Assembly: GCA_032622095.1 (NCBI GenBank)
Contig: CP136061.1
Location: 53,021,762 to 53,085,761, forward strand
DNA length: 64,000 nt
From: Siphonodentalium dalli
Taxonomy: Eukaryota; Mollusca; Scaphopoda; Gadilida; Siphonodentaliidae
Reading direction: 5' to 3'
Shown here: one piece after another, positions 1-64,000 of the stretch
Layout of the letters: each line of letters begins with the position of its first letter
Position numbering within the stretch: position 1 is the first letter of the stretch
The notes under the pieces: generated by a model
The model's input: the letters and a program-made list of their open reading frames with translations, nothing else
Told to the model about the DNA's origin: nothing
The model's database searches: none
Translations under genes and position numbers: made by a program

Positions 1-340
1 ATGATCAATTCGAGGTCAAATCGGGTAAAACCGAATGGATTTCAACGGGTACTTTTGTTGGGTACGAAATTTGATACATAGGGTTACTTTTGTCCACTGG
101 GTGTTTTGGACGGGTCAAATCGTGACCCCGACCTGACCTTGACCTTCAAAATGATCAATTCAAGGTCAAATCGGGTAAAACCGGATAGATTTCGACGGGT
201 ACTTTTGTCTGGTACTTTTGTCTGGTACTTTTGTCCGGGCAGTGTTTTGGACGGGTCAAATCGTTACCCCACCTGACCTTCAAAATGGACAATTCGATGT
301 CAAATCGCGCAATTCGCCGAAAAGCAGAGCGGAAACAGCC
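1..340. repeat. Tandem satellite-like units (~135-150 bp)
   Basis: Units start near 1, 151 and 285, each opening with a variant of atgatcaattcgaggtcaaa and continuing through cgggtacttttgt and ttttggacgggtcaaatcg. The second unit carries a small internal triplication of a tggtacttttgtc motif near 203-235. The array may continue left of the window. Confidence 0.7.
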
Positions 341-520
341 CGGACGAAGTCGGGTCCACCTGCTAGTTGGCTATATATTGAAAATTGTCCAATGCAGTAA
401 GGAACAGATTTTTGTTCATGAAAATACAGCCTATTAATGACATGTCTATATTTCATATAAAATTCAACCCAAGTCATTGTACATGTATATATCCAAGGCC
501 TTTGTTTTTGCCCCTGTAAT

Positions 521-682
521 ATTATCTGAACATTTCCCTCCAATAAATAGGACGCCTTCTGCACTGTTATTATCTGTCATCTGCTTTTATTACCTGAACA
601 CCCATCCAGATGTATTATAGACCATTCCAATGTATACTTTTATAATTGGTTGGGAGAACCCATTTAGTATAGGATGGGTTAA
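521..682. repeat. Half copy of TTAA family with ttctatactaaatgg ends
   Basis: The text attatctgaacatttccct ... agaacccatttagtata ... gggttaa matches the right arm of the copies near 38612, 55134 and 63812. The left arm is missing. Confidence 0.5.
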
Positions 683-958
683 AAAAGATGTGATTGTAAA
701 TTTTCAGTATGTTGATAAAGGCGAGGTGGCTGAAAGCTACAGAAAGAGTGTTTATCAAGTTATTATTTACTCAACCCATGTATTACAGATGTCCCTGGAA
801 TCCATTTGGAATGGACTTGACTCAAATATTTCAACATTAAATGCCTGCTATGGTTTCCAAACAAGGAATTGGAAAGAAGAAACAAAACATTATGAATATA
901 AAAGTAATTGCAACAAAGTAAATCAACCGTGCATGCTCTCACCAGAGTGTGTTGTTTG

Positions 959-1404
959 CAAGCCTGCAAATAGTGTGTCTGTCATTTGCATAATGAGGTC
1001 CCCAGAGGATGAATTTAGTGACACTATCCTGCACAATGGGCTTGTGTTCATCAAATTCACCCTCTGGGAACCTCATTCTGCTTAGGTCTCAACTGCTATG
1101 GGAGACCTAGGATCAAATAGAAGTTACCCAGTTGAAGTTAGTGATGCTCACACATTAGTCACCTCGATTATGCATTTTATCATCTGCAAATTAAGGAATA
1201 TAGAAACTTCCCAGAAGCGAAAAAGTAACTATATAAACAATGTTAATTTGAGACTATGGAAACTTCCAAGAAGACGAGGCCTAAGCAGAATGAGGTCCCC
1301 AGAGGGTGAATTTGTTGATGCTAGCCTGCTGTGCATGGATAGCATCACTAAATTCACCCTCTAGGAACCTCATTCTGCAAATGACACAATATTTGCAGGC
1401 TTGA
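959..1404. mobile_element. Deletion derivative of the 1.8-kb hAT-like foldback family
   Basis: The ends are inverted: caagcctgcaaatagtgtg on the left and atttgcaggcttg on the right. Each end carries a hairpin of the type gaatgaggtccccagag ... ctctgggaacctcattc. The middle (cttaggtctc, tgggagacctaggatcaaa, acctcgattatgcat) matches the ends of the interior of the element at 17452-19246, so this looks like its internally deleted copy. It is flanked by imperfect direct repeats of about 30 bp (928-958 and 1410-1441, both with gtgcatgctctcaccaga). Confidence 0.65.
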
Positions 1405-1662
1405 ATTTAACAGTGCATGCTCTCACCAGATTGTGTTCTTTGTCCTGCCTGTGAACCAATGAATATTATATCTTCAGAGCCAGGAACCAACAACACTTAA
1501 ATGTAATCTCTAAACAGTCACTTCAGATGTCTGGATAGCAGTTACATGTATCTGGAATTCTTGCTTTGGATAAGCTACATGTAGATATTTGTTATTGTTA
1601 TTGTACTTATGAGTGAAAGGGTTTATGTTTATTTTACGAACATCTATTAAATGGTTGAGGTG

Positions 1663-1879
1663 TACAGTAATGCCCTAAGTAATCGACTCTTTAATTACAG
1701 CAGAATTATGGGTAACTTTTCAGGATTTAGTCGGAAATATGGCTTGTTGTCATTCATCGGAAAGCTCTCACCGAGAGCTTTCCAATGAATGGCAACAAGC
1801 CATATTTCCGACTAAATCCTGAAAAGTTACCCATAATTCTGCTGTAGTTAAAGAGTCGATAACTTAGGGCATTACTGTA
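1663..1879. mobile_element. TA-flanked palindromic MITE, copy 1
   Basis: Ends tacagtaatgccctaa and gggcattactgta; the whole 217 bp is a near-perfect inverted repeat with its centre at the two gagagctttccratgaatgg arms. TA at both ends fits a Tc1/mariner-type duplication; there is no coding capacity. Confidence 0.8.
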
Positions 1880-2068
1880 TTTTATGTTCAAATTGGGGCA
1901 TAATCCATACCTATTTTCCTTGTAAATTTTTTTATAAATAGGACTTTTTAATGATAACTGATTTTTGAATGGGCATAAAACTTATAAATTTCCACATATG
2001 TACCAGCTTATCCCATCAGACAAACATAGATATATGTTTTAAACAAATATTGTAAAATCAAAACCAAT

Positions 2069-2178
2069 TTTGGTTAGAGACTTGGTTGGTGACGTAGGAT
2101 CCACTTTTGGTTAGAGACTTGGTTGGTGACGTAGGATCCACTTTGGGTTAGAGACTTGGTTGGTGACGTAGGATCCTG
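2069..2178. repeat. 37-bp minisatellite, 3 copies
   Basis: The unit ttttggttagagacttggttggtgacgtaggatccac (written here in halves: ttttggttagagacttgg then ttggtgacgtaggatccac) is repeated three times with one or two changes. Confidence 0.85.
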
Positions 2179-2260
2179 GCCCTGATTTTTATAAGTATTG
2201 AGTTGAAGCAGATTAGAAGAGGATGCTAAGACCTTTTTATTAAATATTTTGGTAACCTGG

Positions 2261-2514
2261 CAAGCCTTGAAATAGGGTGTCTGTCATTTGCAGAATGAGG
2301 TCCCCAGAGGGTGAATTTAGTGATGCTACCCCGCATAGCGGGCTAGCATCACCAAATTCACCCTCTGGGGACCTCATTCTGTTTACACCTCAGCAGAATG
2401 AGGTTCCCAGAGGGTGAATTTGGTGATGCTAGCCCGCTATGCGGGGTAGCATCACTAAATTCACCCTCTAGGGACCTCATTCTGCAAATGACAGACACCC
2501 TATTTCAAGGCTTG
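2261..2514. mobile_element. hAT-like double-palindrome MITE with 8-bp duplication TAACCTGG
   Basis: It begins CAAGCCTTGAAATAG and ends CTATTTCAAGGCTTG. TAACCTGG occurs immediately on both sides (2253-2260 and 2515-2522). Inside are two hairpins of about 115 bp joined by a short ttacacctcag spacer. An 8-bp duplication with CA...TG ends fits hAT. Confidence 0.8.
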
Positions 2515-2998
2515 TAACCTGGGCTTAATCCAGTCTAAGATGACTGGACATAACCTAGCCAAACAGATTTTTTCACCTCGAAACCTGAAAATGGTTTTAA
2601 ATTGATCTGTATCATTATATAAGACTTTAGTCTAGGTATGCTTGTTTTTAGGTGTAACATGTTGTTATCGTGAGCAAACAAGTGCAGTGCACAGGGTATC
2701 CCTAGCCCAGGTGGTTTTCACTGAGATTTATTAATTTTCTGACATTGCTTAAATCGGAACATGCCTTTATCTGGTCTAAGATGACTGGAAAAAAACCTGG
2801 TGATATCATTCATTCCATTGTGGTTCATATTAATATATAATCACACACCCTCTACTTTCATACAATAAGCACCCGCAGGAATCAGTACAATTCAACATGA
2901 TTTACATGAACGTTTCCCATGTTCATAAACCAATAACTGAAGTCGACACTTCAGTTATTGGTTGATGAACATCAGCAACGCCTATGTCACTTCAAGCC
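2515..2998. other. Intronic or intergenic stretch, nothing recognised
   Basis: No coding signal. One hairpin lies near 2925-2972, formed by ccaataactgaagt and acttcagttattgg arms around gac. Confidence 0.5.
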
Positions 2999-3149
2999 CA
3001 AGCCTTGAAATAGTGTGCCTGTCATTTGCAGAATGAGGTCCCCAGAGGGTGAATTTAGTGATGCTACCCCACATAGCGGGCTAGCATCACCAAATTCACC
3101 CTCTGGGAACCTCATTCTGCAAATGACAGGTACACTATTTCAAGGCTTG
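2999..3149. mobile_element. hAT-like palindromic MITE with 8-bp duplication TTCAAGCC
   Basis: It has CAAGCCTTG ... CAAGGCTTG ends, with the perfect duplication TTCAAGCC at 2991-2998 and 3150-3157. It contains one central hairpin of the same gaatgaggtccccagag type. Confidence 0.82.
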
Positions 3150-3351
3150 TTCAAGCCGATCATATACACGCTCTCACTGCATGTTGTTATTGGGAGACTG
3201 AGTTGGAATTTGAACAATATGTTACTTATAATTGTTATGGTAGCTTTGGGAAGTTGTTAAAATGGTTAATTTTCTATTAAACTGTACAGGTATATGATTA
3301 CAAGGAATGACTTGCAGATCGATTGTTGTCATTGGTTTTGACCGGCTGAGT

Positions 3352-3699
3352 AATTAAAGACATATTGTGGACTTGTTCGGGTGGGTGAAACTGATCAGAT
3401 ATTATTCAGGCACTATGCCAACTGGAGGAATGTAGCATTCTGCTAACATCGCCGAAAATTTCAAGCAAATCAACCGTACCACTCCATAGGAAACATTGTC
3501 CGAACTACGCTCAATTGTAAATATTTACTTCTCGAATCGGGACGCAACTATTGCTGATAAACGAAAACGATTTCGGCATCAAGAGTCACTGCATTTAATT
3601 AATATATAAGAATGATGGTGTGAATTGTAAATTTGGATATAACAGTTGTAAAAATTACTACTTATCACCCTACAGGAGTGTTTCACATCACTTTAAACA
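3352..3699 (-). repeat. Dispersed ~370-bp repeat (family R), inverted copy
   Basis: The reverse complement matches 36059-36433 and 19268-19643. Shared landmarks are tgatgtgaaacactc, cgagatgtaaatatttac, agaatgctacatt and acccgaa..gtccataat. No coding capacity was seen. Confidence 0.7.
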
Positions 3700-3795
3700 A
3701 CGTTCATGTGAATCCCATTGGCATTCACACACTTTGTTTAATTACTCTGCCAGTCAAAATCCAATGACCCCATTGATCTGCAAGTCATTCCTTAA

Positions 3796-4188
3796 CCCTT
3801 TACCCAACAGGAGGGCCCTGTGCCAATGCATTCTCTTATATATGCGAGTCGACCATAGGTCGCCTCGCATATATAAGAGAATGCATTGGCTTAACACATT
3901 AAAAATTATAAAATTGTTAAAGAATGTAAGAAAAAATGGTAAAAAGTGTTAAAAAAAGATTTTTTTTTAGGCCAATGCATTCTCTTATATATGCGAGGCG
4001 ACCTATGGTCGACTCGCATATATAAGAGAATGCATTGGCACAGGGCATAACTATAACCATCGCAATGTGGTCAATGAGCCGGTTCCAATGATATCCATAT
4101 TTGTATGGTTTTATTGAGACAGACCCAAGATATTTTAGGCTGTTGAAGCTTTATTTGGCCGGTTTTGGCCGGTTTGTTGGGTAAAGGG
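3796..4188. mobile_element. TTAA-flanked element (CCCTTTACCCAACA ends) with paired hairpin modules
   Basis: TTAA lies at 3792-3795 and 4189-4192. The ends CCCTTTACCCAACAG and TGTTGGGTAAAGGG are inverted. TTAA plus CCC ends fits non-autonomous piggyBac-type elements. It holds two palindromes, 3822-3890 and 3971-4039, each reading ccaatgcattctcttat ... ataagagaatgcattgg. Confidence 0.7.
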
Positions 4189-4192
4189 TTAA

Positions 4193-4567
4193 ATACTAAA
4201 GATCATTCGCATCCCATCTAAGACGAGGGAGATACAGGGATGGACTTATTTTACAACCTAAGAGCAATAACTTCAGAAGAAATAAATGGACAAAACCTGT
4301 TACATGTGGACATTGTTCCCTTCATGCTTTCTCATGAGGACACTAAACCTGTTACACGAGGACACTAATGATGATTTGACACACTAATGATGATTTGACA
4401 AAAATAATTATGATTTGACACACTAATGATGATTCGAACATGACCAACAATGACTGATCGAGATCTAAAGTTAGCAAAAATGAAGTTTCATTCTAATTAA
4501 GGCATAAATCCGCAATAAATGAATAGACAAAACCTGTTCCATGTGAATATCCCTTCCCCAATGGTGG
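4193..4567. other. Non-coding stretch with short tandem repeats
   Basis: A cactaatgatgatttgaca motif is repeated about three to four times between 4360 and 4440. Nothing else recognised. Confidence 0.5.
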
Positions 4568-4783
4568 TACATAATGCCCTAAATAATCGACTCCTCAACC
4601 ACAGCAGAATTATGGGTAACTTTTCAGGATTTAGTCGGAAATATGGCTTGTTGCCATTCACCGGAAAGCTCTCAGTGTAAGCTTTCCGATGAATGGCAAC
4701 AAGCCATATTTCCGACTAAATCCTGAAAAATTACCCATAATTCTGCTGTGGTTAAGGAGTCGATTATTTAGGGCATTACTGTA
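4568..4783. mobile_element. TA-flanked palindromic MITE, copy 2
   Basis: Same palindrome as copy 1, from tacataatgccctaaataa to gggcattactgta, with arms about 95% alike by eye. Confidence 0.8.
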
Positions 4784-5019
4784 CAGGCTATCTTTTTTCT
4801 GATGTGTATCCTGAACCAGGCATTTCATTTTCTTTGGCAATATAAAAATACTAATGGAAGTTTATTTGGCAACAATCATGGTGTAGTGGGGCCATTGATG
4901 CTAAAATGAATAAGAGTGCATGGATGCATATCTTCAAATGAGCTGTGCCAATGTGTGACATGAACTGCATTGTGATGAAGCCCCGTGTGTAATCCAACTG
5001 TGTTCATTGAGCGTATAAT

Positions 5020-5757
5020 CAGGGTTTCCGCTAGACAGGGGGTGGGTTCCTTTAAGGATCACTTTCCCCTCAGCCCAAATTTCCCCTCTGAAATATTCCC
5101 CTAACCGATTAATGCATACATCAACTGTGTATCAAACTGCCGCTAAATAAAACCAAAGGAATGATAAACGAAGATAATTTTATTTGCAGCTATAGTTAAC
5201 GTTGATCACGAGTGAAGCATTTTGTGAAAATAATTCTCTTCAGGGCTACACACATCGACAATTATTGCCTTATTTTAAAAGATATTGAAGTGGTCATAGC
5301 TAAAAGCCACATGGTTTATTCTGCCTGGTTATGTCACTTTACATTGTCAAATAACACACTGATCTGATTTGACATAGAAAAACATTGTGCATTTTAACAG
5401 TTTTCTCTACCATGATTGTTTGCGATGGTACGAACAATTGTCAGTACGTTTTTTTTTTACATATTTTACCTGCAGATTTCACTTGATGTTATGGTCGCAA
5501 ATTTTTCGGTAAATACAATATCAATGTTAAGCAGTGGCGAGTGACAACACTGTTACATTTCTCAACCTTCAATTTTTTTAAAATAAAACAAAATTACGAT
5601 TCCTTGACTCTACTTATATTACTGCAGACATTCAGAATTTGGGCTAAGTTCGAAGTAACAGACTGGTTTACTAATACCAGATATTCGCAATTGATTAAAG
5701 GAATGAGGTTTTTCCCCACTGGTTATAGGAGTCCCCAAACCCCTAGCGGAAACCCTG
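5020..5757. mobile_element. hAT-like element with CAGGGTTTCCGCTAG ends
   Basis: The left end CAGGGTTTCCGCTAGACAGG is mirrored by CCCTAGCGGAAACCCTG on the right. It is 738 bp with no transposase. Flanks (gtataat and gtattat) are only roughly similar, so the duplication is uncertain. Confidence 0.6.
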
Positions 5758-6008
5758 GTATTATGATTACAGTATAACTATACTTTTGAATCTACGAAGA
5801 GTCAAATTGAATGGAGTGTTCTCTATTCTTGGCATTTCTTTAATTACTGTTTCTATGGAAATAAACTATAGTTAGTTTAAGGAAAATTTAAATAATCAAG
5901 TAATAGAGGATAGGGAAATCATAGAAAGGAATAATATCAATATACGCCCTGTTTCCTATGTATACTGAGAATGGGACTATCAATCGTCAAGTATGCCATA
6001 TTCCATGG

Positions 6009-6646
6009 CAGGGTTCACGCTATCGGTGGTAATTTGAATTACAGTAATGCCCTAAATAATCGACTCCTTAACCACAGCAGAATTATGGGTAATTTTTCAG
6101 GATTTAGTCGGAAATATGGTTTGTTGCCATTCAATCTGAAAGCTCTCACTCGATGAATGGCAACAAGCCATATTTCCGACTAAATCCTGAAAAATTAACC
6201 ATAATTCTGCTGTGGTTAAGGAGTCGATTATTTAGGACATTACTGCACATCTCTGATTATCATCAGATCTCCAGGAAACCCTGAACCCTTTGACGATGGG
6301 AGCTGCGCTGGTGATTAGCTTATAGAAAGGTATACTTTCTCAATCAAATTAAAATACTTGACTGCTTTTTGGTTTCAAAATAAGACAATGTAGGCTAATC
6401 GGTGCTCATGTTACTTAATTCATTTTTGCTGTTCCTGTCACTGCGCAAATATTTCCCAGATAACTTTCGTCCAACTATAAATGTAGCAATTATTTTTTGT
6501 GCGTGTTTCTTTATATTTTAGAGTAAGTTTTGGTTTTCTTAATGATCCACTGCATCTTTTGGTATTTCAATTTGGCCAAAGTTTCTGAAAAATGGCCAAA
6601 TATATTCAGAAAAGACCAAATAATAATCCAGCCAGCGTGAACCCTG
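6009..6646. mobile_element. hAT-like element with CAGGGTTCACGCT ends, carrying a TA-MITE
   Basis: The left end is CAGGGTTCACGCTATCGG; the right end reads CCAGCCAGCGTGAACCCTG. The interior is interrupted by the TA-MITE at 6040-6246. No clear 8-bp target duplication was found. Confidence 0.5.
6040..6246. mobile_element. TA-flanked palindromic MITE, copy 3
   Basis: It runs from tacagtaatgccctaaataa to tttaggacattactgca and is inserted inside the element at 6009-6646. Confidence 0.75.
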
Positions 6647-7079
6647 TGCATATGGATATGCACACAATATAAACACTCATTAATTCAGACTTATTATTAG
6701 TATAATAGGCCATCAGATAATAATATACATAATATGAAAATTAGAACAGTCATGGAATCTGTGATACTGTAAATACCCAGACTTGTACAGCCTTTTGAAG
6801 AGCTGTTAATTCTCACAACATACTTGTAGTCCATCATAATGTGAACTCTTTTTATACTTTTTATACTTTATAACTTTACTTGGGAGTCACCAATCCGTGT
6901 TGGCACCTGTGATCTCTTCAACAAAATAATTAATAAAGGCAGCACGCAGGTGAGAGTGTGTACAGCACGTAGTTTCGAGAAAAATTATCATCGCTTATAT
7001 TGGAAAACTAGCAGGGTTACCCGGCGTTGCCCAGGTTAAAGTGATGTGAAACCCTCTGCATGCTGTGGATATTTGTTGG
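6647..7079. other. Non-coding; possible start of a split dispersed repeat
   Basis: No coding signal. From about 7005 the text actagcagggttacccggc ... gttgcccaggtt looks like one end of a dispersed repeat whose other end (acagacagacagacattc near 10225) would lie beyond the hAT insertion. This link is a guess. Confidence 0.3.
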
Positions 7080-7087
7080 GAATAGAG

Positions 7088-8776
7088 TAGGGCTGGGCGA
7101 TATTGGCCCCAAAAAATATCGCGATATTATGGCGACAACATCGCGATACACGATATTATCGCGATATTATTTTGGTATATTACAATTGGTAAGTACAAAA
7201 TGTACAATATGTGCAATATTTCATAAATAAAGTTTGCACAATACATCCCTACGTTTTATTTACGATTTGTTGGTCATGAGAGGTCGAGTAAATGTGTATT
7301 GAACAATTATCAGTAACATCACAGTATACATGTATATAATGACCACTCGTCAGCAACAATTGACAGTTTGCCGATGGAGAAATAATAACATTGAAACAAA
7401 GGGATATAATCATATAACACGGCCCACGTGCGTTTTCGCATACATTTTTAGAGTTATATCCCTTTGACCATAGCACTCAACACCATGCACACATTAAAGG
7501 TACTCAACCCGTAAAGAGGGTCCCCATCTCAACAGATTCCAACAACAACAATCCGATCAGAGGGTCCTATATTACTATTTCTTTGGCTTTGGGGGTAAAA
7601 AATATTTGATTCGAGTCGAGGAACCCATCAAACAAAGCTCAGAGTTATTAGATATTGATTTTTCAAATTTGTTATGTTCTCGAGATCAGTACTAATAACT
7701 GCCGTAATCTGCTCTGGATGTGTACTCCAAATCTATTCAAACAGACAAGGATGAATAACTCTAAAATCAAGTGGTAATTTTAACGCAATTTTGACTGAGT
7801 TCTGGGCCAGATAGTATTCCCGATAATGAAAAATAATAGATTTCTAAAATCGATATCTAACAAATCTGAGCTTTGATGGGTGACTTCCTCGACTCGAATC
7901 AAATATTTTTGACCCCTGAAGCCATTGAAATAGTAATTGAGAGGAGTTTTATCGGGTTGAGTACCTTTAAGCACCGCATTCGGTTTCAAATTGCCATTTT
8001 ATTAATTCGTGAGGAATTGGTTGTTTATGAGACTATATTTATCAGTGGTAATTGGTAGTTGGTAGCACCGTGGGACTTCAATGTCCATATACGGCAGCCC
8101 TGGGAATTAGCGTCGACAATGCCACAATGGGCAGTGCCGAGGCAAAAGCCGACGTGAAAATTTGAAATGAATTTGCGTCGGCATTTTTTTAGCTGAGGAA
8201 AATAAATACCGGTAGAGACAATCATGTTCAATTAGTTTGTGAATTTGACATGTGTTGAAGCGATAGCAATGCCATGATCCGTACGGCACATGTCCACAAA
8301 ATAATTTTACTCGCAATTTGCACACATTGAGACGATCAGCTAGACGAAGTGTGGTCAATATAAAATCTGACATCGTAATCCGTCTCCAAGCAACCGGTTA
8401 CAGTTGATAGAGCAAGCTGCACCAACTTGAAAGGAGGTCATTGTGCCAGTCGCATGCGCGCGACATACCAATCTCACAGTGTAGCCAACTGATGCTACTA
8501 GTATCTCTTTTATGTGTCCGACGAAGCATATCCAACTTGACAAGCACGTGCTCCGATGTTTTAAAACGTTTTCGACTGCGTATTTCCGGGAAGTTTGGGA
8601 CTATTATACTTACTCTAACTTCGCTGTTTGTTGGGACCATATGATGGGTTTCAACCTACATGGAGAATATTACAACTTGGGACGGTATTACGATATTTTT
8701 ATTTCAGACGATATTTTTGACGATATCAAAATTAAAACCGGGTATACCCGATATATCGTCATACCGCCCAGCACTA
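7088..8776. mobile_element. Non-autonomous hAT element with 8-bp duplication GAATAGAG
   Basis: The perfect duplication GAATAGAG lies at 7080-7087 and 8777-8784. The ends are TAGGGCTGGGCGATATTGG and (reverse complement) TAGTGCTGGGCGGTAT. Both subterminal regions are rich in cgatat motifs. It is 1689 bp with no transposase frame. A second element (7498-7966) is nested in it. Confidence 0.8.
7498..7966. mobile_element. TTAA-flanked foldback element nested in the hAT element
   Basis: TTAA lies at 7494-7497 and 7967-7970. The ends are AAGGTACTCAACCCG / CGGGTTGAGTACCTT. Long inverted arms include tattactatttctttggc and its complement near 7920. The arm sequence is related to 57180-57240 and 59825-59900. 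Confidence 0.65.
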
Positions 8777-8784
8777 GAATAGAG

Positions 8785-9164
8785 AATACTCTTGCTCAAA
8801 GTGTTACACGTATTCTCATAAATTGTATATTCAAATAGCATCACAAAACATGATTCTTACACAGTCATGGAATATAAGTAGTGGCTCACCTTGTCGATTG
8901 TCATTTTGTTTATCGCAATTAATCCGTTCCACCAATAAAGAATTATTTATTTATTTACAACTGCGTATACTTCAGACGTTATAATATTATGATACATGAA
9001 CATCATAAACACATTAGTTCGCAAAAATAAAAGACGACAATTAGGTGTTACATATATAGAAATGTATCAATCTAGTGGTTTAGACTAAGATCTTGAGGAC
9101 ACCTGGCTATCATATTTCAATGAAGATAAAGATGTTTTAAAGAAATGTCCAGGTGCTCCTCTGT
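8785..9164. other. Non-coding stretch, nothing recognised
   Basis: No supported open frame, repeat or RNA gene seen. Confidence 0.4.
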
Positions 9165-9327
9165 TCATGGTTCTATATATTGGCTAAATATTCTCAATTT
9201 GAAAGATATGTTGCTGCGCATGTATATCAGCTACATGTGCCCGACATGGTTCTATATATTGGCTAAATATTCTCAATTTGAAAGATATGTTGCTGCGCAT
9301 GTATATCAGCTACATGTGCCCGACACA
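9165..9327. repeat. 79-bp tandem duplication
   Basis: The stretch atggttctatatattggcta ... tacatgtgcccgaca occurs twice in direct, contiguous order with a 79-bp offset and almost no differences, so it is recent. Confidence 0.85.
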
Positions 9328-9597
9328 GCGAGATTTTGAGTTGTTTATTTAGTCGATGAGTCTGTTTTAAAAATCTGCTGTATCGGGCAGATATACCCTT
9401 CTCAGATGTCAGTATTATGCTACTGACTGCATTTTCTTTTATATCAGAACAAAATATATTTGACTGCACACTGTGACCACCATTTTTTAACAGGCCTTCG
9501 ATACGTTTCCATATCTCTTGTAAAATTGTAACTTTTTTGTGGAAACTGTATTAAATGGAACAGACTCAATTGTGTTATAATATATACATGAGCCATT

Positions 9598-10255
9598 CTA
9601 ATGTGCAATCATCGAACGGTTCGCAGCTCGTGTATCAAGTATTGGAAATAAATTGGCACTAAAAATATTGTGTATCAATTTCGGTGCCCCTCTCCCTTTC
9701 AGTGCACCCTGACTCGAATGAGGCCACTTTTGACAGATTAAGTGTGATGGCAATCGGCGAATAACCATATTCTTATCAGATCTCGTGCCCACCCTCCGTC
9801 CCCAATCTCTCATCCAAACGACACCAATTTGGCGTCTTTAAATCGCACAATTAGATTCCTTGTATCATGAAGAAGAATATATATCAATTTGGTGGAAATT
9901 AATTGCGCTAAAATTAGTTTTATCAATTTTGGTGCCCCTCCCCTTCCGTGCATCACTGACTCGAACGATGCCACTTTTGACATATTTAAACCACCCATTA
10001 GATTCTTCATATCATGGGGATGATTATATGTAAGTTTCGTCGCAATCGGCAACAAAAAATAATCTGCCCCTCCCCCTTTTCTGCCCCTCCCCTTTTCTGC
10101 CCCTGACAACAACAGCATTACTTTAGAAAATTCTAACCCACACCATTATCTTTCTCGTCAAAAGTTACCCCTAATAGACCCCTTTGGTATCATCTAGATG
10201 GTCCCCTGTGAATTTCTATATAACACAGACAGACAGACATTCTATAGATATAGAT
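9598..10255. repeat. Diverged dispersed repeat ending in a cagacagacagac tract
   Basis: Three loosely repeated segments share tttcggtgcccctccc, ctgactcgaa and ggccacttttgaca motifs in minus-strand-oriented order. The block ends at acagacagacagacattc followed by tatagatatagatgg. Family not identified. Confidence 0.4.
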
Positions 10256-10678
10256 GGTGACCTGCTTTTCCAAAATCATCTGACAATGTTATTGGCCAGG
10301 TTGTCAACGGCACGTGATCCAAAGTAATTTTCATATATCATGACCAGTGCAGTGTACCAAAACAAACTATAATCTTTATATCACTGCACTGGTTTGACTG
10401 CGTGTTCCCTTGAGAATTAGCATGGAATGATCTTGTCATCATGCTAAGTACGACTGTCCGACTAACAAATCAAGCTTGTTTTTCGTGCATCGTATGATGA
10501 AATAATTTCTGATGCAATAGTGCAGCCAGGGATGTAACTCAGGCATGGGCGCACATCATTCTGTTACAAATGCTAGGAAAACACCCCTTCCCACTCAACA
10601 TTGCCTCAAGTCCCAGAGGGGTTGTTCAACTGGAGTTGGACAACAAAAACTAATGTATTTGACACTATTTGTACTCAC
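10256..10678. other. Presumed intron or 3' flank, nothing recognised
   Basis: No exon-like cysteine module or repeat was seen downstream of the last recognised exon. Confidence 0.4.
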
Positions 10679-10816
10679 TTTCCCGACAGCTCTGTTCATC
10701 CCAGTAGAGCAAATCAGTGTTTATGCAGTCACATCTCCCTGTTATTTGATCACAAACCAATCTATTTATACATGACTCTCGATTGTTTAGATCACATGGC
10801 TCCTTGTATCCGCTTT
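10679..10816 (-). CDS. Exon: single EGF/EB-like six-cysteine module, most downstream seen
   Basis: This exon is 138 bp or 46 codons, phase 1-1. The acceptor is attattatcaacag and the donor is A|gtgagt. It encodes SGYKEPC...NRESC...RLVC...GRCDC...LLYWDEQSC. Spacing is C-x7-C-x5-C-x6-C-x-C-x12-C. No further module could be found between here and position 1 on this strand. Because the exon ends in phase 1 with a consensus donor, it cannot be the terminal exon. Confidence 0.8.
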
Positions 10817-11185
10817 CTGTTGATAATAAAATAAATAAAAAATATATCATTATTCTCTGCAACCAAATAATTGTAAGCATACAGAGCATAAGAGTGCAGA
10901 GTCAGCAATTCAGAGAAGAAATCCGCTTTAGCCGAGTTGCCTGATACATACCCCACGTCTCGTGACGTATGTCTCAACTTTGAATTCATTGAACCTTTAC
11001 TTGATACAATATTTATTTTGAAACTATTTATTTGAGATATTATGTTACACTTTGTAATATGAATGACCATGATTTGAACCAAATACAAACTATTAAAACA
11101 AACAAATTGCTTCGTAATCTCAATATCAAATGAGGAACAAGTCGACTTTTAGTCCCAAGGTATTGCATTTGGTAATGCTATGATA

Positions 11186-11382
11186 TACAGTAATGCCCTA
11201 AGTAATCGACTCCTTAACCACAGCAGAATTGTGGGTAACCTTTCTGGATTTAGTCGGAAATATGGCTTGTTGCCATTCATCGGAAAGCTCTCGGGGAGAG
11301 CTTTCCGATGAATGGCAACAAGCCATATTTCCGACTAAATTCTGCTGTGGTTAAGGAGTCGATTAATTAGGGCATTACTGTA
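11186..11382. mobile_element. TA-flanked palindromic MITE, copy 4
   Basis: Ends tacagtaatgccctaagtaa and ttagggcattactgta; the right arm lacks about 20 bp around the cctgaaaagttacc segment. It lies in the intron upstream of the exon at 10679-10816. Confidence 0.78.
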
Positions 11383-11824
11383 ACAACAATAAAAGACATA
11401 TTTCTGTTGGTATATATATGAATCAATCAGCCTTTTTGAATTCTGTTAATGTTCCAGCACTGACAACATATCTGGCAAGCTATTCAAGGTCATCACTATT
11501 CGTTGACTAAAGAAATATTTCCCAATATCTTTGTTCCATCGTGTGAGATGTAGCTTCTGGTTTAATATGATCAACTTCTTGTGTTTGAGTTGAGTATAAA
11601 GCTCCTTGAAAAACTTGAAAACTCAATGCTAAAAACATTTGACAAAGTATTTGATGATTATATTGCGTGTTTCTGTTCCTTACGAAGACTGTATTGTAAT
11701 GTTGTCATTGCATTTCACCCCAAGTTCATGTTTTTATAATGCTCGACTGACCACTCAAAATTTGTGCAGTTTTTTCATTTTCCTATGACAAAGAGTCCAT
11801 GACAATGTATAGTTACTGCAAAAA
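11383..11824. other. Intron, nothing recognised
   Basis: No module exon, palindrome or coding repeat was seen between the MITE and the DIRS-like element. Confidence 0.4.
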
Positions 11825-12135
11825 TAATATTTTTTTTACCAAAAATATGTATCTCCTATAATAAATATCTTGGACACTGAATGAACTAATGGTTATATAT
11901 TTCTTGCTTGCAAGATCATTGAAGTCGTTTTAAAAATCGGTACGGAGTACCTACAGTACGCGCACTGTCAAACCTAAACAACTTTACCTCTGGACCAATC
12001 GTGTGAGTCCTTTCACTATAGAAGCGAATGACAAGTAAGATTTCGATCCTTTTAATTTCTTCCTCCTGTGTGTTTGATGCGTTTGACCGGGTGCGCGGGG
12101 CGGGAATGTTGATCCCAACTGGGAGGGCCCTCTGT

Positions 12136-12239
12136 GTTCAGTGTCCAAGATATTTATTATAGGAGATACATATTTTGGGTAAAAAAATATTATATCTCCG
12201 TCAAATATATCTTGGACACTGAATGAACTAATGGTTATA
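12136..12239. repeat. Internal complementary region of DIRS-like element 2
   Basis: It reads gttcagtgtccaagata, taggagatacatatttt, aaaaaaatattata, tctccgtcaaatatatctt, ggacactgaatgaac. The first half equals the complement of the 11828 end and the second half equals the complement of the 16732 end, joined at a TAT. Confidence 0.7.
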
Positions 12240-12545
12240 ATTAGAATTCTTGAAGAGGAGGAGGCCACGGGGCAGATAATCTGACTATGTCCATGAAACC
12301 CGCCTGTGAAGCAGAAAAGACCTGCATCCTGTACCAAAAAGATTTCTTGGTAGACATGTGCCAAAAAATAGATCATTGTGTCCCATATGCAGTAGCTCAG
12401 ATAAACCCAAAACAACTGAGCCTCCTAAAAGGAAACAACACGTACCTCATGTGCCCTAATGATCACAGGGTGAAGGTGTCCAGGACAAACATTGGTCATA
12501 GGCAAGGGAGATTCGTTCATGTTCCTAATAGGATAAAGAAACCTA

Positions 12546-12565
12546 CCCCCCCCCCCCCCCCCCCC
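12546..12565. repeat. Poly-C tract (poly-G in element sense)
   Basis: Twenty consecutive C residues, then g and four more C, about 310 bp from the internal complementary region. DIRS-like element 1 has a comparable tract at a comparable distance. Confidence 0.9.
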
Positions 12566-13250
12566 GCCCCTTAGAGGATGAAGCAGCACTAGCACGACAT
12601 CCAGAGGATGATGACCGGCCCACAAGACATGCAAAAGCCTCCCCCAGAAACGCCGAATCAATGCTCATAATGGATCTCGCAAAATGAGTCAATGCTCAGT
12701 GCGGGATGACCAATTTGACAGTATTTTGAGCCCGACCGAGAGACCCAGGGGAGATATGAGAAACCGTTGGGCCCAGACCAATGGGGGGAACCAGGGATAC
12801 ACCAGGAAAACATGACGGAGTTGAGCTGATTATGTCCAGAGCACTGGGAATAATGTCCATGGAAAGAAAAAGCATACACATAAGGGAGGGGACCAGGACG
12901 GAAAGAGTGCCTGCCTCCGGTACACCAAGCCAAGGAACTGGAAATTGAAGTGTACGGTCAACCAAGGAGAGGAACTGATACCGCTAATGGAACACTGTCT
13001 GATCATACGGCCAATCAGTGATGCAATGCACAGGCCTGCATGGTTTCAAATTAATGTGGAACTAAGTTATCGTTAGTCAGGTGGTTGTATATGTAACCCA
13101 TACTGTAGGTTAGCAGAAAAGTTACACAAACTGTGATAACACGACAACTGGTATTATCAAGCATCGATGGGCATGCGGCAATAATTGTTAAATGTCGCAA
13201 ATAAGGTGAGAATCGGTGATCGGTAAATCGGATTAGAATTAGAATCACGC

Positions 13251-13540
13251 CCGTGAAGTGATGTGAAACACTCGGCCAGAGTGAGAACATAGAATTGGAA
13301 AATATTCGTGGTCAAAGTCGGTACTGCGACAAACACTATAACAAAATGGACTACATACAGGACGCATAGACACCAACGCGCGTAGTTCAGACGATAGTGT
13401 CTATGGAGCAGAACGGTCGAAATTCATGATATGTTCGGCTAAGTGAGTAGAACGCTAAAGTCCCCTGTGAGATATAGCACCCGCATACTAACTTATCAGG
13501 TTCACACCCACGATCAAGTCCATAATACGTCTAGGTTTGT
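13251..13540 (+). repeat. Diverged copy of dispersed repeat family R
   Basis: It shares gaagtgatgtgaaacac, tgtctatggag, agtgagtagaacgct and caagtccataata with 36059-36433, with many changes. It lies within DIRS-like element 2. Confidence 0.45.
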
Positions 13541-13955
13541 CTCATAAAAGCGGCCTAATCGTTGAATAAAAATCGAACAGATTTGAAGGCCCGAAACTAG
13601 AAAGACTGGTCTCAACAACACCTGGAATACCCCGACGGGATAAGAAGGGAGGTGATAATGGAGGCAAAATAAACTTATTCAGGAGCAGTTCCTGATTGTG
13701 GCACATAGCCAGAGCAATGGGATATGGCAGCAAGCAGACTGACAGAGGAAACCTCAAAGTACAAAGAACGGAGGTAATATTGCACTAAACACTCAGTCGA
13801 ATGATTGCAACTTGTCGGCGACAAGGAACAATGAGGTAGCCAAGGCAAGAAAGGGTTCGGAAAAACCGGTATGTGCCGTGACAGCATGAACCTGGATGGA
13901 CTGAGGCAGGACCAGCGGTAGCTGCTGCAGAACATCCATCGCTGCTCGTCGCTGC

Positions 13956-14285
13956 GAAGGTTGTGGAAGCCGCGACTACAAATAGAGGAGGCATGACCAC
14001 CAACAGACTCCGAGCCTGCAGCGCAGGGTGTACCGAGTTGACAGAGGAAAATCCATTGTTGCCCGACTGTGTGAAGGTTGTGGAAGCCGCGACTACATAT
14101 AGAGGAGGCATGACCACCAACAGACCCCGAGCCTGCAGCGCAGGCTGTACCGAGTTGGCAGAGGAAAATCCATTGTTGACCGTCTCTGCGAAGGTTGTGG
14201 AAGCCGCAACTACAAATAGAGGAGGCATGACCACTAACAGACTGAGCCTGCAGCGCAGGCTGTATCGAGTTCGCAGAGGCCAATC
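13956..14285. repeat. 117-bp tandem repeat, ~2.8 units
   Basis: Units begin gaaggttgtggaagccgc at 13956, 14073 and 14190 and keep ggaggcatgaccaccaac and gagcctgcagcgcagg. Because 117 is divisible by three, all frames stay open, which explains the overlapping open frames on both strands here. None resembles a known gag. Confidence 0.85.
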
Positions 14286-14364
14286 GCCACACGTTGGTGT
14301 TTGTTCTTGATATGTGGGCCCCATCCAGTCCTTCAGTTGTGGAAAACAGGCGTACTTCTCTGCG

Positions 14365-14458
14365 GATGGCTCAGGAGGCCGCGACCAATAAGGAGGAGGC
14401 ATGTCCAGCAACTGACTCCAGCGGAGGCTCCAAGTTAATGGAGGAAGCAAGAGAAGGG
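14365..14458. repeat. Direct repeat, first copy (second at 15160-15251)
   Basis: The segment gatggctcaggaggc ... ccagcggaggctccaagt ... gaagcaagagaag occurs here and again at 15160-15251 with few changes. It is internal to DIRS-like element 2. Confidence 0.8.
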
Positions 14459-15159
14459 CCACGTTTTCTCTTCCTTGTTCTGTGCTGTTAGTATTGTGCA
14501 GGTAATGCATGCAAAATTGTGCGTAATTGTTATCCTAAGACCGAAGGACTGACCCATCCGAAATAACCCTCAAGGAAGGCAATCTCGGATGGGCATAGTG
14601 AACTCGGACACGCATCAAACGCTGCCAAATCCAGGGGATGTTGTGACAGCACGTCCTCGTCTCCGAACAGCACCGTCCGTCAAGGAGATGGGGGGAAAGG
14701 GGCAAGTATCCCGACCAGGTCACCTGGTTTGACGAGGCAAAATTTCCGGAGCCTCGGAAAGGAAACTAAGTCTAAGTTCTGGCCTAGGAGCCCAAAAGAG
14801 GCCAGAAACCGTATGAAGCAAGGCCACACTGGTGAAGGAAAGAACACAAGTGAATAATAGGGATACATGCCCACCCACAAACCGGGAGGGATGGATGCCG
14901 GAAAAGACTAGACGAATGGAGGACAGGTCGGAACCCGTGCGGTAAAATCCCCTGGAGTGGAAGCAGTGGCAGGTGACATATTGAAATGCTAGGCAGACAA
15001 TGTGTCAAAAGCGCCGGGGCTTGCGAGCTGTTACGGACCACCGATGTTGTGATAGCTATGGCAAGTGGCCGCTGGTGCAGCGATGGAATGAACCCGGACA
15101 CACCGGAGGCAGGACCAGTGGTAGCTGCGCTTGGACGACCATCGCTGCCCTTCTCTGCT

Positions 15160-15251
15160 GATGGCTCAGGAGGCTGCGACCCAGAGGGAGGAGGCATGTC
15201 CAGCAACCGACTCCAGCGGAGGCTCCAAGTTAATGGAGGAAGCAAGAGAAG
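15160..15251. repeat. Direct repeat, second copy
   Basis: Second copy of the segment at 14365-14458. Together with the 117-bp units it suggests the element body has expanded by duplication. Confidence 0.8.
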
Positions 15252-16956
15252 TTGCCACATCAGTAGAGGTGCCACGATCATTGATCTTGATAATCGTTAG
15301 TCAACATGAGATTAGAATCGATGAAGCATATCCAATAGCAAGGACAGTGGAAGTAGTGCATAATATTCGCATGTGCATAATTTGTATCAGAAACAACCGA
15401 GACAGTCCTTCCCATGACAAAAATACAGTTTTGTAGACGGGTGTAATTGCACCTGTAATATAATTGTAAGTTGGGGTTATCTCAAATCAAAGGTCATTGT
15501 GTGACATACCCAAGTCCAGTGACACTTTCACATGCCCATAAATTAACGGAGATGGGAAATGTTCTAAATATATATTCACATATTTCAATATTGATCCAAC
15601 GATGACAGTGACCACCAACATTGTGACCAGGTGGACGTGTGCAAATGGTGAACACCCATGAATAGAAAATTGCGAGTGCATACGGGTGCGAGAGCAATCG
15701 CTCCTGTCTCGTGGGAAGGAATGCCGGTAATGAGTAATGACTAATGAGCACAATGCGTTACAAATATCTTTGCACGATCAACGTTCGTTAACCTGTCCGT
15801 TGGCGATTAAACTGTAAAACAGGGTATCCAAAGATGTGGGGTACTTTCCGACATCCGAAATAAAGAACTCAGAGTAATCGCAGCCGAAAATGGTAATCGA
15901 ATATCGGCTGTAGCAACGTTTCATCGATTATACGATTAATCGTGGCACCCCTACCTGTCGGAGGGAAAAAACATTACAAAGTTTTCATCGTAAAAGCATT
16001 GAGCCTTATGTTCAATGTAGAGAGAAGAGGCAAGCCACACTGTGGCTATTTTATCTAGCATCCGTGAGGAAAATTATTGGAAAATATTGTAATGTAAAAT
16101 ATTGGAAATTATTAATTCCAATACATTTGGATAGGATTTTGTCAGGGACCAAACTCCAAACTGGAGCTTAGTGTATCCGGTGCAGTGTTAAAAAAAAATT
16201 TGTTTGAAGTGATTCTCGTAAACAAAACAAAATTGAAATATTTGTTAATGAAATTATCCACCCACGGACCACTGTCATTAATAAGACAGTATTGTAGAAT
16301 AAAAGATTGTTGAACAATTGTAAAACCGAATTCCGAAAATTGGAAAACACGTGCGTAGTGCACGAAATTAGGAAACTGCGTGGTTTCGTTCGCAATATCG
16401 TAAAGAGAACGTTCATTAAAAATGAACAGATGAAAGATGCGACTTATCTTGCGACGTAGAAGAAATAAAAGGGATCGAAATCTTACTTGTCATTCACTTC
16501 TATAGCGAAAGGACTCACACGATTGGTCCAGATGCCACTCGTACGGGGTGGTCCCCTGCCTGCGTCTTAGGAAAGGTCGGTAATGCTGGTCAATGAGCTT
16601 AAAGTTGTTTAGGTTTGACAGTGCGCGTACTGTAGGTACTCCGTACCGATTTTTAAAACGACTTCTATGATCTTGCAAGCAAGAAATATATAACCATTAG
16701 TTCATTCAGTGTCCAAGATATATTTGACAGAGATACAAATGATCAGACTGATTAACAGGCTGTTGAACTTAGATAATTTTATTGGGAATAAATACAGTAT
16801 GTTGTTCATCTAGTGGTACATCTATACGCTCATAGATCAATCGAAAAACGATGTTGATGGCATATATAAATACAATACTCTCATGTTTTGATACCCACTC
16901 TCTAAAATTCATATATCATAGACAGCGCTATGCGCAAACAGTTTAACAGCTCTTAC

Positions 16957-17085
16957 TTGATGTGCAATGAGTTCCATTCCAATAGTTTGAAATAGATGGA
17001 CAAAAGCAGCCATCTGGTGTACACTCCATGGTACCCAAGCATGATTTAGGGAATGCTTCGTTACATAACTTTTCAAATCCAAACT
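16957..17085 (-). CDS. Exon: single EGF/EB-like six-cysteine module
   Basis: This exon is 129 bp or 43 codons, phase 1-1. The acceptor is tgtttatttcag and the donor is A|gtaaga. It encodes FGFEKLC...FPKSC...TMEC...DGCFC...NYWNGTHC. Spacing is C-x7-C-x5-C-x4-C-x-C-x11-C, identical to the modules of the giant exon. The longer open frame across this region is in a different frame and is a shadow. The exon sits between the DIRS-like element ending at 16732 and a TA-MITE at 17169. Confidence 0.82.
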
Positions 17086-17168
17086 CTGAAATAAACATGA
17101 TATTAATGATTTTATTCCATGGAACATGATTCTAGTGTATAAAATAAAACATTTGGAACAAGGAGTGC

Positions 17169-17386
17169 TACAGTAATGCTCTAAATAATCGACTCCTTAA
17201 CCACAGTGGAATTATGGGTAATTTTTTCAGGATTTAGTCGGAAATATGGCTTATTGTCATTTATCGGAAAACTCTCAGTGAGAGCTTTCCAGTGAATGGC
17301 AACAAGCCATATTTCTGACTAAACCCTGAAAAATTACCCATAATTCTGCTGTGGTTAAGGAGTCGATTATTTAGAGCATTACTGTA
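17169..17386. mobile_element. TA-flanked palindromic MITE, copy 5
   Basis: Complete palindrome from tacagtaatgctctaaataa to ttagagcattactgta. It lies about 83 bp upstream of the acceptor of the exon at 16957-17085. Confidence 0.8.
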
Positions 17387-17451
17387 CCTGAAAGACATTA
17401 TCTTGTTTAATTTGTTCCCCATTTATTTTATACAGTATTGATATAGTCTTT

Positions 17452-19246
17452 CAAGCCTGCAAATAGTGTGTCAGTCATTTGCAGAATGAGGTCCCCAGAG
17501 GGTGAATTTAGTGATGCTATCCCACATATCAGGCTAGCATCATCAAATTCACCCTCTGGGGACCTCATTCTGCTTAGGCCTCATCTTCTGAGAAGTATCT
17601 ATAGACTCAAATTAACATTATGTTTAGTTATTTTCCCATATCTAGTTTCTATATTCCCTAATTGCAGAAGATAAAAATGCATAATCGAGGTGAACTAATG
17701 GGTGAACATTACCAAGTTCAATAGTCCAAGTCTTCTCGTACTAAAACCAGCTAAGATATTGGGATGGCGAGATGCTGGATTTAGTCCGAGCCCGCTTGCA
17801 TTGGCTTCTTATAGTGACCCACTCAAATAAAACCACAATTATATGAAATAAAATATCACAATTGCGACAATAAACGGATATTTTCCGCAGAAGACATGCT
17901 ATTTCATCTGAAACCCACATCAGTTGTGAATTGAAAGCGGTAATTTAATGCGAAAAGAGACATTTACCGCAATGTTTACAATTTTTTAAAAGTATGCGAA
18001 CTCAGTTGACCTCGCGAACTGTGTTCGGCATTTTCCGTTGAAAATATTCCGTAGATTTTCGACTAATAACGCAAATTACGATGAATTCTCCATTGTAATC
18101 GTAATTATGTGTGTCAATAAATAAAAAAAATAAATAGATTAATTAAACATTGGAGATATAAATGTAATACATTAAATAAATTACGGGAATTACAACCCTC
18201 TCAAAGTTTAAAACAGTGTAAACACAACGAGCATTAGAATAAATAATATGCCTTATATGGTGCTACATTTCACCCACATTTGGTGGACTTCCGCGAAATT
18301 AAGATATATACTAAGCGAACAGGGCAATATACTACTCTTGTTAAGCACACAAAAATCAAACAAAATGTGTATAAATTTTGAACCTTAAGTTTGAAAAGTC
18401 CCACTAAAACGGAAGAACTATATTTCGAAACTGTGTGATTCGGTTCTCCGATTATTTTATCAACACAAATGTCAAAATGCACATCACACGCATGGCAAGT
18501 CAGACACAGGAGTTCTAATTTGCTCCAATTTTGACAAGTTGCTTGCGAAAATTGTCAACAAAACTACCGTTCTGATCCTCCATTATGTCATTAAGTTTTT
18601 AGTGCGGGAATTGTTCTCAAAGCACATAGGAAACTGGACTTTGGGGCGATCGGTTTTCGCCATTTTGTTCGGAAAATCCCGCGCTATATATAGAAACGGA
18701 AACTAGAAATACCCAGAACAAACAGCGGATTATGCCGAAGTTATTCGGACCACTTCGGCTTTCAGTTAAAACGTAAACAAACAGAGAAACAAAGCGATGT
18801 TTGTGGCAATCAACCGGAATATTCTATGTGTAATCTAACATTAAAGTTAGATTATTATACACCATTCTGACCATAAGATGTCTCTCTTTCCGATGTATAT
18901 AGCAACATGTATTGATTTGTTAGTTAAATTGAGTAAAATACACCACAAATTCCCGCCACAGATCCTGGGCGTAAGTCATGTTATAAGAAGCCTATGCAAG
19001 CCGGCTCGGACTAAACCAGCATCTCGCCATCCCAATATCTTAGCTGGTTTTAGTACGAGAAGACTTGGACTACAAGTTCAACTGGGGAAGTTCAATCTGA
19101 TCCTAGGTCTCCCATAGCAATTCAGGCCTAAGTAGAATGAGGTTTCCAGATGATGAATTTGGTGATGCTAGCCAGCTTAGGGGATGGAGTCACTAAATTA
19201 ACTTCAGGGGACCTCATTCTGCAAATGACAGACACACTATTTGCAT
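17452..19246. mobile_element. 1.8-kb hAT-like foldback element (longest family member)
   Basis: The left end caagcctgcaaatagtgtg plus hairpin (17452-17580) is mirrored at 19113-19246 (tctgcaaatgacagaca, actatttgca). A second inverted pair lies inside: 17732-17818 and 18980-19071 (gctaagatattgggatgg, gatgctgg..ttagtccgag). The right terminus is decayed, so the target duplication is unclear. No transposase. The interior carries a 430-bp segment (18261-18690) that also occurs near 57400-57815. Confidence 0.65.
18261..18690. repeat. Dispersed 430-bp segment with conserved minus-strand short ORF
   Basis: It matches 57400-57815 over its whole length (cccacatttggtggactt, attattttatcaacac, tcattaagttt, cattttg). 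Both copies keep a minus-strand open frame of 69-70 codons ending LVYILISRKSTKCG. Whether that frame is meaningful is uncertain. Confidence 0.6.
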
Positions 19247-19267
19247 CTTACAGGGTCAGCAATAATT

Positions 19268-19643
19268 AATTTATTAAAAGTGATATGAAACACTCTGGTT
19301 GGGTGATCAAATAGAAATGGAGAATAATCTTGCTCAAATTAGTTATTTTTATGAATATTAACCCATATTTACAACACACACGGCCAGTCTTAAATATATA
19401 TTGAATGCAATGAGTATCGATGGCAAAATCATTTGCATTAGTTTATCGCCGATTGTTGGGTCCCGAATCGAGATGTAAATATTTACAATTGAGCTTAGTT
19501 CAGATGGTGTTTTCTATGGAGTTGTATGGTCGATTTCTTTGAGATTTTGGCCGATGTTAGTAGAATGCTACATTCCCCCAGTTGGCATAGGGCCTAAGAA
19601 GTAATTTATCAGTTTCACGCACCCGAACAGGTCCATAATTTGT
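19268..19643 (+). repeat. Dispersed repeat family R
   Basis: Close match to 36059-36433: aaacactctggttgggtgat, gaataatcttgctcaaa, atgagtatcgatggc and ccgaatcgagatgtaaat. Confidence 0.75.
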
Positions 19644-19685
19644 CGTTAATTATTCCGTAGCAAAATGACAATTGACACCTTTCGC

Positions 19686-19850
19686 ATAATGAACTACTAC
19701 TGATAATAATTACATAATGAAATACTACTGATAATAATTACATAATGAAATACTACCGACAAGAATTACATAATGAACTACTACTGATAAGAAGAATTAC
19801 ATAATGAACTAATACTGATAAGAATTACATAATGAACTAATAGATATATG
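19686..19850. repeat. 28-bp tandem repeat, ~6 units, at the copia insertion site
   Basis: The unit is ataatgaaatactactgata + ataattac with small length changes. The copia element lies at its right edge. A single inverted copy with matching flank (aattgacac) lies at about 29640-29690, past the copia element. Confidence 0.8.
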
Positions 19851-19857
19851 AATTACG

Positions 19858-19994
19858 TGTTATAGTCAGCAATAGCAACCCTGATAACCTAAGAGAGATA
19901 ACTCCACTTACCAGCTACCAATTAGTTGTTATTGTCAGCAGTAGCAACCTTGACAATCTAAGAGAGATAACTCCACCCACCAGCTACCTGATGA
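19858..19994 (+). repeat. Truncated 5' LTR of the copia element
   Basis: It is identical to the first 137 bp of the 228-bp 3' LTR, then jumps at tgatga directly into gag. The missing part comprises the last 91 bp of LTR, the primer-binding site and the gag start. It contains two imperfect copies (about 69 bp apart) of tgttat.gtcagca.tagcaac. Confidence 0.9.
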
Positions 19995-20260
19995 GTTGGA
20001 AAAATGAGCTGAAAATGTGGAATTTAGTGACTGATGTTCCCAAAAAAAAACAAGCTCTAGCAGTTGCGTTGTCACTTACGGGAAAAGCGAAGGAAATTGC
20101 TTTGGAAATCTCTGCAGACGACCTTGCTGACGAGGAACAGGGGATGAAGAAACTGTTAAAAAAATTGGATACAGCATTTGAAAAGGACAAAATAGATTGT
20201 GCGTTTGTGCGTATGAAGCATACAGCGACTTTGAAAACTTTCGTCGAAATGAGGAAATGA
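19991..20260 (+). pseudogene. gag: copia gag N-terminal fragment, frame broken near 20204
   Basis: The open frame starts at an ATG made by the LTR/gag deletion junction, reads MSWKNELKMWNLV and follows the copia Gag pattern (LTGKAKEIALEI, KKLDTAFEKDKI). After about 20203 the true frame continues in the next open frame. The cause is a perfect 8-bp tandem duplication, ttgtgcgt twice, at 20197-20212, which shifts the frame. The remaining codons to 20260 are out of frame and not gag-like. Gag normally forms the cytoplasmic virus-like particle that packages element RNA. The native amino terminus is lost. Confidence 0.8.
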
Positions 20261-23200
20261 CAATGTCACAGTACATCATCGAATTCGAACACAAGTACAA
20301 CAAATTAAAGTCGTACGATATGACATTACCTTCCGCCGTGCAGGCATTCAAGTTGTTGGATAACACTAATTTATCCACCAAAGATCGACAGTTGGCGTTA
20401 ACGGCATGCACAGATATAACGTTCGACTTAATGAAATCGGCACTAAAACGGATCTTCGCCGATTCTCATGGAAATCCAGAAGCATCTAACGGAGAAAAGA
20501 TTCTACTAAAGAAGGAGCCGGTGGATGATGTCTATTTCACAGGAAGACCGTACAGTGGCGGATACAAAAATGTCGGTAGGAAATACGGAAACGGCAGTTC
20601 GAACAAAAATCCTCTCGATAAATTTGGAAACGTTACCAAGTGTGCGATTTGCGGTAGTCTCTACCACTGGGCAAAGAACTGTTCTCAACGACGACAACAG
20701 GCTTTCCAGAACAACACAGAGAATAATCAGCCGCATTCTGTGAACATTACTCTTTTCAATGGCGATGTTGGAAAGAATGAAATTTTCATGGTGGAGTCAT
20801 TTGGAGCTGCTGTTATTGACACTGCGTGTACGAAAACTGTCTGTGGACAAAAATGGCTACACAACTATATCAACGATTTAACAAGCGAAGAACGAAGTTT
20901 TGTTAGTCCAACAAAGAGCTCGCAAGAATTTAGATTTGGTGATGGAGTTCAAATTCGGTCGTTGGAAAAAGTGACAATTCCTGCCGTCGTTGGAAAAACA
21001 CAATGCTGCATAGTGACAGAAGTTGTACCGTGCGACATTCCGCTTTTATTGAGCAAACAGTCTTTAAAGAAAGCAGAAGCAGTATTGGACCTCAGTTGTG
21101 ATAAAGCGAAAATGTTAGGACAAGATGTTCAACTTGAGTTTACATCAAGCGGCCACTATTGCATAAACATTCACCCACGTTCAACACAAGCAAAAGCCGA
21201 GACGAAAATGCCAGAAGTTCTTGCGGTGGACACGGCTAAACTGGATGATAAAATGCTGATAAAGTTGCACAACCAATTCGGACATCCCACTGCTGAAAAA
21301 CTTGATGCGTTGATAGAAAATTCAGGCCAAAAAGACCCCGATCTGCTAGAGAGGTTGAAGGCGATAGTAAAAAACTGTGGAACGTGTGAAAAATTCAAAA
21401 AGCAACCACCTAGACCGGCAGTTGGATTGCCACTAGCGTCCTATTTCAATGAAACTGTGGCGATGGACCTGCATCAACTAGGACCGTCCTTGTGGTACCT
21501 ACATATCATGGACTTGTTTACTAGGTACAGTGCTGCAACAGTAATAACAAGCAAACGGTCATCTGTGATCACGAACAGTTTTATTCAGAAATGGATAGCG
21601 ATACATGGAAGTCCGAAAACGGTTTATTTCGACAATGGTGGAGAATTTAAAAACTGGGAAATGAAGGACATGACCGAGAACTTCAACATTGTTATTAAAA
21701 CAACACCAGCGGAAAGTCCGTGGAGTAATGGACTTCTTGAGCGACACAATAAGACTCTGACTGAAATACTCAACAAAGTGAAGAATTCAAATCAAGTGGA
21801 CATGGAAACTGCTCTCGCATGGGCTGTGAACTCTAAGAATTCCTTGGCAAATGTACATGGATATAGTGCATTTCAACTAGTGTATGGACAAAACCCAAAC
21901 TTGCCGTGTGTTATAAGTGATCGACTACCTGCGTTGGAAGGAACCACCATGAGCGAGTATGTAGCAAAAAATCTAAATGCGATGCACTCTGCAAGAAAGG
22001 CGTTTATAGAATCAGAATCCTCGGAAAGAATTCGACGGGCCTTAAAGAAGAATACTCGGTCGTACTCTAACTACTCCACTGGAGACAAAGTGTATTATAA
22101 ACGGGCAAATAATCCAGAGTGGAAAGGACCAGGGATTGTAATTGGGCAAGACAGCTCCGTCGTATTTGTAAGACATGGCGGGACATATGTTCGGGTCCAC
22201 AAGTGCCGCTTGACAAAACTGCCTTCTTCAGTAACAAATGACACATGTGATGAAGAAGATGTTACTGAAACTGTTCCCAACAGTACGCCAATATCAACAC
22301 TTCAGGAAGAATCTGATGAAGAATGTTCGAAGTCTACAGATGATCCTACTAGTGGAGCAATAGGCGCGAGCAGTAAATCCATCACACCAACAATTGGACA
22401 GTTATTTTCCTTCAACAGTGATGATGATCAATATGTTGTGAAAATTCTTTCTCGTGCTGGAAAAGCAACAGGGAAACACAAAGACTGGTATAATGTGGAG
22501 TATCGTTCACCAGAAAGACTGTTAGGAACAAGAAACTCTCTCGATCTGTGTGGTGTTGACATTGTTCCGGTTAACGAGCCATCTACATCTTCAGAGGAAG
22601 AGAATAATGTTATGATAGTAAATATGGATACGTTTTATGATGTAAAAATGGCCGAACTTCAGAAATGGAAGGAATACGAAGTCTACAACGAAATTCCGAA
22701 TGAAGGACAAAAATGTGTATCAACTCGTTGGATATGTACGATGAAGGAAGTGGACGGAAAGACCGTAAGAAAGGCACGCCTGGTAGCCCGTGGGTTCGAA
22801 GATATCGAAAAAGATATAATAAATAAAGACTCACCGACATGCAATAAAGAGACATTGAGATTATTGCTTGCGATCATGGTACAGAAAGGATGGAATCCAA
22901 AATCAATGGACATCAAAGCAGCATTTCTGCAAAGCTCCCAGATCTCCAGGACAATATTTCTTAAACCACCGAAGGAGTCGTCATCATCAGGAGTCTGGCG
23001 CCTAAATAAATGTGTTTACGGCTTAGCTGATGCATCATTGTGTTGGTATCAACGAGTTAAGGCAGTAATGTTAAAATGTGGAGCAAAGACATCTTCCTTG
23101 GATCCAGCTACGTTCTACTGGTACGATAAAGAGGACAATCTCATCGGAATATTAGCTACTCATGTCGATGACTTTATTTGGGGAGGTTCTCAAATCTTCG

Positions 23201-23262
23201 AAAACGACATCATTGGTGCTATTCGAACACAACTAAATGTTGGAAGAGAAGAATCAGAATAT
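20205..23262 (+). pseudogene. pol: copia gag-pol: zinc knuckle, protease, integrase, first part of reverse transcriptase
   Basis: An open frame to the insertion point encodes, in order: the remaining Gag (EAYSDFENFRR); a CCHC knuckle C-x2-C-x4-H-x4-C (CAICGSLYHWAKNC); an aspartic protease active-site segment (VIDTACTKTVCG); the H-H-C-C pre-integrase finger (KLHNQFGHP ... CGTCEKF); integrase with catalytic acidic residues in VAMDLHQLG, VYFDNGGEF and NGLLERHNK; and reverse transcriptase from MAELQKWKEYEVY through MDIKAAFLQ to the catalytic HVDDF. The reading frame is then split by DIRS-like element 1 between codons for Tyr and Phe. Apart from the gag frameshift and this insertion no stop codons interrupt it, consistent with recent loss of activity. 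Confidence 0.92.
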
Positions 23263-24222
23263 CTCCGTCAAACGTATCTTGCCCACTGAACTATATGGTA
23301 TAGTATCCCAAGTAGGAGGGGTTAACTCTCTGAGTTGAAAAAAACGTACGGAAATTCTATGGTACATATCTTCTGTCATGTTCATGACCCGTGTAATCAC
23401 GTGGTTTCTGACACGGAGTGAAAGAACCGCCATATTTTTTATCCCTCCTCACAGGACGGGTGCTAAAAAGAATCTCTCACAAAGAATATGAAGCTAAGTT
23501 GCAGTTTGTATAGCAAAAACAGTTTTGTTTTTGTTTTATACGAACAACATTATTTCTTTGCTTATAGGTGAAAATTATGTAACGATTCACATAAAGATTA
23601 CGACGGTTTGTTCCGAATATAAGAATTTCGGAATCGGATGACTCGTTTCGTTTTAACCGACTTTGTCTTCCATAATTTTAATCGGTCAATGATTTAATAT
23701 CCGTTTTCTGTGCAGACAATGCAACGTTTCTGGCCTATTAAAGGCAGAACATTCGAGGCACCATTGGATATGACTAAAGACGCTGATCGTTTTCTTTATA
23801 ACAAATCTATGGCATACAGGTGACGTGTTATTTAAGTTACCACGTGCGTTGACGGTGGTTAAAGGTATCACGAAATTAGGTGACTTATTTTCGAGTTCAT
23901 TTTTTCGTTTGACGGCTTTCTTTATACGTTGACAATCATCGTCTGGTGTACAACTGACGGACAAACCAGTGTTTAAACGCTTGTGAAATAGGCTGATAGG
24001 ATTGTAAAATCCCGAATGTCACTTTGAACCTGTTTCACCCTGGATGATTAACAATGGGGCCGTTACTGCCTTGGTTGCCACATGGTAACATAACACAACA
24101 GGTGTATTTGTGATTGTTCGCAATCACATTAATTACTTTCACAGGACTGTTAATCGTTAGTCGTTAGTCGTTAGTCGTTAGTCGCTTCCCTCGTTTCGAG
24201 GTCCCAAGAGTTGAGAACGAAA

Positions 24223-24325
24223 GTCGATATATAGGGTTCCTCTAATTTGCGTAATTAGCACTCGAAGCGATAGTCACACCACACAGGACGCGGGTTGGGG
24301 CTACCCATTGAACCCGTAGCTCACA
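24223..24325 (+). repeat. ~100-bp internal direct repeat, copy 1 of 3
   Basis: Copies at 24223-24325, 24689-24790 and 25823-25925 share gcgtaattagcactcg, gcgatagtcacacca and gcgggttggggctacccat. They are internal to DIRS-like element 1. Nearby at 24152-24184 the 7-bp motif gttagtc is repeated about five times. Confidence 0.85.
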
Positions 24326-24688
24326 CGAGTTGCTTCCCCTAGGACACGGACAAACTCGCGGGGAAGGATCCAGAGAATTTTTGTTTGGGGACACCTGTTC
24401 TGTATTGGAGTATGTGCCCATATAACTTTGGATGTTAAAATATTCAGTACTGGATACTTGATTGTGCAAATAAAGGCTCCATATTATAGACTATATATCA
24501 TCTGCAGGTTGATGATTTGCATTTCTAGGACATTTTGTTGAATTGTAGAAAAATTCCTTGAAAATATGGAAGATCCAACTGGAATAAATACTATCTACAT
24601 GGAATTTGGGGACATTTGAATCTCTATAGTTTGGGCACCCAAACCTGTAACAGGTATCAAAACATCCCTGTATCCTTCTCTGACTTGC

Positions 24689-24790
24689 CGATATATCGTG
24701 TTCCTCTAATTGGCGTAATTAGCACTCGGGGCGATAGTCACACCAAACAGGCGCGGGTTGGGGCTACCCATTGAACCCATGAGTCACAGT
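24689..24790 (+). repeat. ~100-bp internal direct repeat, copy 2 of 3
   Basis: Second copy of the 24223-24325 segment, with the same ggttggggctacccattg ending. Confidence 0.85.
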
Positions 24791-25822
24791 GCGCTCCCTG
24801 GACTATCGAATGGGACGTCAATCTGCTTCTGCGGGTCGACTGTTGACGTGCCCCGGACGGCTGTGACCACTGAGCTCTACTAAAACACTCGACACACGCC
24901 GTCCATCGCTACAAGTCGTCATCTCGGGGTCAGCGCGGCCGGGGGATACACCCTCGGTGATCCCTGACCATGCTCTCCGGTGCCTTATGATCATAGTGTG
25001 TGGAAATTTGGGCTAAAATTACTAGTCGAATGGCCATTTTACTTTGTCTCATTTAAATTAGGAGACTTTTTCTCAAATTGTTACATTTACGCAATTATTT
25101 GGCACCTGAAAGTTTATCCTCCATGCCTTCTGCCCCAGCTGGGCTTGGAATGGGATCACAGTTCACAGGCTTGTTTCCTCCTTATTATAAGTCACCACTT
25201 CCGGGGGCTTGGCTGACAGGTTACTGGCCGCATTCTGGCCAACAGCTGCCAGTAACTTCGGGTTTGATTTTAAATGAAAACAAAAGATCTTATTCCCTGA
25301 CGCCATTATAGCAGGAAGCTTGGTTGGGAACTGGTACCTACTAACCTCCCATCGCCAGTTCGGTCGGTGGGATATCGGGATCGGTCCTGCTGCTGCTCCA
25401 CCCCGAGATGTACAGGCTCTGGACATTCCTCCGGGGTCCCCAATGACCAGACCTCACATGCAATTCGAAATGAAGCTTGTCGTGGTGTATTGTGCTGTTA
25501 ACACTCCATCGACGGATGGAGATCAGGATCAGATCGAGCAGTCGCTCCAGCACGAGGTGAAAGGGCTTTCGACATTCCTTTCGGGTCACCTTTACATGCG
25601 CTTACGAGGGAGCTCAGTTAGTTGTTCAGTGTTCTCTGATGCAGCCAAGCGCAGGAAGAAAATTAATGTCGAATTTTGATTAGCAAATAACCTCAGATTG
25701 ACATGATTTGATAGCATTGTTCTACAATCATTTACAATTTAACAGAACATCAGAGTGCTTTCCCTTGTTTCGAGGGTTCCAAGGAAGAGATAGAAACCTT
25801 TACGACCAGGACACTGTCACTT

Positions 25823-25925
25823 GTCGATGTATAGTGTTCCCTTCATTGGCGTAATTAGCACTCAGGATGATAGTCCCACCAAACAGGTCGCGGGTTGGGG
25901 CTACCCATCGAACCCATTGGCCGCA
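25823..25925 (+). repeat. ~100-bp internal direct repeat, copy 3 of 3
   Basis: Third, more diverged copy. It ends gctacccatcgaaccc. Confidence 0.8.
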
Positions 25926-26359
25926 TTTGGTGGGCTTTCTGGACTTTCGACAGGGACTCCAAGTCGGATACTACGGGACGACGGTTGGCATACCTTGGGA
26001 CAGTCAAATGAGGAAATAGGATTCAAGTTGCATGGCTTTTGTTAGCATTTGGGTAGCAACTTGCCCTGTGATGCCGGTCAGTTTGTACCCCGCCTAACGT
26101 CGTTAGAGATGGGTGGTTATGCCATCGGACTGCACACTTGGCGACCTGGGTTCGACCATCCTGAGAGGTATTCAACCATTTTACTGTTCTCGGGTTGGGA
26201 TGTGTTCAACTTCTTGCTTTATAAGTGGTTGCTTCTTTCCATGTTCCATCCAGCTCTTTCATGGTCACGGGCTTTGCTGGAGAATGTCTATAGTCATTAA
26301 TATCACTAGATTAGTACTAGTATATGACTCTCGCCCTTTCATTTTCCTGACTTTTTAAG

Positions 26360-26440
26360 ATGTGTTCTGGACTGGTTCGGGTGCTCGATAGGGTAAATAT
26401 TTACATCTCGATTTGGGACGCAAGAATCAGAGATAACCAA
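26360..26440 (-). repeat. Fragment of dispersed repeat family R
   Basis: tggactggttcgggtgc and aaatatttacatctcgat match the complement of the right half of 36059-36433, joined with a deletion between. Confidence 0.4.
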
Positions 26441-27453
26441 GCATACATGCTTTATCTCCGACCTCGCTGTGTTTCCGTAATAGATACGAATGACATATAT
26501 TTTGTCTTCAGGTTGCTTTCAGTGCTAACTCAACATGGATTTCACTTTTGTTGTCCAGTCATACATAGATGAGTCCATTATCCATGGTTCGACATATGCT
26601 CAATTTCAGAACACTGTTGACAAGAGGTCTAGTTCAGCACCCCACTCGGTCCTTTGCTGACCTCAGCGATTGCCAATGCAGGATAATGTTGCACCTGTGG
26701 GGCAGCATATGAATCGTGTTGGGCACAATTCATAAAGTTTTATTACATACCTGCCGTCGGTTTATGCTGGTTTTGGGCTTGTGCCACAATCCTGATGCAT
26801 CGTTAGTCCAATTTTTGTTTTTGTGGATTTCCACCTTAACGACATTGGAATTTCGGTTCCTGGCTGCCTTTCTGTCATGGATTCAGTAGCCTGTGATTGG
26901 TCAGTTGGGTTTAACTGTGTTGGTGGGCATTTCCACATTTGGGAACGTCATCGGGGAAAAATGTCATGGCTTATTACATCTTAGTCGGTCATATCTCGAA
27001 CTCCAGGCTTCAAACTAAGTTTTCTGCTGTGAAACTCCAATTCTGAGCCCTGTTATTCATACGGCCTGAGCCTTGCAACGTATGTCTGTGTAATACCCAT
27101 TCGCTTCCCGGTCAGGCTATTGGTTAATGATACCCCCTCCTTATCGACAATGGCATGTCTCCAATTAGTTGGTGTCGGGCCCTTTCTTGGGAGCTTGCAG
27201 CTGGTTTTTCATCGTGCTCTCATCGGGTACTGGGACACGGCCCAACCCACTCAAGATTTGGGTCGGGGGTTGGTTCTATTGTTTTTAAGGGGGGTCTTCA
27301 TTATTACTTGCGGCTTTTGCTGCCTGGGTTAGCCTGTTAGGTGCGGTATTAGTATTGAGCCATCCCTGGGTTTATAATACCCGGCTGGGGATTTCTTGTC
27401 AACGGGTATTTTTCTATTTCCATTTCCTTAGAACATGGATGCTTCTCCCCTTT

Positions 27454-27469
27454 GGGGGGGGGGGGGGGG
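27454..27469. repeat. Poly-G tract in DIRS-like element 1
   Basis: Sixteen consecutive G residues, about 380 bp before the internal complementary region. Confidence 0.9.
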
Positions 27470-27685
27470 TGTTACCCGTACCTTTCCCGGCAAGTACTCG
27501 GCTGATATATTATTAGCCCTAAGTTCCGATGCGAATGTCGTATCCATCTCCAGGTCTTATGAAGCTATTTACTTTACTTGCAGGGGTCATAAACTCTTAA
27601 GTGGCCACTTTTTGTTCGTTTGTGAGTGCTGACAGGTATTAGTTTAGGATGGAATATTACATTGGCTTATGGTCCTATTGTGCAT

Positions 27686-27756
27686 GTGTGTATATATATA
27701 TATATGTATATACATATATATCTATATGTCTGTGCATGTGTATGTATATATTGTAG
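27686..27756. repeat. (TA/TG)n microsatellite
   Basis: Alternating tatatatatgtatatacata and tgtgcatgtgtatgt runs. It explains the unusual tyrosine- and isoleucine-rich open frame here, which is not a gene. Confidence 0.85.
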
Positions 27757-27845
27757 GTTATCAGGTCAATCCAGTTCTTTGATTCAGATGCATAGCGGTG
27801 TTTTAGTTTCCTCGTGGCCTCCACCTGTTAGAAAATTCTATGCTT

Positions 27846-27944
27846 TACCATATAGTTCAGTGGGCAAGATACCTTTGACGGAGATACAATATTTTCCTTA
27901 AAAAGTAAAATATATATCTCCTAGAAGTATCTTGCCCACTGAAC
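27846..27944. repeat. Internal complementary region of DIRS-like element 1
   Basis: It reads gttcagtgggcaagata, cctttgacggagata, caatattttcctt, aaaagtaaaatatata, tctcctagaagtatcttgcc. It is the complement of the right outer end joined through TAT to the left outer end, as expected for a circle-junction copy. Confidence 0.78.
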
Positions 27945-28215
27945 GCTGAGCTCCCTCCCAGGGTTTCGCACCCACCCCGCTCACGAGGAATGTCCTACTG
28001 GGGATAAAAAATATGGCGGTTCTTTCACTCCGTGTAAGAAACCACGTGATTACACGGGTCATGAACATGACAGAAGATATGTACCATAGAATTTCCGTAC
28101 GTTTTTTTCAACTCGGAGAGTTAACCCCTCCTACTTGGGATACTATACCATATAGTTCAGTGGGCAAGATACTTCTAGGAGATATATATTTTACTTTTTC
28201 AGGAAAATATTGTAT

Positions 28216-29055
28216 TTCAAATATATCGGCCTACATTTAGAGGTGGTTAAAGATTGTGTCTCGTTGGATCAAGATAGTTACCTGAAGTGTCTGCAAGCAA
28301 TGACTATTTCAAAGGATCGCATAATGAGTAAAGAGGCGTCTTTAACATCTGAAGAAAAGACAATACTTCAATCAAAACTTGGACAACTGCTCTGGATAGC
28401 AGTTCAAACTCGACCAGACATTATGTATGACACGGCTGTCTTAACCTCGGAGCTGCAAAATCCTTCAGTAAAGCACATTCTGGCAATCAACAAAATAATA
28501 AAGAGAGTGAAGTCGGATAATGTGAAGCTGCTATTCAAGAAGTTTGACAACCCAGAAAACACAAGACTGCTAGTTTATAGTGATGCGTCTTTGGGAAACC
28601 TTTACGATGGCGGAAGCCAAGGTGGACATCTGATCATGATAACGGACAACGAAACAGTTATACCAAATGCATGGCAATCAAAACGTATTCGTCGCATAGT
28701 CAGAAGTACCTTAGCTGCTGAAACGCTTGCGCTAGCAGATGGTATTGATGCAGCCATTCACACAGCTCAATTATACTCCGAAATAATGACAGGATCTGTA
28801 AATCCGAAATTCATCCCTATAGAGTGCGTTACAGACAACCATTCATTATACGATGCGCTAAAGTCTACGAACTATGTTTGCGAGAAACGTTTACGTATGG
28901 ACATTAACGGAATTCGAGAGCTGATCAGAAGTCGCCAGATAACTGAAGTTAAATGGAGCAAGTCGCAGTATCAGTTAGCTGACTGTCTGACCAAGAAAGG
29001 AGCATCATCTCTAGCCCTGCTCGGAGTGCTGGAGAGAGGATCGCTGCTGCAGTAA
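28216..29055 (+). pseudogene. pol: copia pol: end of reverse transcriptase and RNase H
   Basis: It resumes the same reading frame right after the DIRS-like insertion and its TAT. It includes KYIGLHLEV, the copia-typical GQLLWIAVQTRPDI, and RNase H with VYSDASLGN, the glutamate in LAAETLALADG and the aspartate in VTDNHSLYDAL, ending LADCLTKKGAS and a stop at 29053-29055. RNase H digests the RNA of the RNA-DNA hybrid during cytoplasmic reverse transcription. The purine tract and 3' LTR follow within 70 bp. It has no start of its own and is not expected to be expressed alone. Confidence 0.92.
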
Positions 29056-29121
29056 GACAATGACGGAGATGTAAATAAATGTACATAAAGTTGTAAATAG
29101 AACTTCTAGAAAGAGGGGAGT

Positions 29122-29349
29122 TGTTATAGTCAGCAATAGCAACCCTGATAACCTAAGAGAGATAACTCCACTTACCAGCTACCAATTAGTTGTTATTGTC
29201 AGCAGTAGCAACCTTGACAATCTAAGAGAGATAACTCCACCCACCAGCTACCTGATGACATCACAGGAAGGGAGGTCATTGTGTGATCACCCAAGGTGGA
29301 TGGACAGAAGTAGAAGCAGGAGACAACAAGTGTAAGTGTCTACTTAACA
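29122..29349 (+). repeat. 3' LTR of the copia element
   Basis: 228 bp from TGTTATAGTCAGC to CTACTTAACA, preceded by the purine tract agaaagaggggag. It is flanked downstream by TTACG, the target duplication. Confidence 0.92.
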
Positions 29350-29354
29350 TTACG

Positions 29355-29698
29355 AATAGGATAACAAGTCAATAGAATTGTGTTCTTTCTATCAGTTGTC
29401 GACGTCGTTTTGCCATATCCATAGTTACAATCGATCAATTACAGTTTCGAGAAAAGCATGGGCATGCAAGCTTTGTATGCAATCATCGAGCCGACAGTTG
29501 ACCAGAACTATACCAGCTATATCACCTAACTGTGAGTCGGAAGAAGTTTGAATGGCACTATTTTAATCACAAATGGACTTGTAGTTATTAATTCTGCAAA
29601 TTTTTTTGGACTGTATGAAAAATTTACAACTACTATAAGCTATTCGTAATTCTTATCGGTAGTATTTCAACATGTGAAAAGTGTCAATTCTTTTGTAT
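29355..29698. other. Non-coding stretch between copia and hAT-like elements
   Basis: Only the inverted single copy of the 28-bp repeat (about 29640-29690, taattcttatcggtagta) was recognised. Confidence 0.5.
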
Positions 29699-29706
29699 AA
29701 GTAGGT

Positions 29707-32700
29707 CAGGGTTCGCACTACCACTTGCCAAATTTGCTATGAATGGCAAAAATAATTCACATTTTGTAAAAAATATTTTCATTTGACAAAAGTTTTGGCA
29801 ACTCACTTATCAATTCACAAAGAAAGTTGTTGAACATATACCACTAATTTCACAATTACTATTGACTTAGGAAATGTTAACACTGCTATCATGATGTAGC
29901 ACTCTATTGAGCGATGGAAGGTTTAATCATGATGATGATGTTTACATAGCTAATCCTCTTTGTTTTGGGGTGCCATCCCGATGAAGCAGTCCTCCTACAA
30001 TTTTATTGTGATATATTTATTGTTCTATAATAATGAAAGTGTCAATGACACTGTAGCTCAACTTAGGTAGGGGAATAATTTAATGGTTGACAGTAAATGG
30101 AGGAATAGGAAAGGTGCTAATTGAAATGTCTAACATGCGCCAAAGGATTTAGTGATGCAAAGAGTAAAATACAAGATGGCTGCTGGTGGCCATTTTTTTT
30201 GGCCAATTGACCCCAAAAGAACTCGTTCCCATCTACGTATAATTGTTAACATCCATGACAAATTTTATGAAGATCTGACCAAAGCTACGACATACAAATT
30301 TCATGATGATCAGACGAACAGTACGACCTGTAGACCGCGCCAATGGATTGAATTTTGAAATCCAAGATGGCCGCTGGCAGCCATGTTTTTTGGCCGAATG
30401 ACCCCACAATGATTCGTTCCCATCTACATGTCAATGTCAACATTCATGACAAATTTAATAAATATCAGACCAAAGGTATGACCTGTAGCCCACGCCAAAG
30501 GATTTAGTCATGCAAAAAGTAAAATGCTGGTGGCAATGTTTTTTGACCGAATGACCCCAAAACGACTCGTTCCCATCTACATGTCATTGTTATAATTAAT
30601 GACAAATTTCATGACCATTTGACCAAAGCTACGACCTGTAGCCCGCACCAAAGGATTTAGTCATGCAAAGAGTAAAATCCAAGATGGCTGCTGGCGGCCA
30701 TGTTTTTTGACCAAATGACCCCAAAACGACTCGATCCCATCTACATGTCATTGTTATCATTCATGACAAATTTCATGATGATCAGACGAACAGTACGACC
30801 TGTAGCCCGCGCCAATGGATTGAATTTTGAAATCAAAGATGGCCACCAGCAGCCATGTTTTTTGGCCGAATGACCCGACAATGATTCGTTCCCATTTACA
30901 TGTCAATGTCAACGTTCATGACAAATTTTATAAAGATTAGACCAAAGGCAACCTATAGCCCGCGCCAAAGGATTTAGTCATGCAAAGAGTAAAATCCAAG
31001 ATGGCTGCTGGCGGCCATGTTTTTTGGCCGAACGACTCCAAAATCACTCGTTCCCATCTACATGTCATTATTAACATCAATGACAAATTTCATGATGATC
31101 AGACGAACAGTACGACCTGTAGCCCGCGCCAATGGATTGAATCTTGAAATCCAAGATGGCTGCCAGCGGCCATGTTTTTTGGCCGAATGACCCCAAAATT
31201 ACTCGTTCCCATCTACATGTCAATGTCAACATTCATGACAAATTTCATAAAGATCAGACCAAAGGTACGACCTGTAGCCCGCGCCAAAGGATTTAGTCAT
31301 GCAAAGAGTAAAATACAAGATGGCTGCTGGCGGCCATGTTTTTTGGCCGAACGACACCAAAATCACTCGTTCCCATCTACATATCATTATAAACATCACT
31401 GACAAATTTCATGATGATCAGGCGAACAGTACGATCTGTAGCCCGCACCAATGGATTGAATCTTGAAATCCAAGATGGCTGACAGCGGCCATGTTTTTAG
31501 GCCGAATGACCCCAAAATGACTCGTTCCCATCTCCATGTCAATGTCAACATTCATGACAAATTTCATAAAGATCAGACCAAAGGTACGACCTGTAGCCCG
31601 GGCCAAAGGATTTAGTCATGCAAAGAGTAAAATCCAAGATGGCTGCTGGCAGCCATGTTTTTCGGCCAAACAACTCCAAAATCACTCGTTCCCATCTACA
31701 TGTCATTGTTAACATCCATGACAAATTTCATGATGTTCCGATCAAAGCTACGACATGTAGCCCGCGCCAAAGGATTTAGTCATGCAAAGAGTAAAATCCA
31801 AGATGGCTGCTGGCGGCCATGTTTATTGGCCGAACGACCCCAAAATGACTCGTTCCCATCTACATGTCAATATTAACATCCATGACAAATTTCATGATGA
31901 TCAGACGAACAGTACGACCTGTAGCCCGCGCCAATGGATTGAATTTTGAAATCTAAGATGGCCGCCAGCGGCCATGTTTTTTGGCCAAATGACCCCACAA
32001 TGATTCGTTCCCATCTACATGTCAATGTCAACATTCATGACAAATTTCATAAAGATTAGACCAAAGGTACAACAACCTGTAGCCCGCGCCAAAGGATTTA
32101 GTCATGCAAAGAGTAAAATCCAAGATGGCTGCTGGCGGCCATGTTTTTTGGCCGAACGACACCAAAATCACTTGTTGCCATCTACATGTCATTATTAACA
32201 TCAATGACAAATTTCATGATGATCAGGCGAACAGTACGATCTGTAGCCCGCGCCAATGGATTGAATCTTGAAATCCAAGATGGCTGCCAGGGGCCATGTT
32301 TTTAGGCCGAATGACCCCAAAATGACTCGTTCCCATCTCCATGTCAATGTCAACATTCATGACAAATTTCATAAAGATCAGACCAAAGGTACGACCTGTA
32401 GCCCGGGCCAAAGGATTTAGTCATGCAAAGAGTAAAATCCAAGATGGCTGCTGGCAGCCATGTTTTTCGGCCAAACAACTCCAAAATCACTCGTTCCCAT
32501 CTACATGTCATTGTTAACATCCATGACAAATTTCATGATGTTCCGATCAAAGCTACGACATGTAGCCCGCGCCAAAGGATTTAGTCATGCAAAGAGTAAA
32601 ATCCAAGATGGCTGCTGGCGGCCATGTTTATTGGCCGAACGACCCCAAAATGACTCGTTCCCATCTACATGTCAATATTAACATCCATGACAAATTTCAT

Positions 32701-35676
32701 GATGATCAGACGAACAGTACGACCTGTAGCCCGCGCCAATGGATTGAATTTTGAAATCTAAGATGGCCGCCAGCGGCCATGTTTTTTGGCCAAATGACCC
32801 CACAATGATTCGTTCCCATCTACATGTCAATGTCAACATTCATGACAAATTTCATAAAGATTAGACCAAAGGTACAACAACCTGTAGCCCGCGCCAAAGG
32901 ATTTAGTCATGCAAAGAGTAAAATCCAAGATGGCTGCTGGCGGCCATGTTTTTTGGCCGAACGACACCAAAATCACTTGTTGCCATCTACATGTCATTAT
33001 TAACATCAATGACAAATTTCATGATGATCAGGCGAACAGTACGATCTGTAGCCCGCGCCAATGGATTGAATCTTGAAATCCAAGATGGCTGCCAGGGGCC
33101 ATGTTTTTAGGCCGAATGACCCCAAAATAATGACTCGTTCCCATCTACATGTCAATGTCAACATTCATGACAAATTTCATAAAGATCAGACCAAAGGTAC
33201 GACCTGTAGCCCGGGCCAAAGGATTTAGTCATGCAAAGAGTAAAATCCAAGATGGCTGCTGGCGGCCATGTTTTTCGGCCGAACGACCCCAAAATCACTC
33301 GTTCCCATCTACATGTCATTGTTAACATCCGTGACAAATTTCATGATGTTCCGATCGAAGCTACGACCTGTAGCCCGCGCCAAAGGATTTAGTCATGCAA
33401 AGAGTAAAATCCAAGATGGCTGCTGGTGGCCATGTTTATTGGCCGAACCCCAAAACGACTCGTTCCCATCTACATGTCAATATTAACATCCATGACAAAT
33501 TTCATGATGATCAGACGAACAGTACGACCTGTAGCCCGCGCCAATGGATTGAATCTTGAAATCCAAGATGGCTGCCAGCGGCCATGTTTTTTGGCAGAAT
33601 GACCCCAAAATGACTCGTTCCCATCTACATGTCAATGTCAACATTCATGACAAATTTCATAAAGATCAGACCAAAGGTACGACCTGTAGCCCGGGCCAAA
33701 GGATTTAGTCATGCAAAGAGTAAAATCCAAGATGGCTGCTGGCGGCCATGTTTTTCGGCCGAACGACCCCAAAATCACTCGTTCCCATCTACATGTCATT
33801 GTTAACATCCATGACCAATTTCATGATGTTCCGATCGAAGCTACGACCTGTAGCCCGCGCCAAAGGATTTAGTCATGCAAAGAGTAAAATCCAAGATGGC
33901 TGCTGGTGGCCATGTTTATTGGCCGAACAACCCCAAAATGACTCGTTCCCATCTACATGTCAATATTAACATCCATGACAAATTTCATGATGATCAGACG
34001 AACAGTACGACCTGTAGCCCGCGCCAATGGATTGAATTTTGAAATCTAAGATGGCCACCAGCGGCCATGTTTTTTGGCCGAATGACCCCACATTGATTCG
34101 TTCCCATCTACATGTCAATGTCAACATTCATGAAAAATTTCATAAAGATTAGACCAAAGGTACAACCTGTAGCCCGCGCCAAAGGATTTAGTCATGCAAA
34201 GAGTAAAATCCAAGATGGCTGCTGGTGGCCATGTTTTTTGGCCGAACAACTCCAAAATCACTCGTTCCCATCTACATGACAGTGTTAACATCCATGACAA
34301 ATTTCATAAACTTCCGACCAAAACAACGACCTGTAGCCCGCGCCAAAGGATTTAGTCATGCAAAGAGTAAAATCCAAGATGGCTGCTGGCAGCCATGTTT
34401 TTTGGCCGAACGACCCCAAAATCACTCGTTCCCATCTACATGTCATTGTTAACATCCATGACCAATTTCATGATGTTCCGATCGAAGCTACGACCTGTAG
34501 CCCGCGCCAAAGGATTTAGTCATGCAAAGAGTAAAATCCAAGATGGCTGCTGGTGGCCATGTTTATTGGCCGAACAACCCCAAAATGACTCGTTCCCATC
34601 TACATGTCAATATTAACATCCATGACAAATTTCATGATGATCAGACGAACAGTACGACCTGTAGCCCGCGCCAATGGATTGAATTTTGAAATCTAAGATG
34701 GCCACCAGCGGCCATGTTTTTTGGCCGAATGACCCCACATTGATTCGTTCCCATCTACATGTCAATGTCAACATTCATGAAAAATTTCATAAAGATTAGA
34801 CCAAAGGTACAACCTGTAGCCCGCGCCAAAGGATTTAGTCATGCAAAGAGTAAAATCCAAGATGGCTGCTGGTGGCCATGTTTTTTGGCCGAACAACTCC
34901 AAAATCACTCGTTCCCATCTACATGACAGTGTTAACATCCATGACAAATTTCATAAACTTCCGACCAAAACAACGACCTGTAGCCCGCGCCAAAGGATTT
35001 AGTCATGCAAAGAGTAAAATCCAAGATGGCTGCTGGCAGCCATGTTTTTTGGCCGAACGACCCCAAAATCACTCGTTCCCATCTACATGTCATTATTAAC
35101 ATCAATGACAAATTTCATGATGATCAGATGAACAGTACGACCTGTAGGCCGCGCCAATGGATTGAATCTTGAAATTCAAGATGGCTGCCAGCGGCCATGT
35201 TTTTTGGCCGAATGACCCAAAAATGACTCGTTCCCATCTACATGTCAATGTCAACATTCATGACAAATTTCATGAAGATCAGACCAAAGGTACAACCTGT
35301 AGCCCGCGCCAAAGGAAATTGTTGACGGACACACGGACACACGCACACACGGACACACGGACACACGGACGACGGACGCCAAACCATGGCAATAGCTCAA
35401 ACTTACAAGTAAGTTGAGCTAAAAATGAGGGACAATAATTATTAATAATTGACTGCTTCCAGGTCGTTATCACTACTTGCATCAACACCAGAATGAAAGA
35501 AAAATCTGATATGTCGACAAAGCTTACAAAAGTCGTCACACAGTTATTGTTAAAACATGAGACTCAATATTGCAGAAACCGATAGAATTTGGCAACTTCT
35601 AAAATAATTTGGCAAAAATAATTTTCATTTCGCAAAAGACTTGGCAAAAGGAAATTTCAGGCCAGCGCATACCCTG
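29707..35676. mobile_element. hAT-like element carrying a pearl-like tandem array
   Basis: The left end is CAGGGTTCGCACTACC; the right end (reverse complement) is CAGGGTATGCGCTGGCC. Flanking 8 bp are AAGTAGGT (29699-29706) and AATTAGGT (35677-35684), a 7/8 match, as expected for hAT. Both ends share aatttggca and aaaataattttcattt motifs. The array at about 30050-35430 is a separate insertion in its interior. Confidence 0.6.
30050..35430 (+). repeat. Pearl-like element: ~33 tandem ~160-bp units plus cacacgga microsatellite and end hairpin
   Basis: Units alternate between types marked gcgccaaaggatttagtcat and gcgccaatggattgaat; both continue aagatggctgc..gcggccatg, ctcgttcccatctacatg and atgacaaatttcat. 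The array ends in a gacacacgg microsatellite (about 35327-35370) then atagctcaaacttacaa / gtaagttgagct, a hairpin. tgtagctcaactta at the left edge (30052) is an inverted match to the right. Tandem core, ACGG-type microsatellite and short terminal inverted repeats resemble the bivalve pearl/Helentron-related elements. Open frames across it are repeat artefacts. Confidence 0.7.
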
Positions 35677-35684
35677 AATTAGGT

Positions 35685-36058
35685 GTAGTGTATACATCAC
35701 ATTTTGTTTACATTTTTTCAGCGGAACAAAGCAAAGAACTGTGTTAATTAAATTTTGTATGCTGTTGTTGTATCTAGAAGTCGGGCGGCCACATATGGGA
35801 TTAGCAACTTGGGTGAAACTTTTGTTGGCTTTGTAAAATTAAACCGAAAAACCCTCCCAAGTATATTTTATATATTGTTCCAGAAATTTGTATCTTTGTA
35901 GTGTCAATGTTTAGACGTACATGTGCATTATTTCGTAAAAGTGATATTAAAAGAAATAACGGAAATCTTAAGAGTTACATGCATCTTTCATTTTGAAAAC
36001 ATAAACAGGGCTAATGTCATACTATGTCAAGCTGGAACCATAAATATAAGTAAACCTT
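35685..36058. other. Intron, nothing recognised
   Basis: No module exon, palindrome or tandem repeat was seen. Confidence 0.4.
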
Positions 36059-36433
36059 GAAGTGATGTGAAACACTCCGGTTGGGTGATCAAACAGAAAT
36101 GGAGAATAATCTTGCTCAAAGTAGTTATTTTGATGAATATTAATCAAAATTTACAACACACACCGTCAGTCTTATATATTTATTAAATTCAATGAGTATC
36201 GATGGCGAAATCATTTTCGTTAGTTTAATCGACGATTGTTGAGTCCCGAATCGAGATGTAAATATTTACAATTGAGCGTAGTTCAGAAGGTGTTTTCTAT
36301 GGAGATGTATGGTCGATTTCTTTGAGATTTTGGGCGATGTTAGTAGAATGCTACATTCTCCCAGTTGGCATACCGCCTGAGTACTAATTTATCGGTTTCA
36401 CGCACCCGAAGAAGTCCATAATATGTCTTTAAA
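36059..36433 (+). repeat. Dispersed repeat family R, best-preserved copy
   Basis: About 375 bp from ttgaagtgatgtgaaacac to gaagtccataatatgtct, ending about 8 bp from the donor of the exon at 36441. Other copies: 3352-3699 (inverted), 19268-19643, 13251-13540, and a fragment at 26360-26440. Confidence 0.75.
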
Positions 36434-36440
36434 AACTCAC

Positions 36441-36581
36441 TTGATATGCAGTTCGAGTTGTTCCAGAACTGGCTCGAGTTTGAACACTGGCACAGCCCAT
36501 CAATACATGAGACCTCCAGAGCTGCATTCAAACACGGGTTCTCTACACTGTCAGTAGGACACTGCTTATCGAATGCTTTCT
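36441..36581 (-). CDS. Exon: single EGF/EB-like six-cysteine module
   Basis: This exon is 141 bp or 47 codons, phase 1-1. The acceptor is cttgttttcag and the donor is A|gtgagt. It encodes KAFDKQC...VENPC...VSC...GLCQC...SQFWNNSNC, spacing C-x8-C-x8-C-x4-C-x-C-x11-C. FWNNSNC matches the FWNN signature of the B modules of the giant exon and contains a sequon. It lies about 6 kb downstream of the giant exon in transcript order. A TA-MITE begins at 36596, leaving only about 14 intronic bases between the MITE and the 3' splice site. Confidence 0.82.
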
Positions 36582-36595
36582 CTGAAAACAAGAGA

Positions 36596-36776
36596 TACAG
36601 TAATGCCCTAAATAATCGACTCCTTAACCACAGCAGAATTATGGGTAACTTTTCAGGATTTAGTCGGAAATATGGTTTGTTGCCATTCATCGGAAGCCAT
36701 ATTTCCGACTAATTCCTGAAAAATTACCCGTAATTCTGCTGTGGTTAAGGAGTCGATTATTTAGGGCATTACTGCA
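36596..36776. mobile_element. TA-flanked palindromic MITE, copy 6
   Basis: The loop region is shortened (cattcatcggaagccatatt). It begins about 15 bp upstream of the splice acceptor of exon 36441-36581. Confidence 0.8.
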
Positions 36777-36810
36777 TGTAGTCAAGACGTTCATTGAAAT
36801 ATTCAATATA

Positions 36811-37018
36811 AGCTTCTATACTAAATGAATTCTCCCACTCAGTTTTAAAAGTAAACATTGGAATGTTCTGTTATAAATCTGGAGGGGTTTTCAGGAAAGA
36901 TAAAGAGACGAAAAGATAAATTTAAAAACAAAAGTAGATGGATATCTATTAATTGGTTCTGGCAACTGTTCAGATAATAAGTCATTTGTTGAACTTTAAA
37001 TATTATCTGAACATTTCC
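36811..37018. mobile_element. Left part of TTAA family with ttctatactaaatg ends
   Basis: cttctatactaaatgaattc, tctcccactcagtttta, gttttcaggaa and attatctgaacatttcc match the family copies at 38612, 55134 and 63812. It directly abuts the next TTAA element. Confidence 0.5.
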
Positions 37019-37022
37019 TTAA

Positions 37023-37271
37023 CCCTTTCATGATGGGAGTTAAGCTTGTGCAGCATTAAAAATCCTGTGCCAGTGCATTCTCTTATACATGCGAGTTTCC
37101 CATAGGGAGCCTCACATATATAAGAAAATGCACTGGCTTACAAGGTCAACATTGTTAGACCAATGTATTCTCTTATATTTGCAATGCTCCCTATGGGAGA
37201 CTTGCATATGTAAGAGAATGTATTGGCACAATGTTTTTGCAAAATTTCATGAAGCTCCAGTCATGGAAGGG
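37023..37271. mobile_element. TTAA-flanked element (CCCTTTCATGATGGGAG ends) with two hairpin modules
   Basis: TTAA lies at 37019-37022 and 37272-37275. The ends are CCCTTTCATGATGGGAG / CTCCAGTCATGGAAGGG. The hairpins at 37072-37139 and 37157-37229 are variants of ccaatgcattctcttat ... ataagagaatgcattgg. Confidence 0.7.
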
Positions 37272-37655
37272 TTAAAATTCTTTCTCTCTTACAACACCAT
37301 ATCCACCAGCTGTATTAATCTTCAATTGGTAAATATCAGGTGATTGCACATGTTTATCATGAGGTGATATGGTACAGCGAGAATCACAGGTTTATTTATA
37401 GGACATGACAAACAAGTGTAATAATGGACATGGAATTTAGGTCAATAATGCTCAATTAAATTGAACACTTTATAGTGATTTAAGTAGACTCTATCTAACT
37501 CATAATAGTGCTGACATTTGCTTTTGCAGTTGATGTCAAGGATATTATCAATGAAATTGGTTTGTATTGTCCAAGGACAAGACTGACTTTTTCATTGAGC
37601 ATTTTGATACCTTCTGTATTTTGTAAAAATATAAAACAATGGTTGTGCAATAAAT
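37272..37655. other. Intron, nothing recognised
   Basis: No module exon or repeat was found. Confidence 0.4.
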
Positions 37656-37785
37656 AGAGGATCTACAATGAGTTTATAGTGGAATTTACAAAACGAGTAC
37701 AGTAAAGGCTCGGTCCAGATGTAATTTACTGGACGAGTTTTGTAAATTACACTATAAACTGGGGATGAGTTGTAGATTCTATATA
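37656..37785. repeat. Inverted repeat (~55-bp arms)
   Basis: Arms gagtttatagtggaattta / taaattacactataaact with aaacgagt / gacgagtttt near the loop. Terminal type not determined. Confidence 0.6.
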
Positions 37786-38200
37786 TTACATGATACAAAG
37801 CATTGAAAAAACATACTTAAATCAACAAATGGGATGCGAAACTAACATCTGCTTCTATAAGGCATGTGATGACGTCTCGTAACTACATGCGTTGTTTGCC
37901 CGCATAAAGAAATAGTCCCAGATAAATAAAGACTATTTGGCGTATTTAATGGCGTATATTTTATGACATAAATTTTCAAACTCATCATTCATTATAGTTT
38001 GTTGGAAAAATATTGGAAGCCATAGTAATTTGAGACGTAGCGTATGGAATGTAAACAGATGACAAACCAGAAGTCAAAGGTCACCTGGCACTATTTCCTG
38101 TTATTAAACGAACGTTTAATATCACAATTTATTGAATGGGTTTATTGAATGGAATAAGGGTAGGATCATGTAATAAAACAGAAAATATAGCTACAGCAAT
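37786..38200. other. Intron, nothing recognised
   Basis: No coding or repeat signal was found. Confidence 0.4.
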
Positions 38201-38202
38201 CA

Positions 38203-38452
38203 ACCTTTCCATGACTGGAACTTCCTGCAATGTTACGAAAACCCTGTGCCAATGTATTCTCTTATATATGCGATTCTTTCACATGGCAGCCTCGCATTAC
38301 AATGGCCCAACAATATTTACATTGACTTTGAAAGCCTGAGCATTCTCTTATATATGCAAGGCTCCGAATGGATGACTTGTATATATATGTATAAGAGAAT
38401 ACACTGATACAGGGTATTTAAGGCTGCATTGTGCAGTTCCATAATGAAAGGG
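38203..38452. mobile_element. TTAA-type element with decayed hairpin modules
   Basis: The left end cctttccatgactggaac and the right end gttccataatgaaaggg (then TTAA) are inverted. Hairpin arms ccaatgtattctcttatata and tataagagaatacactg are partly deleted in the middle. Confidence 0.5.
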
Positions 38453-38611
38453 TTAAATTAGAAATCACACCAAGTAAGAATATCAACAAAGCTGGGGTAA
38501 ATACGAAATCACTATTTTGATACCCACCTTCTCGAATCCTATATCATATACAAAGCTTCAAATGAAGATCAGTAAGTGTATCAATTAAAAGACAAAAATC
38601 CATATCACTTT

Positions 38612-38849
38612 GTCAGGTTCCGTTACCCACACTCAGTTATAAAAGAAAACATTGGATGGTTCTATTCATCAGGAGGGTTTTTCAGGAAAAATAAGCAGAC
38701 GACAGATAATAAAAGTGCAGAAAAGGAGTCCTATTTATTGAGTGAAAATGTTCATATAATAAGTTCAACAAATGGTCATTTGTTGAACTTATTACCTGAA
38801 CATTTCCCAAGGGAACTACTCGTCAATGTGTCTTTAGTATAGAAAGGGT
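38612..38849. mobile_element. TTAA family element with central palindrome
   Basis: The text cactcagttataaaag, aagcagacgacagataa, aagttcaacaaatggtc / gaccatttgttgaactt-type centre and tttagtatagaaagggtt corresponds to the family seen at 55134 and 63812. Terminal TTAA is mutated to TTGAA. Confidence 0.5.
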
Positions 38850-39132
38850 TGAATATTCTGATAATATGACATCAATATATAGCTATGTTCTGGCTCACTC
38901 AACTGTTTTTCAAGCTGTATTACAGATTTTAAAACATTACAATTTATGCTTGAACACACAATGCGAATCCCTTCAAAGCTGTGTGATTTCTTTTAGCACA
39001 AATCAGATGGCTTCTTAATGTGACATTAATGTCTGCATGGTTGTTAAATTGGTTTCATGATCACTGTGATTACAATAGAAACATTTTATAACAGAAGCCT
39101 GTGGGTATACTCTGAAAGTAGACTACTCTTAA

Positions 39133-39567
39133 AGGGGTACTGTACACTAAATCCGGCCATTTATGAGACCATCTCCTTTTATACTCAACAGAATATATAT
39201 GCAACAAATGAATGAATTTGAGTCATGGATTAGTACAAAATACACTTGTGCGCTCTATGAACGATGGAAACAACTTAAGTCATAAAATTCATTTTCATTA
39301 TAATTACAACGTTGTTTGTATAGTTCATAGAGCACAATAGTATATTTTACTAATGATGTAAACACCATGATATTTATAATGATTTTATGACTGGAATCAT
39401 AAATACATTTTCATTAAAATTACCACGGTATTTACATCGATCATAGAGCATATGAGTGTATTTTGCACTAAGCCATGGGCTCAAATTCATTCATTTGTTG
39501 CATATATTCTGTTGAGTATAAAAGGAGATGGTCTCATAAATGACCGGATTTAGGGAACAGTACATGT
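39133..39567. mobile_element. TTAA-flanked long palindrome (~435 bp)
   Basis: TTAA lies at 39129-39132 and 39568-39571. Arms ctaaatccggccatttatga / tcataaatgaccggattta and ctcaacagaatatatatgca / tgcatatattctgttgag run the full length. No coding capacity. Confidence 0.65.
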
Positions 39568-39816
39568 TTAATATTTATATGAAATTGATGGACACCGTTT
39601 ATAATAACACATCAATCTGTAGTGAATTTAAAATATTCTGAAATCATAAATAAAATTACTTAAAGCCACAGAGCATGTTCAGGTTTTCTGATGTTATTAT
39701 TAATATATTATCAGGGTGGCCTGGGAAACGTGGCGTTTTTTTTACATACTTTCAGCTTTAAACACAATAATGGCAATCAAAATAGTAAAATGCCCAAATA
39801 AGGGATTGCCTTTTAA

Positions 39817-40057
39817 CCCTTCCATGACTGGAGCTTCCTGGAATTTTGTGAATACCCTGTGCCAATGCATTCTCTTATATATGTGAGCCTCGCATATACA
39901 AGAGAATACATTGGCCTAACACTATTTAACTTGATCTTGTAAGCCAGTGCATTCTCTTATATATGTGAGGCTCCCTATGGGAGACACGCATATATAGGAA
40001 AATGTACTGGCACATCATCTTTAATGCTGCAGCAGCGCAACTCCCGTCATGAAAGGG
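39817..40057. mobile_element. TTAA-type element (CCCTTCCATGACTGGAG ends) with two hairpin modules
   Basis: TTAA precedes the element; the right end CTCCCGTCATGAAAGGG is followed by TTAC. Hairpins near 39858-39915 and 39943-40014. Confidence 0.6.
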
Positions 40058-40141
40058 TTACCGGTAATTATTACTGTCCCTCGAAGACGCTAAAATTAGA
40101 TGAAATTAAAGATGATCTGTCTCTGCCTAAACACGTTTTAA

Positions 40142-40493
40142 CCCTTTACCCAACAGAAGGGCCCTGTGCCAATGCATTCTCTTATATATGCGAGTCGACC
40201 ATAGGTCGCCTCGCATATATAAGAGAATGCATTGGCTTAACACATTAAAAATTATAAAATTGTTAAAGAATGTAAGAAAAAATGGTAGAAAGTGTTAAAA
40301 AAAGATATTTTTTAGGCCAATGCATATATAAGAGAATGCATTGGCACAGGGCTAACTGTAACTGTCACAATGTGGTCAAGGAGCCAGTTCCAATGATATC
40401 CATATTTGTATGGTTCTATTGAGACAGACCAAAGATATTTTAGGCTGTTGAAGCTTTATTTGGCCGGTTTTGGCCGTTTTGTTGGGTAAAGGG
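40142..40493. mobile_element. TTAA-type element (CCCTTTACCCAACAG ends), sister of 3796-4188
   Basis: Nearly identical in text to 3796-4188 (aaaattataaaattgttaaa, gacagacc, ggccggttttggcc), but the second hairpin is largely deleted (40316-40350). The right-hand TTAA is changed to TTAT. Confidence 0.7.
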
Positions 40494-41186
40494 TTATATA
40501 GCTTCCAGGGTATAAAATAATAATTTTATATCAATATTTTCTTACATAATGTGATAATCAAGTGTGACATTACTATCTTTTAGAATTTTTATGTTCTGAA
40601 CGAAAAGTGAGCCGTAAATTGTCCCAAATTGATTGTATGTATATTATAATAAAATTCAAATTAATTGTATGTATATTATAATAAAATTCAAATAAAATCA
40701 ATATTTATTGATAGAAGTGTTTCCAGACAGGGGTCTTCGATTCATATTTATTATTTTATACCCCGGGAACTGTATTAAAGTTGTTGTAAGAAAAAATCTT
40801 TAATGAATAAGATTTTCAATATCAAACAAGATAGTGTATTTCAGTCAGTTTCAGTTGGCAATTTTTGTTCCAAATGAGTTATTTTATACACTAGTATCTA
40901 AACAGAATAAGTGTTTCATAATATTTGGCCTGGGACCCTGAATACAACTTTAAAAGTTGTAAATATGAACACTGTGTGGATTTAAATATTATGAACAAGT
41001 CACTTGTATTAGTATAAAACATGCAAAAATTAATAAACATGCATCTACTTCAGAAACAAGCAGTATACAGAGCATGCATGCCCATAACACTGTTCAGCTC
41101 ACAACCAGGCTTTGTATTGTGACAGAACCTACAGGCCCAAGCCTCGTAAACAGCCCCATGTTTTATAAGCCCTGTTTATAAGCCTT
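40494..41186. other. Intron, only a short tandem duplication seen
   Basis: gtatgtatattataataaaa occurs twice in direct order at about 40636-40692, offset near 33 bp. Nothing else recognised. Confidence 0.5.
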
Positions 41187-41293
41187 CTGACTGGAGCTTC
41201 CTGAAATATCGTGTAAACCCTGTGCCAATGCATTCTCTTATATAAGCGAGTTTCCCATGGGGAGCTTAGTATATATAAGAGAATGTATTGACA
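41187..41293. repeat. Fragment of TTAA element with one hairpin module
   Basis: ctgactggagcttcctgaaa leads into ccaatgcattctcttatata ... agagaatgtattgac. The right part is absent. Confidence 0.5.
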
Positions 41294-42558
41294 TTGGCCT
41301 CACTTAAATGTGTTCGATTTAATTTTTATCATTTGCTGAATATGACATGATAACAGGGACCTATATACTGAAGAAAATGTTAATTCAGACGTTGCTTTTT
41401 TTTCTCACAAAAATACAGAAATATCCCATTTTTTATTCCATATGAAAATGAAATTCAGCATATTACAAAGCACTGGAGCTTTTCTCAGGACACGCCCATT
41501 TACAAAACATGAAGATAGCTTACAACCCAACAGTTAAAAATGTATGAACCATTTGACGAGTTCACATTTTGTGTGTAACAAAAACTTCACATGAACTTAC
41601 CATATCGAGAACATTAAATAGTTACAAGGTCTTTAACTGGTGGAATTTATTTCAACAGGTGTAGCCATAGTAGAGATGCATGTAACATGGCATGACACAC
41701 CACTAATGTAAGCCTACGATTATGTCTCTATACATAATACCTACAGTTTTCACTAATTATGGAATAAACATTCTCGCACATAGAAGCCATAACTAATCTA
41801 TTGGAGCATGTTCAGCAAAATTTCTCACTTGGTGATAAAAGCGCTATATTTACAGCTAGTTGTAGTTAAAATGCATCATACAGTGACAATTTGTTATGTC
41901 TGGTAAACCGAAACACCAACAATATGTTTGTGGAATTTTTGGTTAATTGTTGTTGACTCCAAAGAACTCAGATTCCATTTTATGACATTCATATTTTGAA
42001 AACCTGTTTAATTAAAAATATTTGGGGATTATTGCCATAAATATCCCAGAACAAACAGCCATTGTGACTGAAAGATTTCAGTTGCATGAGTGAAAATTAA
42101 TCATTTTATACCAGCTAAAGGTGCAGAAAGTCCATAATATTTGTTGTTTTATACATGTAGGTGCTATAGGTGAATTTTCTATAGCAATTGATTTTAGTTA
42201 TATTTATACATTTAATGGCGATTCTAAGCATTTTTTTTCAGAAAATCAACTCTCGCTCTTCAACTGATCCAAATGAACTGAAAAAGCACATGCAAATACT
42301 TCAGTATGTGTATAGATCATGGGTCTGTAGGATTTTCAAAATTAAGATAATAAGAATCAAGGATGAATTTTCAAGATGGAAGCAAGAAACCACTAAACAG
42401 AGTGGCATTATTTACTGCTGTACTTTTATTGCTTTTATCAAAAAGTGTAGAATTTTAACAATTTTCACATTATAATTGCACGACTAATCTACAATGAACT
42501 ATATGCCTACCATTCTTTTAGCTAGCAACATGCTGAAAACCAAAATGTCTTCACTTAC
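41294..42558. other. Intron downstream of the giant exon, nothing recognised
   Basis: 1.27 kb without palindromes, module exons or convincing frames. Confidence 0.45.
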
Positions 42559-45500
42559 TGCCCTGACATTTACTGCGATCCCAGTAAGTACTGATGTCCG
42601 AACAAACACACTGACCGTCATTACAAGTCAGTCCCATTATGCATGCATCCTCCGGGGTCGAACTACAATTCTCAAGGAATCCTATTCTTGTCGAACACAC
42701 TTTACCATCCCAGTAGTTGTTTGCATCTGAACATTGGCAACTCTGCTTTCGACATTTCAGGCCTTTCTTACATGAATCCTCAGGAACATTTGAGCATAGA
42801 TTATTCACATCAATCCTTCTCTGACATTGTTCCCCGGTCCAGAAATCCACTGAATCCGAGCAGACACATTTATCATTCTTACATGTCAGCTCACCTCGAC
42901 AAGGATCTTCATGTAGGAGTACACATTTCATTTTAAATTGTATACGTGATACACATCTCATGCCATTCCAATACATTGCATTATTGTCACAGACACAAAC
43001 TCCATCTACACAAGTCAAGCCGATTATGCAAGGGTCTTCTGGAACCAATTTACACAGAGAATCAAAGGGTTTTCTCTGGGCGCAGTTTTCATTATTCCAA
43101 AATGTGTTGATGTTTGGACAAGAACAGAAGCCTTCAGCACATACAAGATCACCTATACATGAATCTTCTGGGACATCAGTGCATTCAGAACTTAAAGAAT
43201 TTCTTGAAATACATTCTCGCTTGTTCCAGAAAAGAGTATTATCTTCGCAGCCACAAACTCCATCTACACAAGTCAAGCCGATTATGCAAGGGTCCTCTGT
43301 AAGTAATTTACATGGAGAATCAAACGGTTTTCTTGTGGCGCAGTTTACATTATTCCAAAATGTGTCAATATTTGGACAAGAACAGAAGCCTTCAGTACAT
43401 ACAAGATCACCGATACATGAATCTTCTGGGACATCAGTGCATTCAGAACTTAAAGAATTTCTTGAAATACATTCTCGTCTGTTCCAGAAAAGAGTATTAT
43501 CTTCGCAGCCACAAACTCCATCTACACAAGTCAAGCCGATTATGCAAGGGTCCTCTGTAAGTAATTTACATGGAGAATCAAACGGTTTTCTTGTGGCGCA
43601 GTTTACATTATTCCAAAATGTGTCAATATTTGGACAAGAACAGAAGCCTTCAGTACATACAAGATCACCTACACACGAATCTTCTGGGACATCAGTGCAT
43701 TCAGAACCTAAAGAATTTCTTGAAATACAATCTCGCTTGTTCCAGAAAAGAGTTTCATCTTCGCAGCCACAAATTCCATCTACACAAGTCAAGCCGATTA
43801 TGCATGGGTCCTCTGGAAGTAGTTTACACGGAGAATCAAACGGTTTTCTTGTGGCGCAGTTTACATTATTCCAAAATGTGTCAATATTTGGACAAGAACA
43901 GAAGCTTTCAGTACATACAAGATCACCGATACAAGAATCTTCTGGGACATCAATGCATTCAGAACTTAAAGAATTTCTTGAAATACATTCTCGACTGTTC
44001 CAGAAAAGAGTTTCATCTTCGCAGCCACAAACTCCATCTACACAAATCAAGCCGATTATGCAAGGATCCTCAGGAACCAATTTACATGGAGAATCAAAGG
44101 GTTTTCTCTGGGCGCAGATTTCATTATTCCAAAATGTGTTGATATTTGGACAAGAACAGAAGCCTTCATTACATATAAGATCACCTATACATGAATCTTC
44201 TGGGACATCAATGCATTCAGAACCTAAAGAATTTCTTGAAATACATTCTCGCTTGTTCCAGAAAAGAGTATTATCTTCGCAGCCACAAACTCCATCTACA
44301 CAAGTCAAGCCGATTATGCAAGGATCCTCAGGAACCAATTTACATGGAGAATCAAAGGGTTTTCTCTGGGCGCAGATTTCATTATTCCAAAATGTGTTGA
44401 TGTTTGGACAAGAACAGAAGCCTTCAGCACATACAAGATCACCTATACATGAATCTTCTGGGACATCAGTGCATTCAGAACGTAAAGAATTTCTTGAAAT
44501 ACATTCTCGTCTGTTCCAGAAAAGAGTTTCATCTTCGCAGCCACAAACTCCATCTACACAAATCAAGCCGATTATGCAAGGATCCTCAGGAACCAATTTA
44601 CATGGAGAATCAAAGGGTTTTTTCTGGGCACAGATTTCATTATTCCAAAATGTGTTGATATTTGGACAAGAACAGAAGCCTTCATTACATATAAGATCAC
44701 CGATACATGAATCTTCTGGGACATCAATGCATTCAGAACCTAAAGAATTTCTTGAAATACATTCTCGCCTGTTCCAGAAAAGAGTATTATCTTCGCAGCC
44801 ACAAACTCCATCTACACAAGTCAAGCCGATTATGCAAGGGTCCTCTGGAAGTAATTTACATGGAGAATCCAAGGGTTTTCTTGTGGCGCAGTTTACATTA
44901 TTCCAAAATGTGTCAATATTTGGACAAGAACAGAAGCCTTCAGTACATACAAGATCACCGATACACGAATCTTCTGGGACATCAGTGCATTCAGAACCTA
45001 AAGAATTTCTTGAAATACATTCTCGCTTGTTCCAGAAAAGAGTTTCATCTTCGCAGCCACAAACTCCATCTACACAAGTCAAGCCGATTATGCATGGGTC
45101 CTCTGGAAGTAGTTTACACGGAGAATCAAACGGTTTTCTTCTGGTGCAGTTTACATTATTCCAAAATGTGTTGATATTTGGACAAGAACAGAAGCCTTCA
45201 GTACATACAAGATCACCGATACATGAATCTTCTGGGACATCAGTGCATTCAGAACTTAAAGAATTTCTTGAAATACATTCTCGCCTGTTCCAGAAAAGAG
45301 TTTCATCTTCGCAGCCACAAACTCCATCTACACAAGTCAAGCCGATTATGCAAGGGTCCTCTGTAAGTAATTTACATGGAGAATCAAACGGTTTTCTTGT
45401 GGCGCAGTTTACATTATTCCAAAATGTGTCAATATTTGGACAAGAACAGAAGCCTTCAGTACATACAAGATCACCTATACATGAATCTTCTGGGACATCA

Positions 45501-48500
45501 GTGCATTCAGAACCTAAAGAATTTCTTGAAATACATTCTCGCTTGTTCCAGAAAAGAGTTTCATCTTCGCAGCCACAAACTCCATCTACACAAGTCAAGC
45601 CGATTATGCAAGGGTCCTCTGGAACCAATTTACATCGAGAATCAAAGGGTTTTCTCTGGGCGCAGATTTCATTATTCCAAAATGTGTTGATATTTGGACA
45701 AGAACAGAAACCTTCAGTACATACAAGATCACCTATACATGAATCTTCTGGGACATCAGTGCATTCAGAACTTAAAGAATTTCTTGAAATACATTCTCGT
45801 CTGTTCCAGAAAAGAGTTTCATCTTCGCAGCTACAAACTCCATCTACACAAGTCAAGCCGATTATGCAAGGATCCTCAGGAAGTAATTTACACGGAGAAT
45901 CAAACGGTTTTCTTGTGGCGCAGTTTACATTATTCCAAAATGTGTTGATATTTGGACAAGAACAGAAGCCTTCAGTACATACAAGATCACCAATACATGA
46001 ATCTTCTGGGACATCAGTGCATTCAGAACTTAAAGAATTTCTTGAAATACATTCTCGCCTGTTCCAGAAAAGAGTATTGTCTTCGCAGAAACAAACTCCA
46101 TCTACACAAGTCAAGCCGATTATGCAAGGATCCTCAGGAAGTAATTTACACGGAGAATCAAACGGTTTTCTTGTGGCGCAGTTTACATTATTCCAAAATG
46201 TGTTGATATTTGGACAAGAACAGAAGCCTTCAGTACATACAAGATCACCGATACAAGAATCTTCTGGGACATCAGTGCATTCAGAACTTAAAGAATTTCT
46301 TGAAATACATTCTCGCTTGTTCCAGAAAAGAGTTTCATCTTCGCAGCCACAAATTCCATCTACACAAGTCAAGCCGATTATGCATGGGTCCTCTGGAAGT
46401 AGTTTACACGGAGAATCAAATGGTTTTCTTGTGGCGCAGTTTACATTATTCCAAAATGTGTCAATATTTGGACAAGAACAGAAGCTTTCAGTACATACAA
46501 GATCACCGATACACGAATCTTCTGGGACATCAATGCATTCAGAACTTAAAGAATTTCTTGAAATACATTCTCGCCTGTTCCAGAAAAGAGTTTCATCTTC
46601 GCAGCCACAAACTCCATCTACACAAGTCAAGCCGATTATGCATGGGTCCTCTGGAAGTAATTTACATGGAGAATCAAACGGTTTTCTTGTGGCGCAGTTT
46701 ACATTATTCCAAAATGTGTCAATATTTGGACAAGAACAGAAGCCTTCAGTACATACAAGATCACCGATACATGAATCTTCTGGGACATCAGTGCATTCAG
46801 AACTTAAAGAATTTCTTGAAATACAGTCTCGCCTGTTCCAGAAAAGAGTTTCATCTTCGCAGCCACAAACTCCATCTACACAAGTCAAGCCGATTATGCA
46901 TGGGTCCTCTGGAAGTAGTTTACACGGAGAATCAAACGGTTTTCTTCTGGTGCAGTTTACATTATTCCAAAATGTGTCAATATTTGGACAAGAACAGAAG
47001 CCTTCAGTACATACAAGATCACCGATACATGAATCTTCTGGGACATCAGTGCATTCAGAACCTAAAGAATTTCTTGTAATACATTCTCGCCTGTTCCAGA
47101 AAAGAGTATTGTCTTCGCAGCTACAAACTCCATCTACACAAGTCAAGCCGATTATGCAAGGATCCTCAGGAAGTAATTTACACGGAGAATCAAACGGTTT
47201 TCTTGTGGCGCAGTTTACATTATTCCAAAATGTGTTGATATTTGGACAAGAACAGAAGCCTTCAGTACATACAAGATCACCAATACATGAATCTTCTGGG
47301 ACATCAGTGCATTCAGAACTTAAAGAATTTCTTGAAATACATTCTCGCCTGTTCCAGAAAAGAGTATTGTCTTCGCAGAAACAAACTCCATCTACACAAG
47401 TCAAGCCGATTATGCAAGGATCCTCAGGAAGTAATTTACACGGAGAATCAAACGGTTTTCTTGTGGCGCAGTTTACATTATTCCAAAATGTGTTGATATT
47501 TGGACAAGAACAGAAGCCTTCAGTACATACAAGATCACCGATACAAGAATCTTCTGGGACATCAGTGCATTCAGAACTTAAAGAATTTCTTGAAATACAG
47601 TCTCGCCTGTTCCAGAAAAGAGTTTCATCTTCGCAGCCACAAACTCCATCTACACAAGTCAAGCCGATTATGCATGGGTCCTCTGGAAGTAGTTTACACG
47701 GAGAATCAAACGGTTTTCTTCTGGTGCAGTTTACATTATTCCAAAATGTGTCAATATTTGGACAAGAACAGAAGCCTTCAGTACATACAAGATCACCGAT
47801 ACATGAATCTTCTGGGACATCAGTGCATTCAGAACTTAAAGAATTTCTTGAAATACATTCTCGCCTGTTCCAGAAAAGAGTATTGTCTTCGCAGCCACAA
47901 ACTCCATCTACACAAGTCAAGCCGATTATGCAAGGATCCTCAGGAAGTAATTTACACGGAGAATCAAACGGTTTTCTTGTGGCGCAGTTTACATTATTCC
48001 AAAATGTGTTGATATTTGGACAAGAACAGAAGCCTTCAGTACATACAAGATCACCGATACAAGAATCTTCTGGGACATCAGTGCATTCAGAACTTAAAGA
48101 ATTTCTTGAAATACAGTCTCGCCTGTTCCAGAAAAGAGTTTCATCTTCGCAGCCACAAACTCCATCTACACAAGTCAAGCCGATTATGCATGGGTCCTCT
48201 GGAAGTAGTTTACACGGAGAATCAAACGGTTTTCTTCTGGTGCAGTTTACATTATTCCAAAATGTGTCAATATTTGGACAAGAACAGAAGCCTTCAGTAC
48301 ATACAAGATCACCGATACATGAATCTTCTGGGACATCAGTGCATTCAGAACCTGAAGAATTTCTTGAAATACATTCTCGCCTGTTCCAGAAAAGAGTATT
48401 GTCTTCGCAGCTACAAACTCCATCTACACAAGTCAAGCCGATTATGCAAGGATCCTCAGGAAGTAATTTACACGGAGAATCAAACGGTTTTCTTGTGGCG

Positions 48501-51459
48501 CAGTTTACATTATTCCAAAATGTGTTGATATTTGGACAAGAACAGAAGCCTTCAGTACATACAAGATCACCGATACATGAATCTTCTGGGACATCAGTGC
48601 ATTCAGAACTTAAAGAATTTCTTGAAATACATTCTCGCCTGTTCCAGAAAAGAGTATTGTCTTCGCAGCCACAAACTCCATCTACACAAGTCAAGCCGAT
48701 TATGCAAGGGTCCTCTGGAAGTAATTTACATGGAGAATCAAACGGTTTTCTTGTGGCGCAGTTTACATTATTCCAAAATGTGTTGATATTTGGACAAGAA
48801 CAGAAGCCTTCAGTACATACAAGATCACCGATACAAGAATCTTCTGGGACATCAGTGCATTCAGAACTTAAAGAATTTCTTGAAATACAGTCTCGCCTGT
48901 TCCAGAAAAGAGTTTCATCTTCGCAGCCACAAACTCCATCTACACAAGTCAAGCCGATTATGCATGGGTCCTCTGGAAGTAGTTTACATGGAGAATCAAA
49001 CGGTTTTCTTCTGGTGCAGTTTACATTATTCCAAAATGTGTCAATATTTGGACAAGAACAGAAGCCTTCAGTACATACAAGATCACCGATACATGAATCT
49101 TCTGGAACATCAGTGCATTCAGAACCTAAAGAATTTCTTGAAATACATTCTCGCCTGTTCCAGAAAAGAGTTTCATCTTCGCAGACACAAACTCCATCTG
49201 CACAAGTCAAGCCGATAATGCAAGGGTCCTCTGGGACCAATTTACACGGAGAATCAAATGGTTTTCTCTGGGCGCAGATTTCATTATTCCAAAATGTGTC
49301 GATATTTGGACAAGAACAGAAGCCTTCAACACATACAAGATCACCGATACACGAATCTTCTGGGACATCAGTGCATTCAGAACCTAAAGAATTTCTTGAA
49401 ATACACTCTTGGTTATTCCAGAAAAGAGTTTCATCTTTGCAGCCACAAACTCCATCTACACAAGTCAAGCCGATTATGCAAGGGTCCTCTGGGACCAATT
49501 TACATGGAGAATCAAAGGGTTTTCTCTGGGTGCAGATTTCGTTATTCCAAAATGTGTTGATATTTGGACAAGAACAGAAGCCTTCAGTACATACAATGTC
49601 ACCGATACACGAATCTTCTGGGACATCAGTGCATTCAGAACCTAAAGAATTTCTTGAAATACATTCTCGTCTGTTCCAGAAAAGAGTTTCATCTTCGCAG
49701 CCACAAACTCCATCTACACAAGTCAAGCCGATTATGCAAGGGTCTTCTGGAACCAATTTACATGGAGAATCAAACGTTTTTCTTGTGGCGCAGTTTACAT
49801 TATTCCAAAATGTGTCAATATTTGGACAAAAACAGAAGCCTTCAGTGCATACAAGATCACCGATACAAGAATCTTCTGGGACATCAGTACATTCAGAACT
49901 TAAAGAATTTCTTGAAATACATTCTCGCGTGTTCCAGAATAAAGTTTCATCTTCGCAGCCACAAACTCCATCTACGCAAGTCAAGCCGATTATGCAAGGG
50001 TCCTCTGGGACCAATTTACACGGAGAATCAAAGGGTTTTCTCTGGGTGCAGATTTCATTATTCCAAAATGTGTTGATATTTGGACAAGAACAGAAGCCTT
50101 CAGTACATACAAGATCACCGATACACGAATCTTCTGGGACATCCGTGCATTCAAAACTTAAAGAATTTCTTGAAATACAATCTCGCTTGTTCCAGAAAAG
50201 AGTTTCATCTTCGCAGCCACAAATTCCATCTACACAAGTCAAGCCGATTATGCAAGGGTCTTCTGGAACCAATTTACATGGAGAATCAAAGGGTTTTCTA
50301 AAGATGCAATTTGTACCATTCCAATAACTATTATCATCTTGACAACTACAGACACTATTACACAACATTTCCCCCTTGCATGGGTCCTCAACCTCAACAA
50401 GACATTCCTCAAGAAGATTTATTTTCTGATTACATGTTGTGCCATCATAATATGATCCATCGTCTGAGCATCTACAGAACTCCTCAATGCAGGCAAGTTC
50501 CCTAGAACACGAGTCCTCATAAGTTAACAAGCATTCACTATCAAAGCCACTCCTCTCCAAACATTCCTCACCATTCCAAAATAAATTTCCAGTAATGCAT
50601 CTGCAAAAATACTCCACACAAATTAGTTCCCCCTGGCATTCATCTTGTAACCCATAGTTACAGGAATCATTGAAAACTTTCTCATCAGTGCATGTAATGC
50701 CATTCCAGATCAAACCATTTTGACAAGTACATTTACTCTCCACACAAACTAAATTTTCTTTGCAAGAGTCTGTGGGCAAAGATACACATTCGGTATCAAA
50801 ATTGCCCATTTGCGTACAATGAGAACCATTCCAAAATGAAAGATTATTGGCACATATACATCCGTCGTTAATGCATGATAAATCACTCATGCATGAATCT
50901 TCTGGCAGGGATATGCATTGCTCATTAAAATTATGTCTTCGGGTGCATGATTCTCCATCCCAGGAGGTGTCATGGTCCACACATCTACAGCTATTTTCAA
51001 AACAAAATAATGTTCGTTTGCACGGATCCTCTGGAGCTATTGATGTTATACATCCAGCTTCAAAACCTAGCCTCGTTACACACTCAACCCCATTCCAAAA
51101 CTCATCTGTGTCAAAACACTGACAAATGTTTTCAACACAGCTCAAGCCATCCTGGCAATGATCTTCTGGAAACTGCAAGCAAAAAGAACCCAACACTTTT
51201 CTATTCCTGCATTGAGCACCATTCCAATAACTAAGAACATTAGGACAGAGACATAAATTGTCAATACATGTCAAATCGCCCAGGCATTGGTTCCCTGGCA
51301 ACAAAGAGCACTCCTGGTCGTAGCCTTTCTTAACATCACAGTGAGTGTCATTCCAGTATGTTTCTGGGTCCGGGCAGTTGCATTGGCCGTCGATGCAGAT
51401 TGAGTCGCTAATACAGGGGTCTTCTTTGCCAGGATAGCAGTCCGCTTGATAAGGTAACC
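42559..51459 (-). CDS. Giant exon: ~69 tandem EGF/EB-like modules (2967 codons)
   Basis: This is one uninterrupted reading frame of 8901 bp. Phase-1 acceptor gaatttgacag lies before GLPYQADC; phase-1 donor A|gtaagt follows KCQG. The frame runs on through both intron edges, to 51523 and 42551, only by chance. Modules are about 43 residues with spacing C-x7-C-x5-C-x4-C-x-C-x11-C and a conserved FWN or YWN before C6. Modules 1-9 (about 50300-51459) and 67-69 (about 42559-42947) are diverged. Modules 10-66 alternate A (PFDSPCKL...EDPCIIGLTC) and B (SLSSECTD...EDSCIGDLVC). Many diverged modules carry sequons such as WNDTHC or WNGTNC. C4-x-C5 and 1-1 phase fit EGF-like domains; EB modules of nematode and mollusc proteins are the alternative. 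No calcium-binding EGF consensus, transmembrane segment or enzyme domain is visible. The likely role is structural or adhesive, extracellular; function is not established. Confidence 0.85.
42948..50300 (-). repeat. 258-bp dimer array coding A/B modules (28.5 copies)
   Basis: This intra-exonic tandem array has a 129-bp monomer and a 258-bp dimer. Dimer landmarks recur exactly 258 bp apart through most of the block. Blocks around 45952-46206 and 47242-47496 encode identical dimers 1290 bp (five dimers) apart. Blocks at 47500-48012 and 48016-48528 are almost identical at 516 bp (two dimers). This higher-order pattern indicates recent unequal crossing-over or gene conversion, so copy number may vary between alleles and may be collapsed or expanded in an assembly. 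Confidence 0.9.
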
Positions 51460-51717
51460 CTGTCAAATTCACGGGAAACAAGACGATGCGTAAGAAAAAG
51501 GTTATTGCACATGCATAAGACAAAAGGTCCCGGACACAAAAATAATCATAACACTACAAGTACCTGCATATAAGACAAGGTTCATCACTCCAAAAAGAGT
51601 TCACACCTCCCCAAAATCGAGGCCAGTAATGCAGCAATATAAAAAATAAAAAATAACAATAAAATAAACATATACCTTGAGTAATTTCATTCATTTTTGG
51701 TATATGAGTCAACCATG

Positions 51718-51933
51718 TACAGTAATGCCCTAAATAATTGACTCCTTAACCACATCAGAATTATGGGTAATTTTTCAGGATTTAGTCGGAAATATGGCTT
51801 GTTGCCATACATCGGAAAGCTTTCACGAGAGCTTTCCAATGAATGGCAACAAGCCATATTTCCGACTAAATCCTGAAAAATTACCCATAATTCTGCTGTG
51901 GTTAAGGAGTTGATTATTTAGAGCATTAATGTA
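51718..51933. mobile_element. TA-flanked palindromic MITE, copy 7
   Basis: Complete palindrome from tacagtaatgccctaaataa to ttagagcattaatgta. It lies about 260 bp upstream of the giant exon's acceptor. Confidence 0.8.
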
Positions 51934-52586
51934 CAGCTAGCAACAGTGGAGATATATTCCATGAAAGCATTGGATAACGCTGGAGACCAGACCAAAAAAA
52001 ATGGTCCAACACTGTTGGGTTCACAAGAAAGAAAAAAACAGCAATAATGTATGAAACTGGAATATATCAATGTAACCATCCTATTTCTGGATTATTTCCC
52101 TTTATTTTAATACACGGCAGAACTAACCATCATGTGCAGCTAGTGGGGATATCTCCCACAAAACTAACAGAGATGAGTGAATGGAAGTGGTCACAATCAA
52201 GACTCGTTCCGTTATTACGGTATGTAAAGTAAAAATGTAGCGAATTATAGGAATATGGTCTATCTTTATATTTTATCTGCATTTTTGACTACGGTTTGGG
52301 GACATGTGGATATTGTCAATTTGAAGAGTTAAAGGTAAGTAAGGTGTTGGCAATCGAACAACAAATAAGAACCTGGATGAATGATACCGTATCAGCATTT
52401 ATTACCTAAAAACATTTTGAGATGTTCTAATTTTACTCATTTTCAGAAGATTTATGAAAGGTCCTACAAGAAATGTTTTCTGTTGTTTCTAAAATAATAT
52501 AAGATGAACTGAATGCTGCTATTACTGTTGCAAATCATTTTTAATGAGGAAATACACAGAGAAACACAACGGATCCTAATCGGTAT
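51934..52586. other. Intron, nothing recognised
   Basis: No module exon or repeat was found. Confidence 0.4.
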
Positions 52587-52743
52587 TACAGTAATGCCCT
52601 AATTAATCGACTGCTTAACCACAGCAGAATTATGGGGAGAGCTTTCCAATGAATGGCAACAAACCATATTTCCGACTAAATCCTGAAAAGTTATCCATAA
52701 TTCTGCTGTGGTTAAGCAGTCGATTAATTAGGGCATTACTGTA
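52587..52743. mobile_element. TA-flanked palindromic MITE, copy 8 (left arm deleted)
   Basis: The left arm jumps from gcagaattatgggga directly to gagctttccaatgaatgg; the right arm is complete to gggcattactgta. Confidence 0.8.
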
Positions 52744-52783
52744 TCTGAAACATGCAGAATCTCGTAACTGGAGGATTAGGCCA

Positions 52784-52990
52784 TTAACTGTTTCATGATG
52801 GGAGCTTCCTGAAATTTTGCAAAAACCCTATGTTCTCTTATATATGTGAATATTCCATAGGAGCCTTGCATATATAAGAGAATGCACTGGCTTACAAGGT
52901 CAAGGTAAATATTGTAAGGCCAATGCATTATCTGATATATTCGAGGATCCCGCTGGGAGACTCGTATATATAAGAGAATGTATTGACATA
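52784..52990. repeat. TTAA-type element fragment with two hairpin modules
   Basis: ttaactgtttcatgatggga leads into hairpins at about 52829-52896 and 52918-52988; the right terminus is lost. Confidence 0.5.
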
Positions 52991-53440
52991 TGTAAACAAA
53001 AGGCAAAAATGTTTCAGAACCTGACTTTTGTTTACATAACACAATGGATGATCCTGACGATAACATTATATTTATGCAATATTTATGATTTGTATAAGAA
53101 AAAAATATGTCTATATTTTAATATTCTTCCTGTTTATGGCTGGCAGTTTTAACGGCTGTGGCTATTTTGACAGCATCTTCCCACTGCGAATAGCCACCCA
53201 TGCTTTTAATGATTTGGGTAGTTTGATATTGCATTTGCATACAATATAATCATTTCTCAAATGAAAACATTTGTGAACTGTATTAAGAGAAAATGAATTA
53301 TGAAATCACATATATGTAACCATAACCAACCCTACCAAAACCATGAAGAAATATCCATGACATTTTATGGGTGGTCCATATAGAGAAGAAATTATTAATT
53401 GTGGTAACATAATGTCCTGGTTCATCCTGATCAAATTTTC
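52991..53440. other. Intron, nothing recognised
   Basis: No supported feature was found. Confidence 0.4.
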
Positions 53441-53830
53441 CATGATAGATAATAAATAATAATAATGTATAGCATTTTTAAAGTGACCTATCTCATGAGG
53501 CTCAAAGCGCTTAATGACACAACAAATAACAGAGCTGCTACACATTCAAACACATGGGCATGTACACACAAACAATAACTACAATGAAATAAATCAAACA
53601 ATTCATATAAAAATCAGGATGAAGGCTGAGTATAATGTATAAAACAATGTAGGAAAGATGCAGTTAGCTTTGGTCATCGTCGTTGCCATAGTGAAGTTTA
53701 AATAGATACATTTTGAGTTTTGTTTTGAAAGATTCCAAAGTAGCAAAATTCCTAAGTGAAAGCGGGAGTGAATTCCAAAGGTTTGATGCCCAAGTTTTCA
53801 ACCGGAATGTTAATTCTTCAACTCTTTCTC
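53441..53830. repeat. Probable dispersed repeat
   Basis: taataataatgtatagcat, ctcatgaggctcaaagcgct and gttttgttttgaaagattcc resemble a widespread invertebrate interspersed repeat type as I remember it. No second copy is in this window, so this is a weak call. Confidence 0.3.
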
Positions 53831-53846
53831 ATAAATCATTACTCAC

Positions 53847-53993
53847 TTGGTTCACATGTAGTGTTATCCCAGTAGAATGTGGGATTCAAGCACCCACAAT
53901 GCTGGCTAAATCCGCCCACGACACATGCCAGTCCTGGTGCACATATCTCCTCATAGTCCTCTAATGAGTTACACTCTGTGCCAAAATGTTCTT
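53847..53993 (-). CDS. Exon: single EGF/EB-like six-cysteine module
   Basis: This exon is 147 bp or 49 codons, phase 1-1. The acceptor is tttcctgcag and the donor is A|gtgagt. The product begins EEHFGTEC and ends FYWDNTTCEP; the YWDNTTC segment carries an N-glycosylation sequon (NTT). Spacing is C-x9-C-x5-C-x8-C-x-C-x11-C, so the C3-C4 loop is longer than in the repeated modules of the giant exon. It is the last single-module exon before the giant exon, about 2.4 kb away. The next upstream exon is 640 bp away. Confidence 0.8.
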
Positions 53994-54377
53994 CTGCAGG
54001 AAACAAAATGATTCTATTACACAACCATACCTTGTTAACAGAAGCACTGATGGGGAGTGGCGAAATATGTGTGTCACAGTTGAAATATATACCACTAGTT
54101 GGCCTGGCATAATACACCATGCAGTCAGCTTGTTTCTAAATGCATTTCAGAAATATTCTATAATGGAATAAACAGCCGATAAAATTAAACAAGTGCGCAT
54201 CGGAAGATGGCGCTCATCAAGATTTTGACTGAAAGATAGGTCGCAAAACTTTTTACGAATTTCGGGAAAAATAGTGAAGCTCCCATCTAGAAGTCACCCC
54301 AATGATCCATATGAAGTCTGGTGTCGATTGGGTGAGAAATGTGACCTGTAAGGTGTGTTAAAAGAGTAAAAAATAGT

Positions 54378-54473
54378 TAGGTCAATGAATTCTCTTATTT
54401 ATGTGAGGCGACTCGTATATATAAGAGAATGCATTGGCACAGGATCTTTAATGATGCTCCCATCATGAAATGG
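54378..54473. repeat. TTAA-type element fragment with one hairpin module
   Basis: gtcaatgaattctcttattt ... ataagagaatgcattgg, then gctcccatcatgaaatgg and TTAA. Confidence 0.5.
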
Positions 54474-54635
54474 TTAATCAAACTATCAGAACATTTTTGT
54501 TTTTGCTTTGAAATCCCCAAATAATTTTGTGCCAAGCAAGAAATTTCTAACTGTTGAATATTTTGGCCACACCCATCCTGTCATTTCCTCATGCCACATC
54601 CCTCCCTGGTTATCCTCTATATATAATATACTTAC

Positions 54636-54770
54636 TCTGAACACAGTCACCTCCATCATAATATTTGTTTAGATTATTGTCACATCGGCAGAGGTTGTTT
54701 GAATCACATGACAGCATGGTCTGACAAGAATCTTGTGGTACTTTTTGACATGATTGATCAAAGTTCTGTC
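54636..54770 (-). CDS. Exon: single EGF/EB-like six-cysteine module
   Basis: This exon is 135 bp or 45 codons, phase 1-1. The acceptor is aatttttcag and the donor is A|gtaagt, which is consensus. Translation starts QNFDQSC and contains PQDSC, CRC and NKYYDGGDC. Spacing is C-x7-C-x5-C-x5-C-x-C-x12-C, matching the family C4-x-C5 core. It has no ATG-initiated open frame of its own and was recognised from the module signature between two good splice sites. It lies about 640 bp upstream of the next exon in transcript order, inside an intron landscape of TA-MITE fragments and hairpin elements. Confidence 0.8.
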
Positions 54771-54995
54771 CTGAAAAATTTGATTGCAATAGTCAGTATA
54801 AAAACAAACATATTGCTTAAGCCTTTCTATACTAAATACTCATTGACAAGAACACAGTAATACCCTAGATAATGGACTCCTTAACTCCTTGACAAAACAT
54901 GAGATGTATTAAAGTTTAAAACAAGATCACTGAATGACTCTCAAGTCCGTGGGACAAATTAATACTTGATGTCAGAACATAGCAACAGATCAATA

Positions 54996-55128
54996 TACAG
55001 TAATGCCCTAAATATTCGACAGAGAGCTTTCCGATGAATGGCAACAAGCCATATTTCCGACTAAATCCTGAAAAATTACCCATAATTCTGCTGTGGTTAA
55101 GGAGTCCATTATTTAGGGCATTACTGTA
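54996..55128. mobile_element. TA-flanked palindromic MITE, copy 9 (left arm deleted)
   Basis: tacagtaatgccctaaatat runs into agagctttccgatgaatgg, then the complete right arm to gggcattactgta. A further fragment of the same left end lies near 54855-54890. Confidence 0.75.
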
Positions 55129-55133
55129 GTTCC

Positions 55134-55355
55134 ATTAGGAAATGTTCAGAAAATAAATTCAACATCTGGTCATTTGTTGAACTTATTATTTGAACATTTC
55201 CCTCCTTCAATTGTGAAAATTATGACTCTTGTCTGTTCTTGTATTAGCTGTTGTCTGCTTATTTTTACTGAAAACCTCTCCAATTAAATAATAAACCATT
55301 CCAATTAATACTTGTATAACTAAGTGGGGAAAATCCATTTGGTATAGAAAGGGTT
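55134..55355. mobile_element. TTAA family element with central palindrome
   Basis: gaaatgttcagaaaataa, caacatctggtcatttgttg, ttatttgaacatttccctcc and ggtatagaaagggttaa. The left TTAA end is absent. Confidence 0.5.
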
Positions 55356-55485
55356 AATCACAATGACTGGAGTTGTAGCCCTTTGCTCGTAGCCATCATA
55401 ACCCAAACAGATGTGCATAAAAAGTTAGTTGATAGATTCCATGTGATTTATTTCATAAAAAATCATCCAATAAAGTATGATTGAT

Positions 55486-55950
55486 ATATGTGACCCGCCA
55501 TATCAAATCCAGTCGTAAGTCGGGATTTTTTTACCCTGTGCCAATGCATTCTCTTATATATGCGAGTCGACCATAGGTCGCCTCGCATATATAAGAGAAT
55601 GCATTGGCCTAACAATTTTTTACAATTTTAATAATTTGTTCTTGTATTCTTTAACAATTTTATAATTTCACCCATACAGAGCCCCAGACAAACATGAGCA
55701 GACGACACTCTTCTATATGCTTCTATATATGTGTGGGGCTCCCTGCAGGGTAATGGATGTTTTGTATTTTATGCCCTAAAAATTGTAAGAAACATTTATT
55801 TAAAAAAAATGATAAAAAATCATTAGGCCAATGCATTCTCTTATATATGTGAGGCGACCTATGGTCGACTCGCATATATAAGAGAATGCATTGGCACAGG
55901 GTAAAAAAATCCCGACTTACGACTGGATTTGATATGGCGGGTCACATATT
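55486..55950. mobile_element. Palindromic element with TGTGACCCGCC ends and hairpin modules
   Basis: Terminal arms tgtgacccgccatatcaaat and atttgatatggcgggtcaca extend inward through cagtcgtaagtcggg. They enclose the same two ccaatgcattctcttat hairpins (55539-55608, 55826-55903) found in the TTAA families, although the ends are unrelated. Confidence 0.75.
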
Positions 55951-56479
55951 TTAGTGTTTAACACATGATTGAACATAGTTAACAATTACGGTAAAGTAAT
56001 GGAAATTTGAATCAGGAAACGGATCTGTTTCAATCTCACTTGTATAAAATAAATGTACCACAATTATTTAGTACCGACAGATTGATCGCGAATAAAAAGG
56101 TTGCACGTGCTCGGTTTTCGGGACCATGTGCGTAGGCTTGAGAAACGGGAAGTTGACTTTGCATGGCCTTATTCCAATGTATATTTTATAACTGAATGGG
56201 AGAATCCATTTATGTGACTAATCAATGGATTAAAGCCCATCTAGAGATTACTGTCACTTCCAGAAAACAATGCTGTCTTATGACACAGCATATCCTTTCA
56301 GCTCCAGTTATAATCTGCTGCTTTATAATAATTTGTTCTTGAAAATAAGTATAAATGTTACTATGAGTGGTTGTAAGATGCCAATGTCATATTAAAATAT
56401 TCCCAGTGTTTGCATGGTGCAGTTACACTTCTCCCTTACAGAAAATTCTCAATTTTAACCCATAATCTGGCCATTAAAT
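55951..56479. other. Intron; relic of a TTAA family near 56170
   Basis: Only a short relic (attccaatgtatattttata, gggagaatccattta at about 56168-56215) was recognised. Confidence 0.4.
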
Positions 56480-56565
56480 ACTTTTGAAGTGGTTAATGCC
56501 ACATAAATTATTTAAGTGGCAACAAAATTTAAACAATTTATGTGGCATTAACCACTTCAAAAGTG
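56480..56565. repeat. Short palindrome (~37-bp arms)
   Basis: cttttgaagtggttaatgcc / ggcattaaccacttcaaaag around a short loop that itself contains aagtggcaac. Confidence 0.75.
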
Positions 56566-57399
56566 TAAAATTGTTTCCCCGGTTTGAACAGGGAATTGGG
56601 AAATGATGTTAAAGTTTAAGCTTCAAGGTCTAAGAACTGTGCGGAATTCAAATGAAATTCGATATTGATGTTAATGATTACTCTCAAGCAACAGTTTTGT
56701 TCGTTCATAGACGTAAAACGAAGTATTGGAGAACTGGAAGAGGTGCAAGGGATAACTTATTCCAGGGCAGAATCCAGACTACTCAATTCCGAGTCCAGTA
56801 GTTCACAATTACCAATTCAACGACAGCCTGCTCAGTAGGTGAATCTGATTGGCTGTTGCGATAACAATTTTAAGTGGCAGTATCACCATATTGCTGCCAC
56901 TTAATTTTTTTTAGTGGCACAAGCCACGGCCAAATACTTTGACCCATTTTTCAGACACTTTAAAGGCATTCATTCCGATCAACTAAATATGGCTGTATTA
57001 TCACTTGAGTATCACGAAATTTGGCTGTATTACCACTTGATTTTAGAGTTATCCATCTGTATCCGCAACTTTGTCTGAGAATGACCGTTTGACGATGTGT
57101 TTCTGGGCCACAAATAATTGCAAATCACGAGAAATAAAAAACTTCAAAAATTGATATCGGATCACTCTGAGCTTTGATGGGTGGGTTCCTCAAATCGAAT
57201 CTAAAAATATTTACGCCCGAGGCCAAAGAAATAGTAATTTAGGAGCTTTATTCGGATAATGCATCTTTTAAAAAAAACAGATTAAATTAAGTTTTGCCTA
57301 TTGTCTGGTGGGGTATCAAATTCATTGCAGGGTTTACCTCCCTTGATGATTCGGTAAGACCACTCTTGATGATTCGGTAAGACCACTGCTAACGGCGAC

Positions 57400-57815
57400 A
57401 TCTTACCCACATTTGGTGGACTTCCTCGATATTAAGATATATACTAAGTGAGCAGAGCAAAATGTTAAGCACACAAAATATCGAGCGAAACTTGTGTGAT
57501 TTCGTACCTTAAGTTTGGAAAGTCCCACTAGAACCGAAAAACTATATTGCGAAAAGGTGTGATTTGGTTCTCGGATTATTTTATCAACACAACAGTCTAA
57601 ACCCACACGCATGGCAAGTCAAACACAAGAGTTCTAATATGCTGCAATTTTGACAAGTAGCTTGCGAATATTGTCAATGAAACTACCGCTCTGATCCTCC
57701 ACTCTGTCATTAAGTTTTCAGTGCGGAATTGTTCTCAAAACACATAGGAAATATTACTTTGGGGCTATCGGTTTTTGCCATTTTGGTTGGAAAAACATGT
57801 GCTAAATAAAATGCA
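57400..57815. repeat. Second copy of the 430-bp dispersed segment
   Basis: Matches 18261-18690. The minus-strand short frame at 57403-57612 (69 codons) keeps CVDKII.EPNHT, SVLVGL.KLKV and YILISRKSTKCG. Confidence 0.65.
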
Positions 57816-57852
57816 GACTATAGTACCCAGCCAATGAGAGTCAGAAAGGAAG

Positions 57853-57993
57853 TACAGTAATGCCCTAATTAATCGACTCTTTAACCACAGCAGAATTATG
57901 GGTTACTTTTCAGGATTTAGTCGGAAATATGGCTTGTTGCCATTCACCGGTAGCTCTCCCCGATGAATAGCAACAAGCCATAGTTACCCATAA
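57853..57993. mobile_element. TA-flanked palindromic MITE, copy 10 (right arm truncated)
   Basis: The left arm is complete from tacagtaatgccctaattaa; the right arm breaks off after atagttacccataa, where the inverted-repeat arm begins. Confidence 0.7.
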
Positions 57994-58028
57994 TCACACA
58001 AGTTTCGCTCGATATTTTGTGTGCTTAA

Positions 58029-59603
58029 CCCTTTGAACCCGTAACACCGATATTTAGGTGCAAACGAACCGTGACTATATCCCGTAACACCGATATTTCG
58101 GTGCAGCGACGACATGATTCGGTAGCAAATTTATATATAGTATAACGAGCGTCAGACCCACTGATTTATATTTAAATTGCCCTCATATCGATGCACATAT
58201 GTCAGCGGCGCCCATGGTGCGTATGGAATGGTTGACCGCTAGTATCGGGTAGAAATATATGCGCATGCGCATAGCATATAATCTACAAAAACATACGATA
58301 TTTTAAGCGAACTGTGCCGCTATATTTACGGCATATAATTTCGTGTTCCCCGTGTGTGTACAGAACAGACATAATTTAGACACACAATTTCAGTTTAAAT
58401 TACCCTCGCGTATTGTAACCAGTGTTCTGCTACATATGGGGAAGGGTCTATCGCATATATAGTTGATTTATTTGCGCATGCGCAGACTAGCGCAATGACA
58501 AATAAATGGTTTATAACGTACTTATACACGACATACCCACTAATATATATATTTAAATTGGCCTATTGAAGTCAGCGCTGGCAAAGGTGTCTATATTGAT
58601 TGGCTGCCCGCTAGAACAAAACGGCTAGGAAAATATGCGCATGGGCGCAGGCTATAATTCATTTTTAAAAATGCGTTTAAGTGAAATGTGGCTCTATATA
58701 TGACATTTTGTTGCATGTTTCACATGTTAGGACAGTAGACACAATCTAGACAGCTTACTTGAACAATGGGGCCACAATATGTTACGGAAAATTACGTTGT
58801 TTCTGGTCTCTGTATTATCAGTCTCTGTTGTGCCACATGCAGCAAAAAGTCTATCGCATATCAAGTTGACTTACTCGCGCATGGTCAGGTATATCTTAAT
58901 TTCACATTAGGATATTGGTTGCATCGAAACGCAATTCGCTGATGTATAATTACAACGTTATAAGCTAGAATTCGTTTATCCTGCAAATTTCGGGTAGTTG
59001 CCTAGTAACCGTTTCTAAGGCGATATCGGGTGGCAAAGTCTCCCGATCTTACAATGATCAGTGGTCCGTGCATGCATATATCATGCCTGCACAGTTTCAG
59101 GTAGGTGTCCCCTTTCAACATAACCAACACCATGCGACTAGACACTGTCTAAATTAAGGCAAAACATACCACTGAATGGTTAGTGCAATTATGTCATTCG
59201 ATCAGTTGTGGTATTTGCTTAGCAACCGTTGCTACCCTTAAATGGGATATTTGGTTCACTATTCTGGTCGGGTATATCTCAAATTTCACGTTAGGGTAGT
59301 ACCTGCATCAAAAAACGCAATCACTGAGGTTGAATTACGACGCTATAAGCTATATTTACATTTTCCAGTCAATTCCGGGTAGTTGCCTAGCAACCGTTAC
59401 CAAGGAGTCACCGCGAGGCAATGTCTCGCGATCTTATAATGATCGCTGATCCATGGGGGACAAACCTGTAAAGTTTCAGACCGGTGTCGCAATTTGAACA
59501 TAATCAACACCATGCTACTAGACACTGTCTAATTTAAGCGGACATACCACTGGGAGCCCCGGGTCAGGGTGTCGATCACTGTGGGGCGCCAGGGTTCAAA
59601 GGG
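58029..59603. mobile_element. 1.6-kb piggyBac-type (TTAA) non-autonomous element
   Basis: The ends are CCCTTTGAACCC / GGGTTCAAAGGG with TTAA at 58025-58028 and 59604-59607. The uninterrupted site gtgagcagagcaaaatgTTAA then gcacacaaaa (minus sense) is preserved in the other arm at 57465-57468. The interior has a roughly 290-bp direct duplication at an offset of about 380 bp (58885-59200 versus 59268-59560; gggtagttgcctag, agacactgtctaa) and repeated tgcgcatgcgca motifs. No transposase. Confidence 0.8.
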
Positions 59604-60212
59604 TTAAACATTTTGGTCTGCTCACTTAGTATATGTCTTTATATCGAGGAAGTCCACCAAATGTGGGTAAAATGTCGCCATTAGCAGTGGTCTTACCGAA
59701 TCATCAAGAGTGGTCTTACCGAATCATCAAGGGAGGTAAACCCTGCAATGAATTTGATACCCCACCAGACAATAGGCAAAACTTAATTTAATCTGTTTTT
59801 TTTAAAAGATGCATTATCCGAATAAAGCTCCTAAATTACTATTTCTTTGGCCTCGGGCGTAAATTTTTTTAGATTCGATTTGAGGAACCCACCCATCAAA
59901 GGCTCAGAGTGATCCGATATCAATTTTTGAAGTTTTTTATTTCTCGTGATGTGCAATTATTTGTGGCCCAGAAACACATCGTCAAACGGTCGTTCTCAGA
60001 CAAAGTTGCGGATACAGATGGATAACTCAAAAATCAAGTGGTAATACAGCCAAATTTCGTGATACTCAAGTGATAATACAGCCATATTTAGTTGATCGGA
60101 ATGAATGCCTTTAAAGTGTCTGAAAAATGGGTCAAAAGTATTTGGCCGTGGCTTGTGCCACTAAAAAAAATAAAGTGGCAGCAATATGGTGATCCTATAT
60201 CTTAATTTTTCC

Positions 60213-60322
60213 CCGAGAAGCTTTCCGATGAATGGCAACAAGCCATATTTCCGACTAAATCCTGAAAAGTTACCCATAATTCTGATGTGGTTAAGGGGTC
60301 GATTACTTAGAGCATTACTGTA
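60213..60322. mobile_element. TA-MITE, copy 11 (right arm only)
   Basis: cgagaagctttccgatgaat to agagcattactgta; the left arm is missing. Confidence 0.7.
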
Positions 60323-60410
60323 TGACTGGTGCCCTCTGGTAGAGATTGGTGGTGTATTAGATTCAAACCACTAAGCAGTGAAGTATTTTATTAAATGGAG
60401 CTTTCCACAC

Positions 60411-60664
60411 CAAGCCTTGAAATAGGGTGTCTGTCATTTGCAGAATGAAGTCCCCAGAGGGTGAATTTAGTGATGCTACCCCGCATAGCGGGCTAGCATC
60501 ACCAAATTCACCCTCTGGGAACCTCATTCTGCTGAGGTGTAAGCAGAATGAGGTCCCCAGAGGGTGAATTTGGTGATGCTAGCCCGCTATGTGGGGTAGC
60601 ATCACTAAATTCACCCTCTGGGGACCTCATTCTGCAAATGACAGACACCCAATTTCAAGGCTTG
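60411..60664. mobile_element. hAT-like double-palindrome MITE with 8-bp duplication TTCCACAC
   Basis: Near-identical to 2261-2514. TTCCACAC occurs at 60403-60410 and 60665-60672. Confidence 0.85.
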
Positions 60665-60939
60665 TTCCACACATATTCATTAGTGGGAGGAGCTTACGAA
60701 GGCTAGGAGAGAATGTGGCTGTAGAAACAGTTTAAGTAGTATAACAGTGCTTGGCCTTATTCTATAATACATCGGAGAACATACATTTGTTACGCATTCA
60801 ATTGTGAGAATTTTAACAAACATCACGCAAAATGAAAAACAGTGTTACACTGAGAGCTTTCCGATGAATGGCAACAAGCCATGTATAATCATGGATTAAT
60901 TTCCAACATCATTGCGTAAATATAAATTTGAGTCTGTTC

Positions 60940-62118
60940 ACGGTAATGCTCTAAATAAGCGACTCCTTAACCACAGCAGAATTATGGGTAACTTTTCAGG
61001 ATTTAGTCGGAAATATGGCTTGTTGCCATCAGACCTGTTACTTCTCACAGATTCGCCGTGAGACTCCCGCTTTCACCATGCATCTCACGGTGTCACGGCG
61101 ACACCTCCTAATCTCACGGTTTGAAACAATCTTCTCAAACAAAAAAATAATAAAAAGTTACTTTCGTTTTCATTGTATTATAACGCGGTAAGCGAGAATA
61201 TGCGAGACTACCTGGGTGTGATTGTTTAGCATCCGGTGCAGACACTGCTGTTACGCAATGATAACATGATAGCTTGGAGTAGCTGCCATTTGAATGTGCC
61301 GCTGGTAATTAGTCTGGCAATAAATGGTTTGTCACCCACATGTTTTAACAAACAAAGGATGAATGAACCTCACGTTATAAAACTAATATTAACTATGCCA
61401 GATTGTTTTCATATTGGATTGCAAACAAGCTTTAAGCATTTCGGACTAAAGTCGAAATCGGCTCCTGCATTGTATACAAACAGAGACCCCTATATATGGT
61501 CATTTATATATGTCTCAGTAAATTGGCGACAATACATTATATTTTTTAAATGTCTGATTCTGCGGAAAGACAGGCAAAACGCCGACGATATGATTGAAAG
61601 TTGAAGGACTCGTGGTCTCTTGAAATGGTATGATAAAAATCAAAAGAAACATGCGTTCTAGATTTTAAACTTTACAAGTCCGTTCCTGAATTGTACTTTT
61701 TAACATGACAGTTGAAATCTCGTGAGATGTAAATGAAACCGAAAGTAGTTTATTGTTGTTGATACGTCGTGGCCTGCAATGTTTTCTCTATAAATGAGAC
61801 AATAAAATGTATAACTGCACAATAACTGTTTTCCTGAAGAATACTTTGTTAATTGTTATCAAACTTGCATGTTTCTGTGTGATACATAATAAGAAATTTT
61901 GTTGAATTTTTTCTTTATTGAAATTAAAAAATGCAAAAGGAGTCCAATGTAAAAATCTCCCGGACGGTGACCCCAATCTCACGGAAACGAGTGAACAATC
62001 TCCCGGAAAATATTTTTTTAGGGTAACAGGTCTGGTTGCCATTCATCGGAAAGCTCTCATAGCAGCTTACCCATAATTCTGCTGTGGTTAAGAAGTTGAT
62101 TATTTAGAGAATTACTGT
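60940..62118. mobile_element. TA-MITE, copy 12, split by a hAT element
   Basis: The left part is 60940-61029 (ggtaatgctctaaata ... tggcttgttgccat) and the right part 62035-62118 (gttgccattcatcggaaagc ... tttagagaattactgt). Confidence 0.75.
61030..62034 (+). mobile_element. Non-autonomous hAT element with 8-bp duplication GTTGCCAT
   Basis: The ends are CAGACCTGTTAC / GTAACAGGTCTG. GTTGCCAT lies at 61022-61029 and 62035-62042; the site is inside a known MITE, so boundaries are certain. Short runs of tctcacgg are repeated near both ends. A short frame at 61548 (MSDSAERQAKRRRYD) could be the start of a deleted transposase, but this is a guess. Confidence 0.85.
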
Positions 62119-62571
62119 GTATGATTTAAGAACAAAAAACTTGTTTGAATATAGGCAATTTCACACTGAAAGTATGCACGGATATCAAAATTAGGGAGAA
62201 CAAAGAATTTTCATTGCAGCAAGAGACCGGCTCAGCCACCAGTTGGTAGAAAACATTTTCTAATAATTATTTGATTGACAGCTGTGAAAGGTCCATTGAT
62301 TAAGCCTTGTGGTAATAGCAGCTAATCATCATATGGCTTCGATGATGGTGTGTGATTCCCTGCCAATTGTTTTCCAATAATGCAAGGGCGAGCAACTTCT
62401 GTTTAACTAATAATTAATAAACGAGTGTAAGTATTTTAGTGAGATCTGGTAATATTCTGAGAGGACGTGATGGCTGATTAAATTTTTGAAACTACTTAAC
62501 AAACAAAATTTGTTGGCCAATTGAAATTTTCTTTGACCATTTTCCAGGAAATCTGACCATTGGAAATTGAC
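62119..62571. other. Non-coding stretch, nothing recognised
   Basis: No module exon or repeat was found. Confidence 0.4.
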
Positions 62572-62812
62572 AGATGGGAGCTGCGTGCAGCATTAAAGAG
62601 CCTGTGCCAGTCCATTATCGTATATATGCAAGTATCCCATAGGGAGCGTTGCATATATAAGATGATGCACATGCTTGCAAGGTTGAGGTAAATATTTTAG
62701 GACAATGTATTCTCTTATATGTGAGAGGCTCCCTATGGGAGACTTGCATATGTAATACATTGGAACAGCGTTTTCTGAAAATTTCAGGAAGCTCCAGTCA
62801 TGTCAAAGGGAT
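62572..62812. repeat. TTAA-type element, decayed, with two hairpin modules
   Basis: gatgggagctgcgtgcagca, hairpins at about 62601-62665 and 62702-62768, then gctccagtcatgtcaaaggg. The terminal TTAA is lost. Confidence 0.5.
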
Positions 62813-63019
62813 AAATCTTTGAAACTTCTTAATCAAAAAGAATTGATGGCCAAATGTAATTTTCTTTAACCATATTCCAGGAAATCTGGCCCTCGGAAAT
62901 TGACACCCTGGTCCCCGATATATATCTATCTTAAAACTAACTAAATGGAGGCTTGCTAATGAATAGTATAATATTAAATATTGCAAGCGACAGTCTAGAA
63001 TCAGCTAAATTTAGGCATA

Positions 63020-63038
63020 ACCCCCCCCCCCCCCCTTG
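63020..63038. repeat. Poly-C tract
   Basis: A run of about 19 C in the intron downstream of the exon at 63101-63235. Confidence 0.85.
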
Positions 63039-63100
63039 ATATAACAGAAAACAAGCTAGAAAGAACTGCCCCTATAATATTTCAGTTCTCATATACAAAC

Positions 63101-63235
63101 TGTTAAAACATCCACCAGTCACAAGATAATATTGTGCATCCAGTTCACAAGCACATCTCCCTGCTTTACATGTTAGGTTTGCGTTGCATGGATTTTCAGG
63201 GGCTGTGTTTTCACATGGTGAGTTGAAATCCAAAC
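63101..63235 (-). CDS. Exon: single EGF/EB-like six-cysteine module
   Basis: This is the most upstream exon seen, 135 bp or 45 codons, phase 1-1. The acceptor is ctgttttcag, followed by codons that start LDFNSPC. The donor is A|gtttgt, a weaker match than in the other exons. Cysteine spacing is C-x8-C-x5-C-x4-C-x-C-x12-C, and the usual aromatic pair before the last cysteine is YY. A PENPC sequence takes the place of the (E/D)D(S/P)C motif of the sister modules. The exon is too short to stand out as an open reading frame and was found from its splice sites and cysteine pattern. A TA-flanked MITE starts only about 25 bp upstream of the acceptor. It presumably forms an extracellular disulfide-bonded module; a binding partner cannot be inferred. 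Confidence 0.75.
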
Positions 63236-63259
63236 CTGAAAACAGATAATATATATATA

Positions 63260-63668
63260 TACAGTAATGTGCCTAAATAATCGACTCCTCAAGTTCCAGG
63301 GGCGCCGGAAGAGGGGGGGCCATAAAAACCGACAAATACCATTAAAATAGGGATTTTTGCCACAATTAATTTACGGTTATTTTCCCGAGTTTGTGGAGAA
63401 AATGCCCTTTTTTGCGGAAAAGTGCACTTTTTGTAGGCTCTGCCCCCCCTGCCCTTGGATGCTTCCGGCGCCCCTGTCCTTAACCACAGCAGAACTATGG
63501 GTAATTTTTCAGGATTTAGTCGGAAATATGGCTTTTTGCCATTCATTGGAAAGCTCTCACCGAGAGCATTCCGATGAATGGCAACAAGCCATATTTCCAA
63601 ATAAATCCTGAAAAATTACCCATAATTCTGCTGTGGTTAAGGAGTCGATTATTTAGGGCATAACTGTA
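63260..63668. mobile_element. TA-MITE, copy 13, split by a 180-bp hAT-like element
   Basis: The left edge tacagtaatgtgcctaaata, the interruption 63297-63476, then the remainder to agggcataactgta. Confidence 0.78.
63297..63476. mobile_element. hAT-like 180-bp MITE with CAGGGGCGCCGGAAG ends
   Basis: Inverted ends CAGGGGCGCCGGAAG / CTTCCGGCGCCCCTG, inserted in the MITE. G-rich and C-rich runs lie just inside the ends. The flanking duplication is imperfect (tcctcaag and tccttaac, offset by three bases). Confidence 0.7.
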
Positions 63669-63811
63669 TATCACAAGCCAAAAATTTATATTTGAGACCA
63701 TCTGTGACATACAGTGAACTACTCAGTTTTGGGTATACTGTTAAAGCCACACAACTGCTATAGTAGATTAGGAAGTTTATTTCTTTCACAAAATTCTAAA
63801 TGAATACAGTT

Positions 63812-64000
63812 TAACCTTTCTTTACTAAATGGATTCTCCCATTGAGTTATAAAAGTATATATTGGAAGGATCTATTATTCATCTGTAGGGATGTTCAGGA
63901 AATATAAGCAGACGACAGATAATAGAAAGTACAGAAAGAATTGTATTCATTGGTGGGAAATGTTCAGATGATAAGTTGAACAAAAGACCTACGATCCTAT
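63812..64000. mobile_element. TTAA family element, cut by the window end
   Basis: ttaacctttctttactaaat, tctcccattgagttata, aagcagacgacagataat, aatgttcagatgataagtt; the right arm lies beyond 64000. Confidence 0.55.

Follow-up and report, generated by a model that had tools for sequence, protein, structure and literature searches.

We present a computational analysis of a long open frame found in a 64,000-nucleotide window of molluscan DNA, the window being the whole stretch that was analysed. The frame is, rather probably, a central coding exon of a large animal gene that encodes six-cysteine modules of EB type, which resemble EGF in size and spacing, and whose history would comprise ancestral phase 1-1 module exons, loss of the introns between them and amplification of one A-B pair of modules. 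Seemingly one and the same gene displays a one-module-per-exon state and an intron-free state of 69 modules, with the joins between the modules still readable. Its product looks like a genuine repeat protein, built from a module family that is already known though uncharacterised, and not like a new type of system.

The exon and its modules

The feature under study is the following:

42559..51459, minus strand: EB-module exon, phase 1-1, 69 modules (open frame, splice borders, Pfam EB)

The exon measures 8901 nt, equal to 2967 codons including the split ones, and its frame contains 0 stops in 2966 whole codons. On the minus strand it starts at 51459 behind the phase-1 acceptor ..TTTGACAG (border with exon letters ..GAATTTGACAG/GG) and ends at 42559 in the phase-1 donor GTAAGT (border ..GGCA/GTAAGT), and a scan of its interior for GTRAGT donors and Y8NYAG acceptors returned none. 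The coordinates, length and phase-1/phase-1 borders proposed by the sequence-only reading are all exact, the single symmetric exon that it described is borne out by the open frame and the borders, and the strand, which it left unstated, is minus.

Search by cysteine pattern recovered 69 modules, the approximate number given in that reading. The spacing C-x7-C-x5-C-x4-C-x-C-x11-C, described there as invariant, is common to 66 of the 69 modules, with departures in module 4 (9-5-4-1-11), module 6 (7-5-4-1-10) and module 9 (7-5-3-1-11); likewise, the period of 43 residues holds for 65 of 68 module-to-module offsets, the remaining three being 45, 42 and 42. The internal linkers are nine residues long in all 68 instances. 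The motif FWN occurs in 59/69 modules, namely in every one of the 56 core modules and in 3 of the 13 others, and the non-core modules that lack it carry YWN, YWD, SWD, IWN, YYD or FWT. Because the non-core modules vary at this same motif, FWN is one form of a family motif, and its earlier presentation as an unusual feature was overstated.

The homogenised A-B array

Within the exon, a homogenised array is bordered on both sides by diverged modules:

42990..50299, minus strand: homogenised array of a 258-bp A-B dimer in 28.3 copies, covering modules 10-65 and the beginning of 66 (Tandem Repeats Finder, unit comparison)
50297..51457, minus strand: diverged modules 1-9 (cysteine pattern; EB 49.4 bits, E 5e-13)
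42560..42989, minus strand: end of module 66, followed by the diverged modules 67-69 (Tandem Repeats Finder, cysteine pattern)

The alternation of A and B modules is exact in modules 10-65 (56/69) and does not extend across the whole exon as had been claimed. All 28 units are 258 bp long and in register, with a mean pairwise DNA identity of 0.939 (378 pairs, range 0.888-1.0), and the mean likeness of A to B modules is 0.49 in DNA and 0.40 in protein. Units farther apart are less alike (Mantel r -0.23, p 0.002), identity is highest at a lag of five units (p 0.0002, unchanged when the maximum over lags 1-10 is taken), and exact runs of up to 488 bp connect blocks of the array. Distance decay, lag-five peak and long exact runs together form the pattern left by unequal exchange and block duplication. 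The proposed growth by internal duplication is supported, the duplicated unit being the A-B dimer, and with near-identical in-frame copies and block duplications the exon belongs to a known kind, the large homogenised repeat exon. The multi-module exon appears to be older than the present array, since modules 1-9 and 67-69, together with the end of 66, have diverged.

That the copy number is a product of assembly is quite improbable: units 9 and 11 are identical, and so are 12 and 17, as such an origin would have it, but 26 distinct sequences are present in the 28 units with diverged modules on either side, and misassembly would not create variants among units. The number of copies in the array does depend on the assembly.

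Coding constraint

The ratio dN/dS among the dimers is 0.29 in the sense frame (0.22 for A, 0.41 for B), and synonymous changes make up 32 of the 76 distinct variants, where 26% would be expected (p 0.0016). Could the stretch be a non-coding satellite or a decaying pseudogene that stays open since its 258-bp unit happens to hold no stop? The period is divisible by three, the antisense frame is likewise open over 2500 aa, and the absence of stops, whose chance given the observed variants is p 0.057, is weak evidence for coding by itself. Such an origin is nevertheless very improbable in view of the low dN/dS with its excess of synonymous variants, the 28 units every one of which is 258 bp and in register, the frame and cysteines kept in the 13 modules outside the core, and the existence of related sister exons with splice sites.

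The antisense frame at 42825..50327 (2500 aa) is open and has a similar synonymous count (31/76); its third codon positions, however, are common to the sense frame and 26 of the 76 variants are synonymous in both, its dN/dS is 0.416 against 0.29, it ends 165 and 28 bp past the limits of the array, and its six Pfam matches include no stretch that passes on its own. That it represents the true gene is scarcely credible, and this long open stretch seems to be a by-product.

Family assignment

The sequence-only reading had suggested a profile comparison with the EB and EGF families, and in Pfam the EB cut-off was passed and the EGF models stayed below theirs. EB (Pfam PF01683, InterPro IPR006149; gathering cut-off 24.3 bits) reaches 49.4 bits on modules 1-9 alone, for which it is the sole family listed, and 25.4 bits on an A-B pair, both above the cut-off, so that EB-type modules are supported and the non-repetitive modules 1-9 fall into the same family as PF01683. 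The match to the whole exon, at 359 bits and E 9e-110, is inflated by repetition, and exon-wide E-values are not our main evidence because the antisense frame also obtains a spurious 1e-27. With E up to 1, EB matched 22/22 module pairs scanned (22 of 68 possible; best 8e-8) and 18/29 single modules scanned (29 of 75; best 0.0014), single modules appearing to lie below the EB cut-off, to judge mostly by their E-values and by bits for one member. Sister modules (described below) spliced in triplets gave EB 17.4 bits upstream and 11.8 bits downstream, both below 24.3, and of four scanned singly EB was matched by two, at 12.3 and 11.5 bits, and the others had no match at all; the one at 63102-63233 scored higher with EGF_integrin (17.3 bits, cut-off 27) than with EB (12.3).

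EGF models match fewer members than EB, and where bits were given no EGF model of Pfam lies above its cut-off: EGF_FBN_1st reaches 22.1 bits on the exon against 26.7, and the best EGF matches, E 0.0022 among the 29 modules and 0.00024 among the 22 pairs, would fall below. EB domains have eight conserved cysteines, and the exon modules have six per 43-residue period. The registers also differ, in that the EB match in an A-B pair spans residues 38-76, starting immediately ahead of the first module's sixth cysteine and so including it, whereas a C1-C6 register follows from the exon borders. With EGF-like repeat proteins the modules share an EGF-compatible spacing with C-x-C, which lies between the fourth and fifth cysteines in 69/69 modules, as in an EGF-like domain. 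One scan of viral contigs and one of bacterial and archaeal genome contigs confirmed no relatives outside the window; PDB sequences gave no match to the module profile or to the exon, nor did NCBIfam to the exon, and Rfam at gathering level and a tRNA search found nothing.

Sister exons and the spliced product

A profile HMM based on 15 modules out of the 69 in the exon was run over all six frames of the window and found six further modules, all on the minus strand, with E up to 1.5e-5, the next best hit being at 0.74. All six rows below rest on profile search, splice sites and shuffle test:

63101..63235, minus strand: sister exon, one module, phase 1-1; its donor, the weak GTTTGT, was placed by homology
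54636..54770, minus strand: sister exon, one module, phase 1-1
53847..53993, minus strand: sister exon, one module, phase 1-1
36441..36581, minus strand: sister exon, one module, phase 1-1
16957..17085, minus strand: sister exon, one module, phase 1-1
10679..10816, minus strand: sister exon, one module, phase 1-1

With the same HMM, each sister module outscores its own reversed copy and all 20 shuffles with fixed cysteines, and the six are therefore not chance matches. Every sister exon (6/6) has a usable phase-1 acceptor and donor whose positions with respect to the cysteines agree, the borders having been chosen by consensus and homology among other AG and GT sites that occur nearby; donors read GTRAG in 5/6, the exception being the GTTTGT of the exon at 63101. 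One module per sister exon, as formerly asserted, was found for 6/6 in the window. Both borders are of phase 1 in 7/7 predicted exons, one donor being placed by homology. Cysteine spacing varies among the sisters, with 7-5-4-1-11 in 1/6 only, and mean identity among their modules is 17% of non-Cys residues.

Splicing of the seven predicted exons yields 3241 residues without a stop and with 75 modules, in which the linkers are nine residues long in 74/74 cases and K or R stands at 6/6 junction codons. The predicted protein accordingly has at least 75 modules within the window. Neither a signal peptide nor a terminal domain was recognised for the gene in the window; the gene probably extends past it on both sides, and the protein is probably secreted.

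Joins and the history of the introns

The most instructive part of the locus is that the joins between modules coincide with splice junctions. The third linker residue occupies the place of the codon that is split in the sister exons, and it is K or R in 66/68 internal linkers. In the 12 linkers outside the array it is K or R in 10 (p 3e-10 against 7.5% K/R there) and its codon starts with A in 10 (p 7e-5 against 27%); the last letter of all six sister exons and of the big exon is A. AGR is favoured over CGN at the joins by 62:1 against 30:34 when all copies, which are not independent, are counted, and outside the array the preference of 7:1 against 7:5 is not significant (p 0.32). As linker length and the place of K/R coincide, the modules of the big exon join at the sister splice position, a pattern consistent with precise loss of introns and subsequent amplification in frame. 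A K or R kept at an old exon border because the protein needs it there would give the same picture at the joins.

The joins would then reflect intron loss, as the 1-1 pattern of the exons suggests. In the explanation that we favour, for which the order of events is inferred, each module would ancestrally have been one phase 1-1 exon; the introns of one stretch would have been lost exactly at the splice junctions, giving a multi-module exon; its modules would have diverged after the loss and before the A-B amplification; and one neighbouring A-B pair would have been multiplied to 28 copies through unequal exchange and block duplication, with the frame preserved and purifying selection at work. 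As for the route of loss, it is conceivable, though we hold it unlikely, that a spliced and reverse-transcribed copy took the place of the series of single-module exons from which it derived, which would have erased several introns at once and allowed one pair of modules to expand to 28 copies; the internal K/R codon would then be a fossil of the splice junction.

The sequence-only reading had left it at introns lost or never gained, and the internal joins at the sister splice position speak indirectly for precise loss, with later gain between the sister modules as its rival. By the latter account the ancestral state is the multi-module exon, and introns gained later at the linker codon separated the sister modules; we rate it unlikely. 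The joins coincide in position under either reading, and a MITE-like element lies near the acceptor of 6/7 exons, which would suit introns derived from mobile elements. Symmetric 1-1 exons are the pattern of shuffled extracellular modules, and that all seven exons show it counts against gain. So do the ages: most element pieces common to the exon flanks agree at 88-98% in DNA (83% at the lowest), against the 17% non-Cys identity of the sister modules, and the MITE-like elements, being far more alike than the sister modules, look much younger than the exons. Copies of the element aligned to one query are 70-97% alike. Transport of the MITE by exon duplication was also considered and was rejected, the elements being more alike than the exons. 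The locus makes a clean test case of whether intron loss lets module arrays expand.

Predicted structure and product

AlphaFold models of an A-B pair reached a pLDDT of 87.7 (other models 87.2 to 56.9, 1/5 under 70) and those of a four-module chain 81.5 (others 80.6 to 65.3, 3/5 under 70). They place two short hairpins in each module, around C3-C4 and before C6, and a two-hairpin arrangement is expected of EGF-like modules, for which 1-3, 2-4 and 5-6 disulfides together with the EGF fold were taken as the defining features. Foldseek found no match under E 0.001 in the PDB for the pair and four-module models; weak and mixed matches among those listed include Pfs25 EGF domains, TNF receptors and knottins. 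Among the 50 matches listed, the best single-module fit by the TM-score of the target is the knottin 5epm (TMt 0.78, prob 0.66), which counts against an EGF fold.

The exon product has 14% cysteine, a pI of 4.1 and a mass of 329 kDa, with 12 N-x-S/T motifs, 6 of them in the 56-module core. It may form a long, extended and very acidic chain of disulfide-stapled beads whose length would scale with copy number. Its likeliest role would be that of a spacer or matrix-type component, a tentative suggestion that we put, for the role alone, somewhat short of an even chance. Tyrosine is absent from the array core, and a DOPA-type adhesive role for the array itself is unlikely.

Relation to known repeat proteins

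Large homogenised repeat exons and EB gene expansions are already known. For the flat oyster, EB genes are reported to be massively expanded, with 31 and 11 copies, and the EB domain is called uncharacterised even there (PMC9679249); the oyster expands genes, while here modules are expanded within one exon. No single-exon EB array was described in the titles and abstract openings of the open-access literature matches listed. Mussel foot protein 2 of Perna viridis, with 23 EGF-like repeats (PMC7971044), resembles the exon in being a long tandem run of small cysteine modules and differs from it in that the array core here has no tyrosine and no Pfam EGF model was seen above cut-off where bits were given.

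Mucins and other genes with a single large repeat exon likewise concentrate their repeats there (PMC13345508). The unit here is instead a pair of cysteine modules, with 14% Cys and only 12 N-x-S/T sites in the exon. Copy-number polymorphism would be expected here too, and the locus predicts a length polymorphism of an acidic, disulfide-rich chain.

A MITE-like element near EB exon acceptors

A palindromic, MITE-like element of roughly 200 bp, with termini that are often TACAGTAATGCCC / GGGCATTACTGTA, occurs in about 14 copies in the window, as counted from BLAST rows merged by hand with small fragments excluded. Six of the BLAST-derived copies are as follows, and a further eight were detected beyond these:

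11182-11382, MITE-like copy
17169-17389, MITE-like copy
36595-36777, MITE-like copy
51718-51933, MITE-like copy
54846-55128, MITE-like copy
63256-63672, MITE-like copy

Six of the seven EB exons (predicted minus-strand exons, apparently of one gene, encoding EB-type six-cysteine modules) have a copy 14-366 nt upstream of their acceptor, and for the seventh the distance is 853 nt. No copy was found within 980 nt downstream of any of the seven donors. Using thresholds and a sampling range picked post hoc, none of 20,000 random acceptor sets had a copy within 400 nt at six of seven acceptors. This placement may stem from biased insertion of the element or from some function in splicing.

Other repeats and the antisense frame

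The intron between exons 36441-36581 and 16957-17085 contains pieces of a Copia-type LTR retrotransposon, separated by about 4.9 kb, and 69-bp repeats that may be portions of the element ends:

19851-19988 and 29119-29252, 69-bp repeats
20182-23289, plus strand, Copia-type piece (RVT_2, 4.8e-30; integrase and gag matched less strongly)
28156-29055, plus strand, weakly matched Copia-type piece

The same intron holds a satellite of some 30 copies of an approximately 164-bp unit (30294-35316).

Opposite the large, 69-module EB exon runs an open frame:

42825-50327, plus strand, antisense open frame of 2500 aa

Its Pfam matches (e.g. Bac_rhamnosid, 1e-27) look like artefacts of repetition, and no single stretch passes by itself.

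Elsewhere, a doubled 23-bp motif and its reverse complement (57342-57387 and 59686-59731), spaced about 2.3 kb, are possibly DNA transposon ends. Two similar 103-bp tandem pairs (2290-2484 and 60440-60635) lie near opposite window ends.
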